This document shows positions 1 to 64,000 of a DNA stretch of 64,000 nucleotides, in pieces (position 1 is the first letter of the stretch; every line of letters begins with the position of its first letter). This stretch comes from Morinoia aosen (Eukaryota; Arthropoda; Malacostraca; Amphipoda; Talitridae). The notes beneath the pieces were generated by a model, which ran no database searches, was not told the origin of the DNA, and saw only the letters and a program-made list of their open reading frames with translations. Where the stretch lies: assembly GCA_030386875.1 (NCBI GenBank), contig CM059577.1:22083038-22147037 (forward strand), written 5' to 3'. The position numbers and the translations under genes were made by a program.

Positions 1-1093
1 TCAATAGAAACACATGAACAAAGGTTTGAGTTAGGTAGATCAAAACTAGTTAGATGTTTGTTTAGTCCTATGAGATCAATTCTAAGCCTGGCTATGTCTG
101 ACTCCACTGCTCTGTTCCTATGGGAGTAATACAGGAGAAGGAGATTAGATTTGGAGACACCAATAATAACCTCAGAACCTCAGAAGTTATTCAGCCAGCT
201 ACGATATCTTTCACCAGCTGAAATTGCACATTTACTGCTGAAATCAATATCGAATACCTAATTTTGAGTGTTTCAATGGAAGCTTTTATATGACTTCTGA
301 AGAAGACAATTCAATAACACCAGGACAAAAATTGAAAGAAGCAGTCACAAACAACAAAACACCCATGCAGCCAATAGTGGTTTTAGTCAAACCTGTACAG
401 ATAATCCTGTAAACAAACGCTTCTTCTCAAATAAAATTAAACTGTAAAGCAGTTGCAGCTTCTATTTTTGGAGACAGAGGCTTTGGTAAGATCTCCAGGA
501 ATTTTGGAAGGAGCCTTCTTGTTTTCACAATGAATAGACACTATCAAGACCCTTCAGAGCTGTTGAACATTACTGAGGTCAGGGATAGAAAAAACCCTGG
601 GTTTTTAAAAAACCCTGGGTTTAAAAAAAACCCAACCCACATGTTTTTTTTTGGGTTAAATTGTTTTATTTTAGGTTTGTTTTTTTGGGGCTTCATTGTT
701 TTTTTTTGTAATACCTGTTGTGTTTAAAAGAGTTATTCACACAGCTCCAGTTGTCTCTATTTCAAATTTATACATATACACTAATTGAGTGTATATTGTT
801 ATTTGACTAATTTATTTCAACCTATATATTACATTATATGAAATATTATATTATATGCACATTATATGAATTAAGTTTGTCCATCACTATTACCATTCAT
901 CAATTACCGTATGCATAGAGACACAGCTCTGCAGTCTGCAAAGATATAAGATGTGCAAAAAGAACTGCTATGCTTTTCAATTCATAGTACGTTATTCTAG
1001 CAGCAGTCAGACGCAAGACATGTGAGAGCGAAGCACCATGCAGATTATAAGTAACCACCACAAGCTACTTTAAGCAAGACAGCTGCATATCAC
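1..1093. other. Non-coding flank, no gene recognised
   Basis: No convincing gene is seen on either strand. The only marked structure is at about 588-645, where a palindromic block of the form AAACCCTGGGTTT is repeated twice and followed by AAACCCAACCC. The short open frame around 530-727 spans this block and is low complexity, so it was not called a gene. Confidence 0.5.
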
Positions 1094-1097
1094 TTAA

Positions 1098-2111
1098 GGC
1101 CATCGAACGGTTTTTTCCTTGAAATTTTCAATAAATAAATAAAAATACTTCTGGAGTGAAATAGGCTCTGAGGTTTTAACAGCATGTTTATAACAATCTG
1201 ATAAACATTCATAGCCCATAAAATTTTTGAAATTTATCCATACCCCATTTCCTCCCTCAAAGAGAAATTTCTAAAAAATCCTATTTCTCAGCCAATATTG
1301 TACATAGGTATGATTAGTTTTTTTGTTCGATTCACAATGAACTGGTCGACAAAGTTAAGATCCAGATTTTGATATCGCTTCAAAAAAAAATTTGGGAAGT
1401 TTTGAATTTTTTGTAACTAAATATATTACATTTTAGTTATTACTTTGAATGGCAATAAAAAAAATTCTCTATAACTTATAAAAAAACAACTATGCAGGCT
1501 TATAGTACTTACCTTGATCTTTGCAATGCAAAAAAGATCTCCTCCATAAGTAAAAAACTGTTGGAGATCTACTTGAAAAAGTTGAGCCCTTTTTCCTAAA
1601 AAATGAATTTTTTTGTCGTGCGGCTTCATTTCTCCTACAGTTTTTCACTTATGAAGGAGATCTTTTCAGCATCGTAAAGATAAAGATGAATACTATTAGG
1701 TTGAGATGTAGCTTTTCAGTAAGTTGATTAGAAAATTTTTTGTAACCATTTGAAGAAAAATAATTTTTAATTCAAACATTTTTAAAATTTTTTCTTGAAG
1801 CAATATAAAAAAACGGGATCTTAACTTTGTTGACCAGTTCATTGTGAATCGGATAAAACAAACTAATCATCTCTAGGTACAATATTGGCCGAGAAATAGG
1901 ATTTTTTAGAAATTTCTTTTCGAGTGGGGTGGGAAGGGGGTGGGGTGGGGTGGGGTGGGAAGGGGGGTATGGGTATATTTAAAAATTTTATGGGCTATGA
2001 ATGTTTATTAGATTGTTATAAACATGCTTGTAAAACCTCAGAGCCTATTTCGCTCCAGAAGTATTTTTATTTACTTTTTGAAAATTTTGAGGAAAAAACC
2101 GTTCGATGGTC
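1098..2111. mobile_element. 1.0-kb foldback transposon with TTAA target duplication
   Basis: The ends are inverted: GGCCATCGAACGG at 1098 and its near-exact complement ending at 2111. Both are flanked by TTAA (1094-1097 and 2112-2115). The inverted similarity continues inward for about 290-320 bp per arm (for example the GTTCATTGTGAAT-type block near 1330 and 1835). A second inverted pair lies in the centre around 1525-1565 and 1635-1680. No transposase is seen. TTAA duplication is typical of piggyBac and Kolobok superfamilies, so a non-autonomous relative is inferred. The right arm carries a G-rich expansion at about 1924-1968 that the left arm lacks. Confidence 0.75.
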
Positions 2112-2115
2112 TTAA

Positions 2116-4574
2116 CAGCCATGCTGTCAACAACTTGAGGAACCATCTGGGTAGAAATCGGGATAAGTGTTGATTTTCTGTTTTTATATGTATATTATAG
2201 AGGATTTTCTTGCGCTTCCATTGGTACTTTCCGCTTACGTCTACTCCGAATGGTACGCCCACCAGAGGGGGGAAAGTGATGGGGGTGGCGTGACCTTGAC
2301 CCCTCCCCCCTCATTATTGGGGGTCAATTGAGCGTGTTTCTTTGCGGCAATGGCAATAGAGTTTGTTCACGGGCTACTCGAAGTGCTTTCATTATTCAAA
2401 CAAAACATTCTAATGCTGAGTAAAAATTTTTGATAATTTTTTACAATTTTAGAATTTAGCTGTTCTGCAGTAGCCATGATACTGCAGCTTTCTCATAGCT
2501 CAAGCAGCTGCAGTATCATAGCTACGGCTATGGGAAGCACACCAAACCAAAAGACTTAAAAAGAGCTACAAAACAGAGGAGTTGACTTGAAAAAAAATGT
2601 ATTTTGGTTGCCAAAAAAAATTCAAAAAAGTGGTTGTTTTGAAGAACTACACGTATTGTGTTTTGATGTAGAATTTTTCCAAGAGTTCCAGAGCTACAGC
2701 AATGTAAATTATATCAATCAAAAGGGCTTGAAAAGAGCTACAAAGGCTAAAGAGTTCATTGTAGAAAACCCCTAGTTCAAAAGATAGGAAGAAAAATTTT
2801 TTTTTGTGTGAAAAACAGTTTTTTTTGGAGACTTGATAATAGGTTTCTCAAATGTATTTTCTTCCACAATTTTAGAGCTACAAGAATGGTTTATATACCA
2901 TTCGATAGGACTTAGCAAGATGTATCCATACGCAATAACATTCTTTGATACATCTATTATTTTGAAAATTACACGACATAAAAAAAATGAAAAAAGGTCA
3001 CATTTTATTTAAATTCCCAAAATCCACAAAAAAAATTTTGAAATTCCCTATTGCATATGGTTATATAGACATATAAGCAATCTAAAAATGAAGTACTGGT
3101 TCTGTAACTTCAAAATTGCAGAAGAAATAGATTTAAAAAAAACCTATTTTATTGTATTTTTCGAAAAATAAAAAAAAATCCAGTGCAGATACAAAAATTT
3201 TGTCCAAGTAACAAAGGATTTTTGCATCATTTCACACCTACTATGACAATTTCATTAAAATCCATCCGTAAATAACAGACTTTTATTTTTACTCAGACGG
3301 TGTCCTTAATTAAGTGCACTGGGCAGAATAGAAGGGGACACTTTCTTATTAATCTAGAATGCAATCTTATGATAAATTCAATGCTCATCTGAATTAAAGT
3401 AAAGATAGAGAAATGCTGGAGAGCAAGTTACATGTAAAAAAATCACACCGCAATGGATTCTAGCTCAGGCATAAATAAAGCAATGGATAGTATTCAGAAA
3501 TTGCAAATCACACACTATACATAGTATGCATAGTGCAAAAGGAATTTCTATACATTCAAGTCTTAGCCCTCCAATCAGTGGTAGTATTGGTTCCCCAATT
3601 TTTAACATAGGGGCTTCTCACTTGCAAGTCAATTTTGATAGAGATATAAAAAAATGACTAAATTCTGGATATTGTTCAAGTGATAGTGAGCTCAAGCAGA
3701 CAGTTGTGCTAATTGGAACAGTAAGTGTTGTGAATCCTCTTAAAATATTATTAGATCCACCATAATTTGCCTAGAGATTTGCTAACAATGCATTTGGGGA
3801 TGTAAGCATAAAGAAAATAAGGACATTAGAAGGGGGGATATCTTTTCATTATAAGTGAATAACTTGCATCAGTCCAAACAATGAGACTGAATAGCTCCAA
3901 AAATTTTTATAACTGCAGGAAAAATGATCAATTCAACCCTACATATATACCCTACAGAGATAAGTTTGTGCATGGAGTAATAAGTAACATAATTGTAACA
4001 AATGACTTTGAAAAAGAATGCCTTTAAAATGAATATGGCAATCCTCAAAATTTTGACCACATGTCTACTTTAAAAGTCAAGAGCTTGTTTCCTCACAATT
4101 AGAACAAGTGTCAGCAATGTAATATTACCAATATGTTTGAAAGTTAGATTATTTTTATTCGATGTGCAGCATTATGTTTTTAAATTCCACACATTGCTTC
4201 AGTTCCCAAATATTGGGACTCAAGAATGCAAAGACAAACTTTAATTTCTTCAATATGGAGAAAACCAAGATTTGAGTGCTAGGCTGATGATTGCTGTTTT
4301 ATAGTTGGTATTTTTCTGCCGTGCTTATTTTCAGCCATCAGCAATTGATACATGAATTGAAAATTTCTAGGAGGCTCTTCATTAAAATGATCAAAGAAAA
4401 AACCTTTTTTTAATCTTGAATGTGTGCTAAAGTATATTAAGGTAGATTGTTGGTACTAATAAATATATTACATACACATAACCATTGAAGTACAGATCTC
4501 ACTCACTTGAAATTATTGCTGAAATAGATTTGTTCATCTTGCATGTACATACAATATTTTGTCTTCATTTTCAG
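2116..4574. other. Non-coding region upstream of ADHFE1
   Basis: No gene is recognised. There is a near-perfect 20-bp hairpin at 2470-2525, and four dispersed copies of the motif GAGCTACA (near 2562, 2691, 2735 and 2876), suggesting an old degenerate repeat. The last bases form a pyrimidine tract and TTTTCAG, a probable 3' splice site just before the ADHFE1 start codon. An untranslated first exon and the promoter should therefore lie in or upstream of this stretch, but none could be identified. Confidence 0.5.
2470..2525. repeat. 20-bp inverted repeat hairpin
   Basis: Arms at 2470-2489 and 2506-2525 pair with a single mismatch around a 16-nt loop and are centred on ATGATACTGCAGCT. It could be a small foldback element or a hairpin RNA. 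Nothing else supports either reading. Confidence 0.5.
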
Positions 4575-4589
4575 AATAACTTTCAAACA

Positions 4590-4642
4590 ATGGCTGGACG
4601 ATCTCAGGTTGTCAGCTTGCTTAGATCTATTGCATCCTCAAC
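4590..4642 (+). CDS. ADHFE1: ADHFE1 coding exon 1
   Basis: Encodes residues 1-18, [17 protein letters not shown]-, rich in arginine and serine without acids, as expected for a mitochondrial presequence. The donor is AC|GTGAGT (phase 2). Fifteen untranslated nt (4575-4589) separate the ATG from the TTTTCAG acceptor, so at least one upstream untranslated exon or a spliced leader is implied. Confidence 0.9.
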
Positions 4643-7600
4643 GTGAGTATACTTAGATTATTATTTAAAATCTTACTCAAAAGTAGTGATCAATATGGAC
4701 AATATGTTCATATTTGACATCATGGAGTATGTCTTTCTTTGAATAAATGACCTACCAGGATTGTCATTCTGTTTTTTTCCCAAGCTAATTCCCACTGTTA
4801 GAATTATTTAGTATTCTGTTTGTTTCAGAATAATTTTTATTTACATGCTATTCATGACCTGCTAGGAGCACCTTCAAAATACTATCCTTGTTGCTACAGG
4901 TAATTCAGTCAAATTATATTGTAAGCAGCATAGTTAGTTCAATTTTGGTTAAATAATTAAATATTTGAGTGTTGTGCATGAATTAAAAAATAGGTAAAAC
5001 AGAATTCAAATTGCAGTTTATTTTATATATTGTCTTTGTATATGACATATGTTTATTTGTAGTTCGTAATGGATCATAATTGAAGAAAATATTATCTTTT
5101 TTGAGTAGTAGATTAGAGCATGCTTCATGATTAGTGGGGCTACCTAATGGCAAACAACATAGTCATTAATTAATAAAGTGAAGGTCAAATTAATAGGTTA
5201 GGAAAAAGGCACAGCATGTATTTCTTGTAAGCCTCATAAAATTTTACATAGAGAATTTGAAGCTAATCTAGCGGATAATTTGTTTCCCCATAACCTAGGA
5301 GCAGAAAAATACGGGTACTCATCCTGTTGCATTTTCTTAGGTGCCGTTGCCCTGCCCACTCCAGCGGTGCCCTGGCCCACTCAACCACTGCAAAGCCAGA
5401 CACTGACTATGCATTTGAGGTTCTCTAGTTCTTATTTACTCTAAGTTTTGTTTTTTTTGTGATTACTAACGGAGTATGGAATAGGCTTAGGGCTAGTTGA
5501 TTTGGTCTCTCCTTTGCTGTCAAACTAATGCCACCTAAGGGATTCTCTTAGGGTTACCTCATCTATAGATGCAGATGCTTCCTGGACTTCTCCCGGGGAC
5601 CATTTTCTTTTCTTTCAATTTTCATACCATTTGTGCTTTCTCTTTTCTGTTTTTTCTTCCTGTTTTCTAAGCTTGCTATTTCTGTGCGCACAGTATTCTG
5701 TGCAGAACGCTTTGCGAAAAGATTCCTCGACAGAGAAAAAGAAAGAAATTGAAGAGAAAAGCAGTTGATAAGAAAATTAGAATTGATTTCAAAATATCTC
5801 AAGATTATGATCCTTACTTGATAAATGTATATGGGTGTCATAAATGCCCTTGTGAATGTCAATGTTGGTAGAAAACAATGGGGTAAAAACTTGAAAATGA
5901 AGCCATAATCATGTTGTTTTAAGTTTGATAAAGCTTATAAATATATTTAATAATGAAAAATATTAAGACAGTGCTACATTAATGTAAAAAACTTTTTACT
6001 ATCTCCTACACTGTAATGAGTTTGGGCTTCTGTGATATCAGGGAATTATATAATGAAGGTATACTGGGCCCCTCAGGGGGATACAACTATTGTATCTATG
6101 GGAATTAGCGCTCCCAGGGGAAAAATGTGAGGGCCCGAGCTGAGAGTTAGGTAGGCCTTCTTTTTGTTGAAATAAAATGTTTTTTGTTATGTTAGGGACC
6201 AACTTATTTTGGTTCACTACTGTCCTGTTTTTCAGCACCTCTGACTTTCTTCTTCAACTTTTATCTTATTTCATGAACTTCTTTCCCATCTTACTGTTTC
6301 TATGCCCCTTCTGCATAGATTCCTCATTTTCTAATCTCCATACTAAATGGTGCCTTCCTCCTTCCTCTCTTCGATACGCTCTATTTTTGCAGCGGTTAGG
6401 GAGGCTTAAACCAACTTATAATCTAATCTAATCGAAGGTATACTGGGTGAAAATTAATAATTATAGTTTCAATACTATAAAGTTAACCTGTCAGAAGTCT
6501 GAAATTTATTTTCTTTTTGAGCTTACATGTTAAAATAATGCTAAGTAAACTGCCTCACAGAACAGGCTCTAAACCCAACAACAAATTTGATATTTCTTAC
6601 ATAAATAATGACAGGAACAAGGAAAGAAATAGTTCTATAAAGTCCATAATAAAGGGATTTTTTGCTCTCTTTGATTACTTTTGTTGTGGCTATGAACTTT
6701 CAAACTGATATTAAATAATTAGATTACAAACTTGCATTGTGTAAGTAATTTTTAAAGTTGTGTGTTGATTACTTTTTTTAGCTTAACTTTTCATAGTAGC
6801 CTGATAGTGCTTAGTACTTTGGTATGATTTGTAACATTATTTTGAATAATTTTGAATTTACCCTCCTTAATGCAGGGTAAGACCAGGTTAGTGGATGGCA
6901 TCACTAATATTTGTGTTTTTTTTCATGTAAAAAATATGAAATGTAATTTATTTTTCATTTATTGTTTTATTACTAGGTAGGTAATAAATTTTAGATACCT
7001 TCCTTTCAAAGCTGTTTCTAGCCATAGGTATAAATCCATATCTTTAGTCATGTAGGCATAAACACTGTCCTATTTTCAATGTACCTATTTTATTACACAT
7101 TTATTCTAAATTCTTGTACTACATTTATTGTGCCTGAGAGGTCCTAATGTGTTATGTCTTGTTTTCTTAGTTTTCATGTATTGTTTTCATTTCAGATGGC
7201 TTGTTCCAACATCCGCTATGGGCCCGGAGTGACGTCAGAACTAGGCATGGATGTAGAGGCACTCGGCTCAAAAAATGTCATGGTCATGACTGATAAAAAT
7301 GTAGCCAAGCTTCCCGCCATGACTAAAGCCCTGGACAGTCTTTCAAGCAGAAAGATAAATTTTACTGTCTTCGATGATGTCAGAGTAGAGCCAACCAATG
7401 AGAGGTTAGCATGTGTCAGCTGTAATATCTGTGCATGTAGTGGTATATATGATATGCTAGTTCAGAAATGCTATCAATTTCTGAGTGACGCTTATATAAA
7501 CCTCAACTTTCAAATATGATTTGAAATTAGTTCTAGTTATTTAACTAGTATTATCCACGAGTCAAGTTCTGAAAAACCTGGACTTATCGGGACCCACTTA

Positions 7601-10600
7601 AGTTGAGGCTGATGATCTTGCGATGTGGGCTCCCAGCAGTCGCTGATTAAGGGCGCTGCGGAGAGGGTTTGGGGCCAGTGGCTGACCAGCTGAGTCAGTC
7701 AGAAGGCTTAAGTGCTTTTAAGAGGTCATGGCGTATGTGCTCCATGCATTGTCCTCCGTGTTCTCTCAGGCAGGTGTGGCTGCAGCAGCAGTAGTGTTGT
7801 GCGACTGTGCGTCAGTTGAATTGTGCAGAAAGTGTTCTGTGGGTAGGCGGTGGTTGTAAAAGGCGTGGAGGAAACCACGAGTAGCGAGTACAAAAGTGCA
7901 GCGGGGCTGCGGAAGAAGCTTACTCGCTCACGAGCAGTTAGGCTGCAAGTATTTTCGAGGTGAGTGAGTGCACGGTTAGCTGGGCTGCACGTGCACAGTG
8001 TGTGTGCGTGGCGGAGCTATGTTTTCGAGCCTGGTATAATTTAGTTTTTCAAGCACAGGTATATTACCTGGAGATCATTTCTAATGGTACTTTTGAAGCT
8101 GATCCGAAAAGGGAATACATGTTTTATCAATTGAGTTGTCGAATACTTCTGAGCGCTTCACTCAGCTGGTTCCCCATTTTTGAACTAGCCACTGTAGTGC
8201 AATTTGGTTGTGTATACAACTGGTCATACCTCATTTATACTGGAATAAACTTTTTTAGTGGAGAGTTTTTCTGAATTAAAAGGGTTACAATGCTACTTGC
8301 TCCACTTCTGCAAACTCTATCTCAGCTTCACGATTAAAAGAGTCTGTGATTTGTGCTGTTGACTGGCTATGGTTGGTCTTATACGTATAACACTTTGCCT
8401 GTGACGTGACCCACCGGTGGTCACTGAGGGAATTTTCACAATGCTGCTGACCAACCACCTGCAGTCACTAACTCAATTTTTATGAATACTTAATGAAAGC
8501 ACGATCCAGTTCATGCTTGCTATTTTCAAAATTGTTTAATACAATTGAGTTTAAATTTGAATTGAATATTGAATTTCAACTTAACCCATTGCAGGAAACG
8601 TGTTAATGGTCGAGTTTCCAATGTGTTATTGGTAGCATCAGTGTACAAGGCCATTTGTTTTTTCTTTTTACGGTGTTACGAATGTTTAAACAATGGTTAT
8701 AGGTGCATCTTCTTTGTAAAGCTACCTTTTTGCTTAACATTATATTGCCGCTGTTGCCTGTACATTTAGTTGATATACTGTATCTTTACCTTCTGTGTTT
8801 AACATTGTCATCATAGTGTTGAAGCAGAATATTGAGCACTCTGATTGTGGTACATTGGAGACATATACTTTGCTGAGCTGAAGTTATTTTCTCATAGTTT
8901 TGCTCTGTGAATGTTAGTGTTTGGCCTTACGACGCATCATTGAAACCGTGCCTGAGGAGCTAAGGTCAAACTTTTCTAATGAGAATTTAGCTTCAAATGA
9001 GCTACAGACCAAATATTTGGAAGGATTATTGGCTTGGGCATTTGATTGCATTTGAAATGTAACTCAGGTACACCTGGTTCAGTGTGATGTTCACTTCTGT
9101 GGGATAAACCAATAATCTTTGAAATGCATGAAATAGTAACATGTGGATCACATCCTAGTAATAACTGCTAAATAGAAGACACCGTACCTGTGAATCTCCC
9201 GAATTTTTCTTTCGTTTTTAAGAAGCAAAGAATTTACTGTCAAACCTTCCTACTGTGAGGCGACTATTGCACATGTGAAACACCCAAGTTTTATTTCTTC
9301 TTTAAGTGGCAAATAATTTACTCTGGAACATTGGCCAGCTTTGAGGCGGCCATTGTGCAGGCGCGTGCTGGCCAGTACGACGCGTACGTGGCTGTGGGAG
9401 GCGGGTCTGTGATAGACACGTGCAAGGCTGCGTGCCTCTATGCTGCCGACCCTGATGCTGAGTTTCTCGACTACGTCAACGCCCCCATCGGCAAGGGCAA
9501 GAGCGTCACTGTCAAGCTGGCGCCTCTTATAGCTGGTGGGTGCGGGGAGTTTGTTCTTTGCTCTCACTGTAGCTGGGAGGTGGTTCTGTGCTCTCACTAG
9601 CTGGGAGGTGATTCTCTGCTCTCACTGTAGCTGGGAGGTGGTTCTGTGCTCTCACTGTAGCTGGGAGGTGTTCCCTATCCTCACTGTAGTTGATAGGTGG
9701 TTCCCTACCTTCACTGTAGCTGGGAGGTGTTACCTTCCCTCACTATAGCTGGGTGGTGTTCCCGACCCTCACTGTAGCTGGGAGGTGATTCCCTACCCTC
9801 ACTGTAGCTGGGAGGTGTTCCCTACCCTCACTGTAGCTGGAAAGTGTTCCCTTCCCTCACTATAGCTGGGAGGTGTTCCCTACACTCTCTGTAGCTAGGA
9901 GGTGTTCCCTACCCTCACTGTAGCTGGGAGGTGTTCCCTACCCTCACTGTAGCTGGGAGGTTTTCCCTACCCTCACTGTAGCTGGGAGGTGTTCCCTACC
10001 CTCACTGTAGCTGGAAAGTGTTCCCTTCCCTCACTATAGCTAGGAGGTGTTCCCTACCCTCACTGTAGCTGGGAGGTGTTCCCTACCCTCACTGTAGCTG
10101 GGAGGTGTTCCCTACCTTCATTTGTGCATCGTTGGCAGCACTATGGTGCAATTGTGAGTAGCTCGTTTATTGTAAGTAGCTCGAGCGGGAGCAGGGAAGT
10201 GCTGTCAAATTTCTGGAGTGTTTCCTTTCTCGGAGTTCGTGGTAATTTGTTACGAAGTTTTTTAGGTTAAACTTATCTAATGACTAAGTGCTGTGCACCT
10301 CTAGTTCTGGCTGTATAGATCAGGGGTGTTTAACTCTGAACTTAAGCTGCTTTATGTAAATATATTGGAAGGAACATTTTTCTAATGGGTTGAGAGTTGA
10401 TATAAAAAAGAGTTTCAAGTCTATCTGACACAAGACCGGCCTTTTGATTGGTATGTAACTACAGATTCGGGGGCTTCTTCAGAACCATTAATGTGTCAAG
10501 TTGTGGCAGGTAAATCACATGAAGTCTATGCTAAGAAGAAAATGAAGTCTCATTTCCCTCATAGGGATACAACTATTGAATCCATGGGGCTTAGCGCTCC

Positions 10601-13600
10601 CGGTAGAAGTGCTAAATTGCTGTGAGGTCCTGAACAAAAGATTAGGTAGGCCTTCCTTTTGATGAAATTGAATAGGTTTCTTGTTATGTTACGAACTTTT
10701 CTTTTAGTTCACTGCTGTTATATTTTCAGCACGTGCTACTTTCCTCTTCAACTTTTATCTGGTTTCTTAAACTTAATTTCCTGTTTTTATGCACCTTCTG
10801 CACAGATTCCGCGTTCCTTCAACTCCATACTGAATAGTGCCTTTTTCCTTCGCTTCTTTGGAACGTCTTTCTTGCGGTTCAGGGAGCTTAAGGTGATCAT
10901 CCCAGTTGTTCAACTTTTTTTGTGCCATTCGTTTGAAAATTGGCCAGTATATGTAATTTTTGAAAGTAAACTTACTTTACTCGTGTCCCTTCTTCGATTT
11001 AGGCCTTAGTTTTTTTACAAAAAATAAGTGTTTTGGTACATTTTTATGTAAATTTCAAGTTGTATCTCCTCATTGAGTTTTGATGCTAGAACAAAACCAA
11101 AGGCAGTTTTAGAATCCTTGAAGTATTGCTAACCATAAAATGGCGCGTTATTTTAGCATTTTGAAAAAAAATGAGTGTGATAAGCGATATTTTATGATTA
11201 TATAAAAAATTTTTTGGGGGCTTATAAACTTTTTTTTTCTCAAATTTGGCAAAAAGGCTTCATTTTATTGCTAAAAATTTTCCAAGGATTCTAAAACTGT
11301 TTTTGGTTTTGTTTTAGCATCAAAACTCAATGAGGAGATACAGTTTGAATGTGAAAGTTGTTTCTTTTAGAATATAAGCCAAAACAAAATTTTTTGGTGA
11401 AGAGTAATATAATGGACAATTTATGTAATTAAATGCAGTTTTAATTTTTGTTTCGATAATTTCCATGCATAACTTCATATTCACACTGTGAATTGTGATT
11501 TCCAAACAAAAAATTTTTTTATTTTTCAAAATTATGAAATTTTTTATTTTCAGTCTGATTCCTATGAAATTTTACTATAATATATAACATTTGAAAAGAA
11601 ACAATTCCTTCTATTAATTTTGTTGATTCAGGCGTTAGTTTTTGTAAAAATTGGACATATTGTTTTTTTTAGTTCATTTTTATGGTTATTTCAACCCGTA
11701 TCTCCTCATTGAGTTTTTATGCTAGAACAAAACCAAAGACAGTTTTAGAATCCTTGAAACACATCTAACAAAAGTAAATTTTCAAATTATCCATTTCCCG
11801 TTTTGTTTTTTCGGTAATGCCATGAAATTTTAGGACCAAATAGTCCACCACCTAAGGGTCCTTTTCCAACAAAAACATGAAAAATGACCATCAGAGCGAC
11901 AGGGGCCTGGGATGATCACCTTAAACTAAACTATCATCTAATCCGAACAAAATCTCACTACAGCAAGCAGGTTGAATTAATTTTTCTTTTGCAGTTCCGA
12001 CGACTGCGGGAACTGGCAGCGAGACAACAGGCGTAGCCATCTTTGACCACGTGCCCTTGGGGGCTAAGACGGGCATTGCCAACCGGGCACTACGCCCCCT
12101 GCTGGGGATTGTGGACCCCCTCCACACCCTGACCATGCCCACCTCGGTGGCCACCTACAGTGGGTATGCTACCTCATCCACTTTGTGTCAGGCCATTGTA
12201 CAGGAAACGAGGTAAAGTCATTTCTATGGAGAATAAACAAAATTCCCGTGCTCTTGTTTGGCAAGCCAATAGAAAGGATTCATTTCAAACACACTTGGTG
12301 ACGTCACGATTGCGACGCGTCGGTAAGCCAATAGCAGTGCCAGATTTGTGTATAGTAGTGTTGTTAGATGCAATATGATCCCTGCTATTGGTTCGTTGCC
12401 GTGACGCCAGCATTGCCACACGGTTGACGAAAAAAAGACAGGGTTGCCGCTAACTTGTTTCTTTTACCTTGCATCTGGCATTCAGGTGCATTTGCTACAT
12501 CTTCGGCGGACATTTGGTTGCGTTTGAGGTATCAAGGGGACATGTGCTATTAGGCTGTATATGTGTGTGATTTCGACGTTATTCTACTTGTGCATGCGGG
12601 AATAAAGTGCTGATAAGTGTGTAACTTGTCTGACTTCAGGAACAAAGTAATGTTCCCTGCACTTTTAAATCTTTTCCACTATTTAGGAAAAATCTTCCAA
12701 ACAGCATAAGGCAGCGTGTTCAAAACGTTTATACACAGTTCGTCACAGCGCGGCATGTATTGATACATTTTTCAGTGAATTCGGGAAATTTAAAAAAGGT
12801 ATCATAAAATGTTGGCAAGGATTAAGCACGAATATTGATTATTGATAAGTACTAACTTCACTGAAAGGGAAATCTATTGTAGTTTTTTTGAGTTTTTCAT
12901 TTTAAAGACCAGCACTTGAATGATGGTTTTTTACTGCAGTTATGCGTTGTGAAAATAGCTTGATGTCGCAAAGTATTCGTGTTTAAGAAGCTCAGGACTA
13001 AATTTTTAAAAGAAAAATTTTATATCGACGTCTATTCTTTAGCAAAAAAAAATGGCTGATCCTACATCTTTCATAGAATTTGTACACAGAAAAATCATAC
13101 CAAATGAATTTTGGGATAATTATTTGCAGTGTTTGTACATTTTTTGCACGTTTATTACATGTTTTAGTATTACCTGTTTTATTCATATTTCAAGTGAAAG
13201 CACCTATAGGGTGGTTTGAAGGTACGTTCAAATATCACCTAGAATTGCAGCTCAAAACGCTGGAATGATGCAGGCATCATTGGTAAGTTGAGTTACGATG
13301 CCAGCTGTTCGGCATGCCATCTTAAGTGCTCCTGGACTGAAAACCCGGTCACAATTTTAAGTCTTCTTCATCTTTCTGTAATCTCTACAGTGTCACTTCC
13401 TAGGTGATGCAGAGTAGATAGAATGAAAAATATAGAATATATAAAATAGAAATTGTAGAAAATGGCCAGAGAAACTAGCCAAGTGGGCTCTACTCAGGTT
13501 GCCCTAAAGTCCAGTCAGACACCAATCAAGTTCTGATGTAAGTCCATACGTGGCAGCAGTACGCGTTACACGTGATAGCTGTACACGTGACAACAGGACC

Positions 13601-16600
13601 CATTACAAGGCCTGTACCCGTTACATGGGCAGTACCCGGTACACTTGAGGTGTTGCCAGGTTTGACGTGTTGTGCCATGCGCTGGAGTCGTTCACTGCAC
13701 TGCCATTCAACGAGCGAACACCCCGGCCCGCGCACCCCCTCCTGCGCCCCGCGTACCAGGGCTCGAACCCCATCTCTGACGTGTGGGCCCGGGATGCTCT
13801 GCGCACAGTCAGCAAGTACTTCGTCAGGTGAGTCTTCCTGTCACCATCTACTTTGGCTTTTTAGATGTGCTTTTCCGAGCCATTTGTTTCTGCATAGCGT
13901 AGTAAGTTTGGCAATTTTCTTTGTATAGCTTAGTATTGGAAATTTGTGTATTTTGTTTTATAAATACGATCCATTTGGGCCATTCTCCTGACGTGTTTTT
14001 TTTTGCTCCGTGCCTGCCTATTATTGCTGTTTCAGACATACAGTTTATTTTTACGTTTAAAGACATTGTTAATGTCAATCTCAAGTTTCCACAGCTACAA
14101 AGTTAGTCCCAGTTATCCATAACATAAACTAATCATCTAGTTGTAGCACTTGGGCTAATTTTTTTTGTTGGGGTTTGAATTGAGGTTCCCATAAGATATC
14201 TTATGTAAAATAATGTCCTATAATTAGATGATCATTTGTGAGGCTTGTTCATACCTCATTGGGGTACGTGGATTAACATGTTGATGGAGATGTGTTAAAC
14301 TGAAGTTCAATATTCAACTCGAATTTAATGTCAATTATGGTGAACAATTTCGGAAGTAGCAAACATGAACTATATTGTGCCTTTATTTAGTTTTGAATAA
14401 GTATTTATGAAAGTTGAGTTAGTGACTACTGGTCGGTCAGCAGCATTATGGAAATCCCTTCCGTGACCACTGGGTGCTCACGTCGCGGTCAGGTGTTAGT
14501 GTTACTTCAGGTGAAAGTCCTACTGACCAAGCATGAGGTGCGCATGCGCCAGCTTAGTAAATGTTGCTCGTCTTGTAGGTTAATTTTTTGAACTTTTTTA
14601 CGCTTTTCAAATGAATATTGTGTAAGCGATTTTTTGGCGAGATTTCTAGAATTGGCCATATTTCGTGAAGAAATTTTTGCCTTCAAGTTCAATGCATCTT
14701 GCAACTTTGAAATGCCAGATGAGTAATTCTTATGATTGAATTTATTTGAAAGTATGCCCAATTTTAAAACTTTTCCTTGAAAAGTCCAATCATTTATTTA
14801 AGAAATCACTGACGCATTATCACCTATTCTCGGAGGCTAGTAACGATACATTGTTTTCCAGTCAGCTAACCTAGTATTACCTCATTTATATCCACCTTGT
14901 AATTTCAAGATAAAGCTATCATTACCCAGTCAGGGAGCCCAGCACTGACCCACCATTACCCAGTCCCAGCACTGACCCACCATTACCTAGTCAGGGAGCC
15001 CAGTACTGACCCACCATCACCCAGCCAGGGAGCCCAGCACTGACCCACCATTACCCAGTCAGGGAGCCCAGCACTGACCCACCATTACCTAGTCAGGGAG
15101 CCCAGCACTGACCCACCATCACCCAGCCAGGGAGCCCAGCACTGACCCACCATTAGCCAGTCAGGGAGCCCAGCACTGACCCACCATTACCCAGTCAGGG
15201 AGCCCAGCACTGACCCACCATTACCTAGTCAGGGAGCCCAGCACTGACCCACCATCACCCAGCCAGGGAGCCCAGCATTGACCCACCATCACCCATACAG
15301 GGAGCCAAGCACTGACCCACCATTACCTAGTCAGGGAGCCCAGCACTGACCCACCATTACCCAGTCAGGGAGCCCAGCACTGACCCACCATCACCCAACC
15401 AGGAAGCCCAGCACTGACCCACCATTACCCAGTCAGGGAGCCCAGCACTGACCCACCATTACCCAGTCAAGGAGCCCAGTACTGACCCACCATTACCCAG
15501 TCAGGGAGCCCAGTACTGACCCACCATTACCCAGTCAGGGAGCCCAGTACTGACCCCCCATTACCCAGTCAGGGAGCCCAGCACTGACCCACCATTACCC
15601 AGTCAGGGAGCCCAGCACTGACCCACCATTACCTAGTCAGGGAGCCCAGCACTGACCCACCATCACCCAGCCAGGGAGCCCAGCATTGACCCACCATCAC
15701 CCATACAGGGAGCCAAGCACTGACCCACCATTACCTAGTCAGGGAGCCCAGCACTGACCCACCATTACCCAGTCAGGGAGCCCAGCACTGACCCACCATC
15801 ACCCAACCAGGAAGCCCAGCACTGACCCACCATTACCCAGTCAGGGAGCCCAGCACTGACCCACCATTACCCAGTCAAGGAGCCCAGTACTGACCCACCA
15901 TTACCCAGTCAGGGAGCCCAGTACTGACCCACCATTACCCAGTCAGGGAGCCCAGTACTGACCCCCCATTACCCAGTCAGGGAGCCCAGTACTGACCCAC
16001 CATTACCCAGTCCCAGCACTGACTATCCGTCCCCTCAGGGCAGCACGGGACCCGGAGGACGTGGAGGCGCGCTCGCACATGCACCTGGCGAGCGCCGTGG
16101 CGGGTGTGGGCTTCGGCAACGCGGGCGTGCACCTGTGCCACGGTCTCTCCTATGCCATCGCCGGCAACGTCAAGACCTACACGCCCCAGCAGTATGGGTG
16201 AGGCGCCTTTGGCTTGTGGTCTCCCTGGATTGGTCTTCATTTCTTTGTACGGTTCCCCGCAGGGGGATACAGCTGTTGTATCTATGGAAATAAGCACTCC
16301 CAGGAGATATATCAGAGGTCCCAAACTGAGAGCTGAGTAAGCCTTTTTAAACTAATAAAATGTTTGTTTTGTTGAGGATCATCTTTTTTCAGTTCACTGC
16401 AGTCCTGTTACCTACTACTTTCTTCTTCAATTTTTATCTTGTTTCATAAACTTCGTCTTAACTTTCTGTTTCCATGCACCTTGTTCCGCGTTCCCTCAAG
16501 TCCATACTAAATGGTGCCTTCTTCTCTTTAGAACGTTTTTGTTGCGGTTAGGAAGGCTTAAACTAATATCTAATCTCATCCTCATGCTGTTTTCTTTAAT

Positions 16601-19600
16601 GTGAGTGTGCTTATAGCAATGCTGCGTTGTTCTTTTTAAAGTTTTGCTTATGGGAAATGAATTGTTTAAATTGTTTTTAGGCGTGTAGGCTATACGCAGT
16701 AAAGGAGAAATTAGAAGATTCTTCTGAATTTGAGATCTGCTTCATACAAACTCGACTTGTAGTACAGTCAGCTTACGATTTCTCGCGTTGCACAAATCAG
16801 AAGTACCATAGCTATGACATGCCGAGAGATTTTAGATTACTTTATTAGGAATCCGTAACACCGTGTTTAAACTCCCATATCCAGAACTTTATATACTGCA
16901 TCATGACTACCACATCCAGAACATCTGGAACCGTATTCAGATTAACCTTATCCTGAATCTTGGCACGGCATTAAGCCACCATCTCCAAACTATCGTATCA
17001 CCGTATCCAGACCACCATTATGTTAATATACTATCCGTTGTTGTATAGGTCAGATCACCCCCTCATCCCCCACGGCCTGTCTGTGGTGGTCACCGCCCCT
17101 GCTGTCTTCAACTTCACGGGCCCTGCTTGTCCGGAGAGGCACAGGTGATCTTTCTTCTTATGTGGTCTCACTAGCACAGGCATCATGATGGAGCCTCAGG
17201 TTACCTTAATTATCCCACGTGCCTAATGGGGACCTCCTCATCAATTGCTCTTAGGTTGCATTTCTCGTCGAATTTGTACCCTACTGTGTGTGTTTTGAAG
17301 TTCACTCTCCTTGAGGGAGATGACTATTGTATCAATGGAAGTCAGCACTCAGAGGGAAATGTAAGATCCCGAGATGTTGTTAGGCCTTCTTGTTGTTGAA
17401 GTGGAATAGGCTTTTTGTTGAGTACTAAATTATTTCAATTCACTACTGTCCTGTTTTTCAGCAATTATTACTTTCATCAACTTTTTCCTTGTTTAATAAG
17501 CTTTTCATGTCTTACTTTTCTATGCGCAGAAGATCTTGTGTGGGAACACACCTGTGCACAAATTCCGTGTTTCCTCAACTCCATACTAAATAATGCCTTC
17601 ATCCTTGCTACCTTTGGGACACTTTCGTTATGGTTAAGGAGGCTTGAACTAATTTGAAATGAAATGAAGATTACTGCCGAGTGGCGGTTCCGTCCACCCA
17701 AAATTTTGATGTTACAACCTGATGCCAGTTTCAGGCTAAGAGCGATGGCCGTAATAACTGATATAAGAAGGAGAAAATTTCGGACTAAGAAAGGGTATTA
17801 GTGTTTTTTTTCGTTATTTTTTGTTCTCTCAGTAGAGTAGGGTTCAACTACTGGTTTTGAGACTGATGTGGCCTTTGTGTTTGGGTCAGGTAAGACTAGT
17901 TTTGGGTCTTCAGATTTTGGTAGTGTGTTCAAATAGGTCCTATTTCAGTTCTTATTGGTTCCGTTTTCTAGTTTGTTGGTTGTGTGGCAAAATAAGGAAA
18001 TAGTGAAAATGATGCCTACTCTGTTGGCGTGTTCGTTTCAGTTCATTTTCTAGAAGTGATGGATTGCATTTACTCTGCGCTCTGAAAAACTGCTGGAAGT
18101 GGAGAGGGCAAGGCTGTTCTCTTCAATGCTGCTTAATAACTTTAAATGCCAACTGATGTAATTCAATTTAAAACTGATCCATCAAAAAAGACCTATAAAG
18201 TATTTTGGTAAATGAAAGCGTGAGTAAGTACTCTGTATAGCAAATTCTGTGAGACTCTTGTGCAAAGTAGTACATGTATTAATTTTTTTAGTTGTACTTG
18301 ACCGATGATGAAATGGCGTAATTTTTCAGTTGTAATTTATCTGGATAGTAGTGTAATTTAAAAAAATGAATGAATTCATCCCCAGAGAAGCGGCGGCGCT
18401 GCTTGGGAGCGAAAACACCGTGAACAACCAAGACGCAGGTAGGGAAGACGGAAGGAGAAGGTTTTGTAGTATAATTTTGTAGTGAAATTGACTCATAACG
18501 CATTCAACATAAGATTTTGAAATTTCTATGAATGAAGGAGTGCCTGTAGATGCCTGGACATAGAATACCGGTGTAACCGGTACCCATTTACACATCTGTG
18601 TTCAGTTTAGACTTTTAGATTGGCTGTATTTCATAATATAAAAATGCTATTACTCAAGGAAGCAACGAAGTGTGCGTTGAATTTGAACTACGGTGTTACC
18701 AAATAGAAGGCATTTGTTATAACTTTACAACTAGCTCCATAGGGCGTTCGTTAATATTTTGTATGTTTGGGGGTATTTCTTTGCAATTCACGCTTTGATA
18801 ACACCACACTGCTTTAACACGTTCACTGCGTTTCCACGGTTGTTAACGGTTGGTTTGGTTAGGTTGTAACTAGTACAAGTGGGAAATCGACTTGAGTACT
18901 CGAATACAATTTCATCCTTCCTCTAACAAAATATGAAAATACAATTGCATGATATTTCCCAATGTATGATAACAGTTATATTTTAAAAAGTTTAAAAGAT
19001 AAAAAGTTTAAAAGATAAGATGTCGTTTACTTACACCGGTATTTGAATGAGCAATTTACCGAATGGTACACATGTGGCCCAGTACGCAGTGAACGTGTTA
19101 AGCACTTCCGTAGCTGTGATTCGCTAGTGCTCGCAACGAGACAGTCTTTAAAAGGTGGTAAAGTTTGATTAATATTTCAGAGTGAGTGTACCGTATTTCG
19201 GAAGGCACTGTGACATGGTTGTGCCTCAATCTGCCTCAAAACTTGAAATTAATATCCCAAAGTAGGTGTACCTTATTTGTGAAGGCAGTGACTAGCTTGT
19301 GTCTCAATCTACTTCAAAAGGTAAATTAATATTCCAGAGTAGGTGTGCCGTATTTGTGAAGGCACTGTCTTGGTTGTGTCTCAATCTGCCTCAATACAAA
19401 GCCTGAGAGCGCTGTCCATTGCCGTCCTTCTAATTGGTGCATCATTTTCTTATTGTGGAAAGGTTACTTTGACACAAAAGGTAAATTTCTGTGCAGATTT
19501 TCATACCTGTGGTTAAAAATGTTATGAATGAATATGTAAATGTACCCAATATTCTAAAAAAAATTCCTCCCCTTGCAGAACGAGTCGTGAAACTTACAGT

Positions 19601-21019
19601 ATATTTATTAGTCGGACTTTCTTGTAGTTCGACCTGATTATATTCATGACAATTAAAATTCTCACAGGGATATTAGCGTGTAAACCTTTTCTTGATGAGT
19701 GCAATTGTTCCATGCAACACTTCGTGAATTCAATTTGTCTCCCACGCCCTGGTTTAGCTCGCCTGATGGCAGCCCAGTTGCGTCACCTACATCAAAATTT
19801 GCCACGCTGCCATCGTCACTTTCCTAGGTATCGAAGCGATTTCTTGGTGACTCCACATATTTTCCCTTCGACACGCCAAAACAGGCGAAACGATTTGTAA
19901 ATAATTAAGGTACGGTTTCTGTGTCGACACTCGTGTGAGCGAATGGTGGCATTCGATAATTGGATTAAGCACGTACCTAAATAACTTGGTAAAGTTTGAA
20001 CAAAAACCTTGATGTTTAATAGTTCTCTGATAATTATTTAAACTGAACGTGTGTTACAAACTTGTTGGTGATACGAGCTTCAGTAACTCGAATTTCGCTG
20101 GTAACATCCCTTCAGATGTGGACACTAAAACATCTATCCCATGATAATATTTGTTATTTGAACAATACATTTAACAATACCTACGAGATATAGATACCTG
20201 TGTCAATGATAGGCTCTTCGAACACTTCAGCAGTTTTAGATTACAGGATGTCCCAAAAAAAAAAGCAGACCAAACTTTGAATTGATAAATGGTATGAATG
20301 AAACTCTTGAATGGTGTTATTTGGTAATGAGGCATTGATTTTTAAAGTGTTGTAATTTTTTAATCGTAGACTTTTCAGTTTCCTTAATACCCCAGAGCTT
20401 TATCAATTCAAAGTTCGGTCTGCGTTTTTCGGGACATTCTGTAAAGTTTGAATGCCAAAGTCAAATAGAAATACAGATAATTGTATACTGTAAACCGTAA
20501 ATTTACATTTTAAAACAAGCATACATGTCTAAATATTCAACGACTTTTTTATTGTTATTATAGATAGAAGAATGACTTGGAATGAATTCATACATGTAGT
20601 CGATAAGCCATGCTATAGCCGTTCATGAGTAGAAAAGAATATATGTTTATCACATTCTTTCAGTTCAAATAACCCGAAAGTAACTAACGCTCTCATAGTT
20701 TCACCAAATTAACGAAGTGATTTTAGTACGTGCTTAATAGAATATTATCGAATGCCGTCATTTTTAATGCACGACAGTGGATTAACAAAATGTTTGTGTA
20801 CTTCCATGGCCAGGTGCGCTGCTGGCTGACGTGGTGCGCGGCTACATGAGCACCCTGGGGATTGAGGACGGCCTGGCCGCGCTAGGCTTCAGCGGGGCGG
20901 ACGTGCCCCGGCTGGTGGAGGGCACGCTGCCCCAGCACAGGGTCACCAAGCTCGCCCCCCGCCAGCAGTCTCATGACCAACTCGCCTCGCTCTTTGAGGA
21001 CTCCATGACCGTCTACTGA
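4590..21019 (+). CDS. ADHFE1: Hydroxyacid-oxoacid transhydrogenase, mitochondrial (complete gene, 10 coding exons)
   Basis: Joined exons are 4590-4642, 5341-5419, 7196-7404, 9339-9535, 11995-12163, 13660-13827, 16039-16197, 17049-17144, 18386-18438 and 20814-21019. They give 1389 nt, 462 residues, close to the human length of about 467. All phases agree and all introns are GT-AG. The enzyme family (iron-containing alcohol dehydrogenase, type III) couples oxidation of 4-hydroxybutyrate to succinate semialdehyde with reduction of 2-oxoglutarate to D-2-hydroxyglutarate in mitochondria. Visible family marks are an arginine-bearing targeting-like N-terminus, DYAFE, the dinucleotide-binding [21 protein letters not shown], metal-ligand segments [18 protein letters not shown] and HPLIPHGLS, and the C-terminal VTKLAP. 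The start is the first ATG after a 3' splice site at 4574. No frameshift or missing motif is seen, so the gene is probably functional. Introns 4 and 6 carry minisatellites at splice junctions. Confidence 0.97.
5341..5419 (+). CDS. ADHFE1: ADHFE1 coding exon 2
   Basis: Encodes about residues 18-44, rest of the presequence and the conserved DYAFE just before the mature domain. The acceptor is TTTTCTTAG and the donor GAG|GTTCTC. Too short to stand out as an open frame, it was placed by homology to the family and by phase. Confidence 0.88.
5528..5712 (+). repeat. Dispersed repeat family C, copy 1
   Basis: Resembles 23393-23640: the shared order is ATCTATAGATG-like, CTTTCAATTTTCAT, then GCTATTTCTRTGCGC. 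It also resembles the central part of retroposon family A more distantly. Boundaries are approximate and its type is unknown. Confidence 0.5.
6069..6433 (+). mobile_element. Retroposon family A, copy 1 (full length, 365 bp)
   Basis: Bounded by an exact 14-bp target duplication GAAGGTATACTGGG at 6055-6068 and 6434-6447. The element starts CCCCTCAGGGGGATAC and ends in an (AATCT)n-like tail. Long target duplications plus a short 3' repeat tail indicate LINE-mediated retroposition. No clear Pol III A/B boxes or tRNA head is visible, and a small GATACAA/TTGTATC hairpin lies near the 5' end. It is intronic in ADHFE1 and serves as the reference copy for the family in this window. Confidence 0.8.
7196..7404 (+). 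CDS. ADHFE1: ADHFE1 coding exon 3
   Basis: Encodes about residues 45-114, beginning [17 protein letters not shown] and including [12 protein letters not shown], the first part of the nucleotide-binding Rossmann-like domain. The acceptor is ATTTCAG and the donor AG|GTTAGC (phase 2). The apparent upstream open frame from 7154 is intron sequence. Confidence 0.95.
7405..9338. other. ADHFE1 intron 3
   Basis: Apart from a family-B MITE at 8391-8602 in reverse orientation, nothing is recognised. The stretch 7560-8000 is GC-richer than its surroundings, with short open frames that show no family signature. Confidence 0.5.
8391..8602 (-). mobile_element. Family-B MITE, copy 1 (TTAA type, 212 bp)
   Basis: Read on the minus strand it begins CACGTTTCCTGC next to TTAA (8603-8606) and ends at CAGGCAAAGTG next to ATAA. 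Body motifs AAACTGAAGTT and GGTCAGCAGCATT recur at 14277, 43643, 44024 and 55851. The duplicated TTAA and CACGTT ends point to a piggyBac-like non-autonomous element. Confidence 0.65.
9339..9535 (+). CDS. ADHFE1: ADHFE1 coding exon 4
   Basis: Encodes about residues 114-180 with [16 protein letters not shown] (the glycine-rich cofactor loop) and NAPIGKGK. The donor is CTG|GTGGGT, phase 1. The exon is distinctly GC-rich relative to its introns. The downstream minisatellite resembles this exon-intron junction. Confidence 0.96.
9541..10121. repeat. ~29-bp minisatellite at the ADHFE1 intron 4 donor
   Basis: About 20 degenerate units of the form CTCACTGTAGCTGGGAGGTG plus TTCCCTACC run from immediately after the donor at 9536. 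The unit resembles the junction itself, where the exon ends CTCTTATAGCTG and the intron opens GTGGGTG. Unit length varies by one or two bases. Confidence 0.85.
10556..10891 (+). mobile_element. Retroposon family A, copy 2 (5' part, split)
   Basis: Matches copy 1 from the GGGATACAACTATTG head to GGGAGCTTAA, where a 1029-bp TTAA element interrupts it. The 3' end resumes at 11925 with ACTAAACTATCATCTAATC, giving a total of about 360 bp without the insert. No clear target duplication could be assigned. Confidence 0.7.
10892..11920. mobile_element. 1029-bp TTAA transposon nested in a family-A retroposon
   Basis: Termini are GGTGATCATCCCAG and its exact inverse CTGGGATGATCACC, with TTAA at 10888-10891 and 11921-11924. 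Removing the element and one TTAA restores a continuous family-A copy. Inside is a ~65-bp block (GTATCTCCTCATTGAGTTTT ... AGAATCCTTG) present twice in direct and once in inverted orientation (about 11058, 11283 and 11698). No transposase is seen. Confidence 0.8.
11925..11948 (+). mobile_element. Retroposon family A, copy 2 (3' remnant)
   Basis: The short A/T-rich tail of the copy interrupted at 10891 lies 46 bp upstream of ADHFE1 exon 5, close to the expected polypyrimidine tract. Confidence 0.6.
11995..12163 (+). CDS. ADHFE1: ADHFE1 coding exon 5
   Basis: Encodes about residues 180-236: [19 protein letters not shown] and [17 protein letters not shown]-. The threonine/glycine-rich PTTAGTGSE segment is a hallmark of iron-type dehydrogenases. 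The acceptor is TTTTGCAG and the donor GG|GTATGC. Confidence 0.96.
12164..13659. other. ADHFE1 intron 5
   Basis: No gene or confident repeat is seen. A weak inverted pair with CCAATAGCAG cores lies at about 12297-12415. Several CCGTTACA-like words cluster just before exon 6 (13560-13650). Confidence 0.4.
13660..13827 (+). CDS. ADHFE1: ADHFE1 coding exon 6
   Basis: Encodes about residues 236-292: [16 protein letters not shown] (Asp and His metal ligands of the family) and [15 protein letters not shown]. The donor is CAG|GTGAGT. Strongly conserved. Confidence 0.96.
14277..14495 (+). mobile_element. Family-B MITE, copy 2
   Basis: Begins after TTAA (14273-14276) and contains AAACTGAAGTTCAATATTC and GGTCGGTCAGCAGCATTATG. 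The right end, near GTGTTAG, has decayed. It is the same family as 8391, 43643, 44024 and 55851. Confidence 0.6.
14926..16018. repeat. 34-bp minisatellite abutting the ADHFE1 exon 7 acceptor
   Basis: About 32 units built from GACCCACCATTACCCAGTC and AGGGAGCCCAGCACT end 20 bp before the acceptor at 16038. A block with the rare variant CCCATACAGGGAGCCAAGC occurs twice, 408 bp (12 units) apart, so segments have been duplicated recently. The unit contains TCAGGGAGCCCAGCAC, resembling the acceptor junction CCTCAG|GGCAGCAC. Confidence 0.9.
16039..16197 (+). CDS. ADHFE1: ADHFE1 coding exon 7
   Basis: Encodes about residues 292-345: [19 protein letters not shown] and [14 protein letters not shown]. 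The histidine in LCHGLSY is a family metal ligand. The acceptor is CCCCTCAG and the donor GG|GTGAGG. Confidence 0.96.
16250..16582 (+). mobile_element. Retroposon family A, copy 3
   Basis: Starts around the GGGGGATACAGCTGTTG head and ends with GAAGGCTTAAACTAATATC and a short ATCT-type tail. Intronic, with no assignable target duplication. Confidence 0.65.
17049..17144 (+). CDS. ADHFE1: ADHFE1 coding exon 8
   Basis: Encodes about residues 345-377: [20 protein letters not shown] and CPERH-. The [10 protein letters not shown] segment holds another conserved metal-binding histidine. The donor is CAG|GTGATC. Confidence 0.95.
17300..17665 (+). mobile_element. Retroposon family A, copy 4
   Basis: Diverged copy with a GAGGGAGATGACTATTGTATC head and a GGAGGCTTGAACTAATTTG end, followed by GAAATGAAATGAAG. 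It has a family-C-like TATGCGCAGAAG segment in the middle, linking families A and C. Confidence 0.6.
18386..18438 (+). CDS. ADHFE1: ADHFE1 coding exon 9
   Basis: Encodes about residues 377-394, [17 protein letters not shown]-. The acceptor is ATCCCCAG and the donor GCAG|GTAGGG (phase 1). Placed by family alignment (the A-LLG ... DAG pattern) and phase. Confidence 0.88.
18818..19097. mobile_element. 280-bp TTAA MITE, CACGTTCACTGCG family
   Basis: Perfect 13-bp inverted ends CACGTTCACTGCG (18818-18830) and CGCAGTGAACGTG (19085-19097), flanked by TTAA at 18814-18817 and 19098-19101. A piggyBac-like non-autonomous element is inferred. The ends resemble family B (CACGTTTCCTGC). Confidence 0.85.
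19944..20759. mobile_element. Inverted-repeat element, ~0.8 kb
   Basis: About 55 bp at each end are inverted and similar: the left end contains GGCATTCGATAATTGG and AAGCACGTACC, the right end the complement of GGCATTCGATAATATTC and AAGCACGTACT. No target duplication was settled. A mariner-type MITE at 20244-20441 sits inside. It lies in ADHFE1 intron 9, ending about 55 bp before exon 10. Confidence 0.6.
20244..20441. mobile_element. Mariner/Tc1-type MITE, 198 bp
   Basis: Ends are CAGGATGTCCC and GGGACATTCTG with TA on both sides (20242-20243, 20442-20443). The inner inverted block CAAACTTTGAATTGATAAA pairs with TTTATCAATTCAAAG. The TA duplication and CAGGxTGTCCC ends are typical of mariner-derived MITEs. 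Confidence 0.75.
20814..21019 (+). CDS. ADHFE1: ADHFE1 coding exon 10 (terminal)
   Basis: Encodes about residues 395-462: [45 protein letters not shown] and the C-terminal LFEDSMTVY before TGA at 21017-21019. The acceptor is GGCCAG. The exon is strongly GC-rich. Confidence 0.96.
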
Positions 21020-21454
21020 GTTGCTGCTCTGGCGCTCACGCTGCCGCTGTGTCTCGATTGCTAGCTGATGTCAGTCGCGCGAGTCCAAGAAGTCACTTAT
21101 TGGCAGCCATAATTTTAAGTGCTCGTATCGATCCTGTGAAGGAAATGCTGCTCAACGTGCTCCTGACCTGCGTCTCATTTGTTACTCTTGTTACCATTGC
21201 AGCTTTGGCTGCAAGTCCAGTCTTCAAGTCCGTGAAGTTCTGAAGAAAACGTCTACTGAGCCTTTTACAAGTTCGGCTCAGTATCCAGACTTCGAGTCCA
21301 TTTTACTAAACGCTCCTGCTAAAGCCCTGCTTCATTGGAAGTACTGCCCTCACTGCTTGTCGGGCTGCGCGTCTCTGACTCGGGGCTTTTTCGTCAGTAG
21401 GCCTTTCAGCAGGTTGAGTTGTTCCTCAGTATTCGTGGGTAGATTTTACCATTT

Positions 21455-21724
21455 TTACCATAGCCATGTGCTAGAGGGTTCTACCGCCGTTCGGGAGACC
21501 CGGGATCGAATCTCGGCGCTGGCAGTGGCGATTTTCTCTGTTGGGTATAGGAGAAAAATTCCAAGCACAATACCCCACTCTACCCAGGTGTCTGAAATGG
21601 GTACCGGTCTCGACCGGGGGAAAGCGTAATGGCGTCCTGGCGTTAGTTCTAAGGCATTTGAAAATCCAATGTACAAGGTGATATGTATCAGGCTTGATTG
21701 GAAATAAAGCATCCGTAGATGCCT

Positions 21725-21756
<32 letters not shown>

Positions 21757-21757
21757 G
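21455..21757 (+). mobile_element. tRNA-derived SINE in the ADHFE1 3' region
   Basis: The head carries a B-box-like GGGATCGAATCTC after TCTACCGCCGTTCGGGAG, and a weaker A-box-like TAGCCATGTGCTAGAGGG upstream. It ends in AATAAAGCATCCGTAGATGCC followed by (ATT)n at 21727-21757. It lies 436 bp after the ADHFE1 stop in the same orientation. Its AATAAA at 21704-21709 is the first one after the stop, so it may terminate the ADHFE1 transcript. Confidence 0.75.
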
Positions 21758-22825
21758 TAATTGGGCATTGTGTGTTGATAGAATGATTTATTTTTATAAT
21801 CCGTTCGAAATACTACTGCCTCAGATATGTGAGTTCTTGCACGCACGTTTTTATGTACTCTCCACTCAAGTACCTTTCAATTTTGAGATACTTTTCTATC
21901 ATGAAAAACGTTAATGAAATGTGATATTTTTTACTATGATATCCCGTACCTCACTGCTCGAAGACTTGATAAGAAACTGCTGGTTCAGCTTATACTGTAG
22001 GAGGCGCATGCTTCACACAGCTTTGTTTGCTATGTGTGTGTGCGGTGTGCAGACACACAGACGTGTGCTGTAGGTGCTGTGTGTAACACAAGTCGTAAAG
22101 TGTGCCAACACAAAGCTAAGGTTGCGAGGTTTTCGTGTGTTGTTGCGATGTTGATTTATATTTAATTTTGGAATTTACTGACAATATATTGTTCTGTTAT
22201 TCGTTTCGTAGAAAAGTTCTTGTAGGAGTAAGAATTAAGATTTTAATTTTAGTTAAGAAATTAATTTCTTGAGAAATGAAGTTAAATTTTACTGACGATA
22301 TGTTTTGTAGGAACTTCGAGCTTTTTTCGGTGATGAAACGAATGCTCAATTCCTGGTTTGAGTGCGTTACATGAAATAGTTTATTGGATTGTCAACAATT
22401 GGTTATGTGCGCTGTCTCTGGAGGAAGAGTTTTATTTTATTGTAACTTAGCTTGCTGTTGAGGCTAGCGGAGCTCAGTGCTGCCCAGCCGTCGCCGCTCA
22501 GCGGCCCGAAGTAAGAAAGGAAAAAGAAAGAAGAACCGTTTATTTCCAAAAAAAGTTGACCTATGAGATACATGACAAGTCAAATGGTGAGCAAAATTTT
22601 TCCTCTAGTATTGACTGCTCAGTTTTGTTCCACGTGTTGGTGATTTTTCAAGTTGACTGTTCCACTCCTGCTTAACTGCATCTGATGTATGTTGTTGAAA
22701 TGCCGAATCCTTTATTTTTGCGAAATCTTCATTTTTTTGTTCGAGTATACGGAGTACGTTTTTAATGCGTTGGTTCATGTATCGTGCTCACTGAACATGA
22801 TATTTTTTGAAAGAGCGAACCTTTA

Positions 22826-22935
22826 GATTTGAATGTGTGTGGATATGTGGGTGTGTTTGTGATGTGTGGGTGTGTTTGTGATGTGTGGGTGTGTTTGTGA
22901 TGTGTGAGCGTGTTTGTAGTGTGCAGGCGTGTTTG
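22826..22935. repeat. 19-bp minisatellite
   Basis: About five units of GGGTGTGTTTGTGATGTGT, the last two degenerate. Intergenic, no gene nearby. Confidence 0.8.
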
Positions 22936-23392
22936 TAGAGTTTTTTTCACCGCCCTATTTTCATATCTCGTGCAGGTATTTTATTACTTGTTAAATTGCA
23001 AAACCATTTCATACTGTTACTCGTTTACATAAAATTATGCGTAAGAATGTTGTTGTGCTTTGCCAAATTGAAATAGTAAATACTTTTGAGCAAACTAATT
23101 CGATTTTCCTCGAGTTTACACGATCAGTATCGCCACGTCACAGACCTCGCCAAGCATCAACTCGCTGCGATTGGCAACACGATACACGTTCAGTTTCTCG
23201 CCATTAAAACACACGAGGATAGCTAAACACTTTCTCTTGTGATAACACTGTATCTAAGAACGTAAGCGAGGTGCAGGTGTCCGAGGAAAGTCAGCCTACA
23301 ACGTGCGCGCTTGATGGGGTTTCACTCCACCGGGAGCATGGAATTGCAATGGGCTTAAGTTATTCGCGTGTTTCTATCCCATGCTACCGGGA

Positions 23393-23640
23393 CTGATGCC
23401 CCCATTGAAAGATACTGTTAGGTTGTCTCAGCTATAGATAGGTCTTTGAAGACTTGAGTCTTCTGTGTTCACTTTGTTTCTTTCAATTTTCATGCCTTCT
23501 CAGCTATATTTTCTTTGTTTTTGTTTCTCTTCATTTTTGGCTTGCTATTTCTATGCGCCGGTTATACTGTGTGCAAACACTCCTAGTGTCTGAATACCCT
23601 GTTTCCTACAGTTCATTCTAGTTGGCCCTCCCAACGTCCC
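23393..23640 (+). repeat. Dispersed repeat family C, copy 2
   Basis: Shares CTTTCAATTTTCATGCC, GGCTTGCTATTTCTATGCGC and flanking order with 5528-5712. It directly precedes the 5' end of the LINE, whose promoter-proximal boundary is therefore uncertain by some tens of bases. Confidence 0.5.
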
Positions 23641-24094
23641 CTTACCTTATTGTGGTGGGAGGGTTTGCGTGCTGTGAGGAAGGGTGAGGCTATGCTGTCA
23701 GGACTTTATGTCCTGGTGGGTTCAACCGTGGCAGACAGGCTCACCTGGAGCAGCCAGACAAAGTGGGGGGCCATGGGAAGGCCCCCATGTAAATAAAACC
23801 AAACCCCGGCAGTTACGGGTGATAAAGCCCCTGTTACCCCGGGCGTACATAGGGGCTGCCACGGGCCGGGGTCGACGGTGGGAGGGATTTTCATTCCTAT
23901 TGGTCAGTGTGTGCCCGCCTTAAACGCGGAGACGCGTCAGTAGGCTACTGACCGCCCGGGGGGTTCTCTTCCGGCTTGAGCCGGCCTGGATAGGTGGGGG
24001 GGAACCCTCACTGACAAGAGTCTCCTAAACACTTGAGCTTGCTTCTTCTTCTAATACTTTATCTACTTCTACGTTGACGACACGGCCCTCACAA

Positions 24095-26351
24095 ATGGAT
24101 ACACTCGCTGGAATTCCCTCTCCTGAACCCAGTAAACGAGTCGTACCGCCATCTCAATTTCCTGTAGGTGACGAGGGGACAGGCCGGCGTGACGGAAGTG
24201 CAGAGTGGACAATACAGCCATATGAACCACCCAGACCTTCGAGACCTGCCGAGGCCTCATCTTATGGCCGAGTGCCGGGAGCAGGCAGAAGGAAAAACCG
24301 TCGTTGGCACCAGGGGGACTATGTGAGGGCCTGAGCTAAAGGTTAGGTAGGCTTCCTTTTTGTTGTAATAAAATAGGTTTTTGTTTTGTTACGGACCATC
24401 TTTTTTCGGTTCACTGCTGTCCTGTTTTTCAGCACCTACTACTTTCTTCTTCAACTTTTTTCTTGTTACATGAACTTCTTTCTTAGCTTTCTGTTTCTGT
24501 GCCCTTTCTGCATAGATTCCACGTTCCCTTAACTCCATACTAAATGGTGCCTTCTTCCTTCCTCTCTTTACATCTCATTGTTGAGGATAGGGAGGCTTAA
24601 ACTAACTAATAAACTAATAAACTCCTCTCTTGGAACATCTTTGTCGTGGTTAAGGGAGGCTAAAACTTTCTTATATAATAATAATAACCGTCGTTGGCAA
24701 CGCCTGCCCTCGACGGTAGAAGATGAATTGCCTGCCGTGGAATACAAAAAGTTCTTTGTAATAAAAGCCAACGATAACTCCCCTATGGCTGAAGTGGATG
24801 TCGCAAAAGCCTACAGAGAAATATGTCACCGACTCGGGGGTGAACCCGCTAAAATTAATGAAGTCCGTAACGGCAGTTTATTGGTCGAAGTCAAGAATCT
24901 TCACCAGAGCCGCTGCATCACCACCATTAAGTCTCTTGCCGGAGTTGAGGTAACAGTATCTCCGAATGAACGCCTTAATCAAACGAAAGGAACACTCTGG
25001 TATAAGAACAGCCCAAGGTACACAGACGCTCGTATCTTGGAGGAGCTGGAGCGATTCGGCGCCAAAGAGGTATATTGCTTCAAAAGGAGAGAGAGAGGTG
25101 TGCTAACTCCAGGCCGAGTATACCTCATAACATTTGATCGTTGTAGGCTGCCCGATACTGTCAATCGGGTGGACGCGATGCCAGGTGCGCCAGCACGTGC
25201 CGAGACCGAGGCGCTGTTTTAAATGCCAGGCCTTCGGACACGGCGCCAAAACCTGCCGCGCCCAGCGAGGCACGTGCGCAAATTGCTCAATAGAGCAACA
25301 TGAGTCGCCTTGTGTCCGACCTGCGAGATGCGCCAACTGTGAGGGTGCGCATCCAGCCAGCTCCACATCATGTTCCCACTATGAGATTGAAGCAGAAATC
25401 CTCGCAACTCAGGCGAGAGAGAGCATTAGCTATGGAGAAGCCAGGAGGACGGTGACATCCAGGTATGTTTCTCCCCGCACTTCTTACGCTGACGCCGCCC
25501 AACACCGTAGACTGAACTCTCAGCCAATCTTTCAGCAACCTGAGCAACCGCACTCGCGGAGTGTGGCAGCGCGGCGAGATGAGCAGGAGCCAGAGCCTTT
25601 GAGCCTTGTGGATGCCTCTGCTCTAAGAAGCCAGAGTCTGGCCCAGAGGCCTCCAGTGCGCGTGACCCAACCTTTGGCTCAATCAGGACCCTCTAATAAG
25701 GAAATTTCAAAAGATCCAGCTTCCACCACTCACCAGAAAGATTCATCTAACGAACAGTTTCAATCAATCCCCTCAATTATTACCTCCCGCAAAAGAACTA
25801 AAAACGACATATCGCCCCCACAAGAGGTAAAACAAACAAAAACTCCGAAAACACTGAGATTTATGGAAGACACCCCAGCAGACAATCAAGGCCAAGCTAT
25901 CCCGAGTCAAGAGAAGGGTCCTGTCTGGGATTCAGTGGCTACAACCGGTGGAAGGGCAGAGCATGAACGCAGCACTGTGAGGGAGTCTCTGTCTGCCGTG
26001 CGAGGGCCCAGCCGTGGAGACAAGCAGGAAAGGGGATCCGGGCGTGACTTGTCGCTACCGACCAAAGAAAAGAATAGCTCCCACATTGACAGTGAAAAGC
26101 ATCGTAATATTGTTACCCAACGCATTCGTTCTTTAGAGCGGGTTACAACCGTCCCAAAAGAAGTAGCATCACACCTGTTAAAAATCTTCCCACCCACAAA
26201 AAACCTCCCCACCGGGCCTCCTCCAACGGTACCTGTCCACCCATGGATTGACAGACCTCCTGCCTCTACGTCACCCGGACTGACGTGTGCCGCAGGTGAG
26301 GGAATTGAAAAGGATCCTACGTATATAACATCTAAAACTGACAAAAAATGA
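24095..26351 (+). pseudogene. LINE 1 ORF1 (gag-like, zinc knuckles), disrupted
   Basis: The start is ATG at 24095 (MDTLAGIPSPEPSKR). The frame is split at 24310-24685 by a family-A retroposon, resumes at NRRWQRLPST, then shifts by one base around 25160-25190. The C-terminal part has three zinc knuckles: CFKCQAFGHGAKTC, CANCSIEQHESPC and CANCEGAHPASSTSC, followed by a serine/proline-rich tail. Such proteins bind the element RNA and chaperone reverse transcription. The stop TGA (26349-26351) overlaps the ORF2 ATG (26348-26350) as ATGA, suggesting reinitiation. Two interruptions make it a pseudogene. Confidence 0.85.
24310..24685 (+). mobile_element. Retroposon family A, copy 5, inside LINE ORF1
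   Basis: Flanked by the 14-bp duplication AACCGTCGTTGGCA at 24296-24309 and 24686-24699. The 5' end is truncated relative to copy 1 (starts CCAGGGGGACTATGTGAGGG). The 3' region around GGGAGGCTTAAACTAA is partly duplicated, and the tail is TATAATAATAAT. It postdates the LINE and cut its ORF1. Confidence 0.88.
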
Positions 26352-29300
26352 ACACCTTCTTACAATGGAATATACGTGGCTACAGACGGAATTACGGAGA
26401 CTTGAGAGCACTTTTGGAGAAGCACCAGCCCTGTTGTGTTTGTCTGCAGGAAACACTGATGGGGAACGTTACCCCAAGGCCTCCAAGCAACTACAATATA
26501 GAGTTGTTCTCCCCAGTGCCCAACCCGGTACCTGGAACGGGACTGGCGGTGCTTGTGCGGAGAGACGTTGGCTATAGTAGATTTGCGGTAAACACCAGGC
26601 TGCAGGCTATCGCTTTCCGTGTCTACATTGGGAAACGTATGATAACAGTATGTAACATCTACATACCACCAGGCGAACCCTTAGCCCTGCAAGATCTCAG
26701 CCTCTTAAGCAATCAACTCGCGAGGCCGGCCTTGATCCTGGGAGACGTCAATGCCTAGCACATACTTTGGGGAAACGTCCGGAGCGATCGTCGAGGTGAA
26801 ATTGTGGAGGACTTCATCGTCGCTTCTGATTTTTGTCTTCTGAACACCGGAGCCCCCACGCATTTTCACGTGCAGACTGGGACTTCCTCCGCCATCGACC
26901 TGAGTCTTTGCACTCCCGACATCCTTTCCGAATTCCGGTGATCCGTGAGTAGCGATGCACATGGTAGTGATCATTACCCCGTCTTAATGCACTCGGTCCA
27001 AAACCAGCAGATGCTGATAGAACCAAGGTTTAACTTTAAAAAGACCAACTGGAGAAACTTTGGAGCGCTGACGACGATGGAGGACCCAAATGAAGCTCAT
27101 GGCGTAGATGAATTGGTTGACAGCTTTGTGAGTGCAATGCACGAAGCTGCCAACAGTGCCATTCCAAAGTCTAAAGGCGGTTGCCAAGTGCACCGCGTCC
27201 CGTGGTGGAACAATGACTGCCAGGCCGCTAATATCGAGAGGAAACGCGCATTGCGACGATACCAAAGAACAAAAGAACTAGCCGACAAGATCGCATACAA
27301 TCGGGCTAGAGCGCGAGCTCAGATTACAAAAGACGTCGCCCGTAAGGTATCGTGGCAGAAATACGTCTCCACTCTCAACAGCGATACTCCTATGGCCAAG
27401 GTATGGCAGCGAGTAAATAAAATGAGGGGAAAATGCAGTTATAGACAGCCGTGCCTAGAAGTTAATGGTGTTCTCACCTCAGACCCGGAGTGCGTGTCGG
27501 AGGCACTGGCCCAAAGCTTTTATAGTGTCAGTAGCGGACGACTTTACTCTCCTGCCTTTACAGTGCTGAAACAGCAACAGGAGCAGCAGCAGTTGGACTT
27601 CTCAACAAACTCCACCTACTCTTATAATGACCCCCTTACAATGGTTGAATTTTACAACGCCCTGAAGAAATGTAAAAATACCGCTCCCGGACCAGATGGT
27701 ATCCACTACCGGATGTTAAAGAAAATGCATACTACAGCCATTAAATTCTTGCTATATATTTTCAATAAAATCTGGATCACGCATACATATCCTCAACAAT
27801 GGCGTACATCATTAATCATGGCTTTTGAAAAACCAAACAAACCTCCATCCAACCCTGACAACTACCGACCCATTGCCCTAACTAGTTGCCTTGGAAAATT
27901 GAAGGAGAAAATGGTCAATGCGCGACTCACCAGATGGTTAGAAGCGGAGGAGCTACTGAACCCCGTCCAATTTGGCAGTCGGCAGCTTCGAGGGACCACA
28001 GGCGCTCTGCTCCGCTTACAGAACCACATGGTGGCCAACCTTGCCGAGCGTCGCCGAATCATGTGTCTTTTCTTTGATATGCATAAAGCCTATGACACCG
28101 TGTGGAGATATGGAATACTTAAGACACTACATGAGTATGGACTCCGTGGTAACATGGCCCTGTATATTCGAGAATTTCTTGGTGAAAGAACTTTCCGCGT
28201 TAAGGTCGGCGGCACCCTCTCTTCCTCGCAGTTGCAGTGTGAAGGTTTACCGCAGGGCAGTGTTATGAGCTGCACCCTGTTTAGTGTCGCCTTAAATGGT
28301 ATCACCTCCACCTTGCCTCCCGGAACGGTGGCCTCCTTATATGTGGACGACTTTATGGTATACTCTTCATCAACATATCTTCCGGCTCTGACGCGAAGAA
28401 TGCAATTAGCCATCAATAACGCTAATAAGTAGGCTCAGGAACATGGCTTCAACTTTTCACCGGAAAAAACAGTTGGACTTTACTTCCAGGGCCGTGGCCG
28501 TAGTGATCCCCCACAGCTCACACTGCAGGGAAGACAAGTGAGTTTTTCACACAGCGCCAAGTTTCTGGGGGGTGACGCTTGATGACAGGCTCTCTTGGAA
28601 GCCCTACCTAGCCACCCTCAAGGCTGACTGTGTCAGAAGGCTGAACTTGCTAAAAAGCCTGGCCGGCCTGACGTGGGGGGCTGACAGGATGACCCTACTG
28701 AAACTATATCGTACTCTTATTAGAAGCAAAATAGACTACGGCTGCATAGTGTATCAATATGCTAAGGCGACTTCACTTTCGAAGCTGGACCCTGTGCATC
28801 ATGCTGCTATCAGAATCTGCACTGGCGCGTTTAGGACGTCCCCTTCCAGCAGCTTGTGTGTGGAGAGCGGTGAACCTCCTTTACGGCACCGCCGTGTGCA
28901 GCTGACCCTTCAGTACTTTGCGCGATTGAAACAAGTCCCCTTGTCTCCTGCATGGACCAGCGGGCATGCGCCACTAGGCCGACATCTGCCTTTCCCTTAC
29001 TTGCCCTCATCGGAAGGTTATTCGGCAGTCGTGGTTGCAATGCAGCTGAGGCCAATGAGAATACAACCAGTGTTCTTGGAAAGTTTTCCACGTGGCGTGT
29101 CCCAATCGGGAGTTTTTGTCCGGGATGTCAAATGTCTAAGAAGGATTCTATGCCTACACACATACTAAAGGGGATCTTTTTGGACCATATTGCCGAAAAA
29201 CATGCCCGTGCGATGAAGTTCTATACCGACGGCTCAAAGGTGGGAGACGCTGTAGGGTGTGCCGCTGTGTCCGGGGAGTTGGTGAGCGCCAAGAGATTGC

Positions 29301-30052
29301 TCCCAGAGTCGTCCATTTTCACTGCGGAACTTTACGGTGTGCTGGAGGCCCTCCGATTAATTAAACATTGTGTGTATGATACTTTTGCTATTTTTGTGGA
29401 TTCAAAAAGTGTGGTGGAGGCCACTCGAGAGCATAATAGTACCCATCCGCTCGTTGGTGAAATCGTCATGAACTTAATAAATTTAACACGTGAGCGTAAA
29501 TATGTGACGTTGTGCTGGGTGCCCGGCCACGTAGGAGTGTCTGGCAATGAAAGAGCTGATCAGGAGGCTAAACGGGCCGCAGAGGCAAACGAAGAGACTC
29601 TAAATCTGATGGTTCCTTTCCGAGATGATTACCCTCGGATCAAAGCGGCAGTGAGAGAACGATGGCAGCAGGAATGGGACAACGCTGCTAACGATAGCAA
29701 TAAATTAAGGAGCATTAAACCCACTATACGTGAGTGGATATCGTCCAGTTGTCGTGGTCGCCGGTTAGAGGTGATGCTTTGTCGCCTCCGTATTGGCCAT
29801 ACGCGGCTAACACACGGCCACCTGATGGAGCGGCTACCACAGCCGCAGTGCGAACGGTGTCGTGTGCCTTTGACTGTAAAGCACTTCCTCGCGGAGTGTC
29901 CCCTGCATGTATGCTGTTGCCAGGAATCTGCATTTTCCGCACCTTCGCGGTCGTGCAAAGGATGTTTTGACCGGAATACTTGGGGAGGCTGAGCGGTCAA
30001 CTTATAATTTGACAGCGCTGCAGTCGTTTATTGGAGCGTGTAATCTGTCTTC
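26348..30052 (+). pseudogene. LINE 1 ORF2 (endonuclease-RT-RNase H), disrupted
   Basis: The N-terminal apurinic-type endonuclease shows QWNIRGY, QET, GDVNA and SSDAHGSDHYPV. The reverse transcriptase shows APGPDGIHY, NYRPIAL, DMHKAYDTVWR, GLPQGSVMS and the catalytic YVDDF (about 28340). RNase H at about 29215-29590 keeps the D-E-D-D set (FYTDGSK, TAELYG, FVDSKS, NERADQEAK). A C-terminal CERC ... HFLAEC zinc motif follows. Breaks: TAG at 26756, TGA at 26939, TAG at 28430, an extra G in the run at about 28565-28571, and shifts near 29125 and 29975. The last coding stretch reads to a TAG near 30050. All three stops are explained by C-to-T or G-to-A changes, consistent with neutral decay. Confidence 0.88.
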
Positions 30053-30110
30053 AAAAATCTAGCCTGAAGATTCTACGCATGGTAATGCGATGTAAACACT
30101 GAACCGTAAA

Positions 30111-30171
30111 ATGGCCGGGCGCGCTGCGCAATGCCCCTGGGGGTTTCAGCGCGGGTAAGGCGCCCGGCCAT
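30111..30171 (+). other. Stem-loop in the LINE 1 3' untranslated region
   Basis: ATGGCCGGGCGC (30111-30122) pairs perfectly with GCGCCCGGCCAT (30160-30171) around a 37-nt loop. Structured 3' ends are often what a LINE reverse transcriptase recognises. That role is inferred. Confidence 0.6.
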
Positions 30172-30310
30172 AATTGGGTGGGCAGCTGAGACCCCCATTA
30201 GAGGGTTAGGCTGCTGCTCAATGTGCAAACTGTGCATGTACCTCAAGATGATTATATGAACTGATTGAACCCTAAGCATGAGGAGTATGGTATTGAACTA
30301 GCAGCTCTTT

Positions 30311-30313
30311 TAT

Positions 30314-30347
<34 letters not shown>

Positions 30348-30368
30348 ACTACTACTACTACTACTGCC
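30311..30368. repeat. CTG/CTA trinucleotide microsatellite
   Basis: A run of ACTACTGCTGCTG followed by CTACTACTACTAC marks the probable 3' terminus of LINE 1, since many LINEs end in short tandem repeats. Confidence 0.8.
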
Positions 30369-30369
30369 A

Positions 30370-33030
30370 CCAATGAAATCAAGTGTTGTTCTGATCACGC
30401 TCGTGGCTATCGCGTCTTTGTTTGTTTAATAGTTGCTGTGACTTGCGTTGCGATGTTTGTGGCAGTAAGACCTCGAAATTTGAGACGTGGAGACAACCTG
30501 AATTGCGAGACCTTCGGCGCGACATAGTGCAGACACTGAAGCGCTAGCAAATTGATGTTATTACTACTACTACTCATTCTAGTTGGTCTCTTTTCGTTCT
30601 CTTGAGATCGTCTTTGTTGTGGGTATGGACTCAATTTATTATAATGTTTCATTGCTTGTTTTTATTGGTACTTACGTTATTATTAAACAGAGATTGCCTG
30701 ATACGGTCTTTTCAAACCAGTGATCCCGTTAAGCTTTTCATGCCTGAAATACGACCATAAAAGCCACTCAGCATCTGCTACCACTGATAAGAGGGTCGTT
30801 TTATATTAGGTGGTATTGTTCAACGCGGCCATCAAGGTTAGCGTTAAAATTAGTCATAGCCTAGTGGACAAAAACGAGCAGAAGAGTTCTGTTTATAATG
30901 CTGCGAGATAGGGGTTCGGAGCTGTAAGTTGTGCGGGTGTCGAGCTCACCGATCGTGAATCTACTCGCACGAAAACCTCAGGGTGACGTCCGCCATATGA
31001 AAAGTTTCGACATTGAATTTATTTGCAACTCTAATGATTAAGAATTTGCGATACTAGCTAAAAGTTGAGAACTATATACAAAATGTGAGTAAGGAAGAAG
31101 TTGCTTTTCAGTGCAGTCAGCTCATGTTGTCAACAGGCAGATTAAGTGGGAAGTGTTGACAATTTGGAAAGGACCAGAGAACAATCAGTCGCTCCTAGAT
31201 GTCGATACTGGGTAGTCAGAACACTCTGAATTGCACGCCAATTATGTAAGGAAGATCCAAGCTACGGGTAAGGTATTTAGAGTACATGAAATTGTAGGGC
31301 ACCCGGCAGTGCGCGGTGCTTTGTAGATTAAAATTAGATTCGAAATAAAGTACAAGCAGTTGCTCCACAGAACATTACAGGAAAGTTGTACAAAGAACCG
31401 TACGTGTCGCCCGTACATGCCACAGCGGGAGGCGCTAAATAAAACTAAATGAGGACCAACAAATAAATAAAACACCGTAAGTCGGGTGCTTACAATGCTA
31501 GGATATTTGAAGTAAAATTGAGGCGACAACTTAGGAAAAATTTAATGGAATCGTAGAATTGATTTGTAATAAGTTGAATAGCTGTTAATAATTGACATAA
31601 TTAAAAGCTAGGGAAGAATAAGTGCAAAATATCAGAGACTTTGAGAATGTTAATCAAAATCATATTCGTGTTTTTTTACGAAACTATCACAATAATTAAT
31701 AATGATAATTATGTTGAGGGAAATGAGGTCGAATTTCAGGAGTTCAGGACAATTCATGGGGAAAAGGGAAGTCGAAAACACCGAAAACGAATTATTAATT
31801 GAATGACTTATTGATAATTGATAACTCTGAGTATATGACATAACTTTGAATGTAAATTAAAGTACATGTTAATAGAGATATACTCAAAGCCTAAAATAGG
31901 TATTTTGAGCAATGTATAATTTTTAAAGTGGACGACAGTGGGATTCAAGCTTTCGATAAAAAATATATCGAAATATCGTCGAGATATATGGTCACGCTGT
32001 ATAACAGCGTGACGGGCTAGCGTCTAGTACGAGGAGGCCATGCTCACTACGGAAGCCATGCTTACTTGCACTAACTAATTGAAAATCGTTCATGACCCCG
32101 AAAGTGTTCGCGAACCACCTGGCAGGCTCTCGCGTACCGCTAGCGATACGCGTACCCCAGATTGGGAACCCCTGGTGTAGAGGACGTAATATTGTGCGCC
32201 TGGTTCTTCAAGTGCAATTCGTTCGAGTTAATGTGTATTGTAAGTGAGGTGTTGTAGTCTGCAGTCCTTGAGTTCCATTGTTGGAAGGCAAGATTTGTTA
32301 TTGGGAAGTAAAGTGGCCGGCCAATATTAGTATTTCTTTGGTGTCATAATTGTTGCATACCAATTTGTATTGAGAGTTCTCATCACAGCGATTGTGCAAT
32401 AAGGCATAATTGGCTTGTATATAAGTTCGTGATGTATCCAAGAGAACCATAAACCAAGCTGGTCAGAAAACTCTAAAATACAGCAAAAAACCATGATGAA
32501 AAGGTTATGGAAATGTAAGTCGATTTACCATCAAACTTGGTGAGTACCTATAATAAATTTAATTTTTGCTGGCTTTTTGTAGTGTATTGTTATGAAAACT
32601 GTATTTATTTCGCTCGTGCAATTTGCATTATCATTTGTGTATTGCGTGGAGGTGCATTTTTCTTCCATTCCAAGATTCTCTTGTTAATGTAAATTAACAA
32701 GAGGTCTAACGTCTCGCGACATATGCCAGAGAGTGAAATTATACTAATTTTTTTTCCTGCTAATTGCTCCTATCCCAATAAGGACCCAACTAGTTACTGT
32801 AACATCTCTCATGTGTAAATGAAAAATTTGTTGCATAGTAATCCAACCACTGACGAAATTATTCATAACAAACCCTGTCGAATATCTAATGACTAATTAA
32901 AGTTGTGGACTTGAGACGCGGCAGATAAGGGGGTTGGATTTTCACACAATTTATGACATTATAGCGTAGCAAACAGCAGAGTAAGTTTTTCTACACATAG
33001 CTGAACTTGGCTTCGTTACGTGCAGTTTGG
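30370..33030. other. Intergenic region
   Basis: No gene is recognised. It holds a perfect 10-bp hairpin with an ATA loop at 31991-32013 (GTCACGCTGT), a perfect 11-bp hairpin at 32678-32703 (CTCTTGTTAAT), and a sequence at about 32121-32174 ending GATTGGGAACCCCTG that looks like the terminus of a hAT transposon. Its partner end was not found. Confidence 0.4.
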
Positions 33031-33037
33031 CCGAGTT

Positions 33038-33385
33038 ATCTCGCAGGGAGATACATCCATTTTACCAAGAGAAATTGGCGTTCCCATGAGGAAGACGTAA
33101 GGTCTCGAAGTAAATGTTTCGTCGGTTGTTCTCAAGAGGAAATATTTTTGTTCTATTTGCTATCGACCATCCTTTTTTCGCTCACTGTAGGAATTTTTCA
33201 GCATTTTTCTTAAACTTTGATCTTGGTTCAGAATGTTTTTTCAATATTAATGTTTCAAAGCACTAGAAATCCTGAATGGGAAAATATCTCATTCCCTTAA
33301 ATTTCATGCTAAATTACGCCCTACTATTTTTTCTCTTGGAGCTTATTTTATGAGGTTAGAGAGGCTTAAACAAACCTACAATATA
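33038..33385 (+). mobile_element. Retroposon family A, copy 6 (diverged)
   Basis: Recognised by CGCAGGGAGATACATCC, ACCATCCTTTTTTCGCTCACTG and GTTAGAGAGGCTTAAACAAAC in the family order. The most decayed full-length copy in the window. Confidence 0.55.
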
Positions 33386-34489
33386 GTAAAATTTGGCCAA
33401 ATTTTGCTTTCAAAAATTCAAATTGCACGTAGCTTAATCAAGTTTGATTATGAGAACTTATGTTTCCAGGTGCACTGTAAGAGAACGTAAACTGTTGCAA
33501 AATCCTGCCTCCCACTCAGTGTATGGGTCGGTCTGCGTGCTGTTGTCTCTTGGACCAACGCTGGAACGCGATAACACTTATGAGGACAGAATTATTTCCT
33601 GAAACATCACGTAAATCATTACTCTTATATGTTATACGGCGTGAACGTATCAACAAAACTTTTAGCGTATAACCATGATAGTTATAACTTCATATGTTGA
33701 CCAGGAAAAACACCAGATAAAAGGCCTACCAGCCTCCGGCATATCCTGCGACAGCTCGAAGAATATCCTGACAATGTTTGTTACTCAAAGAGCGTGCGAT
33801 TGATGGTAATGCCATTATTGCGAAATACGTTGCCAACACAACGTTCGCATTCCGAGTATTGCAGCTAATGACACATTCAGAATAAGGCCCGGCGTGAGAC
33901 ACGTCCGTCCAATTATCGAGGATTATGAAGAATTATCAGATGTACATGTATTATGCACCGAGTTTTACATAAAAGTGCCTCACTAGCATCACAGTTCAAG
34001 CTTTTCAGGGGCATAAATTCGTTCAAATGTTAGACGTTTTCTTTGCATCAAAACAGGCGCTTAAGTCGCCATAATTACTGACTCTATATAGGCGCTATTG
34101 TGCTCTACTGGCACTGCACCATCCTTCAAAAGCTGTTTGTTGGACATCTTTACGTAATTGTCATACCTAATCTTATGCTAAAGGGGCCAACATGCAAATA
34201 GTTCGGCATTAGCAAAAAGTTGTCTTTGAGGACGACACCTGGAGCGGGTGAGCACTGTGATGACGCTGTACGTTGTACCTTGCTTCACACCCATATTTTT
34301 GGCAGCATAATTTTTAAACACATTTTCCCCTTGTTTTAGTCACAGTTTTGTGCATGTAATAATGACGAAAATAAAGCCCGTTATTTCTTTTATTTTCATT
34401 TGTCGGGACCGAAAAATACATTCGTGGTAAAAATAAATTTTTCATTTTGTTTGGGCTAGAAAATTCGGTCACTTGTAATGCTCATAGTA

Positions 34490-34915
34490 TGATGATGTGT
34501 TGTTGAAATCAGGTGGGGCTGTGTTGTTGACATCATTTGTGTTGTATTGTTGATATGAGCTGTATTGTGTTTATTGATGTCAGTTGTGTTGTTGATATCA
34601 GTTCTGTTGTTAATGTCGAGTTATGTTATGTTGTTGACGTGAGTTGGTGTTGTGTTGAGGGCATCATTTGTGTTGCGTTGTTGAAATCAGTTTTGTTGGA
34701 GACGGCAGATGTGTTGTTGATGTAAGTTGTGTTGTGTTGTTTATGTCAGTTATGATGTGTTGTTGACGTGAGTTGGTGTTTCGTTATTGTCAGTTGTGTT
34801 GCTGAAGTCAGTTGTATTGTGTTGTTGACGTGAGTTGGTGTGTTGTTGATGTCAGTTGTCTTGTTGATTTCAGTTGCGTTGTTGACGTCAGCTGGTGTTG
34901 CATTGTCGATGAAGC
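34490..34915. repeat. GTTGTTGA-based degenerate minisatellite
   Basis: Irregular units around TGTGTTGTTGATGTCAGTT, with lengths drifting from about 18 to 30 bp. The short open frames on both strands here are products of the repeat. Confidence 0.75.
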
Positions 34916-35296
34916 TGGAGTGCCATCTACAATGGATGAAACGGTAGGCGACAGAATTGAACACAGGAAAAAAAAAACAGGTGAAAAATGATGGCAGCCT
35001 CCAGACTTGAGTTTCGTCGAGCGATCTTCACATACATAAGATGCATCTCACTACCACTTCTCGGGCAACTAGAGCGAGCCAACCTTTTGATATCACACAA
35101 AAGCGCGGTCTGATCTATCACTCCCAAAGCCTCCAACCACCACAACCCAAGAGTTGACTAGGGAACAGTCCCATTGGGGTTGAACCAAGGTTATAATGTT
35201 AATAATAGTCTGAGTTATCGTTTTAAGCTTACAGATTCGTAATCATTTTTATTTTTGCAGGTGAAAGAATAAAAAGTTAACCAAACCCATCTTATG

Positions 35297-35317
35297 CTAA
35301 CCTAACCTAACCTAACC
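35297..35317. repeat. Telomere-like (CCTAA)n block
   Basis: Four consecutive CTAAC pentamers, i.e. TTAGG on the other strand, the telomere unit of many arthropods. The block ends exactly where LINE 2 coding sequence (GDFN) begins. Confidence 0.75.
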
Positions 35318-37720
35318 GGAGATTTTAACGTAGATCTGACAAATAAAAACAATCAGCCAAACAAGATGCTGCACAGACTTAATCTCTTTCAAATGGTCCA
35401 AGAACCAACGCGAATTACCAACACTTCCAAAACTCTTCTTGACCTAGCAATTACAAACAATCCCCAAGCAGTACTCAGCACAGAGATCTTACCGTCCTTT
35501 TCTGATCACCATTCGGTAGAATGCCAAATCAATATTGCAAAAGAGAAACAGAAATCTAGTTACATTACATATCGCACGAATAACCACTACTCCCCTGAAA
35601 TATTTCAAGAAAAGCTATTAGACAGATGGAGTGAATTTCAAGGCATGGCAAACACCGATGATGTCAATCTACAAGTTTCGCTTCTCAACGAAAATTTCGC
35701 ATCAGCTCTTAACGAATGCGCACCTTTCACTACGAAGAAAGTTAAGCCAAGAATTTCTAAATGGATAACAGATGAGATAAAACGGTTGAGCAGAGCTAAA
35801 AGAAATTTGCAGCGTGAGTACAAACTGAATAAATCAGGCAGTACGCGTCGAAAATTATATAAAGATCATGAGAAGATCCTACGAAGAAAAGTTAAGGAAG
35901 CAAAACGGGACTACTTCCACAAAGAACTCTTTGCGGCAAAACAAAACCCAAAAAGAACTTGGGAAATCATTAGAGAAGTTGCTCAGTATAAAAATTCAGA
36001 CTGCAAAAGCACTTTTGACAACCCCTCGAAAATGGCGAATGACTTTAACACTTTCTTCTCAAAAGTTGGCGAAGATGTTTTCAATGAAGAATCCAGGACA
36101 GTTTCAGACACATCTACAGGGGCAATTCTGAGAGATGTTTCATCCCCAATTAGTAGAAACAAATGGAGACCAAAGCCGGTTAGCGTCATAGAGATACGAA
36201 AAATCTTATACTCACTAAAGAATACTATAAAGCGACTGGACATGATGGCATAAGCCTCCAACATATAAAAGACAGCTTCCCTGTCACAGCACCCCTCATT
36301 CGCTTGATAATAAATACATCTACAGCCACAAACAAGTTTCCCGATCAATGGAAACTATCCATTATTAAGCCATTACATAAATCTGGTGATATCGACATGG
36401 CGTCAAACTACAGACCAATCAGTCTCCTGCCTGTTTTGTCCAAATTATTAGAAAAAGTGATAACAAACCAGCTCTCGTCTTACATGGACGAGTCACATGT
36501 TCTGCATCGCAATCAATATGCATACAGAAGGAATACCAGTACTTAGGATGCCCTGTTAAACATAACAGAAAAAATTTACAATGATATTGACCAAAAAAAA
36601 TTAACTCTATTACTATTGCTTGATCTTTATAAAACTTTCGACAATGTTGAACATAAGAAACTTCTACAAAAAATTTCAAACCTCAGAATAGACACTCAGC
36701 GGTTTGAAAGCTACCTACTAAACCGCTCTCATGCTGTGTGTTTGAATTAAAAAATGTCATCATTCATACCAAATAATTTTGGCGTTCCTCAAGGTTCAAT
36801 CATCGACCCGCTCCTATTTTCAATTTTCATCAACGATTTCCCCACCATGCCGGCAAACACAAAAATGTCAATGTATGCTGATGACGTACAAATTGCCATG
36901 ACAAACTCAACAGCGGATTTAAAAGAAACACAAGCGAACGCTGAAAACCTTCTGAGAAATCTGAAGTTGTGGTATGACCACAATGGCCTCAAACTTAATG
37001 CAAGTAAAACGCAATGCATTTTTTTTTGGATCACAGAATGCGACTGAAAATTTACCACCATTCAAGCTATCATTTGGAGACGATGCAATTGAACCATTAG
37101 ATAAGGTAAAAAGTCTTGGTATTTGGTTTGACAAAAATATGACTTTCAATTCACACGTAGAAACAATGTGCAACAAAATTAACGGAACCTTAATGTTCTT
37201 TCATCGCATTAAGAACACACTTGACGAAAAATCTAGGTTATTAGTGATTCAGTCATTAGTTTTATCGCGTCTGGACTACTGCAGTCTTGTGTGGGGAGAT
37301 TTACCTCGATATTGTCAGGAACAGTTGCAAAAATGTGTAAACTTCGCCGCCAAAGTGGTATGCAAAGGAAATTTCTAAAAATACGATCATGTCACCCCTC
37401 TTTTTAAGAAAACTCGACTGGATCCCAATACCGAACAGATTCATGATCCAAAAAACTCGACGAGTGTTCTCCTCTCTGTACCTCCCCCAAAGTAATGCAG
37501 AGGTGAGGTGGTAAAAATTTTTCCATCTAATACCCCAAACAAAAAACCAAATCGAAGGAATGACGTTTTAGTCAGTTACCGTTCGTCTAACGTGGGACAA
37601 AAAGCTCTCTCAGTTTCTGGAGCTTTTTTGTGGAACAAGCTTCCCCAGCATATTAAAAACTCTAAAACTGTAAAAGAATTTAGAGTAAATGTGTCACGCT
37701 ATTTTGCATCTCTGTCATAG
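35318..37720 (+). pseudogene. LINE 2: 5'-truncated, broken endonuclease-RT ORF (CR1/L2/jockey-like)
   Basis: Begins inside the endonuclease at GDFNVDLTNKN and continues through SDHHSV. The linker follows, then RT blocks WKLSIIKPLHKSGD, NYRPISLLPVLSKLLEK, a decayed LLLLLDLYKTFDNV, GVPQGSIIDPLLF and the catalytic YADDVQI (about 36875). A thumb region, LGIWFDKNMTFNSHV, and LVLSRLDYCSLVWG complete it. No RNase H is seen. Breaks: a frameshift near 36225, TAG at 36544, TAA near 36748, a frameshift in the T-run near 37020, TAA at 37376 and a further shift after it. Clade assignment rests on domain style only. Confidence 0.85.
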
Positions 37721-39604
37721 GACCTGCAGCATTTCGGTGTGAATTTCCCATTTACCAGAAATATTAATTTTCCTGAAATTTCTGTTAGAAAATCAGAAAC
37801 TATTTCATTTTACGTTTGCTAAGCCATTCGTTTACTCATCTTACCTATTTCTGTCGACAATAATGAGCACCAGAGCCGTCAGTTCAATGCAGCAGAACGA
37901 ACGTTTTTTTCCATAATGATCAGTATTTCCTCATCTTTATTTTGTTATTTTATTTTTTCTCTTTTCTGTATTAATATTTAACGTCCGTATGACAAACATA
38001 CCCTGAAATACATTTTGTATGTACACCAATATACAGGTTTATAGATGTGAGGGTTGTGCAAAGTTTTAATGAACTAAATTTTGGCTAACGTTGTTTCGCT
38101 ATTTCAAAATCATTCTCGAAGATGTTTTCTATCGATTTCGGCTGAGCTGGGGGGAGGGGGTAATTTAAGCATTTAATTTAGTATTTTTATTTTTTTTCGG
38201 GCGTTCAGCGCACACTAGCACTGAACTTTCAAATCGGAAAAAACTCTAAATTTCTGTAATTAAAATGATCACTTTGGACCATTGCCTAATCTACCCATAT
38301 GTGCCAAATTTTGTAAATATTCTCCACTCAGATGTGATAGCCGGCCACATTGTTACCCCATTTAATCCCATGCACACATGTCCGTATAATGCTGAAGAGT
38401 TGTGTTGTTTCTTGACTGTAACCTGAATTTTCTTAAAAATTTCTATGAAGAAATTAAAAACCAGTTCATTTTTACGTTTTTTCGAAGCCTTCTTTTCCTT
38501 TTAGTTATTTTTTTCCGAATAATTTCTTAGGATTACAGTGAGCTCAACTGTCATTTTCGGTGTAGTAGATGGTAGGTTGTTTTTATCCTTTTATTTTACT
38601 TATGTATTTTTTTCTTATAATTCATTTTCAATAAGTAATATATATTAATATGTGTGTGTACGTATGTAGGTATATACACTGCATATATCTTCATAAATAG
38701 ATATACATGTTTCTATTTCATTTCTTTACGCAAAAAACATCCGGTTAATACATTTATTGCACTAGCGAAATGATTCAAAAATAGATCTATCACTTCCCCA
38801 GAGGGCGTTTCTGTGAATCGTATTAATGACAAATACAATTAATGAAATAAAGCGCAATTTGAGCATATGAATCGTGGTAAAAGTTTCTTTCTGTCCGTAT
38901 GTTGTACAAGCTATGAATTTTGATGTTGAGTATATGTTTGTTTACGCATTTCTGCTAAAATTTTGTAGATATTTGTTAATCATGAGTGGTAACCCGCTTA
39001 CACTGTATCTCCATTTTATCCCATGTACCCATGTCCGCATGATATTGCTGAGAATATCGAGAAGATATGAAATATGTTTTTTTGGTGTTGTTGTTGTTCC
39101 TCGGCGGTAACTTGATCTTTCTTAAAATTTCTTTATCTATTATCTATTTGTACACCTCTGATATTTTGTTTCTTAGTGCACCTCGTATAGTTTGCCTATT
39201 ATTATGCCTCGTATGGCTTGTCTATTTGTACACCTCGGATGGTTTATCAATTAGTTCTCCTCGTATGGAACTTTCGTTAGACTATTAGCACGCCACGTAT
39301 GGTTTGTCTATTAGTACACCTCGTATATTTGGTACATTAATATGCCTCGTATGGTCTATCTATTTGTACACCTCTGATAGTTTGTCTATTAGTACACCTC
39401 GTATAGTTTGTCTATTCTTATGCCTCGTATGGCTTATCTATTTGTACACCCCTGATGGTTTGTCAATTAGTACTCCTCGTATGGAACTTTTGTTTTAGGA
39501 CGTCCTATATTAAGAAACTTTTAAAAGCCAATATGTTGGCATGTATCTCATGTGGCAACTTGGAAAATAAACGTTTTTCTTTCTTTCTTTCTTTCTTTCT
39601 TTTC
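37721..39604. other. Possible LINE 2 3' region and tail
   Basis: No gene is seen. If LINE 2 extends to the AACTTGGAAAATAAACG sequence followed by a TTTC microsatellite (39576-39604), this 1.9-kb stretch is its 3' untranslated region, unusually long for the group. Otherwise it is unrelated intergenic DNA. Confidence 0.35.
39145..39490. repeat. ~26-bp degenerate tandem repeat
   Basis: About a dozen units of TTTGTCTATTAGTACACCTCGTATGG in variable form. AT-rich, with no coding sense. Confidence 0.7.
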
Positions 39605-40328
39605 TAGCCTGAGCATACAAGTATCGTCTGTGTATTAGCAATGAATTCTGAGAAGTTATAGATTTCGGTGTCAGACTCTCGCCCGGAATCTTATACAGTT
39701 AAATTTTAGCATTGTGTTTTGGATCACTCGGCCCTAAACAGCTAAGTGGGCGGAGCGTGGGCAGGCGGTAGTCCTTACACAGGAAATTTTGCTACAGCGG
39801 ATATCTTAAGTATACCAGATGAAGAGATTATTAATGATATGAGATCATCGTCGTTCGGGTACCATACTCATTCTTTTTAACCATCAATTCAGTTTAATGT
39901 TCAGTATTAATACTTCAGAACTATACGCAACATTGCCTAACGTTAAACTACTCAAAACTTTGCCATGACTTTGATTTTGATCTCATAGCGTTAGCTTAAA
40001 ACAAGAAACATTATTATCCAACTGAATCAGATTTGATCTAATAAGACAATAATAATAAAATTCCACTGTTGTGTTCGAGCTTCATGTTTAGGCTGAATTT
40101 TTTGTTAACGAGTATCTTGTGGAAGAATTGGTGCGGATCCGAACTGCTTCAGGATGACCTCGAGCCCCGTGTGGGTGCGGGTTGTCGCTTTCATCATTGC
40201 AGCTGAACAGGGCTTGCGGGTATGCAATTCAGCATAAGATACGAATTTAGAAATCAAAGAAAGAAAAAGAACGGCCAAATATAGGATAAAATTACTGCGA
40301 AAAATATTTCAGATGCGAGCTAAAGCTG

Positions 40329-40489
40329 CCATAGACGATCAATTTAATTGTCAATAATGAATATTGACAATTTACTTGATCGTCTGTGGACTTGATTGAC
40401 GACCGTCAAATAATTGACTTAGTGGGCGAAAAAAAATTTCATCAATATATTGAGTCAATGATATTGACAATTTAATTGATCGTCTATGG
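40329..40489. mobile_element. 161-bp MITE with three CGATCAATT blocks
   Basis: A 28-bp terminal inverted repeat, CCATAGACGATCAATTTAAT-, at 40329 and its inverse at the right end, with one mismatch. A third copy follows the left end as an immediate hairpin (TATTGACAATTTACTTGATC). The superfamily is not determined. Confidence 0.65.
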
Positions 40490-41815
40490 GCCTCACAATG
40501 AAAAAAAGTTGTCGTTATTGACTCAAGAGCTGCAGTAGGGCGATTATTGACCCACCACTTCCGAGCTCATCTCTTGCGAGGTATCCCACATACGAAGTAT
40601 TTCAAGTTCCCTCGATGAGGTCGCCTCTCAGTCGCACGCCGACGCTTGGCGTGTCAACATCACAATTAGTCATGTGGCTGGCGTAATAGGCCTATATCAG
40701 AGCAGGCTTTATATAGTATGTTATAGGCAATTAATTTTCTTTTAATTCTGGAAGACATACGTTAAGATCAGTGCTTGCTCCGAGCCGTTCAAAACAACAC
40801 GAATAAAAAACACCTTTATCGCTTTTTTATATCTCGTGGTTTACCCGTTGCAGCTACATGTCTAACTTGTTTGTTAGTTCATGATTTGATTGAAAAATTA
40901 GGTCTAAATTAAACGCGAGACTCTAATTTGGAGAGCGCGGTAGCTTAGCTGTGTGCTCAAGTTTGATGGCGGTTCATTTGAGCTCCAAAGCCTATTACTT
41001 TTTGCGAAGACCCTGCTAGCTCTGCTGGTGAGGTCTATCTGGGGCGAGGGTGTTAGTCAATTACTCACCAGAACCATTAATATTTGCATTGTTCGCTCTT
41101 AAACGGAAACACGGCAGCAAGGGCAAAATAATGAAGTTATAATTTTCGTAGTTTTATTAAAAAAATTTGCACGGTCAGAGTTTTGGATGATTTGCAGTTT
41201 TGGAGCAACCCAAAAGGCAATATGATAGAGTCGGGAATGTGAGCAACACAACATCTGAGGGTGGCGCAGAACGCTAACATGATGTAACGTCCTTCTGCCC
41301 ACCGACCTGTCTACTTCCGTTGAAGAGGTGTACTTCTTCTGCTGAATTACCACAGTTTTGGAAGCGTGAATGGCATTTTAATTTTGACTAGTGAAATAAC
41401 TTATAGGCGGACAAGCGAAGAATTAATCACATTTAAAAATTATTAATCGTAGAATTTGTCAATTGTAAAATATCTCGATTAAATAATTTTTTATTTAAAG
41501 AGTTTCCCAATTGAAGAACTTGTCATGTATAAAATTTATCCATTATAGAAGTATAACGTGTACATTTATTAAGAATCAAGCAAAGTAAATCTATGACGAA
41601 GTTCAGTAAAATAAATTCATTAGGAATTTCAACAAATGAAGTTTGTATAGAACAAAATGTCAAGTCGTGAACAAATGAACAAGTCGCGAGGCGAGCTAAT
41701 TAAAGAAGCATTGAGGAAACCACCAGGCGCAGACGAAGAATGGATACGCATTTTATTTTTTCTGCCGAGGCATCAAGGATTTTAGCCGTCCAAATATAGC
41801 TCTTGCATAGAGCGG

Positions 41816-41898
41816 ACAAAATTATAGCTGCAACGGCAAAAAAGTTAGATACCGTATTACCGAGCCTAACTTTTTTGCCGTTGCAGCTATAATTTTGT
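41816..41898. repeat. Perfect 32-bp inverted repeat, 19-nt loop
   Basis: Arms 41816-41847 and 41867-41898 are exact complements, built around ATAGCTGCAACGGC and AAAAAAGTTA. No target duplication or flanking element is visible. Confidence 0.85.
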
Positions 41899-41944
41899 TT
41901 ACATTCTCAATGCATTAGCCGCAACTGAAGTTGCTGTAGCTCGG

Positions 41945-42080
41945 CAGGGCCACCGCTAGGGCCTTAAGGGTCCTCTGGCGAGGGAAATTTGCTGGCCGCT
42001 AAGGCCTTAGGGGTCTTTTGGCAAATGAAATTAGCCGGCCGCTATGGCCTTAGGGGTCCTCTGGCGAGGGAAATTAGGAC
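41945..42080. repeat. ~54-bp minisatellite, three units
   Basis: Units carry GGCCGCTAAGGCCTTAGGGG followed by TCCTCTGGCGAGGGAAATT. Copies are about 90 percent alike by eye. Confidence 0.75.
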
Positions 42081-42084
42081 CCCA

Positions 42085-43120
42085 TTGCAATAAGTCGGCG
42101 CGGCTTACCAGATGATGAAGTCCACGAAAGGTTACTACCTCCCGTAGTCCGCGTAATCCTGGAGGTGCTAGACTCGAGTTGTGCCGACTACTGTGCCGTT
42201 ACATATAGGTTCGAGATGAACAAATCCGTGTTTGTATCATTCGGAATAGTTACACGAGTCGTAAGAGCACTTCAGCATGGAACAGGAAGGGTAGCCTATT
42301 GCAAGCTGACTGAGGACGTGCCAGCCTTGAGGCCGCCATAAGTTAGTTGGTAAAATATCGAGACCGAAGAAGTGACGGCAATTCGAAAGCTCATCTCTGG
42401 GTAATGTTTGTCTGTTACCTGCCGTCTGTCTCTGCGCTGAGTCTTTATGCGACTCCTGCTAGCAACTGCACGTAACGTAGCTGGGGAGAACACGAAATTT
42501 GCATCGCACAGCTGTGTACAACACAGAATATGCATCAAATGATTGTGTAGAAAATTTGAGAGGCTTTACATAGCAGAGTAGAACTCGAGAAATGCATCAC
42601 ACAGCTGTGTAGAACACAATGATGGTGTACATGCTACATACGCAGTCGGAATACCTTAGATGAAATATGAATTTTGCACACAAACCGTTTCAAAGACCAG
42701 TTATTAGCAGTTAAGTCGTTTTTTTCATTTTGCTTTGACGTTTTTTTAAGTTCAAGCTGCTTATTTTCAGCTTCTTGCTTTGTGACGAAGAAAACATTGA
42801 TGCGTCGGAGTTATCGCATCAATGAGGTCGATCAAGAACTTGAAGTTCATTTCATGGCTCCATGAAGTTGCGTACCTTGAATTTGAGGCCCTGTCTTGAT
42901 TAGGCGGCTGTATCGCTGCGCAATAACAGCTGCTATGCAGCTGGTCTATGTTAAAAACCCCTGCCAGCTGTTGTACAGTTGTGGAGGGCCAATTGCCGTA
43001 TAATAGCTGTAGGGTTCTAGTGTGAAGCCTCACGATGTCAGCATAAATTGTTAGCGGAATGTAAGCGTTCTACGCACGCTTGTGCATACTAATCTGAAAT
43101 TCAACGCCACAACTTTTCAG
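42085..43120. other. Upstream region of the receptor gene
   Basis: No gene is recognised. The final bases AACTTTTCAG form a 3' splice site 12 nt before the receptor ATG, so the promoter and a 5' untranslated exon probably lie here or further upstream. Confidence 0.4.
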
Positions 43121-43132
43121 AATAAACCTACA

Positions 43133-43223
43133 ATGACGGCGCCGACTCTGCTCGGGCACCGCGCGAGGGTGGTCCTGGTGATGCTGCTGTGGCTGCAGCC
43201 GCTGTCGACTGCTGCGTATAGAG
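43133..43223 (+). CDS. Receptor exon 1, signal peptide
   Basis: Encodes MTAPTLLGHRARVVLVMLL, then WLQPLSTAAYR: basic residues, a hydrophobic core, and small residues at a likely cleavage site. Only a phase-1 end fits exon 2, which puts the donor at AGAG|GCGAGT, a GC donor. The ATG is 12 nt after a 3' splice site. Confidence 0.7.
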
Positions 43224-46200
43224 GCGAGTGTGTGTTGGAGCAGTCAACCCGGTTATGGAAGCAAGTGTGTGTTGTATCTAGATTAGACGTTATTTTAAGC
43301 CTACCTAACCCCAATAAAGGTATATCAAAGAGAAGAAGGAAGAAGGTACCATTCAGTATGGAGATATGGGAACGCAGAATATATGCACAAAGTGCATAGA
43401 AACAGTAAGTTGAGAAAGAAGTTCACGAAACAATATTTGTTGTTAGTTTGAGACTTGGTTTCCATTTGAAGATCGAAGTACTGTGTAATTTTTTTCTCCG
43501 CAAATACTGAGAGCGTAACACGTACGTAAAGATCGACTCAAACTATATAGGTTATAGGCGAGACTGCCTGTGACCTCCTTTTGAGTCAAGTAAGATATAC
43601 AAGATCAAGCAAAGAGAGCGCAGCTTCGTTAAACCTTATTAAGACGTTGGCTGTGGTGGATTAAACTGAAGTTTAATATCCAACCAAAATTGGAAGTGAA
43701 ATTTATTCAGCAAACTTGAAAATAACAAGCATTAAGTGGGTCGCGCTTTCATTTAGCTTTGATTTAGTATTGATGAAAATTGAGTTTATGACGACTAGTC
43801 GGTGAACAACATTATGAAATCCCCTCTGTAAACACCGGCGGCTCGCACCGCGGTGAAAGTGTGAAAAGGAGAAACTAATAATGAAACAAAAAAATACTTA
43901 AACCACTATAATTCATAATAAATGCAATATTTATGTGCAAAATTTGGATAAGAGGGATTTTAAAATCTGCACAGCCTGGTGTGGAAACAGTATCTAAAGC
44001 ATATACGAAGAGCATTTCTTTTCATACATTGCCTGGCGCGTGGTAAACTGAAGTTAAATAGTCGACTCAAATTAGATTTACTTTTTGAGATCATTTTTGA
44101 TAATAAAAAATAAATAAATCACGCCTTAATTTAGTTTTTATAAAATATTTATGAAAATTGAGTTCGTGATTGCTGGCCGGTCAGAAGCATAATGAAAATC
44201 TCATCAGTGACCGCCGGTGGATCCGTCGCAAACGAAGTGTCGACTTTGAGGTCGACACTTCACGCAAAGCTTTCAATACTGGTCTGGCATTGAGTAATAC
44301 TAAAGAAGTACAACTAAATACCGCTTACAAAGGTTACTACGTATGCCATGAGAGGTTTCGGCGTGTGGGGCCTTCATTTTCTTGAAAAAGATAATTTTAT
44401 TGGGGTTGATTTTGACCCGTTATTCTAGAATTCTTCAGAGTTTGCTCTATCAACGAGTCGTTGAATTCTCCCCGGACCATAATTCTGACGATGTAAAACT
44501 GTGCAACATTGGATGTTCCTCGAGGTTCCCTGTCAGTCGCCGGGATGTGTTTTCAGTTCAAGTATTAAAAATTTACATTTCCAATAACTCACGAAATTAA
44601 TATGTCAATTGACTTAACTGAAAAATGGCCAAATTCCAAAAGTAACTTCAAAACTACGTCGAGCAATGACTGCCAAAATCTCTATCAACTCATTCTCGTC
44701 CAGTGGAGAACAACATTCACTTTTGAAATAGCTCTAGCATAATTTATTTCTTGTTAAATTAGTACCTTAATGTGATTTATGAAGTTCACACTCAGTGATA
44801 GTTCCTACCTCATTCTGGTGTCGGTAACACTCCCGCCCGCGCCAGCTTATCAAAGGTGGTGGTTGAAATAACAACGTAAAGTGAGAAAAAATTTCAGGTG
44901 GCAAGAAGCTTGAAATTCAGGCTTTTAATTGTAACTTTGAAACTGTTCCTTCAGCCGTGAGGGTGGAGTTCCAGGGGGACCGAGTGGCGTCCACGGACAG
45001 CCTGCTGCGGTGGACGGGCCCCCCACTGCCCCCCCTGAGGGCGGTGACCACCTGCGCTCGGTTCCTCGTCACCCAGGGCAGGGAGCTCTACCCCCTCGTG
45101 TCCTATGCCACACACACCTTCGACAACGAGCTTCTCGTCCGTGAGTCGCCTGTTGAGGTGTGGTGTGCACGTCGTGCCAACCTCGCTTATTGAAAAAACC
45201 CGAACAGTTTATTTTCCATACGACTGAAGTTTCCGTAAGACTAAAATTTTCATACGACTAAAATTTCCATACAAGTCAAATTTCCATACGACTAAAATTT
45301 CCATACGAGTAAAATTTCCATACGACTAAAATTTCCATACGACTAAAATTTCCATATGACTAAAATTTCCATATGACTAAAATTTTCTAATTTCGAGAGG
45401 CTGTTATAGCGGATAAAAAATCGCAACCTATGCAAACAAAATTGTGAGCATATTTTGAGAATTAAGATTACATGAGTCAAAAGCTAATGAGAATTTAATA
45501 ACTCTGTTAGTCGTTAGGAAGTGAAATGCTCTTACGTACTTGTTCATAAATGCGTTAGCTAATTAATCACGAGTGTGATTATAACACTTCTTATAACACT
45601 TATCTCCATCACTTGCAGGATCAATGCCAGTAGTTCTTATTCACGTTGTGGCTCTTCCAACATGTTTCAACTCAGCTATGCAAATTTGGTGACAGTGCGT
45701 GATTGAAGTTTGTTTTCAGATACCTGGAACAAACGGTCAAGTTTGTATGCTTTAGTCTCCAGATACCCAAAACTAACAGTGAAGTTCGTATGCTTTAGTC
45801 TCCAGGTACCCAAAACTAACAGTGAAGTTTGTATACCTTAGTCTCCAGATACCCAAAACTAACAGTGAAGTTAGTATGCCTTAAGGGCCGTTTACACTGG
45901 TCTACATTTTGCTGCAGGCTCACGTGTAGACGCCTCGTGTGGAGCTTCACAAGAGACATGTGCGTTTAGACTAGACACCATTGGAGCGAGCCATGGAGCG
46001 CGCGCTGCTCAACAGGGCTGCCACTCTAGATATTATATAGCTAGTTCTAGATGTTTTTGCTGAAGCCTAGATGTAAAATTTCGAACCTAGATATTAGCTA
46101 CAAAATCTATATAGTTTTTTCAGCGTGCTAGAAATTTTCTAGCTAGAATTACATTTAAGCTATGTATATGATAGATTACTGTAAATTCGAATTAGGAATT

Positions 46201-49200
46201 TACCATAATGGTTGGTTACTACATCATTCTTATTATATTTGTTAATTCACTTAAGCAAATTGTCTGAATAGTGAAGCAACCAAATTCTGATCATGTTATG
46301 TTCAGATTATGAACGACACCAAGACGGCTATTTCACGGTTCATAAGCTAAAGCACATTATCTCCAATTGCAAAACTAGTGATGATATCAAAAAATCATGG
46401 AATAAAAGGCACATACATTATCAAGAATGTATTGTGGCCTCATTTTTACGAAAGACTGACCAATGATATTGGTAACAATGAGTTCAGTTTATTGTTGGAT
46501 GGAAGCAATGATATTTCTATCATGAAACTACATGGTGTATCAGCTATATACTAAAGTAATGCATCTATTAAAGTAGAATCAACCTACTTAGTAATTGCAA
46601 AATTATTAAAAATGATGAAGGTAGCGGTGTGAAAGCCTTAAAACAATTGTTGATAAGTAGGAATCTGAGCATTGATAATTGCAATGCAATAGAGACTGAC
46701 CTTTCTACTCGCAACACGTGTGGAATTGAAGAATATTTGGATACCAAGCTTTATTAGGGTAAATATCAGGATACTAGATAATTTATATAAAGATAAATTG
46801 CCTAATATAAAGCTATTTATGATATAAATATTCTTATATGCTATTGTTCAACTAATTTATTATAGTAGATAATTAATTTATTTCTAGATAAATGTTTGGA
46901 TGTTTTATTTTTAAATCTATATGTTTCTCGATATTTTTTGAGGTCACACTAGATTTTTTGGTCAAACACAAGTGGCAGCCATGCAGCACAAAACCATTCA
47001 GTGTGGCTTGCTGCTTTGAAATATGGATTGCTGTTGACGAGCTTGTGTGAATATTGTTGCTGCATCGTAGCTACGTAATCTCTTTTTTATTTGCATGAGT
47101 GTAATGTTACTATATTCGTTCATTTTCATTAAAATATAATGGAAAGCAGCCTCCTTATATTCACAGCTTTTAGTCTGCCAAAGGCATTGATGGGCTTAGT
47201 ACATTTCAATTAGAAGCAGTGTAGTTTCTCGAGGCAGTGTTGAGTCAGCCATTACGGGTGAGCGAGAGGCGCCACCTCACTTGATGACTACTACTTGCAC
47301 ACTGACCGGTCTAGAGCAGCGCGGCCAGCGCCGCTCACACTTGCAGCCGCTCCACGGATTCAATCAAAGTGAATCGGGAACTTCGGGCTCACACACACAA
47401 ATATGAGCCTCAGTGGTGAGCTTCGTCTACACGAGTCGCGCCTCACAGCCGAAATGTCCCTTAGTGTAAGCACCCCTTTAGGCCGCCCGCCCACTGATGC
47501 AATTCCATGCGATGCGATTCGCCTCAACCGACTGTGAGTTAGGTAACACAATGCTATTCCTACGGTGCTACAAATGAACCGTGCGATTTCGCAAGGCGTC
47601 CAACCAGTCGCATCGCATCAGTGGGCGGGCGGCCTTAGTCTCCAGGCACCCGGAACGAACGGTGAAGTTTGTATGCCTTAAGGGGTGTTTACACTAGGGG
47701 ACATTTCGGCTGTGAGGCGCGACTCGTGTAGATGAAGCTCACCACTGAGGCTCATATTTGTGTGTGTGAGCCCGAAGTTCCCGATTCACTTTGATTGAAT
47801 CCGTGGAGCGGCTGCACGTGTGAGCGGCGCTGGCCGCGCTGCTCTAGACCGGTCAGTGTCCAAGTAGTAGTCATCAAGTAAGGTAGTGCCTCTCGCTCAC
47901 CTGTAATGGCTGACTCAACACTGCCGCGAGAAACTACACTGCTTCTAATTGAAATGTACTAAGCCCATCAATGCCTTTGGCAGACTAAAAGCTGTGAATA
48001 TAAGGAGGCTGCTTTCCATTATATTTTAATGAAAATGAACGAATATAGTAACATTACACTCATGCAAATAAAAATGAGATTACGTAGCTACGATGCAGCA
48101 ACAATATTCACACAAGCTCGTCTACAGCAATCCATATTTCTCAGCAGCAGGCCACACTGACTGGTTTTGTGCTGCATGGCTGCCACTTGTGTTTGACCAA
48201 AAAATCTAGTGTGACCTCAAAAAATATCGAGAAACATCTAGATTTAAAAATAAAACATCCAAAAATTTATCTAGAAATAAATTAATTATCTACTATAATA
48301 AATTAGTTGAACAATAGCATATAAGGATATTTATACCATAAATTGCTTTATATTAGGCAATTTATCTTTATATAAATTATCTAGTATCCTGATATTTGCC
48401 CTAATAAAGCTTGGTATCCAAATATTCTTCAATTCCACACGTGTTGCGAGTAGAAAGGTCAGTCTCTATTGCATTGCATATTATCAATGCTCAGATTCCT
48501 ATTTATCAACAATTGTTTTAAGGCTTTCACACCGCTACCTTCATCATTTTTAATAATTTTGCAATTACTAAGTAGGTTGATTCTACTTTATTAGATGCAT
48601 TACTTTAGTATATAACTGATACACCATGTAGTTTCATGATAGAAATATCATTGCTTCCATCCAACAATAAACTGAACTCATTGTTACCAATATCATTGGT
48701 CATTCTTTCGTCAAAATGAGGTCACAATACATTGTTGATAATGTATGTGCATTTTATTCCATGATTTTTTTATATCATCACTATTTTTGCAATTGGAGAT
48801 AGTGTGCTTTAGCTTATGAACCGTGAAATAGCCGTCTTGGTGTCATTCATAATCTGAACATAACATGATCAGAATATGGTTGCTTCACTATTCAGACAAT
48901 TTGCTTAAGTAAATTAACATATATAATAAGAATGAAGTAGTAACCAACCATTAGGGTGAATTCTTAATTCGAATTTACAGTAATCTATCATGTACATAGC
49001 TTAATTGTAATTCTAGCTAGAAAATTTCTAGCATACAGAAAAACTATATAGATTTTATAGCTAATATCTAGGTTCAAAATTTTACATCTAGGCTTTAGCA
49101 AAAACATCTAGATCTAGCTATATAGTATCTAGAGTGGCAGCCCTGTTGAGCAGCGCGCGCTCCATGGCTCGCTCCAATGGTGTCTAGTCTAAACGCACAT

Positions 49201-52200
49201 GGCTCTTGTGAAGCTCCACACGAGGCGTCTACACGTGAGCCTGCAGCAAAATGTAGACCAGTGTAAACGGCCCTTTAGTCTCCGTGTCCTCTGAACAAAC
49301 GGTGAAGTTTGTATGCTCTAGTCTCCAGGTACCCTGAACAAACGGTGAAGTTTGCATGCTTTAGTCTTCAGATACCAAAACGAACGGTGTAATTTATATG
49401 CTTTAATCTTCAGATACCGAAACAAACGGTGTAATTTATATGATTTAGTCTACAGATACCCGAAACAAACGGTGAAGTTTGTATGCTGCAGCGGCAGATC
49501 GACCTTAGAGATCCCTGTGAACTTCAGCTTGTACGAGTGGCACTCGTTTTGCCTGACGGCGGACCTGCGGGGCGGTACTTACGATCTCTGGGAGGACGGG
49601 CACCGCCGGCACGGGATGCTGCCTCACAAGTAATGAGATCTGCGAGTCTGAGCTCTAGAGACTTTTTAAGCCGGTATTTTTATTGTTACAAATCTAAATT
49701 CTTCTGAGGAAATCTTCGGTACTAAATTTTTTAATTTGAAATTGTTAAATTGAAATAAGCTTCTGGAAAATATTGTTTTTGCTATCGCACTGAAAACTTT
49801 AAAAATGGTATTGACCATCTCTTTGCTGGAAACTACCTAATATGCTAAACTTCTAAATTAAGGTTTGACAGTAACTTCGGAAAAATATTTCAAAAAAATA
49901 AAAATGTAACTGAAACAATAAATTCGTAGACGAAATTCACTGTGCTATATTAGAGTCTGTCTTTGTCTGCTTGAATGTGCATTGTGCACTATGTTCAAAA
50001 ATCCCCCGTAGGAGATTAAATCTAAGTAGCGTCAATATTAAATGAGAGACAAGACCGCGATTGGATTATCTTTTGTTGGTGACGATACGAAACGAAATCA
50101 TCTAATTTCAGGAGCCCACAGCTATCAAACCAGTGTTATTTATTTTAAACTTACTAGTGCTTGTGATTGACAGTTTTGAGTAGGGCTATTACTACTCTTG
50201 CTATTGTAGCTATTTACACACTTTTTATCTTTCCGTAAGGCTATAGCAGATAGAAGTAATAAAGGTAATCATCACGTAATGTAGGTAATGATTCTAACAC
50301 TTTTATGACTCTTTTATCCTCTCTCCTATACTCCACTTGCATTCTACATCTGTTCTACTTCTATTCTCGTGCCTGTGCATCATTGGGGTCTAACGACTCA
50401 GGTTCGGGTAGCAGCTCATGAATGGGTGTCTCAGCTCGGTTCTATAGCAATGTTTCATTCTGCTCAGTTCATTTTGAAGGGGCATCAATTTACAATAATG
50501 TTCTCCCATTAATTTTTAATCGATGTCTTATAGTCGAATACATATTTTGCTTACAAAGAATACATCTTAGAAACAATCACGGGCAAATAGTGGAAAAGGA
50601 TAAAATATGTTTATATACGTCAACAGACGAAAAACGACAAACGTTTTCCAAAGGCTCTGAAATATACTACTCTCTCAGGCCGGATATAGTTGGTCCATAT
50701 CAATGTTGAAGCGGGTCGGAAATGTCTACTTCATAACAATTGAAACCCTTTTAGAAATGATACTTGCAAAACTATTGGTTGGAACAAGAAGATAAACTGT
50801 ATTCTGTAATTAATGCGATACATGAAATTGAAAACGTATAAACATCAATCAGTATGGCGAATTACAATGAATAATTTTATAGTATTTTTAATAAGATAAT
50901 TAACTAAAGTTAAACTCTACATTGTAATTGAATACATGAAATTGACAATGTATCAACAGAAGAAACATATTAGCCCCTATATTTATTCAATTCTTTTTAA
51001 TTTATTATTCAGTTTTTCTAAAATTTGAATTGAATTTAAAAGAATCCTATTTTTCTATTTGTACTTTCGACAGATGTTAAAGCCTGTAATAATTGCCACC
51101 GTCAGCCAAAATAATTTGTTCCATTGTCTGATGCAAATTAAGGAAAGTGTTGTTCAATGTTGAGATCTGAAATTCCTCAAAGCTGTCTGTCACTGCATCA
51201 ATTATTTCATCAACGTTCCGTGGTACTTTTTGATGTTGAAGGGATTGGATTGAATTGAAATAGCCGAAGCGCTGTAAATCTGACAAGAAATGCCTGCCAT
51301 ACTGCTCTTCTCTCTGAATCTGTCAAATCTTTTGTCTGTCGGCTAAAGGCATGTGCACGTCCTATTAGTATAATCTGTTCTTGCCATGGATATCTTGCGA
51401 GTTATTAAAAACTTTTAAATATTATCTGAGATAGCAAAAATGCAAAATTATACCAACTTTTACCCTATTATTCTTTAAAGCTTTAGATTTTATTTTAACA
51501 CACTGTACACGATCGTCTATTGTTCTCAAAACAGAAGTTCGTTGAAAAACACTAAAACGCTGAGAGTTTTCTCTTCACGTTCCAAATGTTTCCCACCGGA
51601 GGGAGTATTAGTCTTGATGGGATTATTCAATCGTAATGATAGTAGCAATGCATTTTTTCAGGCTGGATAAACAGAGGTCGTGTTTTTGTTTTTGCTATAA
51701 GTAATAGGCCATCATGTGCTCCAAAAAATTATTGGGAAAGATGTTGGGAAATGACAGCATTGTGTTCAGGACGTTTGCTTAATTTTACTTTCAAATATTA
51801 TCCTTTCACTCAATAAAATTCCTGCCCATTTTTCTTTTATTACTATAATCAGGCTAAAAGAGAGAGCTAAAATAACAACTGAATTGAGAACATCAACTAA
51901 ATCTTCTGTTTTCATTTTGACCCTCAGGGGCGAGTTATCAGACCTGACAATAGAGGGGGGTGGCGTGTTGGTGGTGGGGCAGGAGCAGGACATCCAGGGG
52001 GGCGCATACAACAAAGACCAAACCATGATTGGCTCGCTGGCGGACTTGAGGGTATACAACTCTGCGGTAGACCCTGCCCTCTGTCGCGGCTACACCGTGT
52101 GTGAGGACGACGTCATGCCTGACGAAGTTCTCATCGACTTCCGCTCACTGAACGCGTCTTATAGTTCCAGCAACGTTGAGATCAGTTTTGTGGAAGTCAA

Positions 52201-55200
52201 CTCCTCTCTGTGTTCGTCGGTTTTGAAGTACGATATTGTTTTCCCGAAGTTGTTGACGTTCTGGGAAGCACGCGATTTTTGCTTCTCCATCGGTGGAACA
52301 GTTGGACTTCCTAAGAGCGAATTTGAGAACAAAGAACTTCTACAACTTGCTTTTCAGAACGTGAATTCCTGTCCAACTTCTAAGACAGACTTCATTTGGC
52401 TCGGGTTCAATTACTTATACAAGACAAAAATTTTAGTTCACTATTTGACGCGATCGAACCTAATTTACGATAATGTCGAAAAGGCCAAAATCACTTTAGC
52501 TGACGTCGAAGACTCTTGTGGTACTTTCAACGGAAATCCAAAGGATATGCCTATTTGGTTTGGAATTTGGCAAACGAGTGACTGTTTGGAAACGAGATGC
52601 TTGGTGTGCCACTTCGACCAGCTCACCTTGATCACACTGCGTGGTCTGTGCGATAAGTCCTACTTCGATCGAAGGTATTTTGCTTCAAAAGATGAGAACG
52701 GAACATTCGAACTCGTGGGCGAGTATTACTCAGTCATACGTCTGCAGCCGGGCAGCAAGAGAAGCATCTTCGGATACTGGAAGCTATTCCGCCTGGACCA
52801 GCCTGATGTGTTCGCCACCCTGGAGAGAACCTCCATAAACCACTACCCGACGGGACTAAACAACTGGACTGTGCATCAGGACATTTGCCAGGGCGATAGT
52901 GTGGCACTGAAGCTCTCAGTATGCGGACGAGGGCAGTTCACATGCAACAATGGCGTTTGCATTCCTCTTGTTTTGCGTTGCAACAACGAGAGAGAATGTC
53001 CCGACGGCACAGATGAAGTTGATTGCAACCCTCTCATTTTCCCGTCGTTCTCTTACGAGCCTATCGCCCCGGCAGTTTTATCGGAAAACAGAAAAATATT
53101 ACAGATGAACTTCAATATTAAAATATTGAGTATAAAGTCCGTAGATTTGAGGGCTTTCCAATTCACAACTGAGCTTGTGACCTCTCTGGAATGGCACGAC
53201 GGGCGCATGCGGTTCAGAAACCTGGACATGGAGGGCCAGCTGACGAAGCTGGGGACGGACTCGGCCTCACAGCCTGTGTGGACGCCTGGTGTCAGCTTCA
53301 TGGGGGCCGAAAGCACCGCCTGCGACGTTATTATGAGGTCCAGCGAACTTTTCATAGTCAGAAAATCTGGTCCTGTTGCCAACTCCATGGACAGCGTCCT
53401 TGAAGGCGAGTGAGGGCACCAGCGGGTGTGCTCGGGGGTGAAATCAGGCTGAAAGCTTTTGTTAAATTATATTGGAAATTATTGTAAAAAGTTATTGTTG
53501 AATTACATATAATAATTAATTGTTAAATTATGGCGGTCTCTCGAGCAATGAAGAGACTTAAAAGAGCAATAAAAATATAAGAGCAAGAAGGAGTACGTAA
53601 AAATTTTTTAATACTGACAAAGCGAACTTTTTTGCTGCCGTGGCAATTGATGAATTTGCTGCAAAAGCAAAGTATAGAAAATAAAGCTAAATATGTCGAA
53701 TTAATAAAACTTTAGTTATTTTTTCTTGATCTCTATTGATGTGCAGTACAACACTCTTCCATATGTAGTTCGCACATCCTGCATATTTTTATCTATTCAC
53801 AGCACAATCAAGAGAGTCCCGTTCAACCGCAAAAGAAATAAGTAATGAGAGAAAACAAAAAATGGCCTAGTAGAGGGTAGCAGAAAAATATCAAAGTATG
53901 CAGTACTCGTGAGAGTTTTATGCAAGAACCTTGCAACGTGTTTAAAATTTTTACCTCCAACTACCCTTTAGGGGCAGGCTAGAAACCAAACTCATTCCTC
54001 AACCAAAATTAAAAAAGAAAATTTCATACGCATTTCCTGCTGTATATGTCGGTAGAAATGGCGCCAAATGTCGACCATTTGAGACCTTTGAGTAGACGCA
54101 CTAAAAATACAAAATTTCTTGAAGATCTCAATAAAATCGGAGTTTTGGAAAGATGGTAAAACAGGGATGTACTTGCTTCATATTGGAAAACTCAATTGAT
54201 AGTGTTATTTTCAGTATATTCGAAAGCTCGTCTTATTTTAAGTATAAGTCGCGTACGTAAATATCTGCTCTTTTTCATTAGTCTTACATAACATCGCTTC
54301 CCCATTTTTGATTATTAGGCTAATTTAGATTACTATGCATTCTCTACTCTCTGTAATTTTTCCTCGCAACTTGCACGTGATCGTCTCTTGTTAACAGAAT
54401 TATTCATGTGAATTGCACCGGTCAGTTGACGATAGCCTGGAGCACGTAGTTCGCATACTAACTACAGGGTGTCCCCAAAGATGAATGTATTAATCGACAG
54501 ACGATTACTCATGCATTTTTTTGTTTCAGGTGATCTAAGTTTTAACTTACGACACCTAAGTTTTCTAACTTCAATGCTTTTCTTTTTGATTTAACTCATT
54601 AAACTTGTACCTATTTCAATCAACTCTACATGAAATCAAAATAGATGAGTAATGGATATTCAAATACCGAGTACGTTTATTTGGGGGTGCCCTTTACACA
54701 CAGTTCTGGGACAGGGTTATCAGACCTTACCCGCTGCCGTAGCTGTACAACTTGCAGTATAAGTTCATCTTGAGATTTTTTGCCTCATGTACCATCATTT
54801 CTACCCGAAATTACAAAACCTCTCATTTTCTTTCACTCTTTTTTTGCGCACGAATTTTTTCTTCGCGACTTTTTGGCTCGTGACCGACCCCTACGCTTTG
54901 CTGTTAGTGGGAACATTATCAGTCTTTAGGTCTCAATGCACGTTAATTTGCTGATATGGATTTCGTACCATTGACCGAGAGAACGACCCATAGTTTGAAA
55001 TGCGCATTTTGGCCGTTAATTTCTTGTTGAAAAATTGAATCCTGACTCTCTCTTCCATTCAGACAATATATTCAGCGGAGACGACAACCCTTTTCGCCTC
55101 CAGTCTACCTACTCCGTCGCTGCAGTGTGTCAGTTTGACTTCTTTGCCTTTCCGTTCGATACGCAGCATTGTTACCTGGTGAGCAGAGTGTGGAGTGTGG

Positions 55201-56616
55201 AGTGTGAAGTGTACAGGATAGTGTGTAGAGAGTAGAGTATGGAGTGTAAAATGCGAAGCGTAAAGTAAACAGCGGAGAGCATAGAGTATATAGTGTAGTG
55301 TACAGTGATACCCAAGATCCAAATTTACTCTACCCCACCCCACCTCCCTGCAGACCCTCACCCTCAACACCCCGGACGTTGCACTGGTTCCCACAGCGGA
55401 CCGCATCTCCTTCCTGGGGTCGCGGCGTCTCCTGGAGTACAGTGCGCACACCGTCAGCGTCAACGTGACGGAGGTCGGCGCAGTGCTGTGTGTCGTGATG
55501 TGGGGCGTGCTGTGTGTCCTGGTGGGTTTCGTAGTGGTATGTCCTAATTAACTGACGTCTATCTATAGAGTTCAGCTCTCTACTCACATCAGTAAAGGCC
55601 AAAGTTCCCTCCCGCTTCATGTGTTTTTTCGTCCCTGTGCTACTGAATCTTAGAAAATATTTTTTTCTTCTCCTGTGTGGTTGTGCGAGTTTTTATGCCA
55701 CGGTAAACCAAAAAGATCGACCTTCAAGTGTGCGCAGTAGGAGTTTGGTCTACTTGGTTTAACGACGTATAAAATTTTAAACAACTGAACTAGTTATGAT
55801 GAAGTTGTGTACCGGTATTTCGGAGGCCGGGGGCGAAACCGTCAGGTTAACACGTTTCCTGCGGCGGGTGAAACTGAAGTTCAATGTTCAACTCAAATTA
55901 GAGTCAATTTTGGAGATCCATTTTGAAAGTAACGAACATCAAATAGATTGTGCCTTCATTAAGTTTTCATTGAGTATTAATGAAAATTGAGTTTGTGACT
56001 GCTAGTCGGTCAGCAGCATTATGAAATTCTACTCACTGACCACCGGTGGGTCCCTTCGTAGGAGAGATGTTAAAGTTGTTACCAATGCTCGGCGTGCTGC
56101 TGTCATGTGCTTTTGCAACTTTGAAGTCTTCACTACCATTGATGAACTTCTTCAAAGTATGAGTTCCTTTAATTAAGCTAATATGTTAATGAAAGAAAAT
56201 TTCCTGAACTCAACCATGCAGGAAACTGGATAGTTACTTTCCATCTACAGAACCATGAAATTCATTTGCATAAAAACATTCCTTCACTCCCTCAAAGTCA
56301 TTTTAGCAAATTAACTGCTGTGACCAGCGCAAAAATATTGAGGGTAGGCACTGAGCATCACATTGGAGACACAATGATAAGTTAGTAAAGAACTGAATTC
56401 AAACGATATCAATTTTTTTGAAGAAGTACGGTTGTTGCAGAAGTGCCCTGTGTTGCAGGTACCACTCGGTGAGTCCATCTCGTCCTCGCTGGTGGTGACG
56501 GTGGTACTCAAGAACCTGGTGACGTACCACGTGATCAGCACCTTCGCTCCGACCCTCACGCTGCTCATCATTGGCTGCCTGTCCTTCCACTTCCCTCTGC
56601 ATGACTTCAATGATAG
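43133..56616 (+). CDS. Pentraxin / C-type-lectin-like / LDLa / Cys-loop channel fusion receptor (5' part)
   Basis: Exons 43133-43223, 44955-45144, 49456-49629, 51928-53405, 55063-55178, 55354-55473 and 56459-56616 join in phase to about 775 residues. Domains: signal peptide (about 1-27); pentraxin (about 30-212, with SYATHTFDNELL, WHSFCLTAD, VVGQEQDIQGG); C-type-lectin-like (about 247-378, lacking EPN and WND calcium motifs); an unassigned beta-rich segment; LDLa (about 484-518, six cysteines, DGTDEVDC); Cys-loop ligand-binding domain (from about 524, cysteines 667 and 681 around 13 residues with FPFDTQ); TM1 (about 746-767). TM2-TM4 lie beyond the window. A plasma-membrane ligand-gated ion channel with a carbohydrate- or pathogen-binding-type ectodomain is inferred; ligand and ion are unknown. 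Introns 1 and 4 need GC donors. Exon 6 end and exon 7 start each have one alternative. Confidence 0.85.
43280..43418 (-). mobile_element. Retroposon family A, copy 7 (3' part only, inverted)
   Basis: Read on the minus strand it carries CTGTTTCTATGCAC, CTCCATACTGAATGGTACC and GGTTAGGTAGGCTTAAAAT, matching the 3' third of the family. It lies 57 bp into receptor intron 1. Confidence 0.65.
43643..43864 (+). mobile_element. Family-B MITE, copy 3
   Basis: Follows TTAA (43639-43642). Contains GGATTAAACTGAAG, GACGACTAGTCGGTGAAC and CACCGGCGG in the family order. Located in receptor intron 1. Confidence 0.55.
44024..44241 (+). mobile_element. Family-B MITE, copy 4
   Basis: Contains GGTAAACTGAAGTTAAATAG, CTGGCCGGTCAGAAGCATAATG and GTGACCGCCGGTGG. 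It is about 160 bp downstream of copy 3 in the same orientation, so the two may be independent hits or a duplicated pair. Confidence 0.55.
44955..45144 (+). CDS. Receptor exon 2, pentraxin N-terminal half
   Basis: Encodes VRVEFQGDRVASTDSLLRW through CARFLVTQG and SYATHTFDNELLVR. The NELL(V) strand is characteristic of pentraxins. The acceptor is CCTTCAG. Two overlapping donors occur, GTGAGT at 45141 and GTCGCC at 45145; only the second keeps frame with exon 3 (reading VRE then YPKQTVKFVC). Confidence 0.75.
45226..45388. repeat. 17-bp minisatellite near the receptor intron 2 donor
   Basis: About nine units of ACTAAAATTTCCATACG, beginning some 80 bp after the donor. Units diverge slightly (TTTTCATACG, CATATG). 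Confidence 0.85.
45884..47477 (+). mobile_element. 1594-bp TTA transposon, copy 1
   Basis: Ends are AGGGCCGTTTACACTGG on the left and CTTAGTGTAAGCACCCCT on the right, imperfect inverted repeats, with TTA at 45881-45883 and 47478-47480. The interior around 46290-46745 has a decayed transposase-like reading: KNVLWPHFYERL, then DIGNNEFSLLLDGSND, then KALKQLLISRNLSIDN. This recalls hAT-type (DUF4371/ZBED-like) proteins. The 3-bp TTA duplication instead fits PIF/Harbinger. It is the mirror image of 47681-49274. Confidence 0.8.
47481..47634. mobile_element. 154-bp MITE with GGCCGCCCGCCC ends
   Basis: Terminal inverted repeats GGCCGCCCGCCCACTGATGC and GCATCAGTGGGCGGGCGGCC are perfect over 20 bp. 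It is flanked by TTA (47478-47480, shared with the preceding transposon, and 47635-47637). Confidence 0.8.
47681..49274 (-). mobile_element. 1594-bp TTA transposon, copy 2 (inverted)
   Basis: Same length as copy 1 and nearly identical by eye, in reverse orientation, with TTA at 47678-47680 and 49275-49277. Both copies share the same coding decay, so the family was already non-autonomous when these copies moved. With copy 1 it forms a 3.4-kb inverted repeat around a 203-bp spacer inside the receptor intron. Confidence 0.85.
49456..49629 (+). CDS. Receptor exon 3, pentraxin core
   Basis: Encodes YPKQTVKFVCCSGRSTLEIP, then VNFSLYEWHSFCLTADLRGG and TYDLWEDGHRRHGMLPH-. The W-H-x-x-C and W-x-D-G patterns match neuronal pentraxins and CRP. 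The acceptor TCTACAG belongs to the last minisatellite unit. An alternative acceptor at 49497 keeps phase but drops 14 residues the pentraxin fold needs. The donor is AA|GTAATG. Confidence 0.8.
49630..51927. other. Receptor intron 3
   Basis: AT-rich, with no exon, transposon end or tandem repeat recognised. Small open frames show no family signature. Confidence 0.5.
51928..53405 (+). CDS. Receptor exon 4: pentraxin end, lectin-like, LDLa, channel LBD start
   Basis: A single 1478-nt exon. Order: GGGVLVVGQEQDIQGG and LADLRVYNSAVD close the pentraxin. FWEARDFCFSIGGTVGLP and CLETRCLVC mark the lectin-like fold. LRGLCDKSYFDRRYFA through WKLFRLDQPD is a beta-rich segment of unknown family. CGRGQFTCNNGVCIPLVLRC opens the LDLa module. 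LEWHDGRMRFRNL and PVWTPGVSF are channel loops. The frame stays open to a TGA at 53411, but phase with exon 5 requires a donor at GAAG|GCGAGT (53406), not the GTGAGG three bases on. Confidence 0.85.
53406..55062. other. Receptor intron 4
   Basis: Contains a mariner-type MITE (54465-54694) and otherwise no recognised feature. It begins GCGAGTGAGG and ends TTCCATTCAG. Confidence 0.5.
54465..54694. mobile_element. Mariner/Tc1-type MITE, 230 bp
   Basis: Ends CAGGGTGTCCCCAAAGATG and the inverse of AAGGGCACCCCCAAATAAA, with TA on both sides (54463-54464 and 54695-54696). Same end type as 20244-20441. Confidence 0.7.
55063..55178 (+). CDS. Receptor exon 5, Cys-loop
   Basis: Encodes NIFSGDDNPFRLQSTYSVAA followed by VCQFDFFAFPFDTQHCYL. 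The two cysteines enclose exactly 13 residues with FPFDTQ, the defining signature of Cys-loop ligand-gated channels. The donor CTG|GTGAGC is followed by a short-period repeat. Confidence 0.9.
55179..55300. repeat. Degenerate AGTGTGG repeat at the receptor intron 5 donor
   Basis: From the donor onward the intron reads GAGTGTGGAGTGTGGAGTG and similar 7-8-bp words (AGTGTGAAGTGTACAG, GTGTAGAGAGTAGAG), decaying rightward over about 120 bp. Confidence 0.7.
55354..55473 (+). CDS. Receptor exon 6, channel ligand-binding domain
   Basis: Encodes TLTLNTPDVALVPTADRISF and LGSRRLLEYSAHTVSVNVTE. The acceptor is CCCTGCAG. The donor ACGGAG|GTCGGC at 55474 keeps phase. GCA|GTGCTG at 55483 also does and adds three residues (VGA). 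The frame after that runs into genomic VLCVVMWG..., probably intron. Confidence 0.7.
55851..56069 (+). mobile_element. Family-B MITE, copy 5
   Basis: Flanked by TTAA at 55847-55850 and 56070-56073, 219 bp, beginning CACGTTTCCTGCGGCGGG. It contains GAAACTGAAGTTCAATG and GGTCGGTCAGCAGCATT. The best-preserved copy of the family here. Confidence 0.75.
56459..56616 (+). CDS. Receptor exon 7, pre-TM1 and TM1
   Basis: Encodes VPLGESISSSLVVTVVLKNL and then YHVISTFAPTLTLLIIGCLSF and HFPLHDFND-. TM1 carries the APTL motif, corresponding to the LPT of other Cys-loop channels, and ends with DFND just before TM2. An alternative acceptor at 56440 adds KCPVLQ in frame. The donor GATAG|GTCGGG lies in the first unit of a 15-bp minisatellite, and the reading frame continues open into it. 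Confidence 0.85.
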
Positions 56617-56785
56617 GTCGGGCAATGGCAGGTCGGACAGTGGCAGGTCTTGCAGTGGCCGGTCGGGCAGTGATAGGTTGGGCATTGACAGATCGGGCAA
56701 TGGCAGGTCGGGCAACGGCAGGTCGGGCAATGGCAGGTCTGCAATGGCAAGTCAGGCAATGGCAGGTCGGGCAATGGCAATGACC
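56613..56785 (+). repeat. 15-bp minisatellite at the exon 7 donor
   Basis: About eleven units of GGTCGGGCAATGGCA (one of 14 bp) start at the splice donor. Most units recreate CAG|GTCGG, a weak 5' splice-site match. In the exon frame the first units encode RSGNG repeats. Confidence 0.9.
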
Positions 56786-56904
56786 GAAAAAACCTATTCA
56801 CAACGCAGTAACTGACAGGATTTGAAAAGGAAAGCTGTCTTCAGTTTCATCGCTGTTTTCGAAGGCATCAGTCAGTTTCGTGGGAGGATTACGACACCTG
56901 TTGG

Positions 56905-59900
56905 GTCTCGTAGTATTGGGTCTCGTAGTATTGGGTCTCGTAGTATTGGATCTCGTAGTATTGGGTCTCGTAGTATTGGGTCTCGCAGCATTGGGTCTCG
57001 TAGTATTGGGTCTCGTTGTATTGGGTCTCGTAGCATTGGGTCTCGTAGCATTGGGTCTCGTAGTATTTGGTCTCGTAGTATTGGGTCTCGTAGTGTTGGG
57101 TCTAGTAGTATTGGGTCTCTTAGCATTGGGTCTCGTAGTATTGAGGCTCGTAGTATTGGGTCTCGTAGCATTGGGTCTCGTAGTATAGGGTCTCGTTGTA
57201 TTGGGTCTCGTAGTATTGGGTCTCGTAGCATTGGGTCTCGTAGCATTGGGTCTCGTAGTATTGGGTCTCGTAGTATTGGGTCTCGTAGCATTGGGTCTCG
57301 TAGTATTGGGTCTCGTAGTATTGGGTCTCTTAGCATTGGGTCTCGTAGTATTGGGCCTCGTAGTATTGGGTCTCGTAGCATAGGGTCTCGTAGTATTGGG
57401 TCTCGTAGCATTGGGCCTCGTAGTATTGGGCCTCGTAGTATTGGGTCTCGTAGTATTGGGTCTCGTAGCATTGGGTCTCGTAGTATTTGGTCTAGTTGTA
57501 TTGGGTCTCTTAGCATTGGGTCTCGTAGTATTGGGGCTCGTAGTATTGGGTCTCGTAGCATTGGGTCTCGTAGTATAGGGTCTCGTTGTATTGGGTCTCG
57601 TAGTATTGGGTCTCGTAGCATTGGGTCTCGTAGCATTGGGTCTCGTAGTATTGGGTCTCGTAGCATTGGGTCTCGTAGTATTGGGTCTCGTAGTATTGGG
57701 TCTCTTAGCATTGGGTCTCGTAGTATTGGGCCTCGTAGTATTGTGTCTCGTAGCATAGGGTCTCGTAGTATTGGGTCTCGTAGCATTGGGCCTCGTAGTA
57801 TTGGGCCTCGTAGTATTGGGTCTCGTAGTATTGAGTCTCGTAGCATTGGGTCTCGTAGTATTTGGTCTCGTAGTATTGGGTCTTGTAGTGTTGGGTCTCG
57901 TAGTATTGGGTCTCTTAGCATTGGGTCTCGTAGTATTGGGCCTCTTAGCATTGGGTCTCGTAGTATTGGGTCTCGTAGCATTGGGTCGCGTAGCATTGGG
58001 TCTCGTAGCATTGGGTCTCTTAGCATTGGGTCTCGTAGTATTGGGTCTCGTAGCATTGGGTCGCGTAGCATAGGGTCTCGTAGCATTGGGTCTCTTAGCA
58101 TTGGGTCTCGTAGTATTGGGCCTCTTAGCATTGGGTCTCGTAGTATTGGGTCTCGTAGCATTGGGTCGCGTAGCATTGGGTCTCGTAGCATTGGGCCTCG
58201 TAGTATTGGGTTTCGTAGTATTGGGTCTCGTAGTATTTGGTCTAGTAGTATTGGGTCTCGTAGTATTGGGTCTCTTAGCATTGGGTCTCGTAGTATTGGG
58301 CCTCGTAGTATTGGGTCTCGTAGCATTGGGCCTCGTAGTATTGGGTCTCGTAGTATTGGGTCTCGTAGTATTGGGTCTCGTAGTATTTGGTCTAGTAGTA
58401 TTGGGTCTCGTAGTATTGGGTCTCTTAGCATTGGGTCTCGTAGTATTGGGCCTCTTAGCATTGGGTCTCGTAGTATTGGGTCTCGTAGCATTGGGTCGCG
58501 GAGCATTGGGTCTCGTAGCATTGGGTCTCGTAGTATTGGGTCTCGTAGTATTGGGTCTCGTAGCATTGGGTCTCGTAGTATAGGGTCTCGTAGTATTGGG
58601 TTTCGTAGAATCGGGTCTCGGAGCATTGGGTCTCGTAGCATTGGGTCTCGTAGTATTGGGTCTCGTAGTATTGGGTCTCGTAGCATTGGGTCTCGTAGTA
58701 TTGGGTCTCGTAGTATTGGGTCTCTTAGCATTGGGTCTCGTAGTATTGGGCCTCGTAGTATTGGGTCTCGTAGCATTGGGCCTCGTAGTATTGGGTCTCG
58801 TAGTATTGGGTCTCGTAGTATTGGGTCTCGTAGCATTGGGTCTCGTAGTATTGGGTCTCGTAGTATTGGGTCTCGTAGCATTGGGTCTCGTAGTATTGGG
58901 TCTCTTAGCATTGGGTCTCGTAGTATTGGGTCTCGTAGCATTGGGTCTCGTAGTATTGGGTCTCGTAGTATTGGGTCTCGTAGTATTGGGTCTCGTAGTA
59001 TTGGGTCTCGTAGTATTGGGTCTCTTAGCATTGGGTCTCGTAGTATTGGGTCTCGTAGCATTGGGTCTCGTAGCATTGGGTCTCGTAGTATTGGGTCTCG
59101 TAGCATTGGGTCTCGTAGTATTGGGCCTCGTAGTATTGGGCCTCGTAGTATTGGGTCTCGTAGTATTGGGTCTCGTAGTATTGGGTCTCGTAGCATTAGG
59201 TCTCGTAGTATTGGGTCTCTTAGCATTGGGTCTCGTAGCATTGGGTCTCGTAGTATTGGGTCTCGTAGTATTGGGTCTCGTAGTATTGGGTCTCGTAGTA
59301 TTGGGTCTCGTAGTATTGGGTCTCGTAGCATTAGGTCTCGTAGTATTGGGTCTCTTAGCATTGGGTCTCGTAGCATTGGGTCTCGTAGTATTGGGTCTCG
59401 TAGTATTGGGTCTCGTAGCATTAGGTCTCGTAGTATTGGGTCTCTTAGCATTGGGTCTCGTAGCATTGGGTCTCGTAGCATTGGGTCTCGTAGTATTGGG
59501 TCTCTTAGCATTGGGTCTCGTAGTATTGGGTCTCGTAGCATTGGGTCTCGTAGCATTGGGCCTCGTAGTATTGGGCCTCGTAGCATTAGGTCTCGTAGTA
59601 TTGGGTCTCTTAGCATTGGGTCTCGTAGCATTGGGTCTCGTAGCATTGGGTCTCGTAGTATTGGGTCTTTTAGCATTGGGTCTCGTAGTATTGGGTCTCG
59701 TAGTATTGGGTCTCGTAGTATTGGGTCTCGTAGTATTGGGTCTCTTAGCATTGGGTCTCGTAGTATTGGGTCTCGTAGAATTGGGTCTCGTAGCATAGGG
59801 TCTCGTAGTATTCGGTCTCTTAGCATTGGGTCTCGTAGCATTGGGTCTCTTAGCATAGGGTCTCGTAGTATTGGGTCTCGTAGCATTGGGTCTCGTAGCA

Positions 59901-62900
59901 TTGGGTCTCGTAGCATTGGGTCTCGTAGTATTGGGTCTCGTAGCATTGGGTCTCGTAGCATTGGGTCTCGTAGCATTGGGTCTCGTAGTATTGGGTCTCG
60001 TAGCATTGGGTCTCGTAGCATTGGGTCTCGTAGCATTGGGTCTCGTAGCATTGGGTTTCGTAGTATTGGGTCTCGTAGCATAGGGTCTCGTAGGATTGGG
60101 TCTCGTAGCATTGGGTCTCGTAGCATTGGGTTTCGTAGTATTGGGTCTCGTAGCATAGGGTCTCGTAGCATTGGGTCTCGTAGCATTGGGTCTCGTAGCA
60201 TTGGGTTTCGTAGTATTGGGTCTCGTAGCATAGGGTCTCGTAGTATTGGGTCTCGTAGTATTGGGTCTCGTAGCATTGGGTCTCGTAGCATTGGGTCTCG
60301 TAGTATTGGGTCTCGTAGCATTGGGTCTCGTAGCATTGGGTCTCGTAGCATTGGGTCTCGTAGCATTGGGTTTCGTAGTATTGGGTCTCGTAGCATAGGG
60401 TCTCGTAGTATTGGGTCTCGTAGCATTGGGTCTCGTAGCATTGGGTCTCGTAGCATTGGGTCTCGTAGTATTGGGTCTCGTAGCATTGGGTCTCGTAGTA
60501 TTGGGTCTCGTAGTATTGGGTCTCGTAGTATTGGGTCTCGTAGCATTGGGTCTCGTAGTATTGGGTCTCGTAGCATTGGGTCTCGTAGCATTGGGTCTCG
60601 TAGCATTGGGTCTCGTAGCATTGGGTCTCGTAGCATTGGGTCTCGTAGCATTGGGTCTCGTAGTATTCGGTCTCTTAGCATTGGGTCTCGTAGCATTGGG
60701 TCTCGTAGCATTGGGTCTCGTAGTATTGGGTCTCGTAGAATTGGGTCTCGTAGCATAGGGTCTCGTAGTATTCGGTCTCTTAGCATTGGGTCTCGTAGAA
60801 TTGGGTCTCGTAGCATAGGGTCTCGTAGTATTCGGTCTCTTAGCATTGGGTCTCGTAGCATTGGGTCTCGTAGCATTGGGTCTCGTAGCATTGGGTCTCG
60901 TAGTATAGGGTCTCGTAGTATTGGGTCTCGCAGTATTGGGTCTCGTAGCATTGGGTCTCGTAGTATAGGGTCTCGTAGTATTGGGACTCATAGTATTGAG
61001 TCTCTTAGCATTGGGTCTCGTAGTATTTGGTCTCGTAGCATTGGGTCTCTTAGCATTGGGTCTCGTAGTATTTGGTCTCGTAGCATTGGGTCTCGTAGCA
61101 TAGGGTCTCGTAGTATTGGGTCTCGTAGTATTGGGCCTCGTAGCATTGGGTCTCGTAGCATTGGGTCTCGTAGTATTGGGACTCATAGTATTGTGTCTCG
61201 TAGCATTGGGTCTCTTAGCATTGGGTCTCGTAGTATTTGGTCTCGTAGCATTGGGTCTCGTAGTATTGGGTCTCTTAGCATTGGGTCTCGTAGCATTGGG
61301 TCTCGTAGCATTGGGTCTCGTGGTATTGGGTCTCGTAGCATTGGGTCTCGTAGTATTGGGTCTCGTAGTATTGGGTCTCGTAGTATTGGGTCTCGTAGTA
61401 TTTGGTCTCGTAGCATTGGGTCTCGTAGCATAGGGTCTCGTAGTATTGGGTCTCGTAGTATTGGGTCTCGTAGTATTGGGTCTCGTAGTATTGGGCCTTT
61501 TAGCATTGGGTCTCGTAGCATTGTGTCTCGTAGCATTGGGTCTCGTAGAATTGGGTCTCGTAGTATTGGGTCTCTTAGCATTGGGTCTCGTAGTATTTGG
61601 TCTCGTAGTATTTGGTCTCGTAGTATTTGGTCTCGTAGTATTGGGTCTCGTAGTTTTGGGTCTCGTAGTATTGGGTCTCGTAGTATTGGGTCTCGTAGTA
61701 TTGGGTCTCGTAGTATTTGGTCTCGTAGTTTTGGGTCTCGTAGTATTGGGTCTCGTAGTATTGGGTCTCGTAGTATTGGGTCTCGTAGTATTGGGTCTCT
61801 TAGCATTGGGTCTCGTAGTATTGGGTCTCGTAGTATTGGGTCTCTTAGCATTGGGTCTCGTAGTATTTGGTCTCGTAGCATTGGGTCTCGTAGCATAGGG
61901 TCTCGTAGTATTGGGTCTCTTAGCATTCGGTCTCGTAGCATTGGGTCTCGTAGCATTGGGTCTCGTGGTATTGGGTCTCGTAGTATTGGGTCTCGTAGTA
62001 TTGGGTCTCGTAGCATTGGGTCTCGTAGCATTGGGTCTCGTAGTATTGGGTCTCGTAGCATTGGGTCTCGTAGTATTGGGTCTCGTAGCATTGGGTCTCG
62101 TAGCATTGGGTCTCGTAGTATTGGGTCTCGTAGTATTGGGTCTCGTAGCATTGGGTCTCGTAGTATTGGGTCTCGTAGCATTGGGTCTCGTAGTATTGGG
62201 TCTCGTAGTATTGGGTCTCGTAGCATTGGGTCTCGTAGCATTGGGTCTCGTAGCATTGGGTCTCGTAGCATTGGGTCTCGTAGCATAGGGTCTCGTAGCA
62301 TTGGGTCTCGTAGCATTGGGTCTCGTAGTATTGGGTCTCGTAGCATTGGGTCTCGTAGTATTGGGTCTCGTAGTATTGGGTCTCGTAGCATAGGGTCTCG
62401 TAGCATTGGGTCTCGTAGCATTGGGTCTCGTAGCATAGGGTCTCGTAGCATTGGGTCTCGTAGCATTGGGTCTCGTAGCATTGGGTCTCGTAGCATTGGG
62501 TCTCGTAGTATTGGGTCTCGTAGTATTGGGTCTCGTAGTATTGGGTCTCTTAGCATTGGGTCTCGTAGTATTTGGTCTCGTAGCATTGGGTCTCGTAGCA
62601 TAGGGTCTCGTAGTATTGGGTCTCGTAGTATTGGGTCTCGTAGTATTGGGTCTCGTAGCATTGGGTCTCGTAGCATTGGGTCTCGTAGCATTGGGTCTCG
62701 TAGCATAGGGTCTCGTAGCATTGGGTCTCGTAGCATTGGGTCTCGTAGTATTGGGTCTCGTAGCATTGGGTCTCGTAGTATTGGGTCTCGTAGTATTGGG
62801 TCTCGTAGCATAGGGTCTCGTAGCATTGGGTCTCGTAGCATTGGGTCTCGTAGCATAGGGTCTCGTAGCATTGGGTCTCGTAGCATTGGGTCTCGTAGCA

Positions 62901-63855
62901 TTGGGTCTCGTAGCATTGGGTCTCGTAGTATTGGGTCTCGTAGTATTGGGTCTCGTAGTATTGGGTCTCTTAGCATTGGGTCTCGTAGTATTTGGTCTCG
63001 TAGCATTGGGTCTCGTAGCATAGGGTCTCGTAGTATTGGGTCTCGTAGTATTGGGTCTCGTAGTATTGGGTCTCGTAGCATTGGGTCTCGTAGCATTGGG
63101 TCTCGTAGCATTGGGTCTCGTAGCATTGGGTCTCGTAGCATTGGGTCTCGTAGTATTGGGTCTCGTAGCATTGGGTCTCGTAGCATTGGGTCTCGTAGCA
63201 TTGGGTCTCGTAGCATTGGGTCTCGTAGCATTGGGTCTCGTAGTATTGGGTCTCGTAGTATTGGGTCTCGTAGCATTGGGTCTCGTAGCATTGGGTCTCG
63301 TAGCATTGGGTCTCGTAGTATTGGGTCTCGTAGCATTGGGTCTCGTAGCATTGGGTCTCGTAGCATTGGGTCTCGTAGCATTGGGTCTCGTAGCATTGGG
63401 TCTCGTAGTATTGGGTCTCGTAGTATTGGGTCTCGTAGCATTGGGTCCAGTAGTATTGGGTCTCGTAGTATTGGGTCTCGTAGCATTGGGTCCCGTAGTA
63501 TTGGGTCTCGTAGTATTGGGTCTCGTAGCATTGGGTCTCGTAGCATTGGGTCTCGTAGCATTGGGTCTCGTAGTATTGGGTCTCGTAGTATTGGGTCTCG
63601 TAGCATTGGGTCCCGTAGTATTGGGTCTCGTAGTATTGGGTCTCGTAGCATTGGGTCCCGTAGTATTGGGTCTCGTAGTATTGGGTCTCGTAGCATTGGG
63701 TCCGGTAGTATTGGGTCTCGTAGTATTGGGTCTCGTAGCATTGGGTCTCGTAGCATTGGGTCTCGTAGCATTGGGTCTCGTAGTATTGGGTCTCGTAGCA
63801 TTGGGTCTCGTAGTATTGGGTCTCGTAGCATTGGGTCCCGTAGTATTGGGTCTCA
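56905..63855. repeat. 15-bp satellite, ~463 units, ~6.95 kb
   Basis: The unit is GTATTGGGTCTCGTA. Common variants are GCATT for GTATT, CTTAGC for CGTAGT, ATAGGG for ATTGGG, and GGGCCT for GGGTCT. Phase is kept at exactly 15 bp throughout, with no visible indel. Higher-order duplications are visible: 62281-62700 equals 62701-63120 (28 units), and about 57130-57260 recurs at +390 bp (26 units). Because 15 is divisible by 3, long open frames appear on both strands ((GSRSI)n on the plus, (NTTRP/NATRP)n and (LRDPM/I)n on the minus). These are treated as by-products. It lies inside the receptor intron that follows TM1. Confidence 0.95.
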
Positions 63856-64000
63856 TGGAATTAGCCCTGGAAATTCCCTGCGCCTCAGAAATATACCTTG
63901 TGGTTGATGAGGTAGTCTTGATGTGATAGAAATAATGTGTTTGTTTGCGAGTTTATTTTCTCCTCCATTTGATATTTTATCATTTAGCTATTTACAGAGT
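63856..64000. other. Right edge, receptor intron continues
   Basis: No TM2-like hydrophobic exon is visible before the window ends, so the intron after exon 7 is longer than 7.3 kb. Confidence 0.6.

Follow-up and report, generated by a model that had tools for sequence, protein, structure and literature searches.

Does a gene of the amphipod Morinoia aosen really place pentraxin, lectin-like and LDLa domains in front of a Cys-loop channel, and what would such a subunit be for? The window analysed here is the whole stretch of 64,000 nucleotides at C22:22083038-22147037, for which the initial annotation proposed seven exons that can be joined in phase. All seven are present at 43133-56616 as first described, and the joining was reproduced. 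Together with three exons beyond the window they give a spliced model of ten exons and 1015 aa without a stop (Table 1). Pfam recognizes Pentaxin (6.9e-18, residues 78-227), LDLa (3.2e-10, 506-540), Neur_chan_LBD (1.4e-13, 559-708) and Neur_chan_memb (1.9e-10, 771-1001, covering profile positions 2-228 out of 233) in this model; of the five profiles expected to occur jointly in one transcript, only Lectin_C went unmatched in this member. Exon 4 is a single open frame running from the pentraxin through to the ligand-binding domain (LBD), and on its own it still returns Pentaxin (4.6e-6), LDLa (1.3e-10) and Neur_chan_LBD (4e-8). Several exon edges were set by phase and homology and are provisional, namely the exon 1 donor, the exon 3 acceptor, the exon 6 and exon 7 donors and the start of exon 10.

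Table 1. Exons and domain segments of the channel gene (window positions unless a locus is given).
Feature	Position	Strand	Remark
Exon 1: start codon and signal-peptide-like hydrophobic stretch (judged by eye)	43133..43229	+	donor picked by phase
Exon 2: first pentraxin part	44898..45140	+	
Exon 3: middle pentraxin part	49449..49629	+	acceptor uncertain, in 42-bp tandem repeat, picked by phase
Exon 4: pentraxin end, C-type-lectin-like domain, conserved unnamed domain, LDLa, start of Cys-loop LBD	51928..53409	+	
Segment with conserved unnamed domain (~95 aa), between lectin and LDLa	52598..52924	+	alignment of 14 members
Exon 5: Cys-loop, C-x13-C	55076..55178	+	
Exon 6: remainder of LBD	55354..55473	+	donor GTCGGC, non-consensus
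Exon 7: TM1	56459..56616	+	donor GTCGGG, non-consensus
TM2 exon, beyond the window	L009:2615-2666		
TM3 exon, beyond the window	L009:3443-3559		
Exon 10: M3-M4 loop, TM4 and stop	L009:~9626 to L010:120		start uncertain

A lack of TM2-TM4 downstream had been named as grounds for giving up the fusion, and all three exons were located 2.6-10 kb beyond the end of the window. TM4 was the hardest to place: a first pattern gave no match, a small profile ranked the correct stretch third (6.1 bits), and the segment was accepted once the sequence had been read and the spliced model had matched Pfam. Judged from sequence, the locus is almost certainly one fused channel gene, predicted to encode a complete Cys-loop (pentameric) ligand-gated channel subunit in which a recognition ectodomain of ~500 residues precedes an ordinary LBD.

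Repeats occupy parts of the introns. Between exons 2 and 3 there is a 3.4-kb near-perfect palindrome (45880-49278), with arms of 240, 564 and 804 nt that are 96-97% complementary. Much of the intron past exon 7 consists of a ~7 kb minisatellite built on a 15-bp unit (56901-63854), a repeat effect that leaves both strands open for >2300 codons. Another 15-bp repeat (AGGTCGGGCAATGGC) spans 56615-56779 and begins at the exon 7 splice donor, so that its units carry copies of the donor-like AGGTCGGG. Open frames at 24533-29992 resemble, by eye, a non-LTR retrotransposon (gag-like, reverse transcriptase, RNase H).

The architecture is not confined to this locus. Searching the 1.99 Gb genome (29 contigs) with exon 4 returned at least 85 matches, many of them short ones that span little beyond LDLa and prove little. 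Sixteen, the window included, extend from query residue 11 or earlier to residue 370 or later, each within a single open frame (458-593 aa). Thirteen continue into the LBD and the other three, all on C5, end just past LDLa. The matches cluster on C5, C6, C8, C15, C16, C17, C19, C21 and other contigs, and even divergent C21 and C3 members keep, by eye, the lectin-like, unnamed, LDLa and LBD parts in order. The domain order proposed initially (pentraxin, lectin-like, unnamed segment, LDLa, LBD) is thereby strengthened by the paralogues.

Channel parts follow at most of these loci. Taking 69 TM matches of one search plus five rows picked from the 83 of another, a same-strand TM match was found within 30 kb downstream for 15 of the 16 long matches (the exception is C15:55663759; for C6:52922836, one of the 15, it lies 26.7 kb off) and for 52 of all 85, part of which may be a neighbour's TM within tandem arrays. 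As a control, opposite-strand TM matches lie within 30 kb in 2 of the 85 cases. For 12 of the 85, a same-strand TM match also lies upstream. TM1-TM4 can be read by eye within one open frame at L050, L057, L069 and L072. Two members on C6 (L025 and L026, C6:97783676 and C6:98583537, at 97.78 and 98.58 Mb) are identical across 1635 bases although 0.8 Mb apart, and may represent a recent duplication or one gene present twice in the assembly. At L034 (C15:55965765) the pentraxin-lectin and LDLa-LBD parts fall in different frames, pointing to decay or an extra intron. Elsewhere in the genome, L061 (C12:42827096) is an arginine kinase with >300 codons in a single open frame. One arginine kinase of this genome gave its best scores, among solved chains of one domain, with 5zhq, 4bg4, 8yx0 (named Pro c 2.0101), 4bhl and 4am1, which are enzymes of crab, shrimp and crayfish, and scored far lower with the Limulus chains 1bg0/1m15, so a malacostracan host is probable.

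A genome search with the Pentaxin family gave 20 matches, the window's own barely at threshold. Fifteen share an open frame with an exon-4 match, four lie within 15 kb of one on the same strand (C4, C15:55966889 and two on C18), and the last falls within a long repetitive protein. That 19 of 20 sit at such loci suggests where most detectable pentraxin sequence in this genome has gone, for a search of a kind that misses pentraxins split across short exons.

Within the ectodomain, the C-type-lectin-like label holds, on sequence matches to solved chains. The exon 4 scan found no Pfam match for the window member's lectin region, and single-sequence search of that region gave 3l9j chain C (7.8e-5; listed as TNFalpha, presumably a tetranectin-based binder) and tetranectin (6.7e-4), a similarity that rises to 1.8e-14 with a profile of 15 family members. 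Among those 15, Pfam finds LDLa in all, Pentaxin in 14, LBD in 12 and Lectin_C in 10. The EPN/QPD sugar-binding motif is absent from the window member's C-type-lectin-like domain (CTLD) and present in the CTLD region of four of the 27 members scanned (L020, L027, L028, L035). Classical sugar binding by the window lectin domain is therefore doubtful, and its assignment as a mannose or galactose binder is unsupported.

Aligned with C-reactive protein (CRP), the window pentraxin retains the residues at DNE and GQEQD, which we take to be the calcium site; N stands at the later CRP E position and Q is kept. By this alignment its calcium site would be mostly retained. L019 and L023 read GQGQG and L014 reads GQQQN at the corresponding stretch, so calcium binding is not universal among the pentraxin copies. 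Across the 14 aligned members, the unnamed domain between lectin and LDLa has P-x-G-x3-W without variation, flanked by cysteines (four further extracted members were excluded as too divergent). Profile searches against Pfam and the PDB returned no credible relative for it (best PDB E 0.66). Single-sequence models were poor, with mean pLDDT of 44.2 and 30.7, and strands dominate the low-confidence model, which is compatible with the beta-rich label it was first given.

Comparison of recent copies indicates which parts are held most tightly. By the NG86 method, omega is below 1 in 49 of the 50 domain comparisons for which it is defined (60 made, 10 saturated). Six pairs of the C6 cluster (L013, L014, L016, L017) and six of the C19/C6 set (L032, L033, L036, L039) account for 47 of 48 such values; the sole exception, 1.83, comes from two pentraxins that differ by hardly any synonymous change. 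In the C5 set 10 of 12 comparisons were saturated and the other two gave 0.13 and 0.19. Within the C6 cluster dN spans 0.087-0.185 for the lectin region, 0.020-0.128 for the pentraxin, 0.028-0.047 for the unnamed domain, 0.012-0.061 for LDLa and 0.035-0.059 for the exon-4 part of the LBD. Median omegas there are 0.37 (lectin), 0.28 (LBD part), 0.25 (pentraxin), 0.16 (LDLa) and 0.12 (unnamed domain), and in the C19/C6 set 0.47 (lectin), 0.37 (pentraxin) and 0.22 (unnamed domain), which makes the lectin region the least constrained in both. In five of six C6-cluster pairs dN is higher for the pentraxin than for the LBD part, which does not hold for omega, and in the pair L016/L017 the pentraxin dN (0.020) is below that of the inner domains. 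The recent copies are thus under purifying selection, which acts least strongly on the lectin region; these NG86 comparisons did not show positive selection for the outer domains.

In a tree of the TM part with 17 rows, the ten rows of the family separate from seven others of this genome, four nicotinic-type and three anion-type (support 80/87, recovered in 76% of 200 bootstrap trees). Three branches are long and support for the family is modest. The nearest ectodomain relatives of the window are L013-L017, and its nearest rows in the TM tree by path are the TM exons L059, behind L013, and L060, behind L015, in a clade that is not strongly supported. Since these TM neighbours lie behind the nearest ectodomain relatives, ectodomain and channel part probably share a common history.

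What kind of channel is this? Against solved structures, the LBD and TM part comes closest to a pH-gated chloride channel (5e-16) and to GABA-A and glycine receptors, with the LBD and the C-x13-C Cys-loop intact, so by similarity it would belong to the anion class. The family does not group with nicotinic receptors, the four nicotinic-type rows being kept apart in the tree (99/96). Nevertheless the anion motif P-A(G)-R before M2 is missing from the window, which has FNDR with its acidic residue. None of the ten members read across this site (window, L050, L057, L059, L060, L068-L072) has P-A/G. In eight of the ten, read in frame or in a splice model, position -1' is acidic, and the other two have N and L. 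An exon edge falls at the site in six further members, with D in L055 and L056 and V in L051-L054, so that none of the 16 members carries the anion motif. The three anion-type loci of the tree carry VPGR or VPAR before M2. Charge selectivity is set by residues around M2 and in the M1-M2 loop (PMC4562599), so for members with an acidic -1', including that of the window, permeability to cations is no more than a fair guess.

Taking these observations together, we most likely see a family of surface sensors in which varied outer recognition domains, of kinds that commonly serve to recognise sugars and microbes, sit on a conserved channel. The best overall explanation of the locus, which we hold somewhat more readily than not, is that the complete subunit serves as such a sensor; that its ectodomain also controls gating we regard as nearly evenly balanced, leaning slightly against. 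Five subunits would assemble, and the pentraxin, alone or together with the lectin domain, would bind an extracellular ligand in a calcium-dependent way. Candidates are a microbial or matrix polysaccharide, a phosphorylated lipid or glycan, or a host glycoprotein. The unnamed and LDLa domains would relay binding to the LBD, so that the pore is opened or tuned. Gating in response to sugars, pathogens or matrix, as first suggested, may occur; the family could form a repertoire of surface sensors for contact chemoreception or immune sensing, an immune role being possible. Several pentraxins form five-fold rings, and in a bolder and unlikely version five pentraxins would form a ring atop the five-fold channel, to be twisted or closed by a multivalent polymeric surface ligand so that the pore opens; given the acidic residue before M2, the result would be a cation-conducting, calcium-dependent pattern-recognition channel. 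If true, this would place a further large receptor repertoire beside the known chemoreceptors and soluble lectins.

Other explanations start from the same data. Neuronal pentraxins anchor or cluster glutamate receptors, and likewise an ordinary small ligand, pH or a metal ion might gate this channel at the LBD while the pentraxin-lectin-LDLa ectodomain merely anchors or clusters the receptor. We consider this the less probable account, yet a serious one: it is favoured by the resemblance to the pH-gated chloride channel, GABA-A and glycine receptors, by the intact LBD and Cys-loop, and by a pentraxin omega that does not exceed the LBD-part value. By contrast, amino-acid change between recent copies is greatest in the lectin region, a pattern better suited to varied recognition than to a fixed anchor, although relaxed constraint is also compatible with it. 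Less likely again, the gene product could be a channel-like binding subunit or obligate partner, non-conducting alone, in a system where varied binding subunits serve a few pore subunits. The M2 11' position could be read in this sense, being E in the window and L059 and Q in L060 against mostly L in other members, but the subunit retains its four TM segments along with the M2 core and the C-x13-C loop.

Very improbable, finally, is that two neighbouring genes, or a decayed gene, have been misread as a fusion. The non-consensus donors of exons 6 and 7 and the position of exon 3 and exon 7 edges within tandem repeats could be cited for such a misreading. Against it, the span from pentraxin to LBD lies inside exon 4, the order is repeated at many loci, and ten exons join without a stop. 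The initial annotation had already argued from exon 4 against two neighbouring genes, and this argument is borne out by Pfam on that exon; with the paralogues repeating the order, the two-gene reading is rejected.

Among the open-access matches listed, no title or abstract described a pentraxin or lectin joined to a Cys-loop channel, and automatic database annotation of such a protein may exist. In the passages covered (PMC9219234, PMC4569296, PMC4938653, PMC4562599, PMC4795631, PMC5437397, PMC3879215), a term search for 'lectin' found nothing in the spider channel paper, the pan-kingdom channel inventory or the Daphnia channel study, a search of the malacostracan immunity survey found neither 'pentraxin' nor 'ion channel', and the passages of the tick channel paper leave such domains unmentioned.

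Compared with anion-type Cys-loop receptors (the pH-gated chloride channel 9rgn/9rgm, GABA-A, glycine and GluCl), the window channel aligns over LBD and TM1-TM3 with E from 5e-16 to ~1e-10 and shares the 13-residue Cys-loop and a TTLL-type M2 core; it differs from them in ~500 extra N-terminal residues and in FNDR before M2. A long stretch ahead of the LBD is also found in 6v4a and 9ftg, in which the match begins at residue 433 of 642 and 400 of 609 and is limited to LBD and TM. We take both to be bacterial channels of the DeCLIC type with extra N-terminal domains, and we know of no pentraxin, lectin or LDLa in that type. Pentraxins such as neuronal pentraxin, CRP, SAP and the SAP-like 3flp have the GQEQD..GG core in common with the family, as CRP does the DNE site; to our knowledge none of the known ones is fused to a channel. 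Polycystin-1 and pentraxin-bearing adhesion GPCRs signal at the membrane and carry ectodomains of lectin, LDLa or pentraxin type, on membrane parts unrelated to Cys-loop channels. The octopus chemotactile receptors are a lineage-specific Cys-loop expansion that works as contact sensors, acetylcholine-receptor-like and without such an ectodomain. The kind of channel is thus known, and the ectodomain and its multiplication look new. Should sensing proceed through the outer domains, pattern-recognition modules would act as direct electrical sensors, with recognition and signal in one molecule, linking immunity or contact chemoreception with excitability, adding a large receptor family and offering a tractable system for the control of Cys-loop gating by added domains.
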